Source: Burkholderia seminalis DSM 23518
Lineage (GTDB): Bacteria > Pseudomonadota > Gammaproteobacteria > Burkholderiales > Burkholderiaceae
Assembly: GCF_902832885.1 (NCBI RefSeq)
Contig: NZ_CADFDK010000016.1
Span: 1-64,000, forward strand
Reading direction: 5' to 3'
DNA: 64,000 bases
A model generated the notes under the pieces. The model saw only the letters and a program-made list of their open reading frames with translations, had not been told where the DNA came from and ran no database searches. The position numbers and the translations under genes were made by a program. Shown here in pieces: positions 1 to 64,000 of this stretch. Each line of letters opens with the position of its first letter. Position 1 is the stretch's first letter.

Positions 1-147
1 TGGACGAACCTGGTCGACCTGTACCGCGCGTTGGGCGGCGGCTGGATCCAGCACGCAGGCGAAACGCCGCGCGCGCCGGATGCGCCGGTCGACTACGACA
101 AGGCGGCTGCTCCGGCCGCTGCGTCGGCGGCCGCGACGAACGGGTAA
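1..147 (+). CDS. RND efflux outer-membrane lipoprotein (OprM/NodT family), C-terminal fragment
   Basis: Only the last 48 codons lie in the window, in frame from base 1. The stretch LVDLYRALGGGW is the characteristic C-terminal end of OprM/NodT-type outer-membrane channel proteins, which form the exit duct of tripartite RND drug-efflux pumps. It is followed by a low-complexity Ala/Pro-rich tail that ends at a TAA. The inner-membrane pump and adaptor genes would be expected upstream, outside the window. A strong hairpin terminator follows. The family call rests on one short motif. Confidence 0.75.
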   Translation, partial: WTNLVDLYRALGGGWIQHAGETPRAPDAPVDYDKAAAPAAASAAATNG

Positions 148-212
148 GTGCAACGAAGGGCAGGGGCGGCCAGCCGCGCCTGTCCCTGGAACCGGCTGTA
201 TGCGGAAACGAG

Positions 213-249
213 AACGCCACGGGCCACAATCCGTGGCGTTTTCTTTTTT
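213..249 (+). terminator. Rho-independent terminator after the efflux gene
   Basis: Arms AACGCCACGG and CCGTGGCGTT form a perfect 10-bp stem, followed by TTCTTTTTT. It lies 65 bases after the efflux stop codon and ahead of the next gene on the same strand. Confidence 0.85.
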
Positions 250-334
250 GTGTCCGCGCCGACGTGCCGGCAATCGCATCGGCGTTCCGCCCACCCGTCC
301 GGCGTCGTTCAACACGCGCAGGTACACTCGCTGC

Positions 335-898
335 ATGAAAACGACCCGGATCATCCTGCTCAACGGCGCGGGCAGTTCAGGCAAGACGTCGCTCGCGCAT
401 GCGCTCCAGGCGCTGCTGGCCAGCCCGTACCTGCACGTCCGGATGGATGCGTTTCTCGACATGCTGCCCGCGCGCTATCTGAACGACGCGGCCGGATTCA
501 CGTTTTCGTCGTTCGTCGAGGACGGCAGGAACGTGGTGTCGATCAGCAGCGGGCCGGTTGCCCGGCGAGCGATGCAGGGGATGCGCCACGCGATCGTCGC
601 GCTGGCGGAGCAGGGCAACAATCTGATCGTCGACGAGGTGCTGCTGGGCGACGAGAAGGCCGAGTACGCCCGTTTGCTGGCGCCGTTTACGGTCAGCCTG
701 GTCGGCGTCCACTGTCCGCTGGAGGTGCTCGAGGAACGGGAGCGGCGACGGGGCGATCGTCTCGCGGGGCTCGCGCGCTGGCAGTACGACAGGGTGCATG
801 CGGGCATGACCTGCGATGTGAGCGTCGATACCAGCACGGCCACGCCGGAGGCCTGCGCGCGAAACATCATGCGGGCGCTGGCGTTGCACGGAGGCTGA
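335..898 (+). CDS. Chloramphenicol phosphotransferase-like P-loop kinase
   Basis: 187 aa. A P-loop GAGSSGKT sits at about residues 11-18, followed by the sensor region with RMDAF and the late signature RERRRGDR...GLARWQYD typical of the chloramphenicol 3-O-phosphotransferase (CPT) family first described in Streptomyces venezuelae. Members phosphorylate hydroxyl groups on small molecules with ATP, and most proteobacterial homologues have no known substrate. The ATG at 335 puts the P-loop at the usual distance from the N-terminus; a longer in-frame extension upstream runs through the terminator and is not credible. It appears monocistronic, flanked by hairpin terminators on both sides. Whether it gives any antibiotic resistance cannot be judged from sequence. 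Confidence 0.85.
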   Translation: MKTTRIILLNGAGSSGKTSLAHALQALLASPYLHVRMDAFLDMLPARYLNDAAGFTFSSFVEDGRNVVSISSGPVARRAMQGMRHAIVALAEQGNNLIVDEVLLGDEKAEYARLLAPFTVSLVGVHCPLEVLEERERRRGDRLAGLARWQYDRVHAGMTCDVSVDTSTATPEACARNIMRALALHGG

Positions 899-970
899 CG
901 CGCGGCGCCTCGCGGGGGCGCGTACGTGGCGTCCACGGCGCCACGGCCGCGTGGGCCCAGCCGGGAACAA

Positions 971-1003
971 GCAAAACGCCACGGCATGCCGTGGCGTCTT
1001 GCG
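971..1003. terminator. Bidirectional terminator between convergent genes
   Basis: The inverted repeat ACGCCACGGCATGCCGTGGCGT lies between the stop of the CPT-like kinase and the stop of the convergent permease. A-rich sequence on one side and CTT on the other suggest it serves both strands. Confidence 0.7.
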
Positions 1004-1037
1004 TTATCGCGTCGCGCCGTCGTCCGGCGCGGGGCGA

Positions 1038-2414
1038 TCAGTGGTGCACGTCGGCGGGACGTCCGTCGAAGTCGTGTCCGGCGCGGCGGATCTCGCAGCG
1101 CGCATCCTTCTCGCCTTTCACGCCGTTGAACACGATGTTCAGGATCACGGCCGATGCCGACGCCAGCAGGATGCCGCTGTGCAGGATCGGCGCGAGCGCG
1201 GGCGGCAGCTTCGAGAAGAAGTGCGGCGACACGACCGGCACGAGGCCCATGCCGACGCTCACGGCGACGATGAACAGGTTGTGCGCGTTGTTCACGAAGT
1301 CGACCTTGGACAGTACCTTGATGCCGTTCGCGGCCACCATCCCGAACATCACGATGCCCGCGCCGCCGAGCACGAACGGCGGCACCGACGCGACGACCTG
1401 CGCCATCTTCGGGAACAGGCCGAGCAGCACGAGGATCACGCCGCCCGTCGCACACACGAACCGGCTCTTCACGCCCGTCACGCCGATCAGGCCGACGTTC
1501 TGCGAGAACGACGTATGCGGGAACGAGTTGAAGATGCCGCCGATCAGCGTGCCGAGGCCGTCGACGCGCAGGCCGCGCACCAGGCGCTCCTGGTTGACCG
1601 GGCGGTCGACCATGTCGCCGACCGCGAGGAACATGCCGGTCGATTCGATGAACGTGACGAACATCACCGTGACCATCGTCACGATCGACAGCGGGTCGAA
1701 GTGCGGCAGGCCGAAGTGGAACGGCATCACGAAGCCGACCCACGGCGCGTGTGCGACGCCGTCGGTATTCACGCGGCCGATCGCGAACGCGATCGCGAAG
1801 CCGGCGACGATGCCGAGCAGCACCGAGATGTTCGCGACGAAGCCGCGGCCGTACTTGTTGATCAGCAGGATCAGCGTCAACACGAGCAGCGACAGGCCGA
1901 GATAGACCGGGCTGCCGTACTCCGGGTTGCCGACGCCGCCGGCCGCCCAGTTGATGCCGACTTCCATCAGCGACAGCCCGATCACCGCGATCACGGTGCC
2001 GACGACCACCGGCGGGAAGAACCGCAACAGCTTGCCGATCATCGGCGCGAGCACGATGCCGATGATGCCGGCCGCGATCGTCGAACCGAAGATGTCGAGA
2101 ATGCCGAGGCCGGGGTTCGTGCCGATCGCGATCATCGGGCCGACCGCCGCGAACGTGCAGCCCATGATGACGGGCAGGCGGATCCCGAAGATCCACAGGC
2201 CCAGCGTCTGGATCAGCGTGGCGATACCGCACGAAAACAGGTCGGCGCTGATCAGGAACGCGATCTGGTCTTTCGGCAGCTTGAGTGCGGCGCCAACGAT
2301 AAGCGGCACGGCAACGGCGCCGGCGTACATGACGAGGACGTGCTGCAGGCCAAGCGTTACCAGCTTGCCGGTCGGCAGCACCTCATCGCACGGATGGACC
2401 GTGTTCGATTGCAT
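1038..2414 (-). CDS. NCS2-family nucleobase:cation symporter (uracil/xanthine permease)
   Basis: 458 aa, a polytopic inner-membrane protein rich in hydrophobic helices along its whole length. It carries NCS2/NAT hallmarks: the transporter motif region around QNVGLIGVTGV, and an upstream ESTGMFLAVGDM helix equivalent to the acidic substrate-contacting motif of XanQ and UraA. Such permeases import uracil or xanthine/uric acid with protons. The length matches the family. The ATG at 2414 was chosen because GGAG lies eight bases upstream; a longer in-frame extension to 2480 has no ribosome-binding site. The gene stands alone and converges on the CPT-like gene. Substrate (uracil versus xanthine) is not decidable here. 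Confidence 0.9.
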   Translation of the reverse strand: MQSNTVHPCDEVLPTGKLVTLGLQHVLVMYAGAVAVPLIVGAALKLPKDQIAFLISADLFSCGIATLIQTLGLWIFGIRLPVIMGCTFAAVGPMIAIGTNPGLGILDIFGSTIAAGIIGIVLAPMIGKLLRFFPPVVVGTVIAVIGLSLMEVGINWAAGGVGNPEYGSPVYLGLSLLVLTLILLINKYGRGFVANISVLLGIVAGFAIAFAIGRVNTDGVAHAPWVGFVMPFHFGLPHFDPLSIVTMVTVMFVTFIESTGMFLAVGDMVDRPVNQERLVRGLRVDGLGTLIGGIFNSFPHTSFSQNVGLIGVTGVKSRFVCATGGVILVLLGLFPKMAQVVASVPPFVLGGAGIVMFGMVAANGIKVLSKVDFVNNAHNLFIVAVSVGMGLVPVVSPHFFSKLPPALAPILHSGILLASASAVILNIVFNGVKGEKDARCEIRRAGHDFDGRPADVHH

Positions 2415-2853
2415 CTGTCTCACTCCATGATCTTGTTTTCGGGGTGATACGAAGTTATGCGGAATGAATCCACGCAACAAGAGCGCTGGGTACTATTCCG
2501 TTCTTTGCTGGTTCGATATGCCGTTTCGGCATGGAGCAGGGTGTCGATCATCGGGAAACTGCCGCAGGAGTGAGGTTCCCCGGTTTTATAGCCCTTCAAA
2601 ATAGCGCTGACCCCCGTGCCAAATATGCGCTGCTTTATGGTCTGTATCGGGCGGGCCGCATAGTGGCAAAAAGGACCGATGCAAATTCGTGCCGGGTTAA
2701 CCCGCTAACGCCCGCTTTTGCGTGCGGGTTGCGGCCCGGTGAAACCGGTCGGCCGGCCGCATGTCCGGCGCGCCGGCGTGGCGGCAAAAGCCGGGGCGCA
2801 CATCGCGATCCCGTTATCATCGACATCCGTTCATTCGAATTCGCCTACCCGTC
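2415..2853. other. Intergenic region between divergent permease and FGGY kinase
   Basis: About 440 bases with no convincing gene. It holds the promoters of both neighbours. A perfect 12-bp palindrome CGGGTTAACCCG at 2693-2704 and a nearby hairpin CCCGC-loop-GCGGG could be regulatory. Near the permease start the opposite strand reads ATAACTTCGTAT, a chance match to a loxP arm. No known riboswitch fold was recognised by eye. Confidence 0.5.
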
Positions 2854-4320
2854 ATGCGCCTGCTCGGAATCGACCTCGGCACCGGCTCCATCAAACTTGT
2901 CACGCTCGATGCAGATGGCGTCGAGCGGGCAGTCGCGAGCGAACCTTATGCGCTGTCGTCGCCGCAGCCCGGCTGGGCCGAGATCGCGCCCGATACGTGG
3001 TGGCAGGCGCTCGTGCGCGCGGCCGCGCGGCTGCCGGCCGGCGAGCGTGCGCAGGTCGCGGCGATCGGCTTCTCGGGCCAGATGCACGGCGTCGTGCTGA
3101 TCGACGCGGCCGGACAACCGGTGCGGCCCGCGCTGCTGTGGCCCGACACGCGCGCGGCGCGCGAAGCGGACGCGGCCGGCTGGCCCGTCGCCGGAGTGCC
3201 CGTCGCCGGATTGCCCGTCGCCCCGAACCCCGTCGCGCCCGGCATGGCCGGCCCGCTGCTGCGCTGGCTGGCCGCGCACGAACCCGATGCGCTGCGCGCC
3301 GCCCGTCGGGCCGTGCAGCCGAAGGACTGGCTGCGCATCGCGCTGGGCGGCGACGTCGCGGCCGACCCGAGCGACGCGTGCGCGACCGCGCTCGCGACGC
3401 CCGATGGCGCGTGGGATCGGGCATTGATCGAGGCGCTCGGCTTGCCGGCCGACTGCCTCGCGCCGGTGCGCGCGTCGACCGCGCGCGGCGGCACGCTCGG
3501 CGCGCAGGCCGCCGCGGCGCTCGGCCTGCCCGCCGGCGTGCCGCTGGCGACGGGCGCGGCCGACACGGCGTGCGCGGCGCTCGGCAGCGGATTGGTTGCC
3601 GCGGGCGACGCGCTGCTGACGACCGGCAGCGGCGGCCAGATCGTCGTGCTCGCGGATACGCTGCCGCCCGCGCGGCGCGGGCTGCACCGCTATCGCACCG
3701 CGGCCGGCGGCGGCTACTACACGATGGCCGCGATGCAGAACGTCGGGCTCGCGCTCGAAGCCGTTCGCGGCTGGCTGGGTTATGCGGGATGGGCCGACGC
3801 GTATGACGATGCGTTCGCGCGGCCGGCGTCCGAACGGCTGTGCTTCCTGCCGTACCTGACGGGGGAGCGTTCGCCGTGGATGAACCCCGACGCGCGCGGC
3901 GGCTGGCTCGGCCTCGGGCTCGGCGACACGCGCGGTGCGATGATGCGCGCGGCGTTCGAAGGCGTCGCGTTCGCGTTGCGTGCGGGGCTCGATGCGATCC
4001 GCGATGCCGACCGCCGCGACCCGGTGACGACGCTGCGTCTCGCGGGCGGCGGCTCGGTCGATCCGCGCTGGCGCCAGCTGCTCGCCGACGCGCTCGGCGC
4101 GTCGCTGCACGCGATCGACTGCCCGAATGCCGCGACGCGCGGTGCGGCGCTGCTCGCGGGCGTCGCGATCGGGCACTGGCGGGAAGACGCGTTGCGCGCG
4201 CTGGCGCCCGCCGCGTCGCCCGTCGCCGCGCCGCGCGAGGACCGCTCGCTGGCCGCGCGTCACGCGCGCTTCATCGATCTGTACGCGCGCACGGATGCAT
4301 GGTTCACGACGGGCGTTTAA
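2854..4320 (+). CDS. FGGY-family carbohydrate kinase (xylulokinase-like)
   Basis: 488 aa. N-terminal FGGY signature GIDLGTGSIKLVTLD with the ATP-phosphate-binding Asp/Thr, a substrate-loop region GFSGQMHG, the domain-2 motif TTGSGGQIVV, and PYLTGERSPWMNPDARG followed by AGGGSVDPRWRQLLAD, all as in xylulokinases. Kinases of this type phosphorylate D-xylulose or related ketoses/polyols. It differs from the second xylulokinase at 21773-23254 and lies outside that polyol cluster, so its substrate may differ. Around residues 110-130 there is an unusual Pro-Val-Ala repeat encoded by near-identical DNA repeats. The ATG at 2854 is chosen because the signature starts four residues later; the Shine-Dalgarno is weak. 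It seems monocistronic. Confidence 0.85.
   Translation: MRLLGIDLGTGSIKLVTLDADGVERAVASEPYALSSPQPGWAEIAPDTWWQALVRAAARLPAGERAQVAAIGFSGQMHGVVLIDAAGQPVRPALLWPDTRAAREADAAGWPVAGVPVAGLPVAPNPVAPGMAGPLLRWLAAHEPDALRAARRAVQPKDWLRIALGGDVAADPSDACATALATPDGAWDRALIEALGLPADCLAPVRASTARGGTLGAQAAAALGLPAGVPLATGAADTACAALGSGLVAAGDALLTTGSGGQIVVLADTLPPARRGLHRYRTAAGGGYYTMAAMQNVGLALEAVRGWLGYAGWADAYDDAFARPASERLCFLPYLTGERSPWMNPDARGGWLGLGLGDTRGAMMRAAFEGVAFALRAGLDAIRDADRRDPVTTLRLAGGGSVDPRWRQLLADALGASLHAIDCPNAATRGAALLAGVAIGHWREDALRALAPAASPVAAPREDRSLAARHARFIDLYARTDAWFTTGV
3178..3243 (+). repeat. In-frame tandem repeat GCCCGTCGCCGGA-like inside the FGGY kinase
   Basis: Four imperfect 15-bp units of the form G-CCCGTCGCC-GG(A/T)-TGCC encode Pro-Val-Ala-Gly steps (PVAGVPVAGLPVAPNPVAPG). 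The unit length keeps frame. Such a repeat is a candidate for length variation between strains. Confidence 0.7.
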
Positions 4321-4545
4321 ACTCGAACACTTGTTCTTTTGCGTCAGCCATGACGCATCGTGGCAAGCCGACGACCGTTTCCCGCACGCGGTGCGTGCCG
4401 GGAGCGGCGATCATGGCGAGCACGGGATTCCGTTGCGGTGCCGCGCACGATGCCGCGCGGCACGGCTTCGACAGCTTTGCATGGAACCCGGCGGGCGCCG
4501 CAGCGCGCACCCGGGCCGACCTCACAGACAGACAGGAGTGACACG

Positions 4546-5652
<1,107 letters not shown>

Positions 5653-5668
5653 GCGGGAGCGCACCGTC

Positions 5669-6517
5669 ATGCTCGAACTCGTTTCCTCGCATGCGTGCCA
5701 CGGCGGCGAGCAGCGCTTCTACCGTCACGATTCGGCGGCCATCGGCCTGCCGATGAAGTTCTCGGTGTACCTGCCGCCGCAGGCGGCGCACGGCCGCGTG
5801 CCGGCGCTGTTCTACCTCGCGGGCCTCACGTGTACCGACGAGACGTTCGCGATCAAGGGCGGCGCGCAGCAGTACGCGGCGCAGCACGGCATCGCGCTCG
5901 TGATGCCCGATACGAGCCCGCGCGGCGCGGGCGTGCCGGGCGAGACCGATGCGTGGGATTTCGGCGTCGGCGCGGGCTTCTACGTCGATGCGACCGAGGC
6001 GCCGTGGTCCGCGCATTACCGGATGGAGTCGTACGTGACGGGCGAGCTGCGCGCGCTCGTCGCGGCCGAGCTGCCGATCGACGGCGCGCGGCTCGGGATC
6101 TTCGGCCACTCGATGGGCGGGCACGGCGCGCTGACGCTCGCATTGCGCCATCCGGGCCTGTACCGGTCGGTGTCGGCGTTCGCGCCGATCGCCGCGCCGA
6201 CGCGCTGCCCGTGGGGCGAAAAGGCGTTCTCGGGCTACCTCGGCGACGATCGCGACGCCTGGAAGGCGCACGATGCGAGCGAGCTCGTCGCGCGCGCCGA
6301 TGCGCCGAAGTTCGCGGAAGGCATCCTCGTCGACCAGGGGCTGGCCGATCAATTCCTCGCGAACCAGCTGAATCCCGACGTGTTCGAGGCCGCCTGCGCG
6401 AAGGCCGGCCAGCCGCTGACGCTGCGTCGTCATCCGGGCTACGACCACGGCTACTACTTCATCTCGACGTTCATCGCCGATCACATTGCGCATCATGCGC
6501 GTGTGCTGGTTGGGTGA
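5669..6517 (+). CDS. fghA: S-formylglutathione hydrolase
   Basis: 282 aa serine hydrolase of the esterase D family. It cleaves S-formylglutathione to formate and glutathione, completing formaldehyde detoxification begun by the dehydrogenase directly upstream. The nucleophile elbow is GHSMGGHGAL; the conserved N-terminal block KFSVYLPP...LFYLAGLTCTDETF and the late HPGYDHGYYF with the catalytic His match the family, as does length. The start at 5669 follows a GGGAG with suitable spacing. It is co-transcribed with the dehydrogenase (16-base gap) and ends at a strong bidirectional hairpin. Confidence 0.95.
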   Translation: MLELVSSHACHGGEQRFYRHDSAAIGLPMKFSVYLPPQAAHGRVPALFYLAGLTCTDETFAIKGGAQQYAAQHGIALVMPDTSPRGAGVPGETDAWDFGVGAGFYVDATEAPWSAHYRMESYVTGELRALVAAELPIDGARLGIFGHSMGGHGALTLALRHPGLYRSVSAFAPIAAPTRCPWGEKAFSGYLGDDRDAWKAHDASELVARADAPKFAEGILVDQGLADQFLANQLNPDVFEAACAKAGQPLTLRRHPGYDHGYYFISTFIADHIAHHARVLVG

Positions 6518-6570
6518 GCGGAGAGGGAAGCCGGTCGCGCACGGGGCGCGCCGCACGAATTCGCGGGCAA

Positions 6571-6613
6571 TAAAAAACGCCGGCGCTGCCTTCGGGCACG
6601 CCGGCGTTTTGAC
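6571..6613. terminator. Bidirectional terminator between fghA and znuB
   Basis: Stem AACGCCGGCG (6576-6585) pairs with CGCCGGCGTT (6599-6608), with TTTT on the plus side and AAAAAA before it, so it can end both converging transcripts. Confidence 0.85.
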
Positions 6614-6630
6614 TTTGCGTCGGGCGGCGG

Positions 6631-7413
6631 TCAGTTGCGCCGCAACAGGCTCGCGCCGTACACGAGCGCCGACAGCGCGGTGATCCAGAAGCTCGTCGGC
6701 CAGTCGGTGTGATACGCGAGCACGATGCCGGCCCACGCCTCGAACAGTGCGAACAGCGCGGCGAGCAGCACGCCCGTCGACAAGCGCGTCGACACGTTCT
6801 GCGCGGCCGCGGCCGGCCCGACCAGCAGCGTGAACACGAGCAGCACGCCGACGATCTGCGTCGCCGCGGCCACCGCGAGCGCGCACACCGCGAGGAACAG
6901 CATCGACACCGTGCGCAGCGACACGCCCTTCGCTTCGGCCAGCTCGGGCTGCAGCGACGCGAACAGCAGCGGGCGCGCGATCAGCGCGAGCGCGGCGAGG
7001 CTCACCGCGCCGATGCCCGCGAGCACCGCGAGCGTGTCGTGGCTGACCGCGAGCACGTTGCCGAACAGCAGCGCGGTGACCTGCGTCGCGAACGACGTAT
7101 AGAAATGCAGGAACAGCAGGCCGAAGCCGAGCGCGCCCGACAGGATCACGCCGATCGCGACGTCGCGGCCCGCGAGCTTTTCGCCGAGCGCGCCCATCCC
7201 GATCCCGGCCGCGAGCGTGAAGCCGACCATTCCCCAGATCGGCGAGATGCCGAGCAGCACCGCGCCGGTCGCGCCGGTGAAGCCGACGTGCGACAGCGCG
7301 TGGCCGGCGAAGGTCTGCCCGCGCAGCACCAGGAAGTAGCCGACGATGCCCGCGAGCACCGCGACGATCCCCGACGCCGCGAAGGCGTTGATCATGAAGT
7401 CGTAGTCAAACAT
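6631..7413 (-). CDS. znuB: Zinc ABC transporter permease ZnuB
   Basis: 260 aa integral membrane protein of the ABC-3 family, with about eight hydrophobic helices. It is the permease of a high-affinity zinc importer. The conserved GHALSHVGFTGA segment near residue 40 and GVLLVFTLLVGPAAAA near residue 180 are family hallmarks. The ATG overlaps the end of the ATPase gene by eight bases, showing translational coupling. It is the last gene of the zur-znuA-znuC-znuB operon and runs into the terminator shared with fghA. Confidence 0.92.
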   Translation of the reverse strand: MFDYDFMINAFAASGIVAVLAGIVGYFLVLRGQTFAGHALSHVGFTGATGAVLLGISPIWGMVGFTLAAGIGMGALGEKLAGRDVAIGVILSGALGFGLLFLHFYTSFATQVTALLFGNVLAVSHDTLAVLAGIGAVSLAALALIARPLLFASLQPELAEAKGVSLRTVSMLFLAVCALAVAAATQIVGVLLVFTLLVGPAAAAQNVSTRLSTGVLLAALFALFEAWAGIVLAYHTDWPTSFWITALSALVYGASLLRRN

Positions 7414-8290
7414 CGTGCGAATGCCCGGGATGGGCGTGTCCGTGGTGGTGATGGCCGTGGCCGCCGCCGTGCGAGTGGCCGTCGTCGTCCTCGTGTTCGT
7501 GGTCGTGCTTCTCGATCTCGACGTCGCCCGACATCACGAAGATCTTGCCGTTCACGCGCATCACGTCGATCGGCGACCCGTAGAGCCGCGACAGCACGGG
7601 CTTCGTGATCACCTCGTCGACGGTGCCGAGCGCCGCGACGCCGTTGCCGAGATACAGCACGCGATCGAGCGCGTTCAGCAGCGGATTCAGTTCGTGCGCG
7701 GAGAACAGCACGGTGATGCCGAGCTCGCGCTGCACGGTGCGCACGAGCTCGACGACGCCGCGCTGGTGGTTCGGGTCGAGGCTGATCAGCGGCTCGTCGA
7801 GCAGCAGCAGCTTCGGATTGCCGAGCAGGCATTGCGCGAGCAGCAGGCGCTGCCGTTCGCCGCCCGACAGCTCGGACAGCGGCCGGCGCGCGAGCGTCGG
7901 GCCGCCGACGAGATCGAGCACGCGGTCGACGTCGCGGCGCGTGGCCGCGTTCGTGTGCGGCAGCCCCCAGCGGTGGCCGTCGGCGGCCATCGCGACGAAG
8001 TCGTAGCCGCGCATCCGGCGGTTCGCGAGGCCGCTCCTGATCTGCGGCATGTAGCCGATCGACGGATTGCCGCGCACGACCGGCACGCCGCCGACGGACA
8101 GCGTGCCGGCCGACACGGGCACGAGCCCGAGCACCGCGCGCATCAGCGTCGTCTTGCCCGCGCCGTTCGGCCCGAGCACGCCGACGAATTCGCCGGGCTC
8201 GATCGAGAAGCTGACGTCGCGCAGGATCGTGCGTCCGCCCAGTTCGAGCGTGACGCGATCGACGGCGAGTGCATGGGGAGTGGCGGTCAT
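7406..8290 (-). CDS. znuC: Zinc ABC transporter ATP-binding protein ZnuC with His-rich tail
   Basis: 294 aa. Walker A GPNGAGKT at residues 40-47, ABC signature LSGGERQ near 150, Walker B LLLLDEP near 172, and the switch His in FSAHELNPLL. It energises zinc import with ZnuB. The last 33 or so residues form an extreme His/Asp/Gly run (GHGHHHHGHAHPGHSH and HDHEHEDDDGHSH), a probable cytoplasmic zinc-binding tail not present in E. coli ZnuC. The start is the ATG at 8290, 14 bases after znuA; no good Shine-Dalgarno is visible, so coupling to znuA is likely. The gene is in frame with, but distinct from, a long spurious reading frame through znuA. Confidence 0.93.
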   Translation of the reverse strand: MTATPHALAVDRVTLELGGRTILRDVSFSIEPGEFVGVLGPNGAGKTTLMRAVLGLVPVSAGTLSVGGVPVVRGNPSIGYMPQIRSGLANRRMRGYDFVAMAADGHRWGLPHTNAATRRDVDRVLDLVGGPTLARRPLSELSGGERQRLLLAQCLLGNPKLLLLDEPLISLDPNHQRGVVELVRTVQRELGITVLFSAHELNPLLNALDRVLYLGNGVAALGTVDEVITKPVLSRLYGSPIDVMRVNGKIFVMSGDVEIEKHDHEHEDDDGHSHGGGHGHHHHGHAHPGHSHDV

Positions 8291-8304
8291 GTCGTTACGG
8301 TCGT

Positions 8305-9231
8305 TTATGGCTTGCCGGCGGAAAGCGCGGCGCCGAGCGCGTCGAGCTGGCCGGCCATCCATTGCTGGAAGGTCTTGCCGGCCGGCTGCGTCTCGGTGAC
8401 GCTGACGGTCGGCACGCCGCCGTCGCGCGCGATCTTCAGCATGCGCCTGGTCATCGGTTCTTCGGCCTGGCTGTTGTAGATCAGCACGCGCACCTGCTTC
8501 TTGCGCAGGTCGTTCTCGAACGCGGCGACGTCCTGCGCGCTGGCCTCGGTGTCGTTCATCGTCGCGAGCTGGAACCGCTGGTTGCGCATGTCGAGACCGA
8601 TCGCGTCGGACATGTAGCCGAATACCGGCTCGGTGGCCGTCACGGGCACGCCCTTGTACTTCGCGCGCAGCGCGGCGACCTGGTCGTCGACGGGCTTCAA
8701 CGACGCGACGAACTTCTGCAGGTTCGCATCGTATTCGGCCTTGTGCGCCGGATCGGCACGGCCGAGCTCGGCGGCGATCGCGCGCGCGGCGGCGGGCATC
8801 GTCGCCGGGTCGTACCACAGGTGCGGGTTGTCGCCGGCCTTCTTGCCGACGAGGTCGGCGACGACGATCGTCGCGCGCTTCGCCTGTTTCGACGCACCGA
8901 GCAGCTTGGCCATCCACGGGTCGTAGTCGGCGCCGTTGTAGATCACGACCTGTGCGTGCTGCAGCGCGCGAGCCGTCTTCGGGCTCGCTTCGAACAGGTG
9001 TGGATCCTGGTCGGGATTGCTGAGGATGCTCGTGACCGCGACGCGGCTGCCGCCGATCTGCGTCGCGACGTCGCCGTAGAAATTCTCGGCGGCGACGACG
9101 TTGACGGTCGCGGCCTGCGCGAACGCGGGCGCCGCGAGCGACAGCGCGGCGAACGTGGCGAACGCGGCGGCGACGCGGCGAACAGGCGACAGGGCACGCC
9201 GCGGCGTGCGGCGCTTCAGGGCAATGGACAT
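8305..9231 (-). CDS. znuA: Zinc ABC transporter periplasmic binding protein ZnuA
   Basis: 308 aa cluster-9 metal-binding protein (TroA/ZnuA type). A signal peptide with a basic N-terminus and hydrophobic core ends near APAFAQA (about residue 40). Metal-ligand regions include NPDQDPHLFEASP and GDNPHLWYDP, and a late DTEASAQDV acidic site. The His-rich acidic loop usual in gammaproteobacterial ZnuA is absent; the His-rich segment is instead on ZnuC. It delivers periplasmic zinc to ZnuBC. It is the second gene of the operon, 46 bases after the regulator gene. Confidence 0.92.
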   Translation of the reverse strand: MSIALKRRTPRRALSPVRRVAAAFATFAALSLAAPAFAQAATVNVVAAENFYGDVATQIGGSRVAVTSILSNPDQDPHLFEASPKTARALQHAQVVIYNGADYDPWMAKLLGASKQAKRATIVVADLVGKKAGDNPHLWYDPATMPAAARAIAAELGRADPAHKAEYDANLQKFVASLKPVDDQVAALRAKYKGVPVTATEPVFGYMSDAIGLDMRNQRFQLATMNDTEASAQDVAAFENDLRKKQVRVLIYNSQAEEPMTRRMLKIARDGGVPTVSVTETQPAGKTFQQWMAGQLDALGAALSAGKP

Positions 9232-9277
9232 GGAACTCCTCGTTGGAAGGGCGGCGCGTGCGCCGCGCGATTCGGCG

Positions 9278-9739
9278 TCAGCGCTGCGCGGGCTTGCGCT
9301 TGCAGTGTCCGCACAGGCCGCTCAGCTCGACGACCTGGTGGTGAACTTCGAAACCGTGCGCGGGTTCGCTCGCGGACAACTGCTTCGCGAGGTCGCCGCC
9401 GGGAATCTCGACGGTGTCGCCGCACGAATCGCAGATCAGGAACTGGCCTTCGTGCGGCACGCCGATCTCGCAGCATGCGAAGAACGCGTTCTTCGATTCG
9501 ATCCGGTGGATGAAGCCGTGCTCGACGAGGAAATCCAGCGCGCGATAGACGGTCGTCGGCGGCACGCGGCCGCGTTGCGGTTCGAGTTCGGCGAGCAGGT
9601 CGTACGCGCCGATCGGGCGCTGCGCGGCCAGCACGCGCTCGTAGACCTGGCGGCGCAGCGGCGTCCACGCGAGCCCGTGCTCGGCGGCGAATGCGTCGGC
9701 CCGGGACAGCCGGGCGTCAATGGACGATGAGGTAGCCAT
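9278..9739 (-). CDS. zur: Zinc-responsive Fur-family repressor Zur
   Basis: 153 aa Fur-superfamily protein. An N-terminal winged helix spans roughly 10-90 with the recognition segment RVPPTTVYRALDFL. Two CxxC pairs (CDSC and CGHC) make the structural zinc site, and the HxH region EVHHQVVEL is a sensory-metal site. Position as first gene of the znu operon makes Zur more likely than Fur. Zur with bound zinc represses zinc-uptake genes, so autoregulation of the whole operon is likely. A long-range dyad-like AT-rich stretch around 9771-9794 just upstream could hold its operator, but no clean Zur box was found. Confidence 0.9.
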   Translation of the reverse strand: MATSSSIDARLSRADAFAAEHGLAWTPLRRQVYERVLAAQRPIGAYDLLAELEPQRGRVPPTTVYRALDFLVEHGFIHRIESKNAFFACCEIGVPHEGQFLICDSCGDTVEIPGGDLAKQLSASEPAHGFEVHHQVVELSGLCGHCKRKPAQR

Positions 9740-10069
9740 GGCGTAAAGCAGGGCGATGAAACACAGTATCGCGATGATATAACGTATCGTCGCGCCGTGC
9801 AGCGTGAATTCCCCGTTTCCTGCCTCGCTCCGTCCCCTTCACCGTCGATCCCACTGCGCCGCACCGCGTGCGCGGCGCCTTGCCGGGCGTGCGCGACGGG
9901 CCGCCGTCGAGCGCGGTTGTGCCGCAGCGCGTCATAGAAAGCCGTCGCGTCGCCTTGACAGCATGAATCGCGTATCCGATCATTCGATCACAAACAGAGC
10001 AATTGATCGGTTTGCGAGCGTTCGCTCACCTCGCGACCGTCGTACAGCAGAACAAACCGGAGACAGCCA
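9740..10069. other. Divergent control region: zur operon and polyol ABC operon
   Basis: 330 bases, no gene seen. The zur-proximal part has an AT-rich segment (GATGATATAACGTATC at 9773-9788) suited to a -10/operator. The polyol-proximal part contains the promoter/operator module listed separately (9955-10009), followed by a small inverted repeat GAGCG-TT-CGCTC at 10016-10027. Confidence 0.6.
9955..10009 (+). promoter_or_regulatory. Promoter with 13-7-13 inverted-repeat operator, polyol ABC operon
   Basis: Consensus -35 TTGACA (9955-9960), 17-bp spacer, -10-like GATCAT (9978-9983). The -10 lies in the left half-site CGATCATTCGATC (9977-9989), a 7-bp spacer follows, then GAGCAATTGATCG (9997-10009), the inverted half-site. 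The same -35/17/GATCAT layout and half-site occur before the D-arabinitol dehydrogenase gene, which argues for a common regulator, probably the SorC-family protein of this locus. Overlap with the -10 suggests repression. Confidence 0.75.
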
Positions 10070-10846
10070 GTGAGACTGGAAGACAAGGTCGCGATCCTGA
10101 CGGGCGCCGCAAGCGGCATCGGCGAGGCGGTCGCGCAACGCTATCTGGACGAGGGCGCGCGCTGCGTGCTGGTCGATCTGAAGCCCGCCGGCGGCTCGCT
10201 CGCGCGGTTGATCGAGGCGAACCCCGGCCGCGCGGTGGCCGTCACCGCGGACGTCACGCGCCGCGACGACATCGAGCGGATCGTCGCCACGGCGGTCGAG
10301 CGCTTCGGCGGCGTCGACATCCTGTTCAACAATGCGGCGCTGTTCGACATGCGGCCGCTCCTCGACGAATCGTGGGACGTGTTCGACCGGTTGTTCTCGG
10401 TCAACGTGAAGGGGCTGTTCTTCCTGATGCAGGCCGTCGCGCAGCGAATGGTCGAGCAGGGCCGCGGCGGCAAGATCGTCAACATGTCGTCGCAGGCCGG
10501 CCGTCGCGGCGAGGCACTCGTTTCGCACTACTGCGCGACCAAGGCCGCGGTGATCAGCTATACGCAGTCGGCCGCGCTCGCGCTCGCGCCGCACCGGATC
10601 AACGTGAACGGGATTGCGCCGGGCGTGGTGGACACGCCGATGTGGGAGCAGGTCGATGCGCTGTTCGCGCGCTACGAGAACCGGCCGCTCGGCGAGAAGA
10701 AGCGGCTCGTCGGCGAAGCCGTGCCGCTCGGCCGCATGGGCGTGCCGGGCGACCTGACGGGCGCCGCGCTGTTCCTCGCGTCGGCCGACGCCGATTACGT
10801 CACCGCCCAGACGCTGAACGTCGACGGCGGCAACTGGATGAGCTGA
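10070..10846 (+). CDS. Polyol dehydrogenase, SDR family (sorbitol/galactitol 2-dehydrogenase, SmoS type)
   Basis: 258 aa classical short-chain dehydrogenase. NAD-binding TGAASGIG near the N-terminus, NNAALFD, the catalytic Ser in NMSSQAGRRGE, and YCATK with catalytic Tyr/Lys. The last residues NVDGGNWMS and the QAGRRGEALVSHYCATKAAVIS block are those of Rhodobacter sorbitol dehydrogenase SmoS and related galactitol 2-dehydrogenases, which oxidise sorbitol to fructose or galactitol to tagatose. It starts with GTG at 10070 after GGAG. It is the first gene of an operon with a PfkB kinase, a GatZ/KbaZ protein and a polyol ABC importer. The exact polyol is not proven by sequence. Confidence 0.88.
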   Translation: MRLEDKVAILTGAASGIGEAVAQRYLDEGARCVLVDLKPAGGSLARLIEANPGRAVAVTADVTRRDDIERIVATAVERFGGVDILFNNAALFDMRPLLDESWDVFDRLFSVNVKGLFFLMQAVAQRMVEQGRGGKIVNMSSQAGRRGEALVSHYCATKAAVISYTQSAALALAPHRINVNGIAPGVVDTPMWEQVDALFARYENRPLGEKKRLVGEAVPLGRMGVPGDLTGAALFLASADADYVTAQTLNVDGGNWMS

Positions 10847-10924
10847 CGTGATGTCGCTCGCACGCGCAACCTGCCGGCCGGCCCGCGACGACGCGGCCGC
10901 GGTCGGACGAGGAGGGCACGCCTG

Positions 10925-11881
10925 ATGGCCGAGATCGTCGTGGCCGGCGAACTGCTCGCCGAATTCGTCGCCGCCGAGCGCGGCCAGGGTTTCGATACGC
11001 CGGGCCTGTTCGCGGGGCCGTTCCCGAGCGGCGCGCCGGCGATCTTCGCCGACCAGGCCGCGCGGCTCGGCGCGCGCGTCGCGTATGCGGGCTGCGTCGG
11101 CCGCGACGCGTTCGGCGACGCGATCGTCGCGCGGCTCGAACGCGACGGCGTCGAGGTTGCGCGCATCCGCCGCGTCGCGCGCCCGACCGGCACCGCGTTC
11201 GTCGCGTACCGCGACGACGGCTCGCGCAGCTTCGTCTTCACGCTGTCCACCAGCGCGGCCGCGTGCGTCGATGCGTCCGACGTCGATGCCGCGATGTTCG
11301 ACGGCTGCCGTTACTTCCACGTGATGGGCTCGTCGCTGACGAGCGAATCGGCGATCGCGGCCGTGCAGCGCGGCGTGATCGAGGCCGCGCGCGCCGGCGC
11401 GAAGGTGTCGTTCGATCCGAACGTGCGCCCCGAGATGCTGAGCTTTCGCCCGATGCGCGCGGCGCTCGACGAGATGCTCGCCGCGTGCCACCTGTTCCTG
11501 CCGAGCGAGGCCGACCTGCCGTTCTTCTGCGGGCCGCAACCGGCCGAGCGCGCGATCGCGGGCCTGCTCGCGACGCACCCGTTGCTCGAGCGCGTCGTGC
11601 TGAGGCGCGGCGCGCAAGGCAGCGTCGCGTTCGATCGCGCGAACCGCGTCGACGCGCCGGCCTTTCCGGTCGACGAAGTCGACCCGACCGGTGCCGGTGA
11701 CTGCTTCGGCGGCACGCTCGTCGCGAGCCTCGTCGCGGGCGTGCCGATCGATGCCGCGTTGCGCCGCGCGAACGCGGCCGGCGCGATCGCGGTGACGCGG
11801 CGCGGCCCGATGGAGGGCAACAGCGATGCGGCCGAGATCGACCGTTTCCTGACCGAACGAGGTATCGCATGTCCGGCCTGA
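10925..11881 (+). CDS. PfkB-family sugar kinase, probable tagatose kinase
   Basis: 318 aa ribokinase-superfamily kinase. The C-terminal PfkB signature DPTGAGDCFGGTLVASL carries the catalytic Asp and anion hole, and the N-terminal GELLAEF with substrate-binding SGAPAIFA follows the family pattern. Its place between a polyol 2-dehydrogenase and a GatZ/KbaZ-family gene matches the galactitol pathway described for Agrobacterium, where a tagatose kinase makes tagatose 6-phosphate. Fructokinase or another ketose kinase activity is the alternative. A GGAGG lies about ten bases before the ATG. The stop overlaps the next gene by 13 bases, implying coupled translation. Confidence 0.8.
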   Translation: MAEIVVAGELLAEFVAAERGQGFDTPGLFAGPFPSGAPAIFADQAARLGARVAYAGCVGRDAFGDAIVARLERDGVEVARIRRVARPTGTAFVAYRDDGSRSFVFTLSTSAAACVDASDVDAAMFDGCRYFHVMGSSLTSESAIAAVQRGVIEAARAGAKVSFDPNVRPEMLSFRPMRAALDEMLAACHLFLPSEADLPFFCGPQPAERAIAGLLATHPLLERVVLRRGAQGSVAFDRANRVDAPAFPVDEVDPTGAGDCFGGTLVASLVAGVPIDAALRRANAAGAIAVTRRGPMEGNSDAAEIDRFLTERGIACPA

Positions 11882-13230
11882 CGACCCTTGCCGACCGTCC
11901 GCGCACCGCGCACGCGGACGCGGTGCTGCGGATGATCTTCGACGCGAACCGCGCCGACGCGCAGCGCGGCATCTATTCGATCTGCAGCGCGCACCGGCTC
12001 GTGCTGGAGGCCGCGTGCGAAGCCGCGCGCGCGGACGGCTCGCCGCTCCTGATCGAGGCGACCTGCAACCAGGTGAACCATCTCGGCGGCTATACGGGCA
12101 TGACGCCCGCCGATTTTCGCCGCGACGTCGATGCGATCGCCGCGCGTTGCGGGCTCGCGCCGTCGGCGCTCGTGCTCGGCGGCGACCATCTCGGCCCGAA
12201 CCCGTGGCGGCACCGCCGCGCGGCCGACGCGATGCGCGAGGCGGTCGCGATGGTCGCCGCGTATGTCGAAGCCGGCTTCGAGAAGATCCACCTCGACGCG
12301 AGCATGGCGTGCGCGGACGATCCGGTGCGGCTCGACGATCGCACGATCGCCGCGCGCGCGGCCGAGCTGTGCCGCGCGGCGGAAGACGCGGCGGCGCGTG
12401 CCGGTCTCGCGCCCGTCTACGTGATCGGCACCGAGGTGCCGACGCCGGGCGGCGAAGTGAGCGGCGGCGCGAACGAAGCGGACGATGCGGCGATCGCGCG
12501 GATCTCGGTCACGCGCAGCGACAGCGTCGCGGCGACGCTCGACGCGCACCGCCGCGCGTTCGCGGCGGCCGGCCTCGACGACGCATGGACACGCGTGGTC
12601 GCGGTCGTCGCGCAGCCGGGCGTCGACTTCGACGATCGCCACGTGCTCGACTACGACAGCGCGAAGGCGGCGTCGCTCGGCGCGAGTATCCTGCAGACAC
12701 CGCGCCTCGTGTTCGAGGCGCACTCGACCGATTACCAGACCGAAGGCGCGCTCGCCGCGCTCGTGCGCGACCACTTCGCGGTGCTGAAGGTCGGCCCGGC
12801 GCTGACGTTCGCGCTGCGCGAGGCGCTGTTCGCGCTGACGTTCATCGAGGAGGCGCTGATCGACGACGTCGCGCAGCGCTCGCGGCTGCGGGAGGTCGTC
12901 GACGCCGCGATGCGCGCGCAGCCCGAGCACTGGGCGCCGTACTACCGCGGCGACGAGGCCGAGCAGCGGCTCGCGCGCCAGTTCAGCTACAGCGACCGGA
13001 TCCGCTACTACTGGCTGCAGCCGGCCGTCGCGGCCGCGGTCGAGCAGCTGTTCGGCAACCTCGCGCGGCAGCCGGTGCCGGAGACGCTCGTCGCGCAGTG
13101 GCTGCCGGACGTCTACGCGGCGTGCCGCGCGGGCGGCCTCGCGCAGGAGCCGCGCGCCTGGGTGCGCCACCGGATACGCGACGTGATCGCGCACTATGCG
13201 CGCGCGTGCGGGATGCAGCGGCCGGCATGA
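11869..13230 (+). CDS. GatZ/KbaZ-family protein: tagatose-6-phosphate 4-epimerase or tagatose-bisphosphate aldolase subunit
   Basis: 453 aa, full length for the GatZ/KbaZ family (TIM-barrel). Recognisable blocks include EATCNQVNHLGGYTGMTP, LGGDHLGPNPW, HLDASMACADD and VIGTEVPTPGG. In enterobacteria such proteins are non-catalytic partners of GatY/KbaY aldolases. No GatY/KbaY-like class II aldolase gene is in this window. In Agrobacterium a stand-alone member next to a tagatose kinase acts as D-tagatose 6-phosphate 4-epimerase (giving fructose 6-phosphate), which fits this context better. That assignment is inference from neighbourhood. The ATG at 11869 overlaps the kinase stop. Confidence 0.82.
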   Translation: MSGLTTLADRPRTAHADAVLRMIFDANRADAQRGIYSICSAHRLVLEAACEAARADGSPLLIEATCNQVNHLGGYTGMTPADFRRDVDAIAARCGLAPSALVLGGDHLGPNPWRHRRAADAMREAVAMVAAYVEAGFEKIHLDASMACADDPVRLDDRTIAARAAELCRAAEDAAARAGLAPVYVIGTEVPTPGGEVSGGANEADDAAIARISVTRSDSVAATLDAHRRAFAAAGLDDAWTRVVAVVAQPGVDFDDRHVLDYDSAKAASLGASILQTPRLVFEAHSTDYQTEGALAALVRDHFAVLKVGPALTFALREALFALTFIEEALIDDVAQRSRLREVVDAAMRAQPEHWAPYYRGDEAEQRLARQFSYSDRIRYYWLQPAVAAAVEQLFGNLARQPVPETLVAQWLPDVYAACRAGGLAQEPRAWVRHRIRDVIAHYARACGMQRPA

Positions 13231-13298
13231 CGGGCCGCGAAGGAAACGACGCAACACGCAACACCGACGACACTTCGAACAAACACAGGAGACATGCC

Positions 13299-14624
13299 AT
13301 GCAACGAAAGATGCTCGACGCCGCCGCACGCTGCCTTGCCGGAGCCGCGCTCGCGACGGCGGCCTGCGCCGCGTCCGCCGGCACGCTGACGATCGCGACG
13401 CTGAACAACCCCGACATGATCGAGCTGAAGAAGCTGTCGCCGGCGTTCGAGAAGGCGAACCCCGACATCAAGCTGAACTGGGTGATCCTCGAGGAGAACG
13501 TGCTGCGCCAGCGCGCGACGACCGACATCACGACCGGCAGCGGCCAGTTCGACGTGATGGCGATCGGCACCTACGAGACGCCGCAGTGGGGCAAGCGCGG
13601 CTGGCTCGCGCCGATCACCGGGCTGCCCGCGGACTACGACCTGAACGACATCGTGAAGACCGCGCGCGACAGCCTGTCGTACAACGGCCAGCTCTACGCG
13701 CTGCCGTTCTATGTCGAAAGCTCGATGACGTTCTACCGCAAGGACCTGTTCGCGGCGAAGGGGCTGAAGATGCCCGACCAGCCGACCTACGACCAGATCG
13801 CCGAATTCGCGGACAAGCTCACCGACAAGGCGAAGGGCACCTACGGGATCTGCCTGCGCGGCAAGGCCGGCTGGGGCGAGAACATGGCGTACGTGTCGAC
13901 GGTGGTGAACACGTTCGGCGGGCGCTGGTTCGACGAGAACTGGAACGCGCAGCTCACGTCGCCCGAATGGAAGAAGGCGATCTCGTTCTACGTGAACCTG
14001 CTGAAGAAGGACGGCCCGCCGGGAGCGAGCTCGAACGGCTTCAACGAGAACCTGACGCTGACCGCCTCGGGCAAGTGCGCGATGTGGATCGACGCGACGG
14101 TCGCGGCCGGCATGCTCTACAACAAGCAGCAGTCGCAGGTGGCCGACAAGATCGGTTTCGCGGCCGCGCCGGTGGCCGCCACGCCGAAGGGTTCGCACTG
14201 GCTGTGGGCATGGGCGCTGGCCGTGCCGAAGACGTCGAAGCAGCAGGACGCCGCGCGCAAGTTCATCGCGTGGGCGACGTCGAAGCAGTACATCGAGATG
14301 GTCGGCAAGGACGAAGGCTGGGCATCGGTGCCGCCGGGCACGCGCGCGTCGACGTACCAGCGCCCCGAGTACAAGGCCGCCGCGCCGTTCTCCGACTTCG
14401 TGCTGAAGGCGATCGAGACGGCCGACCCGAACGATCCGTCGCTGAAGAAGGTGCCGTACACGGGCGTGCAGTACGTCGGGATTCCTGAATTCCAGTCGTT
14501 CGGCACGGTGGTCGGCCAGTCGATCGCGGGCGCGGTCGCGGGCCAGATGACGGTCGACCAGGCGCTCGCCGCCGGGCAGGCCGCCGCCGACCGCGCGGTG
14601 CGGCAGGCCGGCTACAAGAAGTAA
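13299..14624 (+). CDS. Polyol ABC transporter substrate-binding protein (SmoE-like)
   Basis: 441 aa extracellular solute-binding protein family 1. A signal peptide with basic start MQRKM and hydrophobic core ends near ACAASAG (about residue 28). The mature start GTLTIATLNNPDM and later motifs (FDVMAIGTYETPQWG, SHWLWAWALAVP) resemble sorbitol/mannitol-binding proteins of alphaproteobacteria and pseudomonads. It captures polyols in the periplasm for the two permeases downstream. The ATG at 13299 is preceded by AGGAGA; a much longer in-frame reading frame upstream is a shadow of the GatZ/KbaZ gene. Confidence 0.9.
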   Translation: MQRKMLDAAARCLAGAALATAACAASAGTLTIATLNNPDMIELKKLSPAFEKANPDIKLNWVILEENVLRQRATTDITTGSGQFDVMAIGTYETPQWGKRGWLAPITGLPADYDLNDIVKTARDSLSYNGQLYALPFYVESSMTFYRKDLFAAKGLKMPDQPTYDQIAEFADKLTDKAKGTYGICLRGKAGWGENMAYVSTVVNTFGGRWFDENWNAQLTSPEWKKAISFYVNLLKKDGPPGASSNGFNENLTLTASGKCAMWIDATVAAGMLYNKQQSQVADKIGFAAAPVAATPKGSHWLWAWALAVPKTSKQQDAARKFIAWATSKQYIEMVGKDEGWASVPPGTRASTYQRPEYKAAAPFSDFVLKAIETADPNDPSLKKVPYTGVQYVGIPEFQSFGTVVGQSIAGAVAGQMTVDQALAAGQAAADRAVRQAGYKK

Positions 14625-14736
14625 CGCGCCGGCAGTCACGCGGCCCGCGGCGTGCGCCGTTGCACACCGCGGGCCGGCGAAGCCGAAAGGCGGGCAGGCC
14701 GTTCGCGCCCGCGCATCAACCGGAGGGACTCCGATC

Positions 14737-15690
14737 ATGCGTCACCTGCGTCTTCCCCTGAGTCACGCCCACGCGCCGTCGGTCGGCGACGCGTCGTCGC
14801 CGCCGGGCGCGCCGCGCCGCGCGCGCGGCGGCGCGAGCTGGCTCGTGTCGCCGTCCGTCGCGGTGCTGCTGCTGTGGATGTCGATTCCGCTCGCGATGAC
14901 GATCTGGTATTCGTTCTCGCGCTACAACCTGCTGAATCCGGACGTGAAAGGTTTCGCCGGGTTCGACAACTACCGCTTCCTCGCGACCGATCCGTCGTTC
15001 CTGCCCGCGATCTGGCACACGCTCGTGCTGATCGGCGCGGTGCTCGCGATCACGGTGGTCGGCGGCGTGCTGATGGCCGTGCTGTTCGACCGCAAGTTCT
15101 ACGGGCAGGGCGTCGCGCGGCTGCTCGCGATCGCGCCGTTCTTCGTGATGCCGACGGTCTCCGCGCTGATCTGGAAGAACATGATCCTGCACCCGGTGTA
15201 CGGGCTCGTCGCGAACGCGATGCGCGCGCTCGGGATGACGCCGATCGACTGGTTCGCCGACTACCCGCTCACCGCGGTGATCATCATCGTCGCGTGGCAG
15301 TGGCTGCCGTTCGCGTTCCTGATCCTGTTCACCGCGATCCAGTCGCTCGACCAGGAGCAGAAGGAAGCCGCGCGCATCGACGGCGCGGGCCCGATCGCGA
15401 TGTTCTTCTACATCACGCTGCCGCACCTGAAGCGTGCGATCGCCGTGGTCGTGATGATGGAGACGATCTTCCTGCTGTCGATCTTCGCGGAAATCTATAC
15501 GACGACGGGCGGCGGCCCGGGCGACGCGACGACCAACCTGTCCTACCTGATCTACGCGCTGGGCCTGCAGCAGTTCGACGTCGGCCTCGCGTCCGCGGGC
15601 GGCATCATCGCCGTGGTGGTCGCGAACGTCGTGTCGTTCTTCCTCGTGCGGATGCTCGCGCGCAACCTGAAGGGAGAGTACGAGAAATGA
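14737..15690 (+). CDS. Polyol ABC transporter permease 1 (SmoF-like)
   Basis: 317 aa binding-protein-dependent inner-membrane permease of the MalF/CUT1 type, with six predicted helices after a cytoplasmic N-terminal tail of about 30 residues rich in Pro/Arg. The EAA loop reads EAARIDGAGPIAMFFYITLPHL, the contact site for the ATPase. The ATG at 14737 follows GGAGGG. Its stop overlaps the start of permease 2 (ATGA), so the two membrane subunits are made together. It forms the heterodimeric channel with the next gene product for sorbitol/mannitol/arabinitol-type substrates (inferred from context). Confidence 0.92.
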   Translation: MRHLRLPLSHAHAPSVGDASSPPGAPRRARGGASWLVSPSVAVLLLWMSIPLAMTIWYSFSRYNLLNPDVKGFAGFDNYRFLATDPSFLPAIWHTLVLIGAVLAITVVGGVLMAVLFDRKFYGQGVARLLAIAPFFVMPTVSALIWKNMILHPVYGLVANAMRALGMTPIDWFADYPLTAVIIIVAWQWLPFAFLILFTAIQSLDQEQKEAARIDGAGPIAMFFYITLPHLKRAIAVVVMMETIFLLSIFAEIYTTTGGGPGDATTNLSYLIYALGLQQFDVGLASAGGIIAVVVANVVSFFLVRMLARNLKGEYEK

Positions 15691-16538
15691 GCGACCTGAC
15701 CTTCGAAGGCCGGCGCGGGCCGGCCGTGTTCGACCTCGTGCGGCGCGCGTTGCCCGGCACGCTCGCGTGGCTGATCGCGCTGCTGCTGTTCTTCCCGATC
15801 TTCTGGATGGCGATCACCGCGTTCAAGACCGAGCAGCAGGCCTACGCGTCGACGCTGTTCTTCATGCCGACGCTCGACAGCTTCCGCGAGGTGTTCGCGC
15901 GCAGCAACTACTTCGCGTTCGCGTGGAATTCGGTGCTGATCTCGGCCGGCGTCACGGTGATCTCGCTGCTGTTCGCGGTGCCGGCCGCCTACGCGATGGC
16001 GTTCTTTCCGAACCATCGCACGCAGAAGGTGCTGCTGTGGATGCTGTCGACGAAGATGATGCCGTCGGTCGGCGTGCTCGTGCCGATCTATCTGCTGTGG
16101 AAGAACGCGGGGCTGCTCGATACGGTATCGGGGCTCGTGATCGTCTACACGCTGATCAACCTGCCGATCGCGGTGTGGATGACCTTCACGTACTTCAACG
16201 AAATCCCGAAGGACATCCTGGAGGCCGGGCGCATCGACGGCGCGTCGACGTGGCAGGAGATCGTCTACCTGCTGATGCCGATGGCGCTGCCGGGGCTCGC
16301 GTCCACCGCGCTGCTGCTCGTGATCCTGTCGTGGAACGAGGCGTTCTGGAGCATCAACCTGTCGAGTTCGAACGCCGCGCCGCTGACGGTGTTCATCGCG
16401 TCGTACTCGAGCCCCGAAGGGTTGTTCTGGGCGAAGCTGTCCGCCGCTTCCCTGCTCGCGGTCGCGCCGATCCTGATCGTCGGCTGGCTGTCGCAGAAGC
16501 AGCTCGTGCGCGGGCTCACGTTCGGGGCGGTCAAATGA
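15687..16538 (+). CDS. Polyol ABC transporter permease 2 (SmoG-like)
   Basis: 283 aa permease of the MalG type with six hydrophobic helices. The EAA motif reads EAGRIDGASTWQEIVYLLMPMALP. It begins inside the stop codon of permease 1 (ATGA) with GGGAGAG upstream, and its own stop overlaps the following HAD phosphatase gene in the same ATGA way, so three genes are translationally chained. It completes the membrane channel of the polyol importer. Confidence 0.92.
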   Translation: MSDLTFEGRRGPAVFDLVRRALPGTLAWLIALLLFFPIFWMAITAFKTEQQAYASTLFFMPTLDSFREVFARSNYFAFAWNSVLISAGVTVISLLFAVPAAYAMAFFPNHRTQKVLLWMLSTKMMPSVGVLVPIYLLWKNAGLLDTVSGLVIVYTLINLPIAVWMTFTYFNEIPKDILEAGRIDGASTWQEIVYLLMPMALPGLASTALLLVILSWNEAFWSINLSSSNAAPLTVFIASYSSPEGLFWAKLSAASLLAVAPILIVGWLSQKQLVRGLTFGAVK

Positions 16539-17248
16539 GCGCGGCCGGCGAAGGGGCTGCCGGCCACGCCGCGAACGTCCTGATCTGCGATTGCGACGGC
16601 GTGCTGATCGACAGCGAGGCCGTGGCCGCCGACGTGATCGTGCGCGAACTCGATGCGCGCTGGCCGGGCGTCGACGCGCGGCCGGCCGTGATGCCGCTGC
16701 TCGGGCTGCGCATCGAGCGCGTGCTGGCCGGTGCCGGCGAGGCCGTCGGCCGCACGCTGTCGGCCGCCGACGTCGACGCGATCCGCCGCGCGGTCGAGGC
16801 GGCGGCCGTCAATGCGCCGATGGTCGACGGCATCGACACCGCGCTGGCCGCGATCCCGTTGACGACGGCCTGCGCGAGCAACAGCTACCGCGCATACGTC
16901 GAGGCGGCGCTCGCGCGCACGGGCCTCGCGCGCTTCTTCGGCGACCGGCTGTTCTGCGCGGATGCCGTCGCGCGGCCCAAGCCCGCGCCCGACGTGTACC
17001 TCGCGGCCGCGCACTCGCTCGGCGCGGCGCCCGCGCACTGCCTCGTGGTCGAGGACAGCGTGACGGGCATCACCGCGGCGGCCGCGGCCGGCATGACCGT
17101 GCTCGGCTTCGTCGGCGGCGGGCACGCGTCGGCGGCCCAGATCGACGCGCTGCGCGGGATCGGCGCGCGTCACGTATTCGACGACATGCACGAGTTGCCC
17201 GGCTACGTCGCGCGCTGGCAGGCGACGGGCGCGGTGCTGCCGAACTAG
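16535..17248 (+). CDS. HAD-family phosphatase of the polyol operon
   Basis: 237 aa haloacid dehalogenase-like hydrolase, subfamily IA (beta-phosphoglucomutase-like). Nucleophile motif CDCDGVLIDSE (Asp19/Asp21), motif II ACASNS, motif III Lys in ARPKPAPDVY and the acidic motif IV VVEDSVTG are all present, so it should be catalytically competent. Alpha-helical cap residues lie between about 30 and 95. It is embedded between the permeases and the ATPase gene. Similar phosphatases in polyol operons probably remove phosphate from off-pathway or excess sugar phosphates; the substrate is unknown. The start overlaps the previous stop (ATGA). Confidence 0.85.
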   Translation: MSAAGEGAAGHAANVLICDCDGVLIDSEAVAADVIVRELDARWPGVDARPAVMPLLGLRIERVLAGAGEAVGRTLSAADVDAIRRAVEAAAVNAPMVDGIDTALAAIPLTTACASNSYRAYVEAALARTGLARFFGDRLFCADAVARPKPAPDVYLAAAHSLGAAPAHCLVVEDSVTGITAAAAAGMTVLGFVGGGHASAAQIDALRGIGARHVFDDMHELPGYVARWQATGAVLPN

Positions 17249-17303
17249 CAACGATTGCGCGCCGCCGGCGAGGCGGCGCATCACGAACGAACGGAGACAG
17301 ATC

Positions 17304-18413
<1,110 letters not shown>

Positions 18414-18432
18414 CGACCGGCGACCGCGCCGC

Positions 18433-19317
18433 TCAGATGCGCAGGTGGTCGGCCAGGTAGTCGACGAACGCGCGCAGCTTCGGCGTCGGGTGCCGGCCCG
18501 ACGGCCACAGCACATGGAACGGCGTGCGGCTCGCGACGTGCTCGTCGAGCACCGTGCGCAGCGTGCCGTCGGCCAGCGCGTCGTGCACGAAGAACTCCGG
18601 CAGGCACGCGATGCCGCGCCCGCGCAGCACGAAGCACAGGCGCGCTTCCGCGCTGTTGCTGACCATCGTGACCGGCACCTCGGGCGGCGGGCCGTGACGC
18701 GGCACGCGCAGCGGCCAGGTCTGGAGCCGGCCGCTGCTCGGGAAGCGGTAGTGCAGGCAGCGGTGACGCGCGAGATCGGCCGGCGTGCGTGGCGTGCCGT
18801 GCCGGTCGAGATAGGCGGGCGACGCGACGAGGTGCTGGCGGAAATGGCCGAGCAGCCGCGACGACAGCCGCGAGTCCGACGGCTGGCCGGTGCGCAGCAC
18901 CGCGTCGAATCCTTCGTCGACGACGTCGACGAGCCGGTCGCTGAAATCGATGTCGAGCTCGATCTCCGGATACGCGGCCATGAAATCGGCGAGCACCGGC
19001 AGCAGCAGCGTGCCGATCGTCGGCAGGCTCACGCGCAGCCGCCCGCGCGGCGCTTCGGCACTGTGCGTCAGTTCCTGTTCGGCCGCGTCGAGCTCGGCGA
19101 TCACGCGCCGGCACCGTTCGAGAAAACGCGCGCCTTCGGCCGTCAGCGTGATGCTGCGCGTGCTGCGGTGAAAGAGCCGCACGTTCAGGCGCGCCTCGAG
19201 CCGCGCGATGCGCTTGCCGATCGCCGATGCCGACAGCCCGAGCGCGCGGCCGGCCGCGACGAAGCTGCGCGTTTCCGCGACCTGAACGAACACGACGAAG
19301 CCGCCCAGATTTTCCAT
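18433..19317 (-). CDS. LysR-family transcriptional regulator
   Basis: 294 aa. An N-terminal winged helix-turn-helix (about 1-60) contains FVVFVQVAETRSFVAAGRALG and SASAIGKRIARLEARL, followed by a periplasmic-binding-protein-like effector domain. Sequence is closest in style to the CrgA-type group that regulates divergently placed exporters. It is divergent from an MFS transporter gene, and the 163-base gap holds a perfect 16-bp palindrome, so it probably controls that transporter and itself. The start MENLGGF is the first Met before the HTH. It converges on the polyol operon but is not obviously part of it. Confidence 0.88.
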   Translation of the reverse strand: MENLGGFVVFVQVAETRSFVAAGRALGLSASAIGKRIARLEARLNVRLFHRSTRSITLTAEGARFLERCRRVIAELDAAEQELTHSAEAPRGRLRVSLPTIGTLLLPVLADFMAAYPEIELDIDFSDRLVDVVDEGFDAVLRTGQPSDSRLSSRLLGHFRQHLVASPAYLDRHGTPRTPADLARHRCLHYRFPSSGRLQTWPLRVPRHGPPPEVPVTMVSNSAEARLCFVLRGRGIACLPEFFVHDALADGTLRTVLDEHVASRTPFHVLWPSGRHPTPKLRAFVDYLADHLRI

Positions 19318-19332
19318 GCCGGTTCCCGATTG

Positions 19333-19364
19333 CGGACATCGATGTCCGGATTGTCCGGAACTCT
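19333..19364. promoter_or_regulatory. Palindromic LysR operator candidate
   Basis: A perfect 16-bp palindrome CGGACATCGATGTCCG at 19333-19348 is followed by a second dyad TCCGGATTGTCCGGA (19345-19359). It lies 15 bases upstream of the LysR start and within the promoter region of the divergent MFS gene. LysR proteins bind such paired dyads; the assignment is by position. Confidence 0.6.
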
Positions 19365-19430
19365 ACCCCGGTTTTTCTTCCCGCGCCGGCTCCCTACGAT
19401 GGGCGTTCCTTCACCGTTCGAGGTCACGCC

Positions 19431-19484
19431 ATGTCATTCCTGCCTGTCACAGCCCGTCGCGTCGAAACCGGGGGCGCGTCATGA
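19431..19484 (+). CDS. Possible 17-residue leader peptide of the MFS transporter
   Basis: An ATG preceded by GAGG at good spacing opens an 17-codon frame (MSFLPVTARRVETGGAS) whose TGA overlaps the MFS start codon as ATGA. The MFS start itself has only a weak Shine-Dalgarno, so translation could be coupled through this short frame. Coding status is uncertain. Confidence 0.3.
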   Translation: MSFLPVTARRVETGGAS

Positions 19485-20692
19485 GCGATTGCCCGTCGAT
19501 GGACAGCCGCGTTGCCGGCCGCCCGGTGCAGGCGGCCGAGCGCCTGCCGGTCGCGAACCTGCTGGCGCTCGCCACCGCCGCCTTCATCACGATCCTCACC
19601 GAAGCGCTGCCGGCCGGCCTGCTGCCGTTGATGAGCGCCGACCTGCGCGTGCCCGAGGCGCTGATCGGCCAGCTCGTGACCGTGTATGCGCTCGGCTCGA
19701 TCGTCGCGGCGATCCCGCTTGTCGCCGCGACGCGCGCGATGCGCCGGCGCCGCCTGCTGCTCGCGGCGCTCGCCGGCTTCGTCGTGTCGAACGCGCTGAC
19801 GGCCGTGTCGCCGTACTACGCGCTCACGCTCGTGGCGCGCTTCGTCGCCGGCATGGCGGCGGGGCTGCTGTGGGCGCTGCTGGCCGGCTACGCGAGCCGG
19901 ATGGTCGATGCGTCGCTGCGCGGCCGTGCGATCGCGGTGGCGATGCTCGGCGCGCCGGTCGCGATGTCGGTCGGCATTCCGGCCGGTACCGCGCTGGGCG
20001 CGGCGCTCGGCTGGCGCGTCGCGTTCGCGCTGATCACGCTGGCGGCGCTCGCGTTGATCGGCTGGATCCGCCTGCGCGTGCCCGATTACGCGGGGCAGCC
20101 CGCCGGCGCGCGCGAGCCCGTGCTTGGCGTGATGATGCTGCCCGGCGTGCGGCCGGTGCTGACCGTGATGTTCGCGTACGTGCTCGCGCACAACATGCTG
20201 TACACGTATGTCGCGCCGTTCCTGGCAGGGGTGCGGATGGGCACGCAGGTCGATGTGGTGCTGTTCGTGTTCGGCCTCGCGTCGCTGGCGGGCATCGCGC
20301 TGACGGGCGCATGGATCGGCGCCGCGCAACGACGGCTGACGCTCGCCAGCATCGCGCTGTTCGCGCTCGCGGCGCTGATGCTCGGCGCCGGGTCCGGGAT
20401 GGCGATCGTCTATGCGGGCGTCGCGCTGTGGGGGCTCGCGTTCGGCGGCGCGCCGACGCTGTTCCAGACGGCCGCCGCGAACGCGGCGGGGGAATCGGCC
20501 GACGTCGCGCAGTCGATGCTCGTGACGGTGTGGAACCTCGCGATCGCCGGCGGCGGCATCGCGGGCGGGATGCTGCTCGGCGCGACGGGCGCCGGCGCGA
20601 TTCCGTGGGCGCTCGTCGCGCTGCTGGCGGCCGCGTGGATCGGCGCGTGGCGCGCGCGCCGGCACGCGTTCCCGGCGCCGCGCGCGGCCTGA
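19481..20692 (+). CDS. MFS transporter (drug/sugar efflux, DHA1-like)
   Basis: 403 aa, twelve hydrophobic helices. The first helix region ATAAFITILTEALPAGLLPLMSADL and GSIVAAIPLVAATRAMRRRR (loop 2-3 motif A variant) are typical of DHA1/AraJ/SotB-like exporters, which include arabinose and sugar efflux proteins and drug exporters. It is divergent from a LysR regulator that likely controls it. Substrate unknown; adjacency to polyol genes hints at sugar efflux but is not proof. ATG at 19481 was chosen since it follows the short leader frame with an ATGA overlap; an alternative Met lies at 19499. Confidence 0.85.
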   Translation: MSDCPSMDSRVAGRPVQAAERLPVANLLALATAAFITILTEALPAGLLPLMSADLRVPEALIGQLVTVYALGSIVAAIPLVAATRAMRRRRLLLAALAGFVVSNALTAVSPYYALTLVARFVAGMAAGLLWALLAGYASRMVDASLRGRAIAVAMLGAPVAMSVGIPAGTALGAALGWRVAFALITLAALALIGWIRLRVPDYAGQPAGAREPVLGVMMLPGVRPVLTVMFAYVLAHNMLYTYVAPFLAGVRMGTQVDVVLFVFGLASLAGIALTGAWIGAAQRRLTLASIALFALAALMLGAGSGMAIVYAGVALWGLAFGGAPTLFQTAAANAAGESADVAQSMLVTVWNLAIAGGGIAGGMLLGATGAGAIPWALVALLAAAWIGAWRARRHAFPAPRAA

Positions 20693-20711
20693 GCGGGCGG
20701 CACCGGCGGCG

Positions 20712-21668
20712 TCAGGCTGCCTTCGCGGCGAGCGCGGCGCGCGCGCAGGTTTCGTCGGTGACGAGCCCCGACAGCCAGCCGCCGCGCAGCGCGGCGATCA
20801 CCGCGTCATGTTTCTTCGGGCCGCCGGCGAACGCGATCGTCGGCAGCTTCGGCGGCGTCGCGAGCGCGACGCTCGTCACGCGCGCGCTGGTCGACACCGT
20901 GATCTGCGTACCCTGCGCGTCGATCGGCACGCCGAGCAGCTCGGCCACCGCGCCGAGCGCGGTCATCTCGTCGCGTTCCTGTTCGGTGATGAAGCCGTCT
21001 TCGTAGAGCGGGCAGTGCGGCCCGATGTTGCCGATCCCGACGAACGCGACGTCGGCCTGGCCCGACAGCGCCTCGACGATCCGGTACAGCCGGTGATTGC
21101 ACCACTGCGCGCGCTCGGCGTCGCTGTCGGCGAACAGCGGCGCGGGCAGCAGGAAATGCTTGCTGCCGGTTTTCTCGGAGATGTACTGCGCGACGTCGTA
21201 GCGGTTCGACGAACCGTCGGCCGCGATCGCGCCCACCATCGACACGAGCCGGTGCTGCGGGCGGTCGATCTGCGCGATCTGCGCGACCGCCGCCTTCAGC
21301 GTGCGGCCGCTGCTGACCGCGATCACCATCGGCCGCGTTTCGTTCAGGTAGCGCTCCATTACCTGCGCGCCGGCGACCGCGAGCTTGCGGTCGATCGCGT
21401 CGGGCGCATCGGCATCGACGGGCACGACTTCGCACATCGCGAGGCCGTAGCGTTTCGACAGCTGCGCGCCGAGATCGAGGCAGTCGGCGAGCCGGTGATC
21501 GACGCGCACGCGGATCAGGTTCTTCTCGACCGCGAACGCGACGAGGCGCTGCGCGACCGGGCGCGAGACCTGCAGCTTCTCGGCGATTTCGTTCTGCGTG
21601 TCGCCCGCGACGTAGTAGAGCCACGCGGCACGGGTGGCGAGATCGAGTTTTTCTGAGGACTTGGACAC
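20712..21668 (-). CDS. SorC/DeoR-family sugar-responsive transcriptional regulator
   Basis: 318 aa. N-terminal HTH (about 10-60) with AAWLYYVAGDTQNEIAEKLQVSRPVAQRLV, then a sugar-phosphate isomerase-like effector domain including VMVGAIA-type turns and GIGNIGPHCPLYEDG. SorC proteins bind phosphorylated sugars and control polyol and sugar operons. The start is taken as GTG at 21668 because the HTH begins a few residues later; the frame is open far upstream without another convincing start, and no clear Shine-Dalgarno is visible. It is downstream of xylulokinase and D-arabinitol dehydrogenase genes on the same strand, so it may be co-transcribed. It is the best candidate for the shared operators at 9977-10009 and 24772-24804. 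Confidence 0.88.
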   Translation of the reverse strand: MSKSSEKLDLATRAAWLYYVAGDTQNEIAEKLQVSRPVAQRLVAFAVEKNLIRVRVDHRLADCLDLGAQLSKRYGLAMCEVVPVDADAPDAIDRKLAVAGAQVMERYLNETRPMVIAVSSGRTLKAAVAQIAQIDRPQHRLVSMVGAIAADGSSNRYDVAQYISEKTGSKHFLLPAPLFADSDAERAQWCNHRLYRIVEALSGQADVAFVGIGNIGPHCPLYEDGFITEQERDEMTALGAVAELLGVPIDAQGTQITVSTSARVTSVALATPPKLPTIAFAGGPKKHDAVIAALRGGWLSGLVTDETCARAALAAKAA

Positions 21669-21772
21669 GATAGCGATTCGGTTTGGATCAGGGGGCCGCC
21701 CCGCGGGCCGGCCGACAGGCCGCACGACGGCGTCCACTGTAACGCATGTCGTGCGCTGCCCCGCGGTCGCGC

Positions 21773-23254
<1,482 letters not shown>

Positions 23255-23337
23255 GAGCGATCCGTTCCGTCAGTGGGGAGTCGCTACTTTAGCCGCGCGG
23301 CAGCGCACGTGCCAAGGCAGGTTCGCCCGGATGCGCG

Positions 23338-24732
23338 TCAGCGCTGCGCCAGCCATGCGTCGACCCGCGCGAGCGCGCCGCGCAGCGCCTCGAACAGCGC
23401 CGCGTTGCCGGCGAGCGAGCCCCACAGCGCGCGGCTCGCGCCCAGCGCGACGACCGGGTCGTCGGCTTCGGCGATCGCCCGCGCGGCGTCGTCGTCCATC
23501 ACGCCGTCCTGGTACGCATACGGCAGCAGGCCGCGCGCCCAGCGTTCGAGAAAGCGCAGGAACAACGCGGGCAGCACCGCGGTGGCCACCGGCGCCGCGC
23601 CGCGTGCGAACGATTCGACGAGCGTCGGCGCGATGAAGCCGGGGATCTTCGAGAAGCCGTCGGCCGCGACGCGCTGGTTGGTGTCGAGCACGTACGGGTT
23701 GCCGAAGCGTTCGAGCACGACGTCGCGGTAGCGCGCGAGATCGAGCGGGCTCGGGCTCAGGCACGGGATCACGTCCTGCGTCACGTAGTCGTGCGCGAAG
23801 CGGCGGATCGCCGCGTCGTGCGTGCCTTCGTGAATGTAGGTGTAGCCCGCGAGCGTGCCGGCCCACGCGATGCAGCTGTGCGTCGCGTTGAGGATGCGGA
23901 TCTTCGCTTCCTCGTACGGGTGCACATCGTCGACGAGTTCGGCGCCGGCCAGTTCCCAGCGCGGCCGGCCGGCCGCGAAGCGGTCCTCGATCACCCACTG
24001 GATGAACGATTCGCCCATCACCGGGCATGCATCGTCGATGCCGGTGGCCGCGCGCACGCGTTCGCGCACGTCGGCGGTCGGGCGCGGCGTGATGCGGTCG
24101 ACCATCGCGCTCGGCGTCGCGACGTGCGCGTCGAACCACGCGAGAAGGGCCGTTTCGCCCCGCCGTTCGAGAAATTCGCGCATCCCCGCGCGAAAGCGCG
24201 CGCCGTTGTTGCGCAGGTTGTCGCAGCTCTGCAGCGTGAGCGGGCCCGCGCCGCGCTTCACGCGTTCGGCGAGCAGCGCCGCGAGCGCGCCGTACAGCGT
24301 CGTGCGCGCGCCCTGCAGGTCGGCCGCCAGATCGGCGTTCGCGATGTCGAGCCGGTTGTGTTCGTCGAGGTAGTAGCCGCCTTCGGTGACGGTGAACGAC
24401 ACGATCCGGCAGGCCGGATCGGCGCCGGCATCGACCAGCGCGGCGAGGTCGATCGACCACGGCAGCACGCGCGTGATCGCGCGGATCGTCTCGTACGCGC
24501 GCTCGCCTTGCGGCGTGACGGTTTCGAGCGTGTAGGCGCCGTGCTGTGCGGCGAGCGCGTCCATCGTCGCGCGCATGTCGTCGCGGATGTTGCCGACGGT
24601 CAGCGACCAGCGTTCGTCGGCCGGGACGGCCGCGTTCACGCGATGCAGATACCACGCCTGGTGCGCGCGGTGAAACGAGCCAGCGCCGATGTGCAGCAGC
24701 ACGGGCGCGCGGGCGGAGGGCGATTCGCTCAT
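23338..24732 (-). CDS. dalD: D-arabinitol 4-dehydrogenase (mannitol dehydrogenase family)
   Basis: 464 aa long-chain polyol dehydrogenase. N-terminal Rossmann block HIGAGSFHRAHQAWY, family motif SFTVTEGGYYLDEHNRLD, and C-terminal substrate domain with EEAKIRILNATHSCIAWAG and the catalytic Lys/Asn region. Length and context (xylulokinase next, SorC regulator after) favour D-arabinitol to D-xylulose oxidation as in Klebsiella DalD; D-mannitol 2-dehydrogenase (making fructose) is the alternative within the same family. AGGAGA precedes the ATG. A promoter with a large inverted repeat is directly upstream. Confidence 0.85.
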   Translation of the reverse strand: MSESPSARAPVLLHIGAGSFHRAHQAWYLHRVNAAVPADERWSLTVGNIRDDMRATMDALAAQHGAYTLETVTPQGERAYETIRAITRVLPWSIDLAALVDAGADPACRIVSFTVTEGGYYLDEHNRLDIANADLAADLQGARTTLYGALAALLAERVKRGAGPLTLQSCDNLRNNGARFRAGMREFLERRGETALLAWFDAHVATPSAMVDRITPRPTADVRERVRAATGIDDACPVMGESFIQWVIEDRFAAGRPRWELAGAELVDDVHPYEEAKIRILNATHSCIAWAGTLAGYTYIHEGTHDAAIRRFAHDYVTQDVIPCLSPSPLDLARYRDVVLERFGNPYVLDTNQRVAADGFSKIPGFIAPTLVESFARGAAPVATAVLPALFLRFLERWARGLLPYAYQDGVMDDDAARAIAEADDPVVALGASRALWGSLAGNAALFEALRGALARVDAWLAQR

Positions 24733-24765
24733 CCGTTGTCTCCTGTTCGTGCCAGTCTTCTCAGT

Positions 24766-24826
24766 CGAATACGATCATTTGCTCTTTATGTGAGCGAATG
24801 ATCGTATTCGGGCGAGCGAAAGTCAA
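24766..24826 (-). promoter_or_regulatory. Promoter with large inverted-repeat operator before dalD
   Basis: On the minus strand: -35 TTGACT (24826-24821), 17-bp spacer, -10-like GATCAT (24803-24798). The inverted repeat has arms CGAATACGATCATTTGCTC (24766-24784) and GAGCGAATGATCGTATTCG (24792-24810), 18 of 19 positions paired around TTTATGT. The inner 13-bp half-sites match those before the polyol ABC operon with the same 7-bp spacer. It covers the -10 and start point, as expected for a repressor site. Confidence 0.8.
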
Positions 24827-24987
24827 GGCGGGGAAACGGCATTTCGATGGTGCACTGCGGCGGCGCGGGCACGGCGCGGGAACCGCGCACGCAAAGGGCC
24901 GGATGGGAAAACGGTGTCGGCGGCGTGCGGCCGCATGAAGGCAGGGGCGGCCCGCACGTCGTCGTGACGGCGGGCCCATGACGGGCG

Positions 24988-25926
24988 TTACAGCGTGGTG
25001 CGCACGTGCCAGAGTTCGGGGAACAGCACGACGTCGAGCATCTTGCGCAGGTACGGCGCGCCGCTCGTGCCGCCCGTGCCCTGCTTGAAGCCGATGATGC
25101 GCTCGACCGTCGTCACGTGACGGAAGCGCCACTGGCGGAACGCATCCTCGAGATCGACGAGTTCCTCGGCCATCTCGTACAGCTCCCAGTGCTGCTGCGG
25201 GTGGCGATACACCTCGAGCCATGCGGCTTCGACCGTCTCGTCGTGCCGTGTCGGCTGCGTCCAGTCGCGATCGAGTCGTTGCGCCGCGATCGGGAACCCG
25301 CGCCGCGCGAGCAGGCGCACGACTTCGTCGTAGAACGACGGCGCTTCGAGCGTCGCGCGCACCTGTTCGAGGAGGTCGGGCCGGTGCGCATGCGGCTGCA
25401 GCATCTGCGCGTTCTTGTTGCCGAGCAGAAATTCGAGCTGGCGATACTGGTACGACTGGAAGCCCGACGACTGGCCCAGGTACGGGCGCATCGCCGAGTA
25501 TTCGGATGGCGTCATCGTCGACAGCACGTTCCACGCCTGCACCAGTTGCTCGAGGATGCGCGACACGCGCGCGAGCATCTTGAACGCGGGCGGCAGCGCG
25601 TCGGTGCGCACCGCGTCGAGCGCGCCGCGCAGCTCGAACAGCGCGAGCTTCATCCACAGCTCGCTCGTCTGATGCTGGATGATGAACAGCATCTCGTTGT
25701 GATCGGGCGACAGCGGATGTTGCGCATCGAGGATCGAATTCAGCGACAGGTAGTCGCCATAGCTCATCGACTTCGAGAAATCGAGTTGCGCGTTGTGCCA
25801 GCCGGCATCGCCGGGCACGTGCGGCGCTTCGTGCGCGGCCGGTGCCGGTTGGGGGGCGCGTGCGCCCGAGAACGGGCAACCCGCCGGCGCGTCGCCGCCG
25901 GGTGGCTGCATATGACCAGAATTCAC
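24988..25926 (-). CDS. kynA: Tryptophan 2,3-dioxygenase
   Basis: 312 aa heme dioxygenase that opens the indole ring of L-tryptophan to N-formylkynurenine, first step of the kynurenine pathway. Recognisable blocks are [51 protein letters not shown] and the C-terminal [18 protein letters not shown] containing the heme His and substrate loop. A non-conserved Pro/Ala-rich N-terminus of about 45 residues precedes it. A GTG at 25926 has GGAGAG six bases upstream, while the ATG five codons later has none, so GTG is preferred. Third gene of a kynB-kynU-kynA operon. Confidence 0.95.
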
Positions 25927-25979
25927 GACTCTCTCCAGATTTGAATGACGAACGCGCGGCGCGCGCCGGGTAATGACGG

Positions 25980-27233
25980 TCAGGTCACCGCGCCGCGTTC
26001 GGCGAACTCGGGCGCCTTCCACGCGTCGGTGGCGAGGATGTCGCGCAGCGTTTCGACGGCGTCCCACACGTCGGCGAAGCGCGTATAGAGCGGCGTGAAG
26101 CCGAAGCGCAGCACGTACGGCTCGCGGTAGTCGCCGATCACGCCGCGCGCGATCAGCGCCTGCATCACTTCGTAGCCGTGCGGATGTTCGAAGCTCGCCT
26201 GCGAGCCGCGCTGGTGATGCGCGCGCGGCGTGACGAGCTTCAGCGACAAGCCCGCGCAGCGTGCTTCGACGAGCGCGATGAACGCATCGGTCAGCGCGAG
26301 CGACTTGCGGCGGATCGCCTGCATGTCGGTCTGCAGGAACACGTCGAGCCCGCATTCGACCATCGACATCGACACGATCGGCTGCGTGCCGCACAGGAAG
26401 CGCGCGATGCCCGGATCGGGCGCGAAGCCCGGCTGCATCGCGAACGGCGCGCGGTGGCCCCACCAGCCGGACAGCGGCTGCGAGAAATGCGCGTGATGGC
26501 GCTGCGGCACCCACACGAACGCGGGCGAGCCCGGGCCGCCGTTCAGGTACTTGTACGTGCAGCCGACCGCGCCGTCCGCGCGCGCGCCGTTCAGGTCGAC
26601 CGGCACCGCGCCGGCCGAGTGCGCGAGATCCCACAGCATCAGCGCGCCCGCGTCGTGCACGAGCTGCGTGACGGCCGGCATGTCGTGCATGTAGCCGGTG
26701 CGGTAGTTCACGTGCGTGATCATCGCGACGGCCGTGTCCGCGCCGAGCGCGGCCGGCAGGTCGGCCGGATCGTCGATCAGGCGCAGCTCGTAAGCGCCGC
26801 CGAGCTGTTCGATCAGCCCCTGCGCGATATACAGGTCGGTCGGGAAGTTCGAGCGTTCCGACACGATCACGCGGCGTTCGGGCGCGCGCCCGGCCTGGTG
26901 GCGCAGCATCGCCGACAGCAGCTTGAACAGGTTGATCGAGATGGTATCGGTGACGACCGTTTCGCCGGGCGCGCCGCCGATCAGCGTCGCGAGCTTGTCG
27001 CCGAGACGGCGCGGCAGCGCGAACCAGCCGGCCGTGTTCCAGCTGCGGATCAGGCCTTCGCCCCATTCGGCGCCGATCACCTGCTGCGCACGCGCGGCCG
27101 ACGCGCGGGGCTGCGCGCCGAGCGAGTTGCCGTCGAGGTAGATCACGCCGTCGGGCAGCGAGAACTGGTCGCGCAGCGGGGCAAGCGGGTCGTCGCGGTC
27201 GAGCGCGAGCGCGTCTTCACGGGTCTTGATCAT
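25980..27233 (-). CDS. kynU: Kynureninase
   Basis: 417 aa PLP-dependent fold-type I hydrolase. It splits L-kynurenine to anthranilate and alanine. [13 protein letters not shown] near the N-terminus, [28 protein letters not shown], and the PLP-lysine block [15 protein letters not shown] are diagnostic. It lies between kynB (26-base gap) and kynA (53-base gap). The start MIKTRED at 27233 fits family length; no clear Shine-Dalgarno is visible, so coupling to kynB is likely. An upstream in-frame ATG at 27269 inside kynB is possible but less likely. Confidence 0.95.
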
Positions 27234-27258
27234 GATGTGGGGTCGTGGGTCGGGGTAA

Positions 27259-27900
27259 TCAGGAAGCATGCGCGGGCAGCGCGCGCAGCACCGCGCGCAC
27301 GGGGCTCGCGTCGAGCGTCGCGAATTTCAGCGGCAGCGCGATCAGTTCGTAGTCGCCGGGCGGCACGTCGTCGAGCACGATGCCTTCGAGGATCGCCATC
27401 CGGTGCGCGCGCACGCGGTGATGCGCGTCCATCGTCTTCGATTCCTGCGGATCGAGCGACGGCGTATCGATGCCGATCAGCTTCACGCCGCGGGCGGCGA
27501 GCAGGTCGACGGCCGCGGGCGCGACCGCGCAGAAATCGCTGTCCCACTGCTCGACGCTGGCGCGCGCACAGGTGCGCAGCAGCACGCGCGGCGGCACGCC
27601 GTCGAGCGCGGCCGCGATGTCGGCCGGCTGCACGACCGGCGATGCGCCGATGCAATGGATCACGCGGCACGGGCCGAGATAGGTGTCGAGCGGCACGGCG
27701 CCGATCGGCGCGCCGTCGGCGTCGTAATGCAGCGGCGCATCGCAGTGCGCGCCGGTGTGCGGCGACAGCGTCACGCGCGCGACGTTGACCGGCGAGCCGG
27801 CCTCCATCCGCCATACGCGTTCGACGGAAACCGGCGTATCGCCCGGCCACACGGGCGTGGCGGGGCTGACAGGCGGCGAGATGTCCCAGAGGGTGTCCAT
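27259..27900 (-). CDS. kynB: Kynurenine formamidase
   Basis: 213 aa metal-dependent cyclase-family hydrolase. It removes formate from N-formylkynurenine to give kynurenine. The start [20 protein letters not shown] is characteristic, and metal ligands lie in [12 protein letters not shown]. First gene of the kynBUA operon, transcribed away from the kynR regulator. A longer in-frame reading frame upstream crosses the promoter and is rejected. Formate from this step and from formaldehyde oxidation would share downstream metabolism, although no formate dehydrogenase is in the window. Confidence 0.95.
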
Positions 27901-27978
27901 GGCATGACGAGTCGGTGAGTCGATGCTTCGAATGATAGGTGGACGCTCGCAGAAAGTGCTTGCGAAATAAACATGGAC

Positions 27979-27991
27979 AATCCGCCGGATT
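27979..27991. promoter_or_regulatory. Candidate KynR operator in kynB-kynR intergenic region
   Basis: Inverted repeat AATCCG-C-CGGATT midway between the divergent kynB and kynR start codons. Lrp/AsnC regulators bind short dyads in such positions; assignment is by location only. Confidence 0.4.
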
Positions 27992-28030
27992 GGCAGATAA
28001 TTCGACTGAGAGGGAAAACGGGGACCAAAA

Positions 28031-28531
28031 ATGCACGCGATCACGCTCGATGCCACCGACTGCCGGATTCTGGCGGTACTGCAGGAGGAGGGCAGAATCA
28101 GCAATCTCGACCTGGCGGAACGCATTTCGCTTTCGCCATCCGCCTGCCTGCGCCGCATGCGCCTGCTCGAGGAGCAGGGCGTGATCGAGCACTATCGCGC
28201 GTGCCTGAGCCGCGAGAAGCTCGGCTTCGAGCTCGAGGCGTTCGTACAGGTGTCGATGCGCAACGAAGAGAATCAATGGCACGAGCGCTTCGCGGAAGCG
28301 CTGCGCGAATGGCCGGAGGTGGTCGGCGCGTTCGTCGTGACCGGCGAGAGCCACTATCTGCTGCGCGTGCTCGCGCACAACCTCAAGCACTATTCGGATT
28401 TCGTGCTGAACCGGCTCTACAAGGCGCCGGGCGTGATGGACATCCGTTCGAACATCGTGCTGCAGACGCTGAAGGATGAAGCCGGCGCGCCGGTCGGGCT
28501 GGCGCGCACGGGGGCGATCAAAGCGGTGTGA
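28031..28531 (+). CDS. kynR: Lrp/AsnC-family regulator of kynurenine genes
   Basis: 166 aa. N-terminal HTH (about 5-60: [42 protein letters not shown]) and a C-terminal RAM ligand-binding domain. Divergent from kynBUA, the same arrangement as KynR in Pseudomonas, where kynurenine activates the operon. The start at 28031 gives the usual Lrp spacing to the HTH. The 3' end overlaps the convergent flavin-reductase gene by 14 bases. Confidence 0.92.
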
Positions 28532-29027
28532 GGCCGTGGAAGCCGCCGCCGTGGAACACCAGCGGCGGGGTCGCGTCCGATACCGCACGCACGCCGCAGC
28601 GTTCGACTTCGCCGACGAAGATCACGTGGTCGCCTTCGTCGTAACGGCTGCGGTTGTGACATTCGAACCACGCGAGCGCGCCGTCGAGCACCGGCATCCC
28701 CGAGTTGCCGGCCGCATGCGCGATCCCTTCGAAGCGGTCGCCCTTGTAGGTCGAGAAGCGCTTGCACAGGTCGAGCTGCGACGCCGCGAGCACGTTCACC
28801 ACGTAATGACTGTTGCCGCGGAACACGGGCGTCGACGCCGATTTGTGCGCGAGACTCCACAGCACCAGCGGCGGATCGAGCGAAACCGAGTTGAACGAGC
28901 TCGCGGTGATGCCGATCAGCTGCCCGGACGGTGCGCGCGTCGTGATCACCGTCACGCCCGTCGCGAACTGGCCGAGTGCCTGCCGGAAGGCGGCCGCGTC
29001 GAAATCCGGCGGGTTGGCGCGGCTCAT
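28518..29027 (-). CDS. Flavin reductase family protein
   Basis: 169 aa FMN-binding split-barrel protein of the HpaC/RutF type. Family blocks GQFATGVTVITT, LIGITASSFNSVSLDPPLVLWSLA and the C-terminal GDHVIFVGEVE are visible. Such enzymes supply reduced flavin to two-component monooxygenases; no monooxygenase partner gene is adjacent, so its partner is unknown. ATG at 29027 was chosen because GGATGG precedes it and the family start MSxANPPDFD-like segment follows. It converges with, and overlaps, kynR. Confidence 0.85.
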   Translation of the reverse strand: MSRANPPDFDAAAFRQALGQFATGVTVITTRAPSGQLIGITASSFNSVSLDPPLVLWSLAHKSASTPVFRGNSHYVVNVLAASQLDLCKRFSTYKGDRFEGIAHAAGNSGMPVLDGALAWFECHNRSRYDEGDHVIFVGEVERCGVRAVSDATPPLVFHGGGFHGLTPL

Positions 29028-29308
29028 CGGGCCACCATCCGGAACGAGACAGGCAGGCGCGGCGCGACGCGGGTGGCGCGGGCACGGCGGACGAAAGGCG
29101 ACAAGGCGGTCGATTGGGAAGGGGTGCGCATGGCCCGATTTTAGCGGAATCGGGGCTGGCGGGCCCGGCCGGACGGCGCATCGCGGGGGCAGGGTGGCAT
29201 AGCGAACACTGCGTCGCGCGGCGGGATGCGCTGCCGCGGGCGGGCGGCCTGGCCGTCGTGCCCGTTCGGGTGCGGCGCCGGCGCATCCCGCCGGCCGTCG
29301 CTCCCGCG

Positions 29309-29974
29309 CTATCGCGCCGCCGCCAGTCCGAGCGACAGCGCGCCCGTCACGATCAGGCTCGATGCCCACACGGCATCGAGATTGAACCAGCTCCGCGACA
29401 CGAACTTCAGCCCGAGATAGCGGTACACGAGCCATGCGAGCCCGCCGCCCGCGGCGATCATCGCGGCCGCGTGCACGGCCGCGACGACGAGTGCCATCCC
29501 GAGATGCGCATCGACGAGCACGGTCGCGGCGCGGTGGCCCGCATCGCGGTCGAGGCCGCACAGCCCGAGGTAGACCGGCACCAGCATCAGCCCCGCGCCG
29601 TGCGCGATCGCGACCGCGAACGACCACAGGCCGAGTCGCGCCGGCGGGATTCGCGCGAGCGCGCGCGGGTGCCGGCGCCGGATCAGCAGCACGGCGCCGA
29701 AGCCGATCACGAGCGCGCTCGCGCCGATCCGGATCGCCGACTGCCACGCGAGCAGCGCGGCGAGCAGCCCGAACGGCAGCATCACCGCGAAGACCGCGAG
29801 CGCATGGCCGAGCGCGAGATAGCCGAGCGCCGCGACGAGCGCGGTGCCGCGGCGCGTCATCAGCGCGTTCGATACCGCGAGCGGCCAGCCCATCGCGGGA
29901 TTGAGCCCGTGATAGACGCCGCTCGCGAGCACGGCCGCCCACAGGGCGACCTGCGCGTGCAGGCCGGCGTTCAA
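29309..29974 (-). CDS. Polytopic membrane protein paired with the selenium-binding protein
   Basis: 221 aa, about six hydrophobic helices. Conserved-looking polar residues sit in helices: YHGLNPAMGW near 21-30 and AIAHGAGLML near 125. The HGLNPAMGW element recalls the His-rich helix of NicO/HupE-type metal transporters, but no firm family is recognised. Start is proposed as TTG at 29974, which overlaps the stop of the selenium-binding gene as TTGA with AGG just upstream; frames extended further upstream run antisense-like through that gene. The overlap implies the two proteins are made together and may function together. Confidence 0.65.
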   Translation of the reverse strand: MNAGLHAQVALWAAVLASGVYHGLNPAMGWPLAVSNALMTRRGTALVAALGYLALGHALAVFAVMLPFGLLAALLAWQSAIRIGASALVIGFGAVLLIRRRHPRALARIPPARLGLWSFAVAIAHGAGLMLVPVYLGLCGLDRDAGHRAATVLVDAHLGMALVVAAVHAAAMIAAGGGLAWLVYRYLGLKFVSRSWFNLDAVWASSLIVTGALSLGLAAAR

Positions 29975-31377
29975 CGCCTGACCGACGGATAGCAGAACGA
30001 GTCGGTCGAGCAGTCGCCGCCTTCGAGCCGGATCTGGTGCGCGCGATAGCCGTCGGGGAATTCGACCCAGTAGTCGTCGGCGAGCGTCAGCCCGCCGTCC
30101 GGCCCCGCATGCGCGAGCACCTGCGCGCCCGGCACGCCGTCCGGATAGAACTGGTCGTCCCACGTCGAATACAGCGAATTGGTCCAGTACACGCGCCGGC
30201 CGTCGCGGCTGATCTCGACCATCTGCGGGCCGCCTGCGAACCGGCGGCCGTTCGTGTGCGGCGCACGGCGCGCGATGCCGCCGATGCGTACCGACCCCGC
30301 GAGCACCGGGTGGTGCGGATCCGACACGTCGTACTGGCGCATCTCGCCGGTGCCCCAGCACGACACGTACAGGAAGCGGTCGTCGAGCGACAGGTCGATG
30401 TCGGTCACGAGCGGCGGCACCGCGCCGAATCCCTGCAGCAGCGGCGGCAGCTCATCGGCCGTGGCCGGCTCGGCGGGAATCGTCGCGGTCTTCTTCACAT
30501 GGAACTTGCCGTCCTCACGCCACCAGGTCCAGATCGAGCCTTCGAGGTTGGTCGTGTCGACCACGACGCCGACGAACCCGTATTCGCGCGCCGGGTCGTG
30601 CGCGGGCCGTACCTCCAGCGCCATCTGGTGCTGCGCGCCGAGATCGATCGTCTGCACGTTGCGCCGCGCGCGCAGGTCCCAGAAATGCAGCCGGTGCCCG
30701 TACTTGTTCGCGAGCAGGTCCTCGGGGACGATGCCGTTCTCGAACTGCGGCGGCAGCGCCCATTCGCTCGACACCATGTAGTCGCGCAGCAGGTTCCACC
30801 AGAAGTCGTAGTGCTTGTCCTGCGAGCCGCGGTCGATCTCCCAGCGGCCGAGCACGTCGAACGTCTCGCAATCCATGATGAAGATGCCGGGCGCGCCGTC
30901 GGTGCCGTCCTTGCCCGCGCCGCCGAGCGTGCTCACGTAGATGCCTTCGGGGCCGCAATGCACGGTGTGCGGGCGCGAGTAGCCGGTCTTCGCGAAGATC
31001 TCGTCGGGCTCGATGATCTTGTGGATGCGCGCCTGCGTCGGGTGCGGCTTCGTATCGATCACGTAGATGCGCGACGAGCGCAGGCCCGGGATGATCAGGA
31101 AGCGGCGCTCGAGGAACGCATGGCCGGTCAGCGGCGACAGCGACGACGAGCACGCATTCCAGCCGAAGTGGTGAAACTCGTCGCCGGTGTTCGGCATCGT
31201 CACCGTATGCACGATTTTTCCGTAGGTCGGCGATCCGGGCTTCACGTCGATCACGGCGAGCGCGTCGGGTCTGGAAAAATCGGGGCTCAGCAACAACGTA
31301 TAGGCAAATTCCTCCGCCGGCGCCTGCATCGCAAGCTCGGGTGAAGCATGAAACGTCGGGTCAGGCCGCATGCTCAT
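29971..31377 (-). CDS. Selenium-binding protein SBP56 family (methanethiol oxidase-like)
   Basis: 468 aa, full length for the SBP56 family, a seven-bladed propeller. Family blocks include DEFHHFGWNACSSS, SRPHTVHCGPEGIYVSTLGG, DKHYDFWWN, HRLHFWDLR and a C-terminal DGYRAHQIRLEGGDCSTDSF. Bacterial homologues oxidise methanethiol to formaldehyde, H2S and H2O2 with a copper site; whether this one does is unknown, but a formaldehyde-detoxifying pair exists elsewhere in the window. GAGAGGG precedes the ATG at 31377. No signal peptide is obvious, in contrast to periplasmic MTO enzymes. It is followed by an overlapping membrane-protein gene. Confidence 0.9.
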   Translation of the reverse strand: MSMRPDPTFHASPELAMQAPAEEFAYTLLLSPDFSRPDALAVIDVKPGSPTYGKIVHTVTMPNTGDEFHHFGWNACSSSLSPLTGHAFLERRFLIIPGLRSSRIYVIDTKPHPTQARIHKIIEPDEIFAKTGYSRPHTVHCGPEGIYVSTLGGAGKDGTDGAPGIFIMDCETFDVLGRWEIDRGSQDKHYDFWWNLLRDYMVSSEWALPPQFENGIVPEDLLANKYGHRLHFWDLRARRNVQTIDLGAQHQMALEVRPAHDPAREYGFVGVVVDTTNLEGSIWTWWREDGKFHVKKTATIPAEPATADELPPLLQGFGAVPPLVTDIDLSLDDRFLYVSCWGTGEMRQYDVSDPHHPVLAGSVRIGGIARRAPHTNGRRFAGGPQMVEISRDGRRVYWTNSLYSTWDDQFYPDGVPGAQVLAHAGPDGGLTLADDYWVEFPDGYRAHQIRLEGGDCSTDSFCYPSVRR

Positions 31378-31966
31378 GGTGATGCCCTCTCGATGGGTTC
31401 GGATCGTGAACGCACGGCCGTTCGTTGCGGGCGTGCGGGTCGGGATGGCCGCGCGGCGCGCATCGTGCCGGCGGATGCGATCGGCAGGCGGACGCACGTG
31501 TCGGTGCCACGCGCGTTGCCATGCATCAGATCGTGAAAGCGGGGAAAGCCGGTAAAGGCAATACGCGGGATCGCCGCGCCGGGGGCGGGACGGACGCGTG
31601 GCCTGGCGTTGGTACGGTTGAAGCGGCGGCCCGCGGCGCGACGCCGGCCAGGCGGGCGACGCAGGCGAATTCTGTTAAGGCGTGCATATCGATGTTCCGG
31701 CGGATGATGTTTGCATCAGGGTCGGGCATGCATCGGGCGCTGCGTGCGCGGCGACGGGTTTGCCGCCGCTCGCGCGTGCCTCAGTGTAGACGAGAAACGT
31801 GCGGCGAGTCGTGCGCGGCACCTGTGCAATCTGCCAGGTTCGCGCGCGAGTGAGATACTTGCCGGAGTGTCGCCGTGCCCCGCATCGCGGGCCGCGCGGC
31901 GGCGGGATGGAACGGCGGCAGCCGGCACGGGCGTGCCGCGGCCGTCATCAACGAGGGTCTGAATTC
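31378..31966. other. Intergenic region between divergent SBP56 and msrA genes
   Basis: About 590 bases. Several overlapping reading frames exist on both strands, but none has a plausible start signal or recognisable protein. It presumably carries the two promoters. Base composition is like the rest of the chromosome. Confidence 0.5.
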
Positions 31967-32527
31967 ATGGGGAACGAGATGCTTGAAACCGCGACTTTGG
32001 GAGGCGGGTGTTTCTGGTGCACGGAGGCCGTGTTTCTCGACGTCGACGGCGTGACGGCCGTCCAGTCGGGTTATGCGGGCGGCCATACGCGCAATCCGGG
32101 CTACCGCGAAATCTGCGAAGGCGACACGGGCCACGCGGAAGTCGTCAACGTGACGTTCGATCCGGCGCGCATCGCGTATCGCGAGATCCTCGAGATCTTC
32201 TTCGCGACGCACGATCCGACCCAGCTGAACCGGCAGGGCAACGACGTCGGCACGCAGTACCGGTCGGTCGTGTTCACGCATTCGGATGCGCAGCGCGACA
32301 CGGCGCTCGACGTGATCCGCGAGCTCGAGCGCGAGCAGGTGTTCGGCCAGCCGATCGTCACGCAGGTCGTGCCGCTCGACGGCAACTACTGGCCGGCCGA
32401 GGACTATCACCAGAACTATTACGCGCGCAACCCGGGGCAGGGCTACTGCTCGGTCGTGATCGGGCCGAAGCTCGCGAAATTCCGGCAGAAGTTCTCGCAC
32501 CGGCTGAAGTCGCTGCGCGGCGCGTAA
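31967..32527 (+). CDS. msrA: Peptide methionine-(S)-sulfoxide reductase
   Basis: 186 aa. Catalytic block LGGGCFWCTEAVF with the nucleophilic Cys at about residue 15, then VDGVTAVQSGYAGGHTRNPGYREIC and the family region GNDVGTQYRSVVF and DYHQNYYARNP. It repairs oxidised methionine using thioredoxin. Start at 31967 follows GAGGG; an alternative ATG at 31979 would remove only four residues. It stands alone. Confidence 0.95.
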   Translation: MGNEMLETATLGGGCFWCTEAVFLDVDGVTAVQSGYAGGHTRNPGYREICEGDTGHAEVVNVTFDPARIAYREILEIFFATHDPTQLNRQGNDVGTQYRSVVFTHSDAQRDTALDVIRELEREQVFGQPIVTQVVPLDGNYWPAEDYHQNYYARNPGQGYCSVVIGPKLAKFRQKFSHRLKSLRGA

Positions 32528-32565
32528 GCGGGTAGCCGGCCGGGCCGGGCGTTACGCCCCCTCCG

Positions 32566-33867
32566 TTACGCCGCCTCGTTGCGCCACTGCGCGCACGCGG
32601 CGGCGATTTCGCGCGCGAGCGCGATGCACGACAGCGGCGCGGAGCCTTCCGCCTTGTTGTTGATCGTGATGATCACCGGCTGCCCGGCCAGCGCGTAGCG
32701 CGCGGCCAGTTCGGCGAGCGCCGAGCGCGTGGCCGGATCCTCGTCGACGAGTTTGTCGAACGGCTCGTATTTCGCTTTTGCCTGTTCGTACTTGAAGCCG
32801 CCGTGCAGGCTCCAGCGCACGATCAGCGGGCCCGGTGCGTCGCCGTCGAGCAGCGCGAGCGCGGCGGCCTGGCGCAGCGGGTCGGGCATTCGCGCGTGCA
32901 GCCCGACGCAGTAGCGCACGCCGAGCGACGCGAGCGCGCGGATGAAGCGCGGCGTGAGCAGGCTCGCGTCACGGATCTCGATCGCGTAACGCGGGCCGTC
33001 GGCTGCCGGCGCGAGCGGCGGGAGCGCCGCGAAGAACGCGGTCAGCCGGTCGATCAGCGCGGCCGGTTCGGCAAGCAACGGGTCGGGCAGCGGCGAGAAC
33101 TGGAACACGAGCACGCCGGCTTTCCGGCCGAGCCCTTCGAGGCATGGCTGCACGAATTCGCGGGTCGCGAGCGCGGCGTCGAGGAAGGTCGGGTTCGGTC
33201 CCGACGGTTCGCCGCGGCGGCCGCGGATCACCGCGTCGGTCACCGACGCCGGCGCCTTCACGACGAAACGGAAGTCGTCGGGCACCTGCTGCGCGTAGCG
33301 CAGGTAGTCGGCCACCGACAGCGGGCCGTAGAACGACCGGTCGAGGCTCACGCTCCTGAGGAGCGGATGCGCGCCGTACGCTTCGAGCCCTTCGCGCGAC
33401 AGCTTCGTCTGCGCGAAATCGCCGTCGTAGACGATGCCGTTCCAGCCGGGGAAATACCACGACGACGTGCCGAGCCGGACGTTCGGCGGCAGGCCGGCCG
33501 CGGCGTCGGCAACGTCCGCCGAGATCGGCGCGGGCAGCACGCCGCGCTTGCGCCGGCCCTTCTTCGGCGGCGCGGCGGGCGGCGACGGTTCGTCCCACAG
33601 CAGCCCCGAGGACGGTGCCGGTTCGTCGTCGGCCGCGCGGGAGGGGGCCCGGGCACGCGGTGCCGGCGACGCTTCGTCCTGCGCCTGCGGCGTCACGGGT
33701 TCATCGGTGCGGGCGGGGCGGGGGTCGTCAGTGGGTGACGGCGACGCGCGTGCCGCGTCCGCCGGCACGCCGAACAGGTCGAATTGCCCGTCGGCGTGCG
33801 ACCCGTCCGTGTCGTCGCGCTGCTGTCGTTCCGGCGGCGTCTTGCGCCGCGTCCTGCCGTCACCCAT
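32566..33867 (-). CDS. DUF72-domain protein with disordered N-terminus and clamp-binding-like motif
   Basis: 433 aa. The DUF72 (YecE-like) TIM-barrel covers about residues 130-430, with NVRLGTSSWYFPGWNGIVYDGDF, SLDRSFYGPLSVADYLRYA and IEIRDASLL. Its biochemical role is unknown in general. The first 125 residues are low complexity, rich in Asp/Pro/Ala/Arg, and include QFDLFG at residues 28-33, which matches the QLSLF/QLDLF beta-sliding-clamp binding consensus. Also a basic KKGRRKRG segment near 110. The ATG at 33867 was selected because an extension upstream would run into the cfa gene. It may be transcribed with cfa (23-base gap). Confidence 0.82.
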   Translation of the reverse strand: MGDGRTRRKTPPERQQRDDTDGSHADGQFDLFGVPADAARASPSPTDDPRPARTDEPVTPQAQDEASPAPRARAPSRAADDEPAPSSGLLWDEPSPPAAPPKKGRRKRGVLPAPISADVADAAAGLPPNVRLGTSSWYFPGWNGIVYDGDFAQTKLSREGLEAYGAHPLLRSVSLDRSFYGPLSVADYLRYAQQVPDDFRFVVKAPASVTDAVIRGRRGEPSGPNPTFLDAALATREFVQPCLEGLGRKAGVLVFQFSPLPDPLLAEPAALIDRLTAFFAALPPLAPAADGPRYAIEIRDASLLTPRFIRALASLGVRYCVGLHARMPDPLRQAAALALLDGDAPGPLIVRWSLHGGFKYEQAKAKYEPFDKLVDEDPATRSALAELAARYALAGQPVIITINNKAEGSAPLSCIALAREIAAACAQWRNEAA

Positions 33868-33890
33868 GCATGCCCAGCGTGAAGCGCCGC

Positions 33891-35111
33891 CTAGCGCGGC
33901 AGCGCGTGTTCGTACATATAGCGCCGCGACCACGGCAGCGTTTTCGCGCTGCGTCCGGCCTTGCGGCACACGATCTGGAAGATCGACACGTCGTCGTGCT
34001 CGAATGCATACGCGCAGCCGGCAAGATACACGCGCCAGATGCGGAATTTTTCGTCGTCGACGAGGGCTTTCGCCTGGTCGGCCTTCGCCTCGAAGTTTTC
34101 CGTCCAGATGTCGAGCGTGCGCGCATAGTGCCGGCGCAGGCTTTCGACGTCAACCGCTTCGAGCCCGCCGCGCTGCGCCGCTTCGAGCGCGAGGCTGATG
34201 TGCGGCAGCTCGCCGTCCGGGAACACGTAGCGGTCGATGAATTCGCCGCCGCCGAGCGCCGTCTCGCCGCTTTCCGCGTCGGTCGACGTGATCCCGTGGT
34301 TCATCGCGATGCCGTCGTCGGCGAGCAGGTCATGGATGCGCGAGAAGTAGAGCGGCAGGTTCTTGCGGCCGACGTGCTCGAACATCCCGACGCTCGTGAT
34401 GCGGTCGAACTGGCCTTCGATCTCGCGGTAATCCTGCAGACGAATCTCGATCCTGTCTTCCAGCCCCGCGGCCTTTACACGCGCGGTCGCCAGGTCGAAC
34501 TGGTTCTGCGACAGCGTCACGCCGAGACACGTCGCGCCGAACTTCTGCGCGGCGCGCAGCACGAGCGCACCCCAGCCGCAGCCGATGTCGAGCAGGCGCT
34601 GGCCGGGCTCGAGCTGGATCTTCGTCAGGATGTGGTCGATCTTCTTGATTTGCGCGGTGGCGAGATCCTCGTCGCCGTTCTCGAAATACGCGCACGAGTA
34701 CACCATGTTCTCGTCGAGCCACAACTGGTAGAACGCGTTCGAGACGTCGTAGTGGTACTGGATCGCCTTCTTGTCGGTGCTCTTCGAATGATTGAAGTAG
34801 CGTTTCACGCGCGCGAGCTTGCTCGCGCTCGTCACGGTGCTGCGGGCGAGCGAGTAGCCGATGTTGATGATGTCCGACAGCTTGCCTTCGATGTCGATCT
34901 TGCCCTTCACGTACGCCTCGCCGAGATTGTCGAGGCTCGGTTCGAGCAGCAGCGGCAACGCCGACGCGCTGTTTACCTTCAGCGTGACCTGCGGTGCGCT
35001 GAAGGTGCCGAAATCGAGTTGCTCGCCGTTCCACAGCACGAGGCGCGCCGGTATGTTCGCTTTCGCCCGTACTTCGTCCGCCCACTGTGCCAGCTTCTTT
35101 TCCCAGAACAT
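33891..35111 (-). CDS. cfa: Cyclopropane-fatty-acyl-phospholipid synthase
   Basis: 406 aa SAM-dependent enzyme that methylenates unsaturated acyl chains in membrane phospholipids. SAM motif LLDIGCGWGALVLRAAQ, AIQYHYDVSNAFYQLWLDENMVYSCAYF and the C-terminal FIDRYVFPDGELPH are diagnostic. GGAG lies upstream of the ATG at 35111. It precedes the DUF72 gene on the same strand. The N-terminal lipid-binding domain is present, so the protein is complete. Confidence 0.94.
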   Translation of the reverse strand: MFWEKKLAQWADEVRAKANIPARLVLWNGEQLDFGTFSAPQVTLKVNSASALPLLLEPSLDNLGEAYVKGKIDIEGKLSDIINIGYSLARSTVTSASKLARVKRYFNHSKSTDKKAIQYHYDVSNAFYQLWLDENMVYSCAYFENGDEDLATAQIKKIDHILTKIQLEPGQRLLDIGCGWGALVLRAAQKFGATCLGVTLSQNQFDLATARVKAAGLEDRIEIRLQDYREIEGQFDRITSVGMFEHVGRKNLPLYFSRIHDLLADDGIAMNHGITSTDAESGETALGGGEFIDRYVFPDGELPHISLALEAAQRGGLEAVDVESLRRHYARTLDIWTENFEAKADQAKALVDDEKFRIWRVYLAGCAYAFEHDDVSIFQIVCRKAGRSAKTLPWSRRYMYEHALPR

Positions 35112-35232
35112 TTGGATTCTCCGTTTGTTCGTTGAATCGAATACAGCCAAGTATCTTGACCGGCGCCCGCCGCTTGCGAAGCGGGCGCCCGGATGCAACA
35201 CGAGACACGACCGGCGTGCGCCGGCGCCGCGC

Positions 35233-35877
35233 TTACGGCGACAGGCGCGAGATCGTCCAGCCCGCCGCCGTCGAGGCGTCGCGCGTATAGAGCAGGCGGT
35301 CGTGCAGCCGCGACGGGCGCCCTTGCCAGAACTCGATCGAGTCGGGCACGAGGCGGTAGCCGCCCCAGTGCGGCGGGCGCGGCGGGTTGTCGCCGTAGCG
35401 TTCGCTGACGGCCTGTTCGCGCGCTTCGAGCGTCGCGCGGCTGTCGATCACGGTGCTCTGGTCGGACGCCCATGCGCCGATGCGCGAGCCGAGCGGGCGC
35501 GACGCGAAATAGCGGTCGCTTTCTTCCGCACTGGTTTTCTCGATCCGGCCTTCGATGCGCACCTGGCGTTCGAGCTCGATCCAGTAGAACAGCAGCGCGG
35601 CTTGCGGATGCACGGCGAGATCGTGCCCCTTGCGGCTTTCGTAATTGGTGAAAAAGACGAACCCGCGCTCGTCGACGCCCTTGATGAGCACGATCCGCGC
35701 CGACGGCCGGCCGTCGGCGCCGACGGTCGCGAGCGTCATCGTGTTCGGCTCGGGCAGCTTGGCGGCGAGCGCCTCCTTGAACCAGCGATCGAACTGGGCG
35801 AAAGGGCTGGGGGCGGCATCGGCTTCGTCGAGCGAAGCGCGTGAATAGTTGATGCGGAGATCGGCGAGAGTCGTCAT
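35233..35877 (-). CDS. pdxH: Pyridoxamine 5'-phosphate oxidase
   Basis: 214 aa FMN enzyme making pyridoxal 5'-phosphate from PNP or [38 protein letters not shown], the mid-protein block [11 protein letters not shown] and the C-terminal [23 protein letters not shown] are family signatures. [11 protein letters not shown] at 35877 is the usual start; an extension upstream is not needed. Divergent from tcdA, with promoters in the 128-base gap. Confidence 0.95.
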
Positions 35878-36005
35878 GTTATGCAAACGCTTCAATCTGG
35901 GGCCAGTATAGCGAACGCGCGGGAATCGTGCGTGCACAGTGGCGCGTGCGAGCGGGGAGTTCAGGCAAAATAGAGGGCTGCACGACTTACGTTTTCCTTG
36001 CTGCC

Positions 36006-36863
36006 ATGTCCGCTGCCGACGCTGCCCCGCCCAGTTCTTCTGATCTTACCCCGACCCCGCAAATCCAGCTTGACGTGGATCGCGCGCGGCGCTTCGGCGG
36101 CGTCGCGCGCCTGTACGGCGCGCCGGCGGCCGCCGCGTTCGAGCGCGCGCACGTCGCGGTGATCGGCATCGGCGGCGTCGGGTCGTGGGTGGCCGAGGCG
36201 CTCGCGCGCAACGCGGTCGGCACGCTGACGCTGATCGATCTCGACAACGTCGCGGAAAGCAATACGAACCGGCAGATCCACGCGCTCGACGGCAATTACG
36301 GCAAGCCGAAGGTCGACGCGATGGCCGAGCGGATCGCGTTGATCGATCCCGCGTGCCGTGTGAACCGGATCGAGGATTTCGTCGAGCCCGACAACTTCGA
36401 CGCGCTGCTCGGCGGCGGCTTCGACTACGTGATCGATGCGATCGACAGCGTGCGCACGAAGGTCGCGCTGATCGCATGGTGCGTCGCGAAGCGGCAGCCG
36501 CTGATCGTCGTCGGCGGCGCGGGCGGCCAGCTCGACCCGACGCGCATCCGCATCGACGATCTCGCGCTGACGATCCAGGATCCGCTGCTGTCGAAGGTGC
36601 GTGCGCAGTTGCGCAAGCAGCACGGTTTTCCGCGCGGGCCGAAGGCGCGTTTCAAGGTCAGCGCCGTGTATTCGGACGAGCCGCTGATCTATCCGGAAGC
36701 GGCCGCGTGCGACCTCGAGGACGGTGCCGAGCCGTCCGCGGCTGCGCATGTCGCGGGGCTCAACTGCGCGGGATTCGGCTCGAGCGTGTGCGTGACCGCG
36801 AGCTTCGGGTTCGCGGCCGCCGCGCATGCGCTGCGCGCGATCGCGGCGCGGGCCGCCGGCTGA
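36006..36863 (+). CDS. tcdA: tRNA threonylcarbamoyladenosine dehydratase
   Basis: 285 aa E1-like (ThiF superfamily) enzyme that cyclises t6A in tRNA to ct6A with ATP. Rossmann motif [13 protein letters not shown] at 54-66, [15 protein letters not shown], and a C-terminal half with [18 protein letters not shown]. The ATG at 36006 gives the usual N-terminal tail before [18 protein letters not shown] -10-like hexamer lies 34 bases upstream. Confidence 0.9.
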
Positions 36864-36972
36864 GCGCGCGACGCGCGCGCATCGACGGTTGAGGGTGCGG
36901 CGCGGGTCGTGCGCCGCAAGCGATCCGGCGTCCGGCCGGGCCGTGGCGGCCCGGCTGAATCGCCGTATCGGG

Positions 36973-37821
36973 TCAGTTGAGCGCCATGCTCAGCTTGCGT
37001 CGCCACCCGGCGACGAGATCGGGGCGATCGCCGGCCAGCTCGAACACGGAGATCAACGTGCGGCGGCCGAGATCGTCGCCGTACGCGCGGTCGCGCTTGA
37101 CGATTTCCAGCAACTGCTCCACCGCGCCTTCGTACGCGCGCCGCGCGATCAGGCTCTGCGCGAGGTCGAAGCGCGCGTCGAGGTCGGCCGGGTTCGCCGC
37201 GATGCGGGCTTCGAGCGCGTCGGTCGGCGGCAGGTCGGCCGTGGCGTCGAGCGCGTCGAACCGGGTCTTGATCGCCTGGTAGCGCGGATCGCCGTTCTGC
37301 ACCGTTTGCGGCGACAGGCGCTCGGTCTCGGCGCGCGCGGCGTCGACCTGGTTGTGCGCGAGCAGCAGTTCGATCAGGTCGAGGCGCGCGTCGTCGAAGC
37401 CGGGGTTCAGCGCGAGCGCCGCTTCGAGGTGCGTGAGCGCATCGTCGTAGCGCTGCTCGGCGATCGCGTATTGCGCGGCGCGGCGCTCGGCTTCCTCGGG
37501 CGCCGGCAGCAGCCGGTCGAGGAACGCGCGCAACTGGCCTTCGGGCAGGACGCCGACGAATTGATCGACCGGGCGGCCGTCGGCGAACGCGATCACGTGC
37601 GGGATGCTGCGCGTCTGGAAGTGCGCGGCCAGTTCCTGGTTCTCGTCGACGTTGACCTTCACGAGCTTCCAGCGGCCTTCGTAGTCGGCTTCGAGCTTTT
37701 CCAGCAGCGGGCCGAGCGTCTTGCAGGGGCCGCACCACGGCGCCCAGAAGTCGACCAGCACGGGCGTGTCCAGCGACGCCTCGATGACGTCTTTCTCGAA
37801 AGTGGCAAGCGTGGTGTCCAT
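36973..37821 (-). CDS. cnoX: Thioredoxin-TPR chaperedoxin (CnoX/YbbN-like)
   Basis: 282 aa. N-terminal thioredoxin fold (1-110) with active site WCGPC (Cys30/Cys33) followed by TPR-like helices to the C-terminus. In E. coli CnoX (YbbN) the motif is degenerate and the protein works as an oxidative-stress holdase feeding GroEL/DnaK; here the full CGPC is kept, so it should also be a disulfide reductase. Start MDTTLATFEKDV. The gene precedes a pirin gene on the same strand after a 52-base gap, possibly one transcript. Confidence 0.88.
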   Translation of the reverse strand: MDTTLATFEKDVIEASLDTPVLVDFWAPWCGPCKTLGPLLEKLEADYEGRWKLVKVNVDENQELAAHFQTRSIPHVIAFADGRPVDQFVGVLPEGQLRAFLDRLLPAPEEAERRAAQYAIAEQRYDDALTHLEAALALNPGFDDARLDLIELLLAHNQVDAARAETERLSPQTVQNGDPRYQAIKTRFDALDATADLPPTDALEARIAANPADLDARFDLAQSLIARRAYEGAVEQLLEIVKRDRAYGDDLGRRTLISVFELAGDRPDLVAGWRRKLSMALN

Positions 37822-37873
37822 GTCGTTCTCTTCGGTTCGAATATCGTCAGGATGGGGGCGGCGCGCCCCTTTT

Positions 37874-38755
37874 TCAACGCGGCTTCGGCTCGGGCAGCGG
37901 AATCCACTCGGTCTCGCCCGGCACCGTGCCCAGTTCCTGGCGCGTCCACGCTGCTTTCGCGCGCTCGATCGCGTCGCGGCTGCTGGCGACGAAATTCCAC
38001 TCGATGAAGCGTTCGCCGTCGATCTTGTCGCCGCCGAGCAGCATCGCGCGCGCGCCGCTGCCGCTCGTCAGCGTGACCGTGGCGCCCGGCGCGAGCACGG
38101 CCATCTGTTCGGCCGGCACCGGCGTGCCGTCGATCGCGAGCTCGCCGTCGACCACATAGACCGCGCGCTCCTCGTGCGACGCATCGAGTTCGAGCCGGCC
38201 GCCGGCCGCGAATTCGGCCGCGACGTACAGCGTGCGCGAGAACGTCGTGACGGGCGAGCGCAGCCCGAATGCGTCGCCGGCGATCACCGTCAGCGCCACG
38301 CCGTCTTCGTTGCGCTTGGGCAGCGTGTCGGCCGCATGGTGCTCGAACGACGGCTCGGTCGTCTCGTGCGCCTGCGGCAGCGCGACCCAGGTCTGGATGC
38401 CGTGCACCGTATGGCCGCTGGCGCGCTGCGCATCGGGCGTGCGTTCGGAGTGGACGATCCCTCGGCCGGCCGTCATCCAGTTCACGTCGCCCGGCACGAT
38501 TTCCTGCAGCGAGCCGAGGCTGTCGCGGTGCAGGATCGCGCCGTCGAACAGGTAGGTGACGGTCGCGAGCCCGATGTGCGGATGCGGGCGCACGTCGAGC
38601 CCCGTGCCGGCCGGCAGCGTGGCCGGCCCCATGTGATCGAAGAAGATGAACGGGCCGACGAGACGCGCGGCGAGTGCGGGCAGCGTGCGGCGCACCTGCA
38701 GGTTGCCGATGTCGCGCACGTGCGGCTTCAGCAGGGCTTTGATCGAGTCGGTCAT
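37874..38755 (-). CDS. Pirin family protein
   Basis: 293 aa bicupin. The N-terminal cupin carries the metal ligands RPHPHIGLATVTYLFDG and GRGIVHSE, followed by the C-terminal pirin domain. Homologues bind iron and some show quercetinase activity; in vivo role is unknown. GGAG precedes the ATG at 38755. It is upstream of the cnoX-like gene on the same strand. Confidence 0.9.
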   Translation of the reverse strand: MTDSIKALLKPHVRDIGNLQVRRTLPALAARLVGPFIFFDHMGPATLPAGTGLDVRPHPHIGLATVTYLFDGAILHRDSLGSLQEIVPGDVNWMTAGRGIVHSERTPDAQRASGHTVHGIQTWVALPQAHETTEPSFEHHAADTLPKRNEDGVALTVIAGDAFGLRSPVTTFSRTLYVAAEFAAGGRLELDASHEERAVYVVDGELAIDGTPVPAEQMAVLAPGATVTLTSGSGARAMLLGGDKIDGERFIEWNFVASSRDAIERAKAAWTRQELGTVPGETEWIPLPEPKPR

Positions 38756-38979
38756 GGCGGCTCCAGTGGGGCGGCGGGGGATGCCGGTCATTGTACTGGG
38801 CGCCCGCCGTCGATTCCATGCGCGCCGCGCGGGTATCGGGCCGCGCGGCGAAACCCGGTAGACTGACGCGCTTCTCGGGAAAACGCCGGGCCGCCCCAGG
38901 TTTTCCCGACCCCCTCGGGGGCTGGCGCGAAGCGACAGGACGGGGGCTTTGCACAACGATTCGAATCGAGGAGACGCCG

Positions 38980-39861
38980 ATGATGGCCCCGAAGGACTTG
39001 CTGCTTGCGCTGGTCGTGATCCTTGCGTGGGGTGTGAACTTCGTCGTGATCAAGGTCGGCCTGCACGGGATGCCGCCGATGCTGCTCGGCGCGCTGCGCT
39101 TCACGCTCGCGGCCGTGCCCGCGGTGTTCTTCGTGCGCCGGCCACGGATTCCGTGGCGCCTGCTGGTGTTGTACGGCGCGACGATCCAGCTCGGCCAGTT
39201 CGTGTTCCTGTTCACCGGCATGTACGTCGGCATGCCGGCCGGCCTCGCATCGCTCGTGCTGCAGTCGCAGGCGTTCTTCACGCTCGTGTTCGCGATGCTG
39301 TTTCTCGGCGAGCGGCTCCGTGTGCAGAACCTGGTCGGGCTCGCGATCGCCGCCGGCGGGCTCGTCGTGATCGCCGCACAGGGCGGCCGCGCGATGACGC
39401 TCGCGGGCTTCCTGCTGACGATCTGCTCGGCCGCGATGTGGGCGTTCGGCAATATCGTCACGAAGAAGGTCGGGAAGGCGAACCTCGTGTCGCTCGTCGT
39501 GTGGGCGAGCCTCGTGCCGCCCGTGCCGTTCTTCCTGCTGTCGCTGTGGTTCGAGGGGCCGCAGCGCATCGCGACCGCGCTCGCCGGGCTCGACCGCGCA
39601 TCGATCTTCGCGGTCGTCTATCTCGCGTTCGTCGCGACGCTGCTCGGCTACGGGCTGTGGAGCCGCCTGCTGTCGCGTTACCCGGCCGCGCAGGTCGCGC
39701 AGTTCTCGTTGCTGGTGCCGGTCGTCGGGCTCGCGTCGTCGGCGCTGCTGCTCGACGAACATCTGACGCGCACGCAGCTGATCGGCACCGTGCTCGTGAT
39801 GGGCGGGCTCGCCGTGAACGTGTTCGGCGGGAAAGTGCTGCGCCGCTTCGCGGCGTCGTGA
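38980..39861 (+). CDS. EamA-family (DMT) metabolite exporter
   Basis: 293 aa, ten hydrophobic helices in two EamA repeats. The start MMAPKDLLLALVVILAWGVNFVVIKVGLHGMPP is close to E. coli EamA (YdeD), an O-acetylserine/cysteine exporter. GAGGAG seven bases upstream supports the start at 38980. Substrate inferred by family only. It stands alone, divergent from the pirin gene and convergent with amiC. Confidence 0.88.
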   Translation: MMAPKDLLLALVVILAWGVNFVVIKVGLHGMPPMLLGALRFTLAAVPAVFFVRRPRIPWRLLVLYGATIQLGQFVFLFTGMYVGMPAGLASLVLQSQAFFTLVFAMLFLGERLRVQNLVGLAIAAGGLVVIAAQGGRAMTLAGFLLTICSAAMWAFGNIVTKKVGKANLVSLVVWASLVPPVPFFLLSLWFEGPQRIATALAGLDRASIFAVVYLAFVATLLGYGLWSRLLSRYPAAQVAQFSLLVPVVGLASSALLLDEHLTRTQLIGTVLVMGGLAVNVFGGKVLRRFAAS

Positions 39862-39906
39862 CGCGCCGGCACGCCACGCGTGCCGGCGGCAGGGAAGGGG
39901 CGGCCG

Positions 39907-41430
39907 TCAGGCCATCCGGTTCTTCGCGAGCGGCGGATTCGCGGCGAAGTAACGCTTGATGCCGCGGAAGATCGCGTCGGCCATCTCGTCGCGATAGCTG
40001 TCGTCGTTGAGCCTGCGCTCTTCGTCGGGGTTGCTGATGAACGCGGTCTCGACGAGGATCGACGGAATGTCGGGCGCCTTCAGCACCGCGAACCCGGCCT
40101 GCTCGACCGAGCCCTTGTGCAGCTTGTTGATGCCGCCGACTTCCTTCAGCACGTAGTTGCCGTAGCGCAGCGAGTCGCGGATTTGCGCGGTCGTCGACAT
40201 GTCGAACAGCGCGCGGTTCACGGCCGCGTCCGCCGTCTTGATGTTGATGCCGCCGATCAGGTCCGACGAGTTCTCCTTGTTCGCCATCCAGCGCGCCGCG
40301 GCGCTCGTCGCGCCGTGGTCGGACAGCGCGAACACCGACGAGCCGCGCGCGGACGGCGTCGTGAACGCGTCCGCGTGAATCGATACGAACAGGTCGGCGC
40401 CGACGCGGCGCGCCTTCTGCACGCGCACGTTCAGCGGTACGAAGAAGTCGGCGTCGCGCGTCATCATCGCGCGCATGTTCGGCGCGCCGTCGATCTTCGC
40501 GCGCAGCTTCTTCGCGATATCGAGCGCGATGTGCTTCTCGTACGTCCCGGCGCCGCCGATCGCGCCCGGATCCTCGCCGCCGTGGCCCGGATCGATCGCG
40601 ACCGTCAGCAGGCGTACCGTGCCGCCCTTGCCGGATTTCGGCGCGGTGAACTTGTAGGTGTCGCCGTCGTCGTCGCTGTCGTCGCGGCGCGCGATGACGG
40701 GCGGCGGCTTGACGGCCGGCTTCGGCGGTGCCGAAGGCGTGCCGGCGGCCGGCGGCGTGTGCGGCGCGGCCGGCGTGTTCTGCGCGAAACGCTGGAAGAA
40801 CGCGTCGCTGTTGTCGCCCGTGGAGGGCGGCGTGCCGGGGCCGGACAGCGTGGTCGGCGGTTGCATCTGCTGCGCGCGCGTCGTGTCGTTGAGCGCCTGC
40901 TCCTTGCGTTCCGTCTGCGCGATCAGGTCGGACAGCGGATCGGGCGCGACGGCCGGATACAGGTCGAACACGAGCCGGTACTTGTAGGTGCCGACGGGCG
41001 GCAGCGTGAACACCTGCGGCTTCACCGAGCCCTTCAGGTCGAACACCATCCGCACGACGTGCGGCTGATACTGGCCGACCCGCACCGACTGGATCTGCGG
41101 GTCGTTCGGCGCGATCTTCGACACGAGGTCGCGCAGCGCCTGGTCGAGATCGAGGCCGGTCAGGTCGACGACGAGACGGTCGGGACCCTGCAGCAGCTGT
41201 TGGCTATTCTGCAGCGGCTGGTCGGATTCGATCGTGACGCGCGTGTAATCGCGCGCGGGCCACACGCGCACGCCGAGCACCGACGACGCGTGCGCGAGCC
41301 GCGGCGCGACGAGACCGAGCACCAGCGTCGACGCGCCCGCGCGCAGGATCTGGCGGCGCCGCCAGTTGTGCGTCGCGGTGGCCGCCGATTCGATCGAGCG
41401 GAACGGTTTGATCAACATCTTTCGAGACAT
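39907..41430 (-). CDS. amiC: N-acetylmuramoyl-L-alanine amidase (AmiC type)
   Basis: 507 aa. A twin-arginine-like signal (NWRRRQILRAGASTLVLGL, about residues 22-40) implies Tat export, as for E. coli AmiC. An AMIN domain spans about 50-160, a Pro-rich linker 195-260, and a zinc Amidase_3 domain 275-495 with DPGHGGEDPG, the Glu in TYEKHIAL, SIHADA and catalytic LVETAFISN. It cleaves septal peptidoglycan for daughter-cell separation. AGGAAAGG precedes the ATG. Its start overlaps tsaE by 19 bases. Confidence 0.93.
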   Translation of the reverse strand: MSRKMLIKPFRSIESAATATHNWRRRQILRAGASTLVLGLVAPRLAHASSVLGVRVWPARDYTRVTIESDQPLQNSQQLLQGPDRLVVDLTGLDLDQALRDLVSKIAPNDPQIQSVRVGQYQPHVVRMVFDLKGSVKPQVFTLPPVGTYKYRLVFDLYPAVAPDPLSDLIAQTERKEQALNDTTRAQQMQPPTTLSGPGTPPSTGDNSDAFFQRFAQNTPAAPHTPPAAGTPSAPPKPAVKPPPVIARRDDSDDDGDTYKFTAPKSGKGGTVRLLTVAIDPGHGGEDPGAIGGAGTYEKHIALDIAKKLRAKIDGAPNMRAMMTRDADFFVPLNVRVQKARRVGADLFVSIHADAFTTPSARGSSVFALSDHGATSAAARWMANKENSSDLIGGINIKTADAAVNRALFDMSTTAQIRDSLRYGNYVLKEVGGINKLHKGSVEQAGFAVLKAPDIPSILVETAFISNPDEERRLNDDSYRDEMADAIFRGIKRYFAANPPLAKNRMA

Positions 41431-41963
41431 GCCTTTCCTGAAGCGCTGTACGCCCGGACGGTGAGGGCGCGGCCGTCGCCATCCACGTCGAGCGAGAAAA
41501 CCAGATCGGGCACGCCGAGCAGGGCGCCCGCCTGTTGCGGCCATTCGACCAGGCAGATCGAGCTCGAATTGAAATATTCGCGAAAGCCTGCGTCGGACCA
41601 TTCGGCCGGATCGTTGAATCGATACAGATCGAAGTGATAGACCTCGAGTTCCCCATCGCTGCGTTCGAGCGCGTACGGCTCGACGAGCGTGTAGGTCGGG
41701 CTGCGCACGCGGCCCTGATGGCCGAGGCCGCGCAGGATCGCGCGCACGAGGGTCGTCTTGCCCGCGCCGAGATCGCCGACCAGCTGGATCTGGAGCCCGT
41801 CGAACGCATGCGCGCGATCGAGCGCGATGCGCGCCGCGTCGAGCGCGTGCGCGAAGCGGGTGCCGAATGCCTCGGTCGCCGCTTCGTCGGCGAGTGCGAT
41901 CACGCGCTCCGCGAGCGGGGCGGGCAGCGTGGTGGCGTGAGGCGTATGGGACGTGGCTGGCAT
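41412..41963 (-). CDS. tsaE: tRNA threonylcarbamoyladenosine biosynthesis ATPase TsaE
   Basis: 183 aa P-loop ATPase of the TsaBDE complex that makes t6A on tRNA. Walker A GDLGAGKT at 63-70, SPTYTLVEPY and HFDLYRF are family blocks. MPATSHT at 41963 is the preferred start. It overlaps amiC by 19 bases, so the two are one operon. Divergent from queG, with only 17 bases between start codons. With tcdA elsewhere in the window, two steps of t6A/ct6A formation are represented. Confidence 0.93.
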   Translation of the reverse strand: MPATSHTPHATTLPAPLAERVIALADEAATEAFGTRFAHALDAARIALDRAHAFDGLQIQLVGDLGAGKTTLVRAILRGLGHQGRVRSPTYTLVEPYALERSDGELEVYHFDLYRFNDPAEWSDAGFREYFNSSSICLVEWPQQAGALLGVPDLVFSLDVDGDGRALTVRAYSASGKACLERC

Positions 41964-41968
41964 TCTCG

Positions 41969-41974
41969 TAAAAT
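41969..41974 (+). promoter_or_regulatory. -10 element placing the queG start point at its ATG
   Basis: TAAAAT ends six bases before the ATG of queG, so transcription would begin at or next to the A of the start codon. No Shine-Dalgarno is present. This predicts a leaderless mRNA. The -35 is not obvious. Confidence 0.45.
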
Positions 41975-41980
41975 AGTGCG

Positions 41981-43216
41981 ATGAACCGATTACCGGAACT
42001 CGCCGCATCCGACAGGCCTTCGACTCGTGCCGAAGGCGCGGCGCCGTGCGCGCTCGACGATGCGGCGTTGACTGCGCTCGCCGCGCGCATCAGGGCGTGG
42101 GGGCGCGAATTGGGTTTCGGGGCGATCGGCATCAGCGATACCGATCTCTCGGATGCCGAAGCAGGCCTCGCCGCCTGGCTGGAAGCCGGATACCACGGCG
42201 AAATGGATTATATGGCGAAACATGGGATGAAACGCGCGCGCCCGGCCGAACTTGTGGCCGGTACGCGACGCGTGATTTCCGTGCGGCTCGCCTATTTGCC
42301 GGCCGAAACGCTCGCCGGCGATGCGCGCGGCGGCGCGCCCGGCGCGCTCGTGCCGCACGACTGGCGCGCACGCGAGCGCGCCCGGCTCGACGATCCGCAG
42401 GCGGCCGTCGTGTCGATCTATGCACGCGGCCGCGATTATCACAAGGTGCTGCGCAACCGGCTGCAGACGCTCGCGGAGCGCATCGAGCACGAGATCGGCG
42501 CGTTCGGCTACCGCGTGTTCACCGATTCGGCGCCGGTGCTCGAGGTCGAACTCGCGCAGAAGGCCGGCGTCGGCTGGCGCGGCAAGCACACGCTGCTGCT
42601 GCAGCGCGATGCCGGTTCGCTGTTCTTCCTCGGCGAGATCTACGTCGACCTGCCGCTGCCGACCGACGCGCACACGGCGCCCGACGCCGCGCCCGAGACG
42701 CCCGGCGCGCACTGCGGCAGCTGTACGCGCTGCATCGACGCATGCCCGACCGGCGCGATCGTCGAGCCGTATCGCGTCGATGCGCGCCGCTGCATCTCGT
42801 ACCTGACGATCGAACTGAAAGGCAGCATCCCCGAAGCGCTGCGGCCGATGATCGGCAATCGCGTGTACGGCTGCGACGACTGCCAGCTCGTCTGCCCGTG
42901 GAACAAGTTCGCGCAGGCCGCGCCCGTCGCCGATTTCGACGTGCGGCACGGTCTCGACCGCGCGACGCTCGTCGAGCTGTTCGCGTGGGATGCGGACACG
43001 TTCGATACGCGGATGCAGGGCAGTGCGATCCGGCGCATCGGTTATGAAAGCTGGCTGCGCAATCTCGCGGTCGGGCTCGGCAATGCGCTGCGCGCGGGCG
43101 CGGACCGGCTCGCGCCGCCGGCGCGCGACGCGATCGTCGCCGCGTTGCGCGCGCGGGCCGACGATCCGTCGCCGGTCGTGCGCGAGCACGTCGAATGGGC
43201 GCTGCGGGCCGCGTGA
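41981..43216 (+). CDS. queG: Epoxyqueuosine reductase
   Basis: 411 aa cobalamin-dependent iron-sulfur enzyme for the last step of queuosine synthesis in tRNA. Two 4Fe-4S motifs, CGSCTRCIDACP and CDDCQLVCPW, and the N-terminal region GFGAIGISD with YHGEMDYM. The C-terminus has HEAT-like residues. It appears to have no leader before the ATG. It is followed by ogt (64-base gap) and xerD in the same direction. Confidence 0.94.
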   Translation: MNRLPELAASDRPSTRAEGAAPCALDDAALTALAARIRAWGRELGFGAIGISDTDLSDAEAGLAAWLEAGYHGEMDYMAKHGMKRARPAELVAGTRRVISVRLAYLPAETLAGDARGGAPGALVPHDWRARERARLDDPQAAVVSIYARGRDYHKVLRNRLQTLAERIEHEIGAFGYRVFTDSAPVLEVELAQKAGVGWRGKHTLLLQRDAGSLFFLGEIYVDLPLPTDAHTAPDAAPETPGAHCGSCTRCIDACPTGAIVEPYRVDARRCISYLTIELKGSIPEALRPMIGNRVYGCDDCQLVCPWNKFAQAAPVADFDVRHGLDRATLVELFAWDADTFDTRMQGSAIRRIGYESWLRNLAVGLGNALRAGADRLAPPARDAIVAALRARADDPSPVVREHVEWALRAA

Positions 43217-43280
43217 AGGCAGCGTAAAGTGTCGTCGGCGCGCGGCAGCGACGCGCGCATTCATCGGTCAGGAGAGGGCA

Positions 43281-43748
43281 ATGTTCAACGCAGTCATCGA
43301 CGCGCCGTTCGGCAAGGTCGGCATCCGCACGGACGCCGCGGTGGTGCGCGAGATCGTCTATCTGCCCGAATCGGTGAAGTCGGTCGATCCGGATTCGCCG
43401 CTCGCGAAGCGTGCGGTCAAGCAGATCGAACGTTATTTCGAGCGTGCGTCGGCGCGCTTCGACCTGCCGCTCGCCGAAGTCGGCAGCGCGTTCCAGCACC
43501 GCGTGTGGGACGTGATCAGCGATATCCCGCCCGGCACGGTGCTGACCTACGGCCAGGTCGCGAAGCGGATCGGCAGTGCGCCGCGCGCGGTCGGCCAGGC
43601 GTGCGGCGCGAACTACTTCCCGCTCGTGATCCCGTGCCATCGCGTCGTCGCGGCGGGCGGCCTCGGCGGCTTCGCGAACCACGACGACAACGGTTATTAC
43701 CAGAAAGTGAAGCGCTGGCTGCTGGCGCACGAAGGCGTGCCGTACTGA
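43281..43748 (+). CDS. ogt: Methylated-DNA--protein-cysteine methyltransferase
   Basis: 155 aa. Active-site IPCHRV with Cys119 and the preceding DNA-binding helix TYGQVAKRIGSAPRAVGQACGAN. It repairs O6-alkylguanine by transferring the alkyl group to itself. GGAGAG precedes the ATG. Its stop overlaps the xerD start (TGATG), so the two are translationally coupled. Confidence 0.93.
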   Translation: MFNAVIDAPFGKVGIRTDAAVVREIVYLPESVKSVDPDSPLAKRAVKQIERYFERASARFDLPLAEVGSAFQHRVWDVISDIPPGTVLTYGQVAKRIGSAPRAVGQACGANYFPLVIPCHRVVAAGGLGGFANHDDNGYYQKVKRWLLAHEGVPY

Positions 43749-44698
43749 TGAGCGAACCCCTGATGACTTCCGACGCCGACGGCGAGGTCGCCGCGGCCTC
43801 GCCCGCGCTGCTCGCGAGCCGCGCGTCGATCGACGTGTTCTGCGATGCGCTGTGGCTCGAGCACGGGCTGGCGCGCAATACGCTCGACGCCTACCGGCGC
43901 GATCTGGTGCTGTTTTCACAATGGCTGGCCGAGACGCACGACGCGCCGCTCGACAAGGCCGACGAGGCGATGGTGACGGGCTACATCGCCGCGCGCAGCG
44001 ACGGCAAGGCGACGTCGTCGAACCGGCGGCTGTCGGTGTTCCGTCGCTATTACGGGTGGGCCGTGCGCGAGCATCGCGCGAGCGCCGACCCGACGCTGCG
44101 GATCACGTCCGCGAAACAGGCGGCGCGGTTTCCGTCGACATTGTCCGAGGCGCAGGTCGAGGCGCTGCTCGGCGCCCCCGACACCGGCACGCCGCTCGGC
44201 CTGCGCGATCGCACGATGCTGGAACTGATGTACGCGAGCGGGCTGCGCGTGAGCGAGCTCGTGACGCTGAAGACCGTCGAGGTCGGCCTGAACGAAGGCG
44301 TCGTGCGCGTGATGGGCAAGGGTTCGAAGGAGCGGCTCGTGCCGTTCGGCGAAGTGGCGCACGGCTGGATCGAGCGTTACCTGCGCGACGCGCGGCCGGC
44401 GCTGCTCGGCGCGCGCGCGGCCGATGCGCTGTTCGTGACCGCGCGCGGCGACGGGATGACGCGCCAGCAGTTCTGGAACATCATCAAGCGTCACGCGCGG
44501 CAGGCCGACGTGCGCGCGCACCTGTCGCCGCACACGCTGCGGCACGCGTTCGCGACGCACCTGCTGAACCACGGCGCCGACCTGCGCGTCGTGCAGATGC
44601 TGCTCGGCCACAGCGACATCTCGACCACGCAGATCTACACGCACGTCGCGCGAGAGCGGCTGAAGACGCTGCACGCGCAGCACCACCCGCGCGGCTAG
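43748..44698 (+). CDS. xerD: Tyrosine recombinase XerD
   Basis: 316 aa. Catalytic Arg in ASGLRVSE (Arg167), HTLRHAFATH and LGHSDISTTQIYTH with the nucleophilic Tyr. SAM-like N-terminal domain precedes. With XerC it resolves chromosome dimers at dif. The ATG overlaps the ogt stop; sequence is typical of chromosomal XerD rather than a mobile-element integrase. A second Met five codons later is an alternative start. Confidence 0.92.
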   Translation: MSEPLMTSDADGEVAAASPALLASRASIDVFCDALWLEHGLARNTLDAYRRDLVLFSQWLAETHDAPLDKADEAMVTGYIAARSDGKATSSNRRLSVFRRYYGWAVREHRASADPTLRITSAKQAARFPSTLSEAQVEALLGAPDTGTPLGLRDRTMLELMYASGLRVSELVTLKTVEVGLNEGVVRVMGKGSKERLVPFGEVAHGWIERYLRDARPALLGARAADALFVTARGDGMTRQQFWNIIKRHARQADVRAHLSPHTLRHAFATHLLNHGADLRVVQMLLGHSDISTTQIYTHVARERLKTLHAQHHPRG

Positions 44699-44733
44699 CG
44701 CGCGGTGCGTGCCGCCAGGCGCGCCGGCCGGCG

Positions 44734-46296
44734 TCAGGCCAGGTCGCGCAGCTTGTGTTTCAGCACCTTGCCGGTCGACGCGGCCGGCAGCGCGTCAAGC
44801 ACGCGGATGCGGGCCGGGCGCTTGTAAGGCGTGAGCCGCTCCGCGCACCACGCGTGCAGCACCGCTTCGTCCGCACTCGCGCCCGGCACCAGCTCGACGA
44901 ACGCCAGCACTTCCTCGTTGCCTTCGACCGCGCGGCCGATCACGGCCGCCTGCACGACGTCCGGATGGGCGTTCAGCACCTGCTCGACCTCGACCGGATA
45001 CACGTTGAAACCCGACCGGATGATCAGCTCCTTGCTGCGGCCCGCGATCGTCACCGCGCCGTCGGCCCCCTGCCGCGCGAGATCGCCGGTGCTCAGCCAG
45101 CCGTCCGGCGACACGGCCGCCCGCGTCGCGTCCGCGTTGCGGTAGTAGCCGAGCATCACGTTCGGCCCGCGCACGCGAATCTCGCCGACTTCGCCCGGCG
45201 GCACGTCGGTGCCGTCCGGCGCGACGATCCGCAGCTCGACGCCCGGAATCGGCACGCCGACCGAACCGTCGACGCGCGGCGCGTCGAGCGGCGTCTGCGT
45301 GATCGTCGGGCTGCTTTCGGTCATCCCGTAGCCGTTGTGGAGCGGCACGCCGTACTGGCGCTCGACGCGCGCCTTCAGGTTCGCGTCGAGCGGCGAGCCG
45401 CCCGAATACGCGAAGCGCAGGCGCGGCGCGTGCCACGCGTGGCCGTGCGTGTGCAGGTGTTCGAGAAGCTTCGCGTGCATCGCGGGCACGCCCTGGAAGA
45501 TCGTGACGCCTTCGTCGGCGAGCGCGACGCGCACGGCTTCCGGCGAGAAGCGCGGCGCGAGCCGCAGCGTCGCGCCGGCGTAAAGGCTGCCGAGGCAGAC
45601 CGACGCGAGCCCGTACACGTGCGATACGGGCAGCACCGTGTAGACGACGTCGTCGGGCGACACGCGGCGCAGCGCGCTCGACGTAGCCGCGATGAACAGC
45701 AGGTTGCGGTGCGACAGCATCACGCCCTTCGGCGTACCCGTCGTGCCGGTCGTATAGATCAGCGCCGCGCATTGCGCGGCGCTGTCGGCGGCGACCGGTT
45801 CGGCGGGCGCGCCTGCGTCGACGCGATACGACCACGCGCCGATGTCGACCGGCAGCGCGCCGGCGGGCGTCGCGCCGAGCCGCGCGGCATGCGCGCGCGC
45901 GTCGGGCGATGCGTCGGTCGTGAACGCGACCAGCTTCGGGCGCGCATGCGCGGCGATCGCGTCGAGTTCGCCGGCCGACAGCCGCGCGTTCGACACGAGC
46001 GCCCATGCGTCGAGGCGGGCGACCGCGAACAGCAGCACGATCTGCGCGATGCAGTTTTCCGCGACGATCATCACGCGGTCGCCGCCTTGCACGCCGAGGC
46101 TCGCGAGTCGCGCGGCCGCCGCATCGACGGCCTGCGCCAGCTCGCCGTACGACAGTCGGCGCGCATCCTCGATCAGCGCCGGGTGCGCGGGCGCCTGCGC
46201 GGCCCAGCGCGCGGGCACGTCGGCGATGCGGCGCGGCAGCGCGGCGAGCAGGGCGTCGACGTCGAGCGACTCGGATGAACGGATGGGCGAGGGCAT
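44734..46296 (-). CDS. AMP-dependent acyl-CoA synthetase/ligase
   Basis: 520 aa ANL-superfamily ligase. P-loop YTTGTTGTPKGV near 180, GYGMTESSP near 310, STGDLARQ, GRSKELIIRSGFNVYPVEVE hinge and the catalytic Lys in PAASTGKVLKHKLRDL. It activates a carboxylic acid to an acyl-CoA through an acyl-AMP; chain length or aromatic specificity cannot be set. GGAG precedes the ATG at 46296. Convergent with xerD; no clear operon partner. Confidence 0.88.
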   Translation of the reverse strand: MPSPIRSSESLDVDALLAALPRRIADVPARWAAQAPAHPALIEDARRLSYGELAQAVDAAAARLASLGVQGGDRVMIVAENCIAQIVLLFAVARLDAWALVSNARLSAGELDAIAAHARPKLVAFTTDASPDARAHAARLGATPAGALPVDIGAWSYRVDAGAPAEPVAADSAAQCAALIYTTGTTGTPKGVMLSHRNLLFIAATSSALRRVSPDDVVYTVLPVSHVYGLASVCLGSLYAGATLRLAPRFSPEAVRVALADEGVTIFQGVPAMHAKLLEHLHTHGHAWHAPRLRFAYSGGSPLDANLKARVERQYGVPLHNGYGMTESSPTITQTPLDAPRVDGSVGVPIPGVELRIVAPDGTDVPPGEVGEIRVRGPNVMLGYYRNADATRAAVSPDGWLSTGDLARQGADGAVTIAGRSKELIIRSGFNVYPVEVEQVLNAHPDVVQAAVIGRAVEGNEEVLAFVELVPGASADEAVLHAWCAERLTPYKRPARIRVLDALPAASTGKVLKHKLRDLA

Positions 46297-46521
46297 GGCG
46301 TCTCCAGAAAAGGGGCCGGGCGGCGGCTTGACGATGTTTGCGAACGATCGTGCCATGACGGCGCGCGCGCCACAATCGGCCAATCGGGCAATAGCCCTTC
46401 GCGATGTCCGCAATGATGACGGGCGCAATGGCGGCGGCGCAGGCGGCCGCCCGGCGGAAAACGGGCGGCGAGTATACCGTCGGCCGCGCACATCGCCGCC
46501 CGCCTGCTGGTCGTTCGCCAT

Positions 46522-46527
46522 TAAAAT
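46522..46527 (+). promoter_or_regulatory. -10 element placing the ybaK start point at its ATG
   Basis: TAAAAT ends six bases before the ATG at 46534, the same spacing as for queG, and no Shine-Dalgarno is visible, predicting a leaderless mRNA. Confidence 0.45.
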
Positions 46528-46533
46528 GCCGCC

Positions 46534-47025
46534 ATGAGCAAATCCAGACACGTGTCCGAAACCCCGGCGACCCAGCTGTTGCGCCGTCATGGCGTTGCGT
46601 TCGGCGAGCATCCGTACGACTACGTCGAGCATGGCGGCACCGGCGAATCGGCGCGCCAGCTCGGCGCGGACGAGCACTGCGTCGTGAAGACGCTCGTGAT
46701 GGAAGACGAGCACGCGAAGCCGCTGATCGTGCTGATGCACGGCGACCGCACCGTGTCGACGAAGAACCTCGCGCGGCAGATCGGCGCGAAGCGCGTCGAG
46801 CCGTGCAAGCCGGAGGTCGCGAACCGCCATTCGGGTTATCTCGTCGGCGGTACGTCGCCGTTCGGCACGCGCAAGACGATGCCCGTCTATGTCGAGGCGT
46901 CGATCCTCGAGTTGCCGACGATCTACCTGAACGGCGGCCGCCGCGGCTACCTCGTCAGCCTTGCGCCGGCGGTGCTCGTGTCGCTGCTCGGCGCACGGCC
47001 CGTGCAGTGCGCGAGCGTCGACTGA
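46534..47025 (+). CDS. ybaK: Cys-tRNA(Pro) deacylase YbaK
   Basis: 163 aa YbaK/ProX-fold trans-editing protein that hydrolyses misacylated Cys-tRNA(Pro). Family blocks QLLRRHGVAFGEHPYDYVEHGG, VVKTLVMEDE and GGTSPFGTRKTMPVYVE are present. The ATG lies just past a -10-like element, so the mRNA may be leaderless. It precedes plsY, which has its own TAGAAT -10-like hexamer at 47061-47066. Confidence 0.93.
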   Translation: MSKSRHVSETPATQLLRRHGVAFGEHPYDYVEHGGTGESARQLGADEHCVVKTLVMEDEHAKPLIVLMHGDRTVSTKNLARQIGAKRVEPCKPEVANRHSGYLVGGTSPFGTRKTMPVYVEASILELPTIYLNGGRRGYLVSLAPAVLVSLLGARPVQCASVD

Positions 47026-47141
47026 GGGTTTCACCTTCGTGGCACCCCGCGCCCGTTCGGTAGAATGGGCGCCGTTTCGGCTCGCCGGCTTGCCGCGCAC
47101 GGCCGTCCCTTTACCGATACGTTGAAAGAAGAGTCCTCCGC

Positions 47142-47780
47142 ATGCAGATCCTGCTCGCCGCCCTCGTTGCCTACCTGATCGGTTCGGTGTCGTTCGCCGT
47201 CGTCGTCAGCGCCGCGATGGGCCTGGCCGACCCGCGCTCGTACGGGTCGAAGAATCCCGGCGCGACCAACGTGCTGCGCAGCGGCAACAAGAAGGCCGCG
47301 ATCCTGACGCTCGTCGGCGACGCGTTCAAGGGCTGGATTGCCGTCTGGCTCGCGCGGCGCCTGGGCTTGCCCGATGTCGCGATCGCATGGGTCGCGATCG
47401 CCGTGTTCCTCGGCCATCTGTATCCGGTGTTCTTCCGCTTCCAGGGCGGCAAGGGCGTCGCGACCGCGGCGGGCGTGCTGCTCGCCGTGCACCCGGTGCT
47501 CGGGCTCGCGACCGCGCTGACCTGGCTGATCGTCGCGTTCTTCTTCCGCTATTCGTCGCTCGCGGCGCTGGTGGCGGCCGTGTTCGCGCCGGTGTTCGAC
47601 GTGTTCCTGTTCGGCACGGGTCACAACCCGGTCGCATGGGCCGTGCTCGCGATGAGCGTGCTGCTTGTGTGGCGTCACCGCGGCAACATTGCGAAGCTGC
47701 TCGCGGGGCAGGAGAGCCGGATCGGCGACAAGAAGAAGGCGGCCGCGGACGGCGGCGCGCAGGACGGCGGGCAAGCCTGA
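47142..47780 (+). CDS. plsY: Glycerol-3-phosphate acyltransferase PlsY
   Basis: 212 aa inner-membrane enzyme with five helices. It transfers an acyl group from acyl phosphate to glycerol 3-phosphate, the first step of phospholipid synthesis. Active-site motifs include [29 protein letters not shown] and [19 protein letters not shown] Lys/Gly-rich cytoplasmic tail ends the protein. No PlsX gene is adjacent. Confidence 0.94.
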
Positions 47781-47859
47781 GAAAGCGCGGCGGCTGCCGC
47801 GGGCCGGGCGCGCCGCGTGCGCGGGGCCCGGCAGGATGACGTGACGGATCGGCCGGCGA

Positions 47860-48345
47860 TCAGTCGCGGAAGTTGTTGAAGTCGAGCGGCGTGTCGGTCA
47901 CGTCCTTGCGCAGCATCGCGATCACGCTCTGCAGGTCGTCGCGCTTCGTGCCGGCCACGCGCACCGCGTCGCCCTGGATGCTTGCCTGCACCTTGATCTT
48001 GCTGTCCTTCACGAGGCGCACGATCTTCTTCGCGAGATCGCCGGTCACACCTTTCTTCACGGTGACGATCTGCTTGACCTTGTCGCCGCCGATCTTCTCG
48101 ACCTTGCCGTAGTCGAGGAAGCGCACGTCGACGTTGCGCTTGGCCAGCTTGCCGATCAGCACGTCCTTGACCTGGCCGAGCTTGAAATCGTCATCGGCGA
48201 ACAGCGTGAGCTCGCGTTCCTTCTGCTCGACGCGCGCGTCGGAGCCCTTGAAGTCGAAGCGCGTCGAAATTTCCTTGTTCGACTGCTCGATGGCGTTCTT
48301 CACTTCGATCATGTTCGCTTCGGAAACGACGTCGAACGATGGCAT
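47860..48345 (-). CDS. yajQ: YajQ-family nucleotide-binding protein
   Basis: 161 aa. [21 protein letters not shown] and [15 protein letters not shown] are the family signature. YajQ homologues bind nucleic acids or cyclic di-GMP (in Xanthomonas) and affect virulence gene expression. GGGAG precedes the ATG at 48345. Divergent from murB. Confidence 0.93.
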
Positions 48346-48394
48346 GGCATTCTCCCTTGAGGTGCGGGCACCCGGCTGGCGCGCGGGCACTCGC

Positions 48395-48400
48395 TATAAT
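48395..48400 (+). promoter_or_regulatory. -10 hexamer of murB
   Basis: Perfect TATAAT, 82 bases before the murB start. A matching -35 at 17 bp is weak. Confidence 0.5.
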
Positions 48401-48482
48401 TGCGGACTGTTTGCCATTTTACCGATGCCCCTCCGTTTGCCCAAGGCCGGCCGTCTGCCGGCCCGGGGCGACGTGACCGCGA

Positions 48483-49532
48483 ATGCCGATGCCTCCTGAC
48501 GATTCCGCCCTGTCGCTGCTCCCCGACCATCCGCTCGCTGCCCACAACACGTTCGGCATCGCCGCGAACGCGCGCTTCGCCGCACGCATCACGCATGCGG
48601 CGCAGTTCGAGGCGCTGCACCGCGACGCGCGCGTCGCGCACCTGCCGCGGCTCGTGCTCGGCGGCGGCAGCAACGTCGTGTTCACGCGCGATTTCGACGG
48701 CATCGTGCTGCTCGACGAGATCGCCGGCCGCCGTGTCGTGCGCGAGGACGACGACGCGTGGTACGTCGAGGCCGGCGGCGGCGAGAGCTGGCACGGGTTC
48801 GTCGCGTGGACGCTCGAGCACGGGATGCCGGGTCTCGAGAACCTCGCGCTGATTCCCGGCACCGTCGGCGCCGCGCCGATCCAGAACATCGGCGCGTACG
48901 GCCTCGAAATGAAGGCGTATTTCGACTCGCTGGTCGCGGTCGAACTGGCGACGGGGCGCCGCGAGCGCTTCGACGCCGCGCGCTGCGCGTTCGGCTACCG
49001 CGACAGCTTCTTCAAGCGGGACGGGCGCGGCCGGTTCGCGATCGTGTCCGTGACGTTCCGGCTGCCGAAGCAATGGGCGCCGCGGCTCGGCTACGCGGAC
49101 GTCACGCGCGAGCTCGACGCACGCGGCATCGCGCCCGATGCGGCGACGCCGCGCGACGTGTTCGACGCGGTCGTCGCGATCCGCCGCGCGAAGCTGCCCG
49201 ATCCGCTCGTGCTCGGCAATGCGGGCAGTTTCTTCAAGAATCCGGTGATCGGCGCCGCGCAGTTCGAGGCGCTGTGCGCCCGCGCACCCGAGGTCGTGTC
49301 GTATCCGCAGCCGGACGGGCACGTGAAGCTCGCGGCCGGCTGGCTGATCGACCGCTGCGGCTGGAAGGGCCGCGCGCTCGGTGCGGCGGCCGTGCACGAC
49401 CGCCAGGCGCTCGTGCTCGTCAATCGCGGCGGTGCGACGGGCGCGGACGTGCTCGCGCTGGCGCAGGCGATCCAGGCCGACGTGCGTGCGCAATTCGGTG
49501 TCGAGCTGGAGGCCGAGCCGGTCTGCCTGTAA
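48483..49532 (+). CDS. murB: UDP-N-acetylenolpyruvoylglucosamine reductase
   Basis: 349 aa FAD enzyme reducing the enolpyruvyl group to give UDP-MurNAc in peptidoglycan synthesis. FAD-binding [27 protein letters not shown] and the catalytic-Ser block [12 protein letters not shown] are present; layout is type I. Start at 48483, with an alternative Met two codons on. It ends at a strong bidirectional hairpin shared with argF. Confidence 0.95.
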
Positions 49533-49564
49533 CGCGGGCTTCGCGCCGTTTCCCGCACGCCCAA

Positions 49565-49597
49565 ACAAAAAGCGCCGATCGACGATCGGCGCTTTTT
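49565..49597. terminator. Bidirectional terminator between murB and argF
   Basis: Stem AGCGCCGATC / GATCGGCGCT with AAAAA before and TTTTT after. Confidence 0.88.
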
Positions 49598-49625
49598 CAT
49601 GCGGGTGCGTTCCGGCGGATCGGTA

Positions 49626-50555
49626 TCAGTGCTTGAGGCGGCCGAGCAGCAGGAACTCCATCAGCGCCTTCTGCACGTGCAGCCGGTTTTCCGCCTCGTC
49701 CCACACGACGCTCTGCGGGCCGTCGATCACGCCGGCCGTCACTTCCTCGCCGCGGTGCGCGGGCAGGCAGTGCATGAAGAGGGCGTCCGGGTTCGCATGG
49801 CCCATCATTTCCTCGTCGACGCACCAGTCGGCGAACGCCTGCTTGCGGGCCTCGTTCTCGGCCTCGAAGCCCATGCTCGTCCACACGTCGGTGGTGACGA
49901 GGTCGGCGCCCTTGCACGCTTCGTTCGGATCGTCGAACACCTCGTAAAACGGCGCGCTGTCGGGCGACACGAGCTTCATGTCGAGCGCATAGCCGGGCGG
50001 CGTGGACAGGCGCAGCTTGAAGCCGAGGATCTGCGCGGCCTCGATCCACGTGTAGAGCATGTTGTTCGCGTCGCCGACCCATGCGACGGTCTTGCCGGCG
50101 ATCGGACCACGGTGCTCGTAGTACGTGAAGATGTCGGCGAGCACCTGGCACGGGTGGTACTCGTTCGTCAGGCCGTTGATCACCGGCACGCGGGAGTTGT
50201 CCGCGAAGCGCTTGATGACCTCCTGCTCGAACGTGCGGATCATGATGATGTCGACCATCCGCGAGATGACCTGCGCGGAATCCTCGACCGGTTCGCCGCG
50301 GCCGAGCTGCGTGTCGCGCGTGCTCATGAAGACGGCGTGGCCGCCGAGCTGGAAGATCCCGGCCTCGAACGACAGGCGCGTGCGCGTCGAGCTCTTCTCG
50401 AAGATCATCGCGAGCGTGCGGTCGTGCAGCGGGTGGTAGGTCTCGTAGTTCTTGAACTTGCGCTTCAGGATACCCGTGCGCTCGAGCACGTACTCGTAAT
50501 CTTCCAGCGAGAAATCCTTGAACTGCAGGTAGTGACGAATGGTTTTGGCGGTCAT
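49626..50555 (-). CDS. argF: Ornithine carbamoyltransferase
   Basis: 309 aa. It makes citrulline from ornithine and carbamoyl phosphate in arginine synthesis. Carbamoyl-phosphate site SSTRTR at 55-60, ornithine-site region DVWTSMGFE and the FMHCLPAHRG loop. Length is that of anabolic OTCases. The start MTAKTIRHYLQF at 50555 is standard; the in-frame extension upstream crosses a DnaA-box-like site and promoter region. Stand-alone gene. Confidence 0.95.
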   Translation of the reverse strand: MTAKTIRHYLQFKDFSLEDYEYVLERTGILKRKFKNYETYHPLHDRTLAMIFEKSSTRTRLSFEAGIFQLGGHAVFMSTRDTQLGRGEPVEDSAQVISRMVDIIMIRTFEQEVIKRFADNSRVPVINGLTNEYHPCQVLADIFTYYEHRGPIAGKTVAWVGDANNMLYTWIEAAQILGFKLRLSTPPGYALDMKLVSPDSAPFYEVFDDPNEACKGADLVTTDVWTSMGFEAENEARKQAFADWCVDEEMMGHANPDALFMHCLPAHRGEEVTAGVIDGPQSVVWDEAENRLHVQKALMEFLLLGRLKH

Positions 50556-50968
50556 GAAGCGAAATACGGCGGGTTTCACCCGGCAGCGAGGCCGGACGGC
50601 GCCGCCGTCGGGTGTGGATAACTCAAAGCAGCATAAAGGATTTTCTGTGCTTTGACGAGCCGCGGAGCGAAGCGGGGCACGATCGAGGCGGGCGGCGGAC
50701 AGCACGGGAAGGGGGCGGTCGGGACGACGCGCGATGGCGCGCTGCGGTATAATCCAAAAGTTTTCTTCAGCCCGGCAGGCAAGGCTTTTCGCGCTCTGCC
50801 GGACACAAGCCGTGCGCTGCACAAATCCGGTGCAGTCCGCCGGCGGCGCGCACCGGCGTCCCGTTTTCGGGATATCGGAACGCTTGTGCCGCCGTCCGTT
50901 CCAGCTTTGTGTTCGCGTATCCAGGCGCTGTTGCCTGGACATCGCCGGGCCGTCACTTGGGTAACCAC
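50556..50968. other. Divergent argF/DUF3579 control region with long structured leader
   Basis: 413 bases without a supported gene. It holds a perfect DnaA box (TGTGGATAA, 50613-50621) and a perfect -10 TATAAT at 50748-50753 for the plus strand. Transcription from there would give a leader of about 205 bases before the DUF3579 start. The leader can form several hairpins: CCGGCAG...CTGCCGG, CCCGTTTTCGGG and TCCAGGC-GCTGTT-GCCTGGA. Confidence 0.55.
50748..50753 (+). promoter_or_regulatory. -10 hexamer of the DUF3579 gene
   Basis: Perfect TATAAT in a GC-rich context, about 215 bases before the start codon; -35 weak. Confidence 0.5.
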
Positions 50969-51289
50969 ATGGCTGAAACCCCTCCGACCGAATTCTTCAT
51001 CCAGGGCATCACGAAAGACGGGAAAAAGTTTCGCCCGAGCGACTGGTCGGAACGTCTGGCCGGTGTGATGGCCTGCTTCGGGCCGGGGGCGAGTGGGCCG
51101 AATGCGCGTCTCAAGTATTCGCTGTACGTGCGCCCGACGATGCTCGGCGACCTGAAGTGCGTGATTCTCGATTCGCGGTTGCGCGACATCGAACCGATGG
51201 CTTTCGATTTCGTGCTGAATTTCGCGAAGGACAACAACCTCGTCGTCACCGAGGCGTGCGAGCTGCCGGACTACAACACGAAGAAGTGA
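50969..51289 (+). CDS. DUF3579 domain protein
   Basis: 106 aa conserved betaproteobacterial protein: TEFFIQGITKDGKKFRPSDWSERL, VMACFG and LRDIEPMAFDFVLNFAKDNNL. Function unknown; the fold looks like a small alpha/beta protein without catalytic motif. The start MAETPP at 50969 fits the family; an upstream in-frame Met at 50909 lies in the leader. Followed by a perfect-palindrome terminator shared with rpsT. Confidence 0.85.
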   Translation: MAETPPTEFFIQGITKDGKKFRPSDWSERLAGVMACFGPGASGPNARLKYSLYVRPTMLGDLKCVILDSRLRDIEPMAFDFVLNFAKDNNLVVTEACELPDYNTKK

Positions 51290-51365
51290 TGCCGGCAGGC
51301 GAGGGCGCAGGCTGCGCCCGCCGCGGCAAGACCCGCCGCCCCGCGTGATGCGCGGGCGACAGGCA

Positions 51366-51396
51366 ACAAAAAAGCCCGCCTAGGCGGGCTTTTTTG
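51366..51396. terminator. Bidirectional terminator between DUF3579 gene and rpsT
   Basis: Perfect palindrome of A6-GCCCGCC, TA, GGCGGGC-T6 at 51368-51395. Confidence 0.92.
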
Positions 51397-51441
51397 CGAT
51401 CGCAGGAAACAGGAACGCCCGCGCGAGCGGGCGCACCGGAT

Positions 51442-51714
51442 TTACGCTGCTGCCTGCAGACCCTTGACGGCTGCGGCGAGGCGGCTCTTGCTGCGAGCGG
51501 CCTTGTTCTTGTGAACGATCTTCTTGTCGGCGATCGTGTCGATCGTCTTCACGGCAGCCTTGAACAGCTCGGCAGCCTTTGCTTGGTCGCCGGCTTCAAC
51601 AGCCTTGCGAACCGACTTGATCGCGGTACGGAATTTCGAGCGCAGCGCCGAGTTGTGCGAGTTTGCCTTCGCGGCCTGGCGGGCGCGCTTGCGTGCTTGT
51701 GCGGAGTTAGCCAT
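51442..51714 (-). CDS. rpsT: 30S ribosomal protein S20
   Basis: 90 aa, highly basic three-helix protein: [16 protein letters not shown] at the start and [18 protein letters not shown] near the end. It binds 16S rRNA early in 30S assembly. Usual start and length. Divergent from murJ, a common arrangement in betaproteobacteria. A good promoter lies about 175 bases upstream. Confidence 0.97.
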
Positions 51715-51889
51715 GACGGTTCCTTATCCTGTCCTGTTTCCAGAGCTTGGAGCCTGACGGCCAAGCGCTGCTTTTCGATCCGTCCCCTGAGAACGATTGC
51801 CCAGGGGCGCATAAAAAAACGGTGATTTTAACCGAGGCAGGGACATGAAAACGGCAGTTGCCGCGCATGTACGAGCCCAGAAACCGGCG

Positions 51890-51919
51890 ATTATAGCAAC
51901 AAAATCAAGCGAGTGGCAA
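51890..51919 (-). promoter_or_regulatory. rpsT promoter
   Basis: On the minus strand TTGCCA (51919-51914), 18-bp spacer, TATAAT (51895-51890). It gives an untranslated leader of about 170 bases; S20 is known to control its own translation in E. coli. Confidence 0.65.
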
Positions 51920-52003
51920 GTTCGAAGTGATACCCGCGGGACGAGGCGCCGGCTGCCGCTGCGCTTTTCGGCGTCGGCCGCTGGCCGGGTCGCGCAACGT
52001 CCG

Positions 52004-52009
52004 TATAAT
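52004..52009 (+). promoter_or_regulatory. -10 hexamer just before murJ
   Basis: Perfect TATAAT with only nine bases between it and the murJ ATG, and no Shine-Dalgarno: a leaderless or near-leaderless start. Confidence 0.5.
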
Positions 52010-52018
52010 AAGCGCCCC

Positions 52019-53569
52019 ATGAATCTATTCCGAGCCCTGCTGACGGTCAGCGGCTTCACGCTGCTGTCGCGCGTGACCGGACTGGCCCGCGAGACGCTGA
52101 TCGCCCGTGCGTTCGGCGCCAGTCAATACACCGACGCGTTCTACGTCGCCTTCCGCATTCCGAACCTGCTGCGCCGCCTGTCCGCCGAAGGCGCGTTCTC
52201 GCAGGCGTTCGTGCCGATCCTCGCCGAGTTCAAGAACCAGCAGGGGCACGATGCGACGAAGGCGCTCGTCGACGCGATGTCCACCGTGCTCGCGTGGGCG
52301 CTTGCCGTGCTGTCGGTCGTCGGGATCGCCGGCGCGTCGTGGGTCGTGTTCGCGGTCGCGTCCGGCCTGCACACCGACGGCCAGGCGTTTCCGCTCGCGG
52401 TCACGATGACGCAGATCATGTTCCCGTACATCGTGTTCATCTCGCTGACGACGCTCGCGTCCGGCGTGCTCAACACGTACAAGAGCTTCTCGCTGCCCGC
52501 GTTCGCGCCGGTGCTGCTCAACGTCGCGTTCATTGCCGCGGCCGTGTTCGTCGCGCCGCACCTGAAGGTGCCGGTCTACGCGCTCGCGTGGGCCGTCATC
52601 GTCGGCGGCGTGCTGCAGTTCCTCGTGCAGCTGCCGGGGCTGAAGAAGATCGACATGGTGCCGCTGATCGGCCTGAACCCGCTGCGCGCGCTGCGTCACC
52701 CGGGCGTGAAGCGCGTGCTCGCGAAAATGGTGCCCGCGACGTTCGCGGTGTCGGTCGCGCAACTGTCGCTGATCATCAACACCAATATCGCGTCGCGGCT
52801 CGGGCAGGGCGCCGTGTCGTGGATCAACTACGCCGACCGCCTGATGGAATTCCCGACGGCGCTGCTGGGTGTCGCGCTCGGCACGATCCTGCTGCCGAGC
52901 CTGTCGAAGGCGCACGTCGACGCCGATTCGCACGAATATTCCGCGCTGCTCGACTGGGGGCTGCGCGTCACGTTCCTGCTCGCGGCGCCGAGCGCACTCG
53001 CGCTGTTCTTCTTCGCGACGCCGCTCACCGCGACGCTATTCAACTACGGCAAGTTCGACGCGCATACCGTCACGATGGTCTCGCGCGCGCTCGCGACCTA
53101 CGGGATCGGCCTTGTCGGCATCATCCTGATCAAGATCCTCGCGCCGGGCTTCTATGCGAAGCAGGACATCAAGACGCCCGTGAAGATCGCGATCGGCGTG
53201 CTGATCGTCACGCAGCTCTCGAACTACGTGTTCGTGCCGCTGATCGGCCACGCGGGCCTCACGCTGAGCATCGGCGTCGGCGCGTGCCTGAACTCGCTGC
53301 TGCTGTTCTTCGGGCTGCGCAAGCGCGGCATCTACCAGCCTTCGCCGGGCTGGCTGCGCTTCTTCATGCAGCTCGTCGGCGCGGCGCTCGTGCTCGCGGG
53401 CCTGATGCACTGGTGCGCGATCAGCTTCGACTGGACCGGGATGCGCACGCAGCCGCTCGAGCGCATTGCGCTGATGGCGGCGTGCCTCGTGCTGTTCGCT
53501 GCACTATATTTCGGTATGTTGTGGGTGATGGGCTTCAAATACGCTTACTTCAGAAGGCGCGCAAAGTGA
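52019..53569 (+). CDS. murJ: Lipid II flippase MurJ
   Basis: 516 aa MOP-superfamily membrane protein with 14 hydrophobic helices. It moves lipid II across the inner membrane for peptidoglycan synthesis. Start MNLFRALLTVSGFTLLSRVTGLARE and TDAFYVAFRIPNLLRRLSAEGAFSQAFVP are diagnostic. The ATG at 52019 matches the family start. Its stop overlaps the GTG of the next gene (GTGA). Confidence 0.95.
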   Translation: MNLFRALLTVSGFTLLSRVTGLARETLIARAFGASQYTDAFYVAFRIPNLLRRLSAEGAFSQAFVPILAEFKNQQGHDATKALVDAMSTVLAWALAVLSVVGIAGASWVVFAVASGLHTDGQAFPLAVTMTQIMFPYIVFISLTTLASGVLNTYKSFSLPAFAPVLLNVAFIAAAVFVAPHLKVPVYALAWAVIVGGVLQFLVQLPGLKKIDMVPLIGLNPLRALRHPGVKRVLAKMVPATFAVSVAQLSLIINTNIASRLGQGAVSWINYADRLMEFPTALLGVALGTILLPSLSKAHVDADSHEYSALLDWGLRVTFLLAAPSALALFFFATPLTATLFNYGKFDAHTVTMVSRALATYGIGLVGIILIKILAPGFYAKQDIKTPVKIAIGVLIVTQLSNYVFVPLIGHAGLTLSIGVGACLNSLLLFFGLRKRGIYQPSPGWLRFFMQLVGAALVLAGLMHWCAISFDWTGMRTQPLERIALMAACLVLFAALYFGMLWVMGFKYAYFRRRAK

Positions 53570-54420
53570 CGACCGCAATGACCCGCGTCCTCGACTACTT
53601 CAGCACGCTCGTGGCGGACGACGACAGTCTGCCCGTCACGGAAACCGCGCTGTCGCTGGCGCAGGACGCGTATCCCGACCTCGACCTGCAGGGCACGCTG
53701 GCCGAACTCGACATGCTGGCGGCGCGATTGCGCCGGCGGCTCGCCGACGATGCGGACCTGAAGGGCCGCGTCGCCGCGCTGAACGATTTCTTCTTCCGCG
53801 AACTCGGCTTCGCCTGCAATCACAACGATTACTACGACCCCGATAACAGCCACCTGAACGCCGTGCTGAAGCGGCGGCGCGGGATTCCGATCTCGCTGTC
53901 GGTGCTGTACCTGGAGCTCGCCGAGCAGATCGGCGTGCCGGCGCGCGGCGTGTCGTTCCCCGGCCATTTCCTGCTGCGCGTCACGCTGCCGGACGGCGAT
54001 CTGATCATCGATCCGACCAACGGCCATTCGCTGTCCGAGGCCGAGATGGTCGAGATGCTCGAGCCGTACGTCGCGCGCGCGGCCGGCGCGGTCGACAGCG
54101 CGTTGCGCGCGCTGCTGCAACCGGCGACGAGCCGCGAGATCATCGCGCGGATGCTGCGCAACCTGAAGACGATCTATCTGCAGACGGAACGCTGGCAGCG
54201 GCTGCTCGCGGTACAGCAGCGGCTCGTGATCCTGTTGCCCGAGCAGCTCGACGAGGTGCGCGACCGCGGCTTCGCGTATGCGCGGCTCGACTACCTGCGC
54301 CCCGCGCTCGAGGATCTCGAGCAGTATCTGGGCGAGCGGCCGGAGGCGGACGACGCGACCGTCGTCGAATCGCAGGTCACCGAATTGCGGCAGCGGATGC
54401 AACGCGACGGCGAGGACTGA
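53566..54420 (+). CDS. SirB1-family transglutaminase-like/TPR protein
   Basis: 284 aa. N-terminal transglutaminase-like domain (about 35-190) with RRRGIPISLSVLYLELAEQIGVPARGVSFPGHFLLR, then TPR-type helices with LLAVQQRLVILLP. The classic catalytic Cys is absent (Ser-Val in SLSVLYLEL), so it is probably non-enzymatic; function unknown. The GTG at 53566 overlaps the murJ stop and has AAGG upstream; an ATG at 53578 is the alternative. Coupling to murJ hints at a cell-envelope link. Confidence 0.85.
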   Translation: MTTAMTRVLDYFSTLVADDDSLPVTETALSLAQDAYPDLDLQGTLAELDMLAARLRRRLADDADLKGRVAALNDFFFRELGFACNHNDYYDPDNSHLNAVLKRRRGIPISLSVLYLELAEQIGVPARGVSFPGHFLLRVTLPDGDLIIDPTNGHSLSEAEMVEMLEPYVARAAGAVDSALRALLQPATSREIIARMLRNLKTIYLQTERWQRLLAVQQRLVILLPEQLDEVRDRGFAYARLDYLRPALEDLEQYLGERPEADDATVVESQVTELRQRMQRDGED

Positions 54421-54450
54421 GCCGCCGTCGCACCGTTGCAGGAACGAGCA

Positions 54451-54478
54451 AGAACGCCCGCATCGCGGGCGTTTTTCT
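54451..54478. terminator. Terminator between SirB1-family gene and SDR gene
   Basis: Stem AACGCCCGC / GCGGGCGTT with loop ATC, then TTTTCTTG on the plus strand. Confidence 0.85.
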
Positions 54479-54485
54479 TGTGCGC

Positions 54486-55244
54486 TTACTTCGGCTGCAT
54501 CCGGATCGCGCCGTCGAGGCGGATCACTTCGCCGTTGAGCATCGGATTCTCGACGATCTGGCGGACCAGCATCGCGTATTCGGCCGGTTTGCCGAGCCGC
54601 GGCGGGAACGGCACCATCGCGCCGAGCGCGTCCTGCACGTCCTGCGGCATGCCGAGCAGCATCGGCGTCTCGAACAGGCCGGGCGCGATCGTCATCACGC
54701 GAATGCCGCTGCGCGACAGGTCGCGCGCGATCGGCAGCGTCATGCCGGCGACACCGGCCTTGGATGCCGCGTACGCGGCCTGGCCGATTTGTCCGTCGAA
54801 GGCGGCGACCGACGCGGTGCTGACGATCACGCCGCGCTCGCCTTCCGCGGTCGGCGCGGTCGCGGCCATCGCGGCGGCCGCGAGCCGGATCATGTTGAAC
54901 GTGCCGACGAGGTTCACGTTGATCGTCTTCGCGAACACGTCGAGCGGATGAGCGCCGTCCTTGCCGACGGTTTTCGCGGCCGGCGCGATGCCCGCGCAGT
55001 TCACGAGGCCGCGCAGCGTGCCCGCGCGTGTCGCCGCGTCGACGGCGGCCTGTGCGTCGGCCTCGCTCGACACGTCGCAGCGTACGAATATGCCGCCCAG
55101 TTCGGTCGCGAGCGCGGTGCCGGCCGCTTCGTTCAGGTCGGCGAGCACGACCGTGCCGCCGGCCTGCGCGAGCATTCGCGCGGTGCCGGCGCCGAGGCCC
55201 GATGCACCGCCCGTGATCAGAAACACGTTGCCGCGAATTTCCAT
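54486..55244 (-). CDS. Short-chain dehydrogenase, 3-hydroxyacyl-CoA dehydrogenase type 2-like
   Basis: 252 aa classical SDR close in layout to HSD17B10/FadB2-type 3-hydroxyacyl-CoA (or 2-methyl-3-hydroxybutyryl-CoA) dehydrogenases. [46 protein letters not shown] with catalytic Ser/Tyr/Lys and [13 protein letters not shown]. Ends with [15 protein letters not shown], typical of that subgroup. It likely acts in fatty-acid or isoleucine breakdown. GGAG precedes the ATG. Stand-alone. Confidence 0.88.
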
Positions 55245-55386
55245 GACTGTCTCCGTGTCGACCGCCCTTGGCGCTTCAGCGCCTAGGGAGGTCCCGTGCA
55301 AAGCGGTTATTCCGTCCGATGCCGATTGTACGGGGCGTCGTCGCGCGGAGGCGATACAAGCATGGTCCTTCGAATCCCGGCCAGGC

Positions 55387-55416
55387 GAAAAAAAGCCGCC
55401 CGGAAAGGGCGGCTTC
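55387..55416 (-). terminator. Terminator after adk
   Basis: On the minus strand AAGCCGCCC-TTTCC-GGGCGGCTT followed by seven T. Confidence 0.9.
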
Positions 55417-55437
55417 TGCGGATGCGCGACGCGTGGC

Positions 55438-56250
<813 letters not shown>

Positions 56251-56308
56251 TCAAGCGAGAACGCGCTGGTCGCGGACGGCTCGCACAATCGCCTGATTAT
56301 GCCACGGG

Positions 56309-57100
56309 TTATTTTGAACCCGGCCGAAAAAGGGCCTGCACGCGCGCGAGATCGGCCGGCGTATCGATCCCGGCTTCGGGCGCGGACTCGGTGATCCGCA
56401 CCGCGATGCGCTCGCCGTGCCACAGCGCGCGCAGCTGTTCGAGCTGCTCGGCCTGTTCGATCGGCGCCTGCGCGAGCGACGGATAAGTGCGCAGGAAACG
56501 TGCGCGATAGGCATAGAGGCCGATGTGCCGATAGACCGGGAAAGCCGGCGCAGGCATGGCCGCGACGTCCGGCCAGTGCGGCTGGTACGCGTCGCGGCTC
56601 CACGGAATCGGCGCGCGCGAGAAGTACAGCGCGACGCTTTGCGCGTCGAGCGCGACCTTCACGACGTTCGGGTTGAACACGTCGGCCGCGTCGTGGATCG
56701 GGTGGGCGGCGGTCGCGATCGCGCAGGCCGGATGCGCGGCCAGGTGCGACGCTACGTCGCGCACCAGCACGGGGTCGATCAGCGGCTCGTCGCCCTGCAC
56801 GTTGACGACGACTGTGTCGTCGCTCCACCCGAAGGCCGCCGCGACTTCCGCGAGCCGGTCGGTGCCGGACGGATGGTCGGCACGCGTGAGCACCGCTTCG
56901 AAGCCGTGGTCGCGCGCCGCGTCGAGCACGCTCTGCGCGTCGGAGGCGACGAGCACCTGCCGTGCGCCCGCCTCGCGCGCGCGCTCGGCGACACGCACGA
57001 CCATCGGCTTGCCGCCGAGATCGGCGAGCGGCTTGTTCGGCAGGCGCGTCGACGCGAGCCGGGCGGGAATGACGGCGATGAAGGGTTGCGGGTGAGTCAT
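56309..57100 (-). CDS. kdsB: 3-deoxy-manno-octulosonate cytidylyltransferase
   Basis: 263 aa nucleotidyltransferase activating KDO with CTP for lipopolysaccharide core. [24 protein letters not shown] at the N-terminus, [12 protein letters not shown] and the HIGLYAYR block are diagnostic. Part of a lipid-A/KDO cluster with the Trm112-like gene and lpxK upstream. Confidence 0.96.
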
Positions 57101-57193
57101 CGGGGTGAGCGGTGAGAAGAACGGGGCAGGCGGCGCGTCCGGAACCGGGCGGCCGGCAGGGTTCGGCGCCCCGGCCGGGGCGCCGCGGGCGGC

Positions 57194-57388
57194 TTAGCGG
57201 CCGGCCGGATCAACCGGCGTGCCTTCGACGGTCTGGCGCGCTTCGTCGACGAGCATCACAGGGATGCCGTCGCGGATCGGGTAGGCGAGCTTGTCCGCAT
57301 TGCAGATCAGCTCCTGCGCGGCGCGGTCGTAGTGGAGCGGGCCTTTGCAGATAGGGCACACAATGATTTCAAGCAGGCGAGCGTCCAC
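57194..57388 (-). CDS. Trm112-family small zinc-ribbon protein (UPF0434)
   Basis: 64 aa. [40 protein letters not shown]: the usual YcaR/Trm112-like protein between lpxK and kdsB. It uses GTG at 57388 with GGAG seven bases upstream. It overlaps the lpxK 3' end by 20 bases. Eukaryotic Trm112 activates methyltransferases; bacterial role unclear. Confidence 0.92.
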
Positions 57389-58397
57389 GGAGTTTCTCCA
57401 CAACGAGGGCAATGAGGCGAGGGTCGAGCGCGGCTTCGACGGGGACGACCCACAGTCGGGCATCGCGCCAGGAAGCGCCCAATTTTACTGCATCCTTCTC
57501 GGTGATCAGGATTGCATCGACCGCGTCGTCGATGAACGGATTGTCGGCGAACGCGTAGTGGTCGGGCAGCGCGCGCGTCGCCGGCGCGAGACCGGCCGCG
57601 CGCAGCGTCGCGAAAAAGCGTTCCGGCGCGCCGATGCCGGCCGCGGCGAGCACGCGCTCGTTGGCGAACTGCGACAGCGGACGGCGCAGCGCCGGCTGGT
57701 CGAGGTGCCAGGCGGCGCCCGGCGTCAGCGCGAGCGCGTAGGTATCGGGCCACGGCGGCAGCGTGCCGCTGTACGGGTCGTTGACGAGCGTCGCGTCGCG
57801 GTGCCGCGACAACGGCTCGCGCAGCGGCCCGGCCGGCAGCAGGAAGCCGTTGCCGCCGAGCCGGTGGTCGAACACGACGAGCTCGACCGTGCGCGCGAGG
57901 CGGTAGTGCTGCAGGCCGTCGTCGCTGACGATCACGTCGACGTCCGGGTGCGCGGCGCGCAGCGCCCGCGCGGCCGCGACGCGGTCGGGGCACACCCATA
58001 CGGGCGCACCGGTGCGGCGGGCGATCAGCAGCGGTTCGTCGCCGGCCGCGCTCGCGCGCGACGCCGGCGTGACGGCGGTCGGCGCCGTCACGTTCGCGCC
58101 GTAGCCGCGCGACACGACGCCGGGCGTGAAGCCGGCCGCGCGCAACGCGTCGACGAGTGCGATCACGGTCGGTGTCTTGCCGGTGCCGCCGACGGTCACG
58201 TTGCCGACCACGACCACGGGCACGCCGACGTCGACCGGCTTTTTCCAGCCCTGCGTGTAAGCGGTGCGTCGCAGCGCCGCGCACAGGCCGAACACGCAGG
58301 CGAACGGCGTGAGCGCCCAGGCGAGCGCGCCGCGCCGCTGCCATTCGCGTGTCAGGTGCGCTTCGAGCCGCGCGAGCGGGCCGCCGGGCGCGCTCAT
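57369..58397 (-). CDS. lpxK: Tetraacyldisaccharide 4'-kinase
   Basis: 342 aa membrane-associated kinase that phosphorylates the lipid A precursor. N-terminal hydrophobic segment (about 20-40), P-loop [18 protein letters not shown] and DDGLQHYRL are signatures. First gene of lpxK-Trm112-kdsB. The ATG at 58397 is preceded only by a weak Shine-Dalgarno. No MsbA gene is adjacent in the window. Confidence 0.95.
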
Positions 58398-58847
58398 CGG
58401 GCCGGGCGCGGCGCATCGTGCGCCGCGGCGTGGGACGGATTCGTCAAGGCGGATTCTCCGTTGGGCGGCGCGTGCCGCGGGGTCTGCGGAAGGCGGCACT
58501 CTAGCGCGCCGCGGGCGGCCGCGGCAAGCGCGGCCGGCCGACGCGGCTCGCGGGGCCGGATCGGGACGGGCTGTGGATAACTCTGTGAAAAACTCCCCGC
58601 CCGAGCACCTCAAACGCCCGCCGGGCGGGCATCGAATCGGATGAGAATCATTTCGAAAGATTTAAAAATATATAAAAATCAATGCGTTATCGTCAATCGT
58701 CTGGGTTTTCCAGCGGTTTTAATGCGTTTTACGCGGAAGATTGCCAGAGTGTGGACACCTTCCGCGTGCCGCGGCGAATGCGGCCGGCGCTGGACGCCGC
58801 GCGCGTGTCGGACTATCGTGTCGCCGCCAGCATTCATCCGACCGCCC
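58398..58847. other. lpxK-xseA divergent control region
   Basis: 450 bases without a supported gene. Contains a perfect DnaA box TGTGGATAA at 58572-58580, a GC palindrome around 58614-58630, then an unusually AT-rich patch (58640-58700) that starts with TGAGAATCATTTC, similar to a Fur box. Confidence 0.5.
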
Positions 58848-60230
58848 ATGCTTTCCGACACCCCTTTTTCCGCACCCGGCGCGACGCGCGGCGGCGACGA
58901 CGTGATTCCCGTTTCGGCGCTCAATCGCGCGATTTCGACGATGCTCGAGCGTTCGTTTCCGCTGTTGTGGATTTCGGGCGAAGTGTCGAATTTCACGCGC
59001 GCCGCGAGCGGCCACTGGTATTTCTCGATCAAGGACCAGCAGGCGCAGATGCGCTGCGTGATGTTCCGCGGCCGGGCGCAGTATGCGGAATTCACGCCGC
59101 GCGAAGGCGACCGGATCGAGGTGCGCGCGGTCGTCACGATGTACGAGCCGCGCGGCGAAGTGCAGCTCAATGTCGAGGCCGTGCGGCGCACCGGGCAGGG
59201 GCGCCTGTACGAGGCGTTCCTGCGGCTGAAGGCGCAGCTCGAAGGCGAGGGCCTGTTCGCGCCCGAGCGCAAGCGGCCGCTGCCGGCGCATCCGCGTGCG
59301 ATCGGCATCGTCACGTCGCTGCAGGCCGCCGCGCTGCGCGACGTGCTGACCACGCTCGCCCGCCGCGCGCCGCACATTCCGGTGATCGTCTATCCGGCGC
59401 CCGTGCAGGGCGCCGGGTCCGCCGAGAAGCTCGTCGCGGCCGTCGAGGCCGCGAATGCGCGCCGGGAGGTCGACGTGCTGCTGGTCTGCCGCGGCGGCGG
59501 CTCGATCGAGGATCTGTGGTCGTTCAACGACGAAGCGCTGGCGCGCGCGATCGCGGCGAGCGAATTGCCGGTCGTGAGCGGCGTCGGGCACGAAACCGAT
59601 TTCACGATCGCGGATTTCGCGGCCGACGTGCGCGCGCCGACGCCCACCGGCGCGGCCGAGCTCGCGAGCCCGCAGCGCGCGCTGCTGCTGCGCGAGGTCG
59701 ACGACCGCCGGCGTGCGCTCGCGCGCGGCATGGCGCGCCGGCTCGAGCAGCGCGCGCAGCAGCTCGACTGGCTCTCGCGCCGGCTCGTGAGCCCGGCCGA
59801 GCGGCTGCAGCGGCAGCGTACGCACGTCGAGCAACTCGCGGTGCGGCTTGCGTCGGCGGCGTCGCGGCCGGTGCGCGATGCGCGTGCGCGTTTCGCGCTC
59901 GTGCAGCTGCGCTGGCAGCGCGCGCGGCCCGATCCGTCGCAGGCGCGCCAGGCGCTCGCGGGGCTGTCGCAACGGCTCGCGGTTGCGTGGCAGCGCCGTC
60001 ACGAACGCGACACGGCGCGCGTGTCGGCCTGTGCGGCGCGGCTCGAGGTGCTGAGTCCGCAGCGCACGCTCGAGCGCGGCTATGCGGCGCTGATCGATGC
60101 GCAGACGGGCCGCGCGGTGCGCGCGCCGAACGCGCTGAAGCCGCAGCGGCGCCTGACCGTGCATCTCGCCGAAGGCTCGGCCGACGTGTCGCTCGCCGAC
60201 GTGCAGCCGCGGCTGACCGATACGATCTGA
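58848..60230 (+). CDS. xseA: Exodeoxyribonuclease VII large subunit
   Basis: 460 aa. N-terminal OB-fold (about 25-125: [30 protein letters not shown]), catalytic domain with [34 protein letters not shown] and [29 protein letters not shown], then a long coiled coil. It degrades single-stranded DNA with XseB, whose gene is not here. ATG at 58848 begins MLSDTPF; longer in-frame sequence upstream lies in the control region. Confidence 0.94.
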
Positions 60231-60372
60231 CGTAATCGCCGTAAGGCGGGCGAAGGCCGCCGCAACGGACGCATCGTGCGCGGGAACGGATGCTGCGCAT
60301 CGTCGGGTTCGTCCTGCCGGACGCCGCGCGAACATCGCTTTTCCGCATACCGCGGATAAATGGCCCGCGAGT

Positions 60373-60401
60373 TTGCGGGGTTATTCGGTCTCGCCTACAA
60401 T
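60373..60401 (+). promoter_or_regulatory. sodB promoter
   Basis: TTGCGG (60373-60378), 17-bp spacer, TACAAT (60396-60401). The implied leader is about 50 bases and carries the GAAGGA ribosome-binding site. Confidence 0.7.
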
Positions 60402-60457
60402 CGGACGCTCGGCAGCATCCAACACGCCCTCCCTACATACTCAACGAAGGAATCGCC

Positions 60458-61036
60458 ATGGCTCATACGCTCCCGCCGCTCCCGTACGCTGAAGACGCAC
60501 TCGCGCCGACCATCTCGCTCGAGACGATCCAGTACCACTACGGCAAGCACCATCAGGCTTATGTGACGAACCTGAACAATCTGATCCCGGGCACGGAATT
60601 CGAAAACCTGTCGCTGGAAGAGATCGTGAAGAAGTCGTCGGGCGGCATCTTCAACAACGCCGCGCAAATCTGGAACCACACGTTCTTCTGGAACAGCCTG
60701 TCGCCGAACGGCGGCGGCGCACCGACGGGCGCGCTGGGCGACGCGATCAACGCGAAGTGGGGTTCGTACGACGCCTTCAAGGAAGCGTTCACGAAGGCCG
60801 CAGTCGGCACGTTCGGTTCGGGCTGGGCATGGCTCGTGAAGAAGGCTGACGGTTCGCTCGACATCGTGTCGACGAGCAACGCGGCGACGCCGCTGACGAC
60901 CGCCGACAAGGCACTGCTGACGATCGACGTGTGGGAACACGCGTACTACATCGACTACCGCAACGCACGTCCGAAGTTCGTCGAAGCGTTCTGGAACATC
61001 GTGAACTGGGACTTCGCGGCGAAGAACTTCGCGTAA
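60458..61036 (+). CDS. sodB: Superoxide dismutase (Fe)
   Basis: 192 aa. It converts superoxide to H2O2 and O2. Metal ligands lie in [11 protein letters not shown] (His), WNHTFFW (His) and [11 protein letters not shown] (Asp, His). The Gln in [13 protein letters not shown] is the iron-type second-sphere residue. AGGA lies upstream of the ATG. Cytoplasmic. It is the last clearly core gene before the composition change. Confidence 0.97.
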
Positions 61037-61057
61037 GTCCGGCTGTTCCGTCACAAT

Positions 61058-61121
61058 AAAGTTTGGAAACGGCAACAAAGTTTGGAAAGTTGACGGAGTG
61101 ACCCGCAACAAACTTTGGAAA
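61058..61121 (+). repeat. Three copies of AAAGTTTGGAAA just after sodB
   Basis: Copies at 61058-61069, 61077-61088 and, as AAACTTTGGAAA, 61110-61121. Copies two and three share the longer core CAACAAA(G/C)TTTGGAAA. They lie between the sodB stop and a hairpin terminator, at the point where base composition falls. Arrays like this occur at ends of transposons whose transposase binds several sites (Tn7, Mu, IS21 types). Confidence 0.7.
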
Positions 61122-61135
61122 TCGTAACCGATATG

Positions 61136-61180
61136 AAAGCCCTCGTCACGAGGGCTTTTTTTCGAAATTTGAATTTCGAA
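61136..61180 (+). terminator. Terminator and adjoining AT-rich inverted repeat
   Basis: Stem AAAGCCCTCGT / ACGAGGGCTTT, then a T-run. Directly after it TTCGAAATT-TG-AATTTCGAA (61161-61180) forms a second perfect inverted repeat. Confidence 0.8.
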
Positions 61181-61391
61181 AGTTGTACGTGATCGCTGAC
61201 TATAGATACAGGGACTAATCGCGTTTACCCCGCGGTGGGAGCGGTCCAACCGAATGGTGTGAGTGCCACGTTGTACGCAGGCGAGTTCGGAGTTGGGTAC
61301 CCGGACGTCCACTCACGCGGGCGTGCGCCATGTACGGTACTTTCCTGAAATTCTTGCCGCTCGATGCTGCCGTGCTCCGATGCCATGAGTC
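61181..61391. other. Boundary region of the accessory segment, no gene assigned
   Basis: With the repeats and terminator, about 355 bases separate sodB from the next supported gene. A minus-strand frame of 60 codons (61225-61407) overlaps the end of that gene and has no recognisable features. Nothing else was recognised. Confidence 0.4.
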
Positions 61392-61991
61392 TCAGACATT
61401 TGGCCAAAGTGCCGCGACATACGCCAGCTCAGCATCAATGATGGCCCTCTGTACCGCAGAGTTGGTGCCAAGCGTGTATAGCTTAGATCCACGCACATCC
61501 AGAACCCCCATGCGTGTATTTGCGCTTGATTTTTGTCTGAGGCAATGCTCCATGAGTGCGGTAATAAGATCCATTTTGGATTTATTTACATCGTCATCTT
61601 TCAAGTAAAGCTTTATGACGTGTGGCGTATCGTTGTAAAGCAATCCAATTTCAGGGTTGACGGAGACCTCGATACCGGAATTTGTATACACGGCCGTTGG
61701 TGGAGAAAACCATTGAGGTCTCTTTGCTCCCCACCATTTTCGATATCCTTCAATAATTTCCGGATACGCGGAGCGCTTCTTTACATCTTTAAGGCCATCG
61801 AGAATGGAGTCTAGCTCGGATTTGGATTTTCCAGATTGGTGAACGGAAACGATTCCATCGCGCAATGGCTTGTAGAAATCAATCGCCGGGCTGTAGTCAT
61901 CTCTGTTCTTGATTTGTCTAACTTTTGTTGCCTTCGGGGAGCCCGCCTTCGAAACTACGTCAACTAGATCGGTGAGGGAAAGTCGCGGCAT
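61392..61991 (-). CDS. Hypothetical protein, accessory region
   Basis: 199 aa, not recognised. Soluble, mixed alpha/beta appearance; no signal peptide, membrane segment, Walker or Cys-cluster motif. Notable stretches are LTDLVDVVSKAGSPKATKV at the N-terminus, YRKWWGAKRPQWFSPP in the middle and a C-terminal LDVRGSKLYTLGTNS. GGAG lies eight bases before the ATG at 61991. Codon use is richer in A/T-ending codons than core genes, which suggests horizontal acquisition. The gene points towards sodB and may be co-inherited with the exonuclease gene divergent from it. Confidence 0.75.
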   Translation of the reverse strand: MPRLSLTDLVDVVSKAGSPKATKVRQIKNRDDYSPAIDFYKPLRDGIVSVHQSGKSKSELDSILDGLKDVKKRSAYPEIIEGYRKWWGAKRPQWFSPPTAVYTNSGIEVSVNPEIGLLYNDTPHVIKLYLKDDDVNKSKMDLITALMEHCLRQKSSANTRMGVLDVRGSKLYTLGTNSAVQRAIIDAELAYVAALWPNV

Positions 61992-62198
61992 AATTGCTCC
62001 AGGATTATGATCGTGGCGTGCAGTCCGTTTGGTAGCATACTCTTGAATTGGATGGATATGTGGTGCTGAGATCGAAGTTCGATGGATTTTATGTGGAACG
62101 GAGGTGGGAATAGATTTAAGGAGGTATTTTTTCTACGGAAAACGTTTGAGGGGTGATGTGTTTTCTCGAATGCTACGTTATGGTTAAGTCCAGTTCAC

Positions 62199-62215
62199 TT
62201 CAATTGTGAATTGAA
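62199..62215. promoter_or_regulatory. Inverted repeat before the exonuclease gene
   Basis: TTCAATT-GTG-AATTGAA, a perfect 7-bp dyad about 36 bases before the start codon, in the divergent gap. Candidate operator. Confidence 0.4.
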
Positions 62216-62250
62216 TTGCGAGTTGGACATCTAGGTGACGGAGGGCGTTG

Positions 62251-62721
62251 ATGGGGACCTTGCACCCATGGAAAAGACGAGTCTTCATTGACACGGAGTT
62301 CACGAATTTGGACTCTCCGGCGCTTGTAAGCCTCGCGCTAGTTGCGGAGGATGGCCGCGAATTCTACGTCGAGCTGACAGATTATTTAGTTAGTGACTGT
62401 ACTGACTTTGTGCGAACGATTGTTGTTCCACAGCTAGGACAATATCCCGATAGAGTGATGTCCAGTGTGGAGGCGGCAAGGGAGTTGAGCAGCTGGATGA
62501 ACGAACTTAGACAGCGCCGTGAGAAACCCGTGCTTTGCTACGATCATCCTATCGACGTCGAACTGCTGGTGCGGTTGCTTGGAAAGAGACCAACGGGTTG
62601 GCAGTTTCAGAATGTAGCAGCAAGGCTTGATGTGAGCGAGCGTGGCCGATACTTAGAACAATCCGGTAGGCATCATCACGCACTGTTCGATGCACGAGCA
62701 AATTGCACTTCGTTTCGTTGA
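62251..62721 (+). CDS. DEDD-type 3'-5' exonuclease, small
   Basis: 156 aa. Exo I motif FIDTEFTN (Asp/Glu), a central acidic segment CYDHPIDVELL in the Exo II region and the Exo III end HHHALFDARAN (His, Asp) make a DEDD exonuclease fold likely. Homologues are often annotated as 3'-5' exoribonucleases or RNase-T-like proteins. GGAGGG is six bases before the ATG at 62251. The protein ends soon after Exo III, shorter than many relatives, so C-terminal truncation is possible. AT-rich relative to core genes; accessory. Confidence 0.7.
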   Translation: MGTLHPWKRRVFIDTEFTNLDSPALVSLALVAEDGREFYVELTDYLVSDCTDFVRTIVVPQLGQYPDRVMSSVEAARELSSWMNELRQRREKPVLCYDHPIDVELLVRLLGKRPTGWQFQNVAARLDVSERGRYLEQSGRHHHALFDARANCTSFR

Positions 62722-63005
62722 GCAAGTTGTACTTCAGTCCGATAGTCATGACTGGCGCCAGCTCAATTTGGTACCTAAGTCCGGCGAGGCAGTGAATATC
62801 AAAGACCTGCTTGCGACAGAACAGCCGGTAGACGATCGCGCGAGACCCTCATCGTTTGCGTTCGGGCGAAGATCCAGAACGAACGCAAGCAAGCAGGGAG
62901 TACCGGAGCGCCAGATAGATTGTTGGTCCGCGCACACACCTCCGACGTTCGATCGAGAGGGCCATCAAGGCGTTATATAAACTCCTGCTGTTGAATAGGT
63001 CACCC
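62722..63005. other. Gap between convergent accessory genes
   Basis: 284 bases between the exonuclease stop and the stop of the convergent hypothetical gene. Short overlapping frames only; no hairpin with a T-run was found. Confidence 0.4.
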
Positions 63006-63908
63006 TCATTCGGGTACAGAGAAATTCCAAAAAAACGAGAGGCGGATAGTCTCGACCGACTCGGGCGACCATTCAATTCCGATGCACATCGCTTCGTCAA
63101 AGGCCGCGTACGAAAGCTTCGTGAAGTCCTCGAGCTGGGCTATATAGCAGGCGTCAACAGTGACCGGCGCTGCGTGAATTGGTACGTCTCCCAAGTGGCC
63201 GATAACACTTGCGACGTCGTTCTCACGTCGGTAGTTAAACGCAAGTGCATCCGAAGCATTGCCTGGGCCTTCGCGCAACTGACGAAGCCATGCTGGCGCA
63301 CTTTGAATCGGGACGAGGATAGCTGGAGTGCCGCCGTTCCGCTGAATCGATTGTACTTGTTCTGCGAGCCAGCCGAGAAAGACGTCAGTGCTTGTATTGG
63401 GCAAAGAAGCTGGGCGCTTAGCGTGCAGGTATTTTTCGATGATGGTTGAAGCAACTTGCTCTCCAACCAGCTTGTTATACCACTCGATGGAGTGGTCATG
63501 CCCGCTTTCCAGCGGCGGGTCTGTGAAGGGGCCTTTTCTAACGTTCACGACGTTTAACCTCGACAAGTCAGCGGAGCAAGGTTCAGCGATAAACGTTGGA
63601 GCAAGGGAAAGCGGAAAAATGGTGCATTGCTTGTCCAAGATGTAGCGTGAAACCGCGGATGACGCTAGCGCCAATCTGCTATTTGCGACCTGTGCGTTAG
63701 TGAATACCGCCTGCCGCGCTTCGGCGGCGGCAGTAGCCAATGCATTCAAGTCGCCCGCCAAAGCCGTTTGTGCGTCCTCCGAGCTGGTTGCATTGCCTAG
63801 TGCCTTCCGCAGTTTATCGATCAGATCTAGCCGGGATGTGAGGCCTGGTGAATTCAAAGCGTCGCTGAGTTGTCGCGCGAAATGTCGCAACTGTTCAAGT
63901 TGGTTCAT
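63006..63908 (-). CDS. Hypothetical protein, accessory region, start uncertain
   Basis: 300 aa from the Met at 63908; not recognised. Features seen: an N-terminal helical, Ala/Leu-rich region (MNQLEQLRHFARQLSDALN... and LNALATAAAEARQAVF), a central mixed region and a C-terminal segment with GIEWSPESVETIRLSFFWNF. No signal peptide or enzyme motif. The reading frame stays open upstream to the edge of the window, so the true start may lie outside. An alternative is that another gene ends at a TGA overlapping this ATG (ATGA). Codon use differs from core genes, in keeping with an acquired segment. Confidence 0.65.
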   Translation of the reverse strand: MNQLEQLRHFARQLSDALNSPGLTSRLDLIDKLRKALGNATSSEDAQTALAGDLNALATAAAEARQAVFTNAQVANSRLALASSAVSRYILDKQCTIFPLSLAPTFIAEPCSADLSRLNVVNVRKGPFTDPPLESGHDHSIEWYNKLVGEQVASTIIEKYLHAKRPASLPNTSTDVFLGWLAEQVQSIQRNGGTPAILVPIQSAPAWLRQLREGPGNASDALAFNYRRENDVASVIGHLGDVPIHAAPVTVDACYIAQLEDFTKLSYAAFDEAMCIGIEWSPESVETIRLSFFWNFSVPE

Positions 63909-64000
63909 GTCTCGAGACCGGTACGGCACAGCCGATACTGCGGTGAAGACACCGAAGGGCGTTCGGCCACCCGCAACGGCAAGGAGTAGCTCGATTTGCG

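Follow-up and report, generated by a model that had tools for sequence, protein, structure and literature searches.

Regulators of polyol operons and of the SorC family

In Sinorhizobium meliloti the smo polyol locus is repressed by SmoC, and deletion of smoC makes the operon constitutive (PMC10433430). SmoC is a DeoR-type regulator whose gene lies with those for an ABC polyol transporter, an SDR for sorbitol/galactitol and a dehydrogenase for mannitol/D-arabitol (PMC10433430); the words operator and palindrome are absent from the main text of that report. SorC-family tetramers are described as binding two half-operators (PMC11229326), and in CggR of Bacillus subtilis a tetramer binds tandem palindromic half-operators that lie ∼20 bp apart, as counted on the printed operator (PMC11229326). 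CggR belongs to the winged-helix subfamily and has another half-site sequence. The operator of B. subtilis DeoR is located at −60 to −21, unlike the −10-covering site described here (PMC11229326), while Escherichia coli LsrR serves a quorum-sensing target, unlike the polyol operons considered here. Literature searches, with RegPrecise outside their scope, showed no operator, geometry or regulon described in Burkholderia or its relatives for a polyol regulator of the SorC family.

Here we describe two opposite-strand polyol operons in a 64,000-nucleotide stretch of the Burkholderia seminalis DSM 23518 genome (the window). The twin sites in front of them are very probably the operators of a SmoC-like repressor of the SorC/DeoR subfamily (20712-21668), predicted from sequence and conservation to occlude both promoters. 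For polyol regulation by a SorC-family protein in Burkholderia and relatives, an operator, its geometry and a regulon of two operons can thus be put to the test.

Gene content of the two operons

The genes assigned to the two operons are listed in Table 1. As in the smo locus, genes for an ABC polyol transporter, an SDR and a mannitol/arabitol-type dehydrogenase accompany the regulator gene and the regulator is of the same type, a likeness in gene setting and regulator type; similar gene sets are found in relatives. The smo genes form one locus (PMC10433430), whereas the window carries two opposite-strand operons, with sorC ending dalD-xylB, and has PfkB and GatZ genes in addition.

Table 1. 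Promoter elements, operators and genes of the two polyol operons (positions in the window)
Feature	Position	Strand	Remarks
−35 TTGACA, operon A promoter	9955..9960	+	TTGACA in 62/62 distinct promoters
−10-like GATCAT, operon A, within dyad 1 of operator A	9978..9983	+	61/62 promoters
Operator A, 13-7-13 site, 33 bp	9977..10009	.	profile E 6.5e-11
Dyad 1 of operator A, GANCA-N2-TGNTC	9978..9989	.	
Dyad 2 of operator A, 19 bp on	9997..10008	.	
Dyad 3 of operator A, further 19 bp on	10016..10027	.	≤2 mismatches in 52/62 operon-A promoters, 0/97 dalD promoters
SDR polyol dehydrogenase, L-iditol 2-dehydrogenase model, GTG start	10070..10846	+	NF005472, 479.8 bits, cut-off 338
PfkB kinase, tagatose-kinase-like	10925..11881	+	under the tagatose-kinase model's cut-off
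AgaZ/GatZ tagatose-bisphosphate aldolase subunit	11869..13230	+	TIGR02810 above cut-off
ABC substrate-binding protein	13299..14624	+	open frame; family matches weak
ABC permease	14737..15690	+	PF00528
ABC permease	15687..16538	+	start set at MSDL methionine; permease family matches below cut-offs
HAD sugar-phosphatase-like protein	16535..17248	+	
MalK/UgpC-type ABC ATPase	17304..18413	+	
LysR-type protein, between operons	18433..19317		
SorC-family regulator, SorC/DeoR subfamily, last gene of dalD operon, GTG start	20712..21668	-	PF04198; LsrR, DeoR and DeoR DNA-binding domain matches
xylB, xylulokinase	21773..23254	-	TIGR01312, 559 bits, cut-off 380
dalD, D-arabinitol 4-dehydrogenase	23338..24732	-	NF043014, 744.5 bits, cut-off 600
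Operator B, 13-7-13 site	24772..24804	.	profile E 2.4e-10; arms extend to 24766-24784 and 24792-24810
Dyad 2 of operator B	24773..24784	.	
Dyad 1 of operator B, promoter-proximal	24792..24803	.	
−10-like GATCAT, dalD promoter, within first dyad of operator B	24798..24803	-	96/97
−35 TTGACT, dalD promoter	24821..24826	-	TTGAC in 96/97

Twin promoter-operator modules

The same promoter-operator module precedes operon A (9955-10009, forward strand) and the dalD operon (24766-24826, reverse strand). In both copies TTGAC[A/T] is followed after 17 bp by GATCAT, which overlaps a site of two 13-bp half-sites separated by 7 bp. All of these elements, as well as four half-sites matching a consensus at 12-13 of 13 positions, had been proposed in the initial annotation and were recovered exactly, with matches to CGATCATTYGCTC of 12, 12, 13 and 13 positions. 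Also borne out were the 19-bp arms with a single mismatch before dalD (24766-24784 against 24792-24810); at operon A the two arms differ at 3 of 13 positions. A search of both strands found no third copy of TTGAC[A/T]-N17-GATCAT in the window. The GATCAT hexamer agrees with TATAAT at only 4 of 6 positions, a point against the promoter reading, and is retained at the −10 position in 61 of 62 operon-A and 96 of 97 dalD distinct promoters; its conservation inside the operator is as expected for repression, as had been argued from its position.

The half-sites turned out to have an anatomy of their own. Each 13-mer contains a pseudo-palindromic dyad, GANCA-N2-TGNTC, so that the originally described 13-bp half-sites stand as sites and are better understood as half-operators, each with two quarter-sites; an operator thus comprises two dyads 19 bp apart. 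The symmetry of dyad 1 at dalD is weak. For operon A the 13-7-13 arrangement holds and the two-part anatomy does not, a conserved third dyad being present at 10016-10027. Neither this third dyad nor the dyads inside the half-sites had been noted in the initial annotation. An upstream dyad sought at dalD (offset −19) is conserved in 0 of 97 promoters. The promoters used for dyad counts (62 operon-A, 97 dalD) were picked by ≤2 mismatches to a relaxed 31-mer, so the dyads at offsets 0 and 19 are recovered partly by construction; the −35 element, the third dyad and the loci outside the family are free of this effect.

Taken singly, half-sites with ≤3 mismatches do not exceed the chance expectation (67 against 59), whereas the paired arrangement does. 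With ≤3 mismatches allowed, the pair pattern occurs in two places in the 8-Mb genome and its reversal in none. Since the consensus was derived from the window sites themselves, independent evidence has to come from relatives. When the genome is searched with a profile built from 45 sites of other genomes, some of them near-identical close relatives, the two window sites rank far ahead of the next locus (E 0.175, among the 150 of 1744 first-look candidates scored); the remaining weak matches below 1 in that scored set are the two window sites again, hit in a shifted position or on the opposite strand. Chance origin of the twin sites is ruled out by the paired geometry, the genome-wide rarity and the conservation.

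The SorC-family protein

The candidate regulator has the C-terminal sugar-binding domain PF04198 (8.6e-52, 176 bits, cut-off 27) and a DeoR-type short HTH, residues 3-56 matching the DeoR DNA-binding domain chain 7bhy (5e-8). The subfamily was judged by sequence, on the short HTH of DeoR type as opposed to the ∼100-residue winged HTH of CggR. Full-length matches are to LsrR (1.3e-29, the best-scoring solved relative) and DeoR (2.4e-25). The protein scores below the cut-offs of both the DeoR equivalog NF053881 (116.6 bits, cut-off 420) and the LsrR equivalog NF011947 (130.7 bits, cut-off 486). Arg36 and Arg41 occur in all 36 aligned proteins, including those of the window and LsrR, and probably correspond to the base-contacting DeoR residues Arg34 and Arg39. 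An operator composed of two palindromic half-operators, a trait of the SorC family, is present here; the family is further marked by a DNA-bound tetramer that a phosphosugar effector releases. SorC proteins of 40-56% identity are encoded in similar loci of other genomes.

Co-occurrence of sites and SorC among relatives

Strict sites are present in 166 of 398 family genomes, of which 165 encode a full SorC orthologue (E≤1e-150) and one a SorC fragment. Within the genus, SorC is encoded in 62 of 65 genomes and each of these 62 has a strict site; in two near-complete genomes that lack SorC the site is missing as well, along with dalD and gatZ, and one 82%-complete genome has a site with no SorC detected. 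The sites therefore track the SorC gene, as the initial annotation had asked to be checked. Three genus members (G024, G030 and G048) keep gatZ and have one strict site only. Sites absent from relatives that keep both operons, named at the outset as evidence against the proposal, were not encountered in the 12 of 16 exceptions examined: 16 family genomes have SorC and lack a strict site, and all 12 fetched show a relaxed site at the expected promoter. A site lies upstream of 114 of 122 dalD-match sequences and 64 of 68 SDR sequences, counts that include the window and overlapping loci (102 and 63 distinct segments). In a set of 80 loci, 79 have a site, the exception (L033) being a short contig. 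Paraburkholderia xenovorans LB400 carries both sites (locus L047). The second dyad is retained at differing spacers.

Gene order varies among these relatives. In 4 of 4 loci fetched from genus g24, sorC and a polyol operon diverge from each other with the site in between. Among 10 loci whose layout differs or whose sites have diverged, the −35 TTGAC[A/T] is 17 bp from the −10 in seven and 18 bp in three. The sites of genus g15 are degenerate and lie 18 bp, not 17, from the −35; a weak tandem first taken as the g15 site was off-register and was replaced by a better-fitting one. No site was found in the two genomes examined of genus g21 (SorC at 38-39% identity).

Probable regulator and proposed mode of action

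Operator conservation by itself names no protein, and co-occurrence alone is no proof of binding because no genome has lost SorC and kept the operons, so that linkage would be enough to account for it. Ownership of the sites by some other, unlinked regulator that merely travels with the polyol cluster is nonetheless unlikely. Across several gene orders the site remains at one promoter, that of the operon containing or facing sorC; the same frame is present at the target of LsrR, the top-scoring relative with a solved structure; and a SorC query finds a single match in this genome at E≤0.001.

It is about as unlikely, or slightly more so, that SorC activates transcription, whether exclusively or alongside repression. 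EryD, which is similar to SmoC, is cited as acting both ways, while SmoC itself represses in the equivalent context (PMC10433430). The three dyads at operon A permit a more complex arrangement, but in all except 2 of the 159 distinct promoters (157) the −10 lies under the operator. Activators rarely sit over the −10.

The LysR-type protein is the other regulator in the interval between the operons; that it controls both sites is very improbable and is contradicted by its distribution, since at ≥55% identity it is found in only 20 of the 80 loci, in 5 of 60 loci reaching the SDR, and in none of the fetched stretches of nine both-site loci from genera g10 and g20. The earlier proposal of the SorC protein as single regulator is thus supported by its co-occurrence with the sites, by the g24 layout and by the failure of LysR to track them. 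A role of the inverted repeat in RNA, as hairpin or terminator, is hardly credible: the 19-bp arms before dalD would form a strong hairpin, but the −10 arm lies upstream of the expected start, so that both arms would not be transcribed from that promoter, the ground on which the hairpin was rejected, the second dyad is retained with different spacers, and a terminator scan gave no entry at either site.

For the SorC protein acting as repressor, we propose the following mechanism. One dimer would bind each half-operator (GANCA-N2-TGNTC), and a tetramer would span both half-operators, whose centres are separated by 19 bp, covering the −10 hexamer and the transcription start. RNA polymerase would be blocked at both promoters without inducer, and SorC would repress itself, since its gene ends the dalD operon and is presumably co-transcribed with it. 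The inducer may be a phosphorylated polyol breakdown product such as D-xylulose 5-phosphate or a hexulose phosphate; by loosening the tetramer it would induce at one stroke the ABC transporter for uptake, SDR and DalD for oxidation, and XylB and PfkB for phosphorylation.

Probable origin and the operator frame outside the family

Some other genera carry a single fused polyol operon with one operator, suggesting that an ancestral smo-like operon with one operator probably split to give the twin layout, a direction that we infer from this distribution. The window would then be a likely case of operon splitting in which both halves stayed under one repressor. On balance we favour a wider reading, in which two GANCA-N2-TGNTC dyads in a 31-32-bp frame represent an old operator code of the SorC/DeoR subfamily, placed before smo-like operons in at least two Proteobacteria classes, common to LsrR and, in a version 3 bp longer, to Firmicutes DeoR; in the Burkholderia lineage the operon would have split, each half keeping the module and one gaining a third in-phase dyad. 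Should SmoC-like and LsrR proteins prove to share the 31-bp frame, many uncharacterised SorC/DeoR-subfamily regulators could have their operators predicted.

The frame was sought in 20 loci outside the family (10 in other classes, 9 that share only the class and 1 that shares the order as well), with the gap defined as the 300 bp before the polyol operon and lengths of 26-40 bp tested there. A 31/32-bp frame is present in the gap of 14 of the 20 loci, including 7 of the 10 in other classes. Among the 20, L215/L217 and L219/L220 are not independent because each pair comes from one genus, and for L218 and L221, without a substrate-binding protein hit, the gap was taken before a dalD relative of 32-34% identity. 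Six loci lack it; L222 has a 35-bp frame, and a hit inside sorC in L225 was discounted. The 31/32-bp hits are concentrated, 16 of 22 (15 after dropping one inside sorC) falling in 2% of the sequence, and the reversed control gave no hit at these lengths in the outside loci. In the first scan, lengths such as 23, 39 and 44 bp also exceeded the reversed control; among the lengths of 26-40 bp tested, only 31, 32 and 35 bp fall in regulatory gaps.

In the E. coli lsrR-lsrA gap a 12-mer test at 17-24 bp spacing found no pair. After this negative result, and only after switching to the outer quarter-sites and the frame length, a match emerged: the 31-bp frame GAACA-N21-TGTTC occurs twice, as in 0 of 3000 resamples, with poor inner quarter-sites (5 of 8 mismatched) and with frames of 42 and 44 bp likewise in the gap. 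A published LsrR motif differs and is TTTT-based (PMC13393413). In the B. subtilis dra-nupC-pdp operator, the half-operator centres lie 22 bp apart, compared with 19 bp here (PMC11229326), and each DeoR half-operator matches GANCANNTGNTC at all but 2 positions (shuffles 0.00025).

Promoter-operator modules and their operons

Two promoter-operator modules precede two operons on opposite strands, the polyol/ABC operon (operon A) and the dalD operon (operon B). Both were found where the initial annotation had placed them and with the make-up that it had described, including a pair of inverted 13-bp half-sites separated by 7 bp (13-7-13 site), and the agreement that it claimed with a single half-site consensus was confirmed at 12, 12, 13 and 13 of 13 positions across the four half-sites. 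The arms of the dalD site reach 19 bp with one mismatch.

Features of the two operons, with the features located in relatives' loci
Feature	Position	Strand	Description
Module at operon A	9955-10009	+	TTGACA, 17 bp, GATCAT and 13-7-13 site (9977-10009)
Third dyad, operon A	10016-10027		GAGCGTTCGCTC; on the downstream side of operator A, in phase with its dyads (19-bp step)
Operon A	from 10070	+	SDR (L-iditol 2-dehydrogenase model), PfkB kinase, AgaZ/GatZ, ABC transporter with HAD phosphatase
PfkB/GatZ genes	10925-13230	+	Within operon A
LysR gene and divergent MFS gene	18433-20692		Between the operons
Operon B		-	dalD (D-arabinitol 4-dehydrogenase), xylB, SorC-family gene (20712-21668)
Module at dalD	24826-24766	-	TTGACT, 17 bp, GATCAT and 13-7-13 site (24772-24804)
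Conserved dalD promoter segment	24803-24826	-	CTTGACTTTC
g24 gap	L187:10432-10640		Four dyads
L219 twin 31-bp frames	6241-6271 and 8036-8066		Before HAD-sorC and before SBP operon; genome of another class

Single half-sites (≤3 mismatches) are no commoner than chance (67, versus 59 in shuffles). The TTGAC[A/T]-N17-GATCAT promoter occurs only twice within the window, and the full pair pattern (≤3 mismatches) occurs at 2 places in the 7.97-Mb genome, with no match to the reversed pattern. In a genome search with a 39-position sequence profile trained on 45 sites from other genomes, the window sites gave E values of 6.5e-11 and 2.4e-10 and the best match at another locus 0.175; the search scored 150 of 1744 candidates, and at its threshold the visible regulon consists of these two promoters only.

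The operon-A PfkB kinase resembles tagatose kinase, with a score below the cut-off. PfkB and GatZ are found in 9 of the 60 relatives' loci reaching the SDR gene, a count biased by the flank limit, and the inter-operon LysR and MFS genes in only 20 of 80 loci. The PfkB/GatZ genes are absent from the Paraburkholderia loci examined (e.g. L040 and L047), where the SDR gene adjoins the ABC genes.

Operator anatomy

Of 122 sequences, 114 have a site no more than about 400 bp from dalD, and 64 of 68 have one equally close to the SDR gene (counts that include the window and overlapping loci, with 102 and 63 distinct segments); in the others dalD is inside a longer operon, the genus is g21, or the locus is cut or mis-anchored at the SDR gene. 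Allowing up to 6 mismatches, 79 of the 80 named loci have one site or more.

The promoters aligned were those within two mismatches of a relaxed 31-mer, 62 distinct for operon A and 97 distinct for dalD. The distance from TTGAC to the -10 element in this alignment is fixed in 62/62 and 96/97 respectively, and GATCAT is conserved in 61/62 and 96/97. In the dalD promoters CTTGACTTTC, at the -35 element and immediately downstream of it, is conserved as well.

The 13-mers hold the dyad GANCA-N2-TGNTC: every aligned promoter has it within two mismatches at offset 0 and again at offset 19, partly by construction of the set, and none has it at the five control offsets tested. Self-complementarity of 12-mers in operon-A promoters peaks at offsets 0, 19 and 38 (3.85, 4.94 and 4.55 out of 6, against an average of 1.6 across offsets). 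In dalD promoters it peaks at offset 19 (4.58), with dyad 1 below 3.0, perhaps because the outer arm of this dyad doubles as the -10 element. The third dyad, which played no role in promoter selection, is present (≤2 mismatches) in 52 of the 62 operon-A promoters and none of the 97 dalD promoters, and the two departures of GAGCGTTCGCTC from the code pair with each other. In Paraburkholderia the second dyad is sometimes a perfect palindrome, GAGCAATTGCTC. On the best reading of these patterns, each 13-mer would be a dimer site with two quarter-sites, the dalD operator having four quarter-sites and operon A six.

Co-occurrence of site and SorC gene

Within the genus, a strict site is present in 63 of 65 genomes and SorC in 62. 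The only two genomes without a site (G016 and G040, both near-complete) also lack SorC, and dalD and gatZ are missing too, which amounts to loss of the whole cluster. One site and gatZ are present in G057 (82% complete), with SorC and dalD not detected. Seven further genomes have one site: four lack gatZ, as expected, while gatZ is present in G024, G030 and G048, with one strict site each.

Across the family, strict sites are present in 166 of 398 genomes (6 of 25 genera). The initial annotation had proposed checking whether sites in related genomes track the SorC gene, and they do: SorC is found at E ≤ 1e-150 in 165 of the 166, and the remaining genome (G381) carries a fragment of SorC, 88% identical across residues 2-85. 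A further 16 genomes have SorC at this threshold and no strict site. Twelve of these were fetched (all but G302, G322, G346 and G370), and in every one a relaxed tandem site stands at the promoter where it was expected: in nine genomes at each of the two operons, in two (g16) ahead of a single fused operon, and in one (g17) before dalD, the other end being off the contig.

The SorC regulator

The closest relatives of SorC (97-99%) are from Burkholderia, including B. cenocepacia, B. anthina, B. arboris and B. lata; in its own genome, SorC as query gives a single match at E ≤ 0.001, itself. The regulator contains a SorC sugar-binding domain and has matches to LsrR and DeoR as well as to the DNA-binding domain of DeoR; assignment as LsrR or DeoR fails the NCBIfam cut-offs of both. 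Arginines aligned with the base-contacting R34 and R39 of DeoR (numbered as in PMC11229326) are present in 36/36 proteins compared.

In PMC11229326, SorC-family proteins are shown to occupy two half-operators in dimer-of-dimers form, with phosphosugars as effectors, and the DeoR operator given there matches the 12-mer code at two places 22 bp apart. PMC10433430 shows repression by SmoC of a polyol locus whose gene set is equivalent. Taken with the position of the operator over the -10 element, these findings make repression of both promoters by SorC, with autoregulation, the most likely mechanism.

A SorC/DeoR-subfamily repressor with a tandem operator is of a kind already known. No description of this operator or regulon in Burkholderia was found among the literature matches listed, which did not cover regulon databases such as RegPrecise, and SorC is not named in the main text of PMC5343134.

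Operon layout in relatives

Genera g24, g20 and g10 are presumably Ralstonia-like, Paraburkholderia-like and Caballeronia-like, respectively. Seven g24 genomes have a SorC match; in the four g24 loci fetched, sorC lies opposite one operon that encodes SBP, permease, HAD, ATPase, dalD and xylB, and the gap between them contains one operator. One g24 gap, in locus L187, has a second, weaker dyad pair overlapping the -35 element. Genus g16 has one operon running from SDR through sorC with one operator (two loci), g15 has a degenerate site before SBP (three loci), and no site was found in two genomes of g21 (SorC 38-39%). The spacing from TTGAC[A/T] to the -10 element is 17 bp in g24, g16 and g17 (7 loci) and 18 bp in g15 (3 loci), and the -10 element of g24 is GATTAT or AATTAT. 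The parsimonious reading would be that a single operon was split in two in the Burkholderia-Paraburkholderia lineage, both parts keeping the module.

A putative operator frame outside the family

Most novel is a 31-bp frame shared with loci outside the family, a predicted operator code. The outside set comprised 20 loci with 40-56% identical SorC proteins (1 from the same order, 9 from the same class and 10 from other classes), drawn evenly over the phylum and hand-picked for spread before scanning. The frame was defined as GANCA paired with TGNTC at the opposite end, over lengths of 26-40, with no more than one outer mismatch and four mismatches overall out of 16. The regulatory gap was taken as the 300 bp upstream of SBP or of a dalD gene that leads the operon, and makes up 2% of the sequence. 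Gap matches occur at three lengths only, 31 bp (12 of the 17 matches at that length), 32 bp (4 of 5) and 35 bp (2 of 3), and the reversed control gave zero matches at these lengths.

After a match inside sorC in L225 is dropped, 14 of the 20 loci have a 31/32-bp frame in the gap (same order 1/1, same class 6/9, other classes 7/10). Locus L222 has a 35-bp frame alone, and L211, L218, L221, L223 and L225 have no frame of 26-40 bp in the 300-bp gap.

The lsrR-lsrA gap of E. coli K-12, from the LsrR system, likewise has the 31-bp frame GAACA-N21-TGTTC in two exact copies, alongside single frames of 42 and 44 bp. A first test of this gap with whole 12-mers was not significant; two 31-bp frames were seen in 0 of 3000 resampled gaps. 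In the outside loci L219 and L220, a further frame lies before the HAD-sorC operon, a second case of twin operators.
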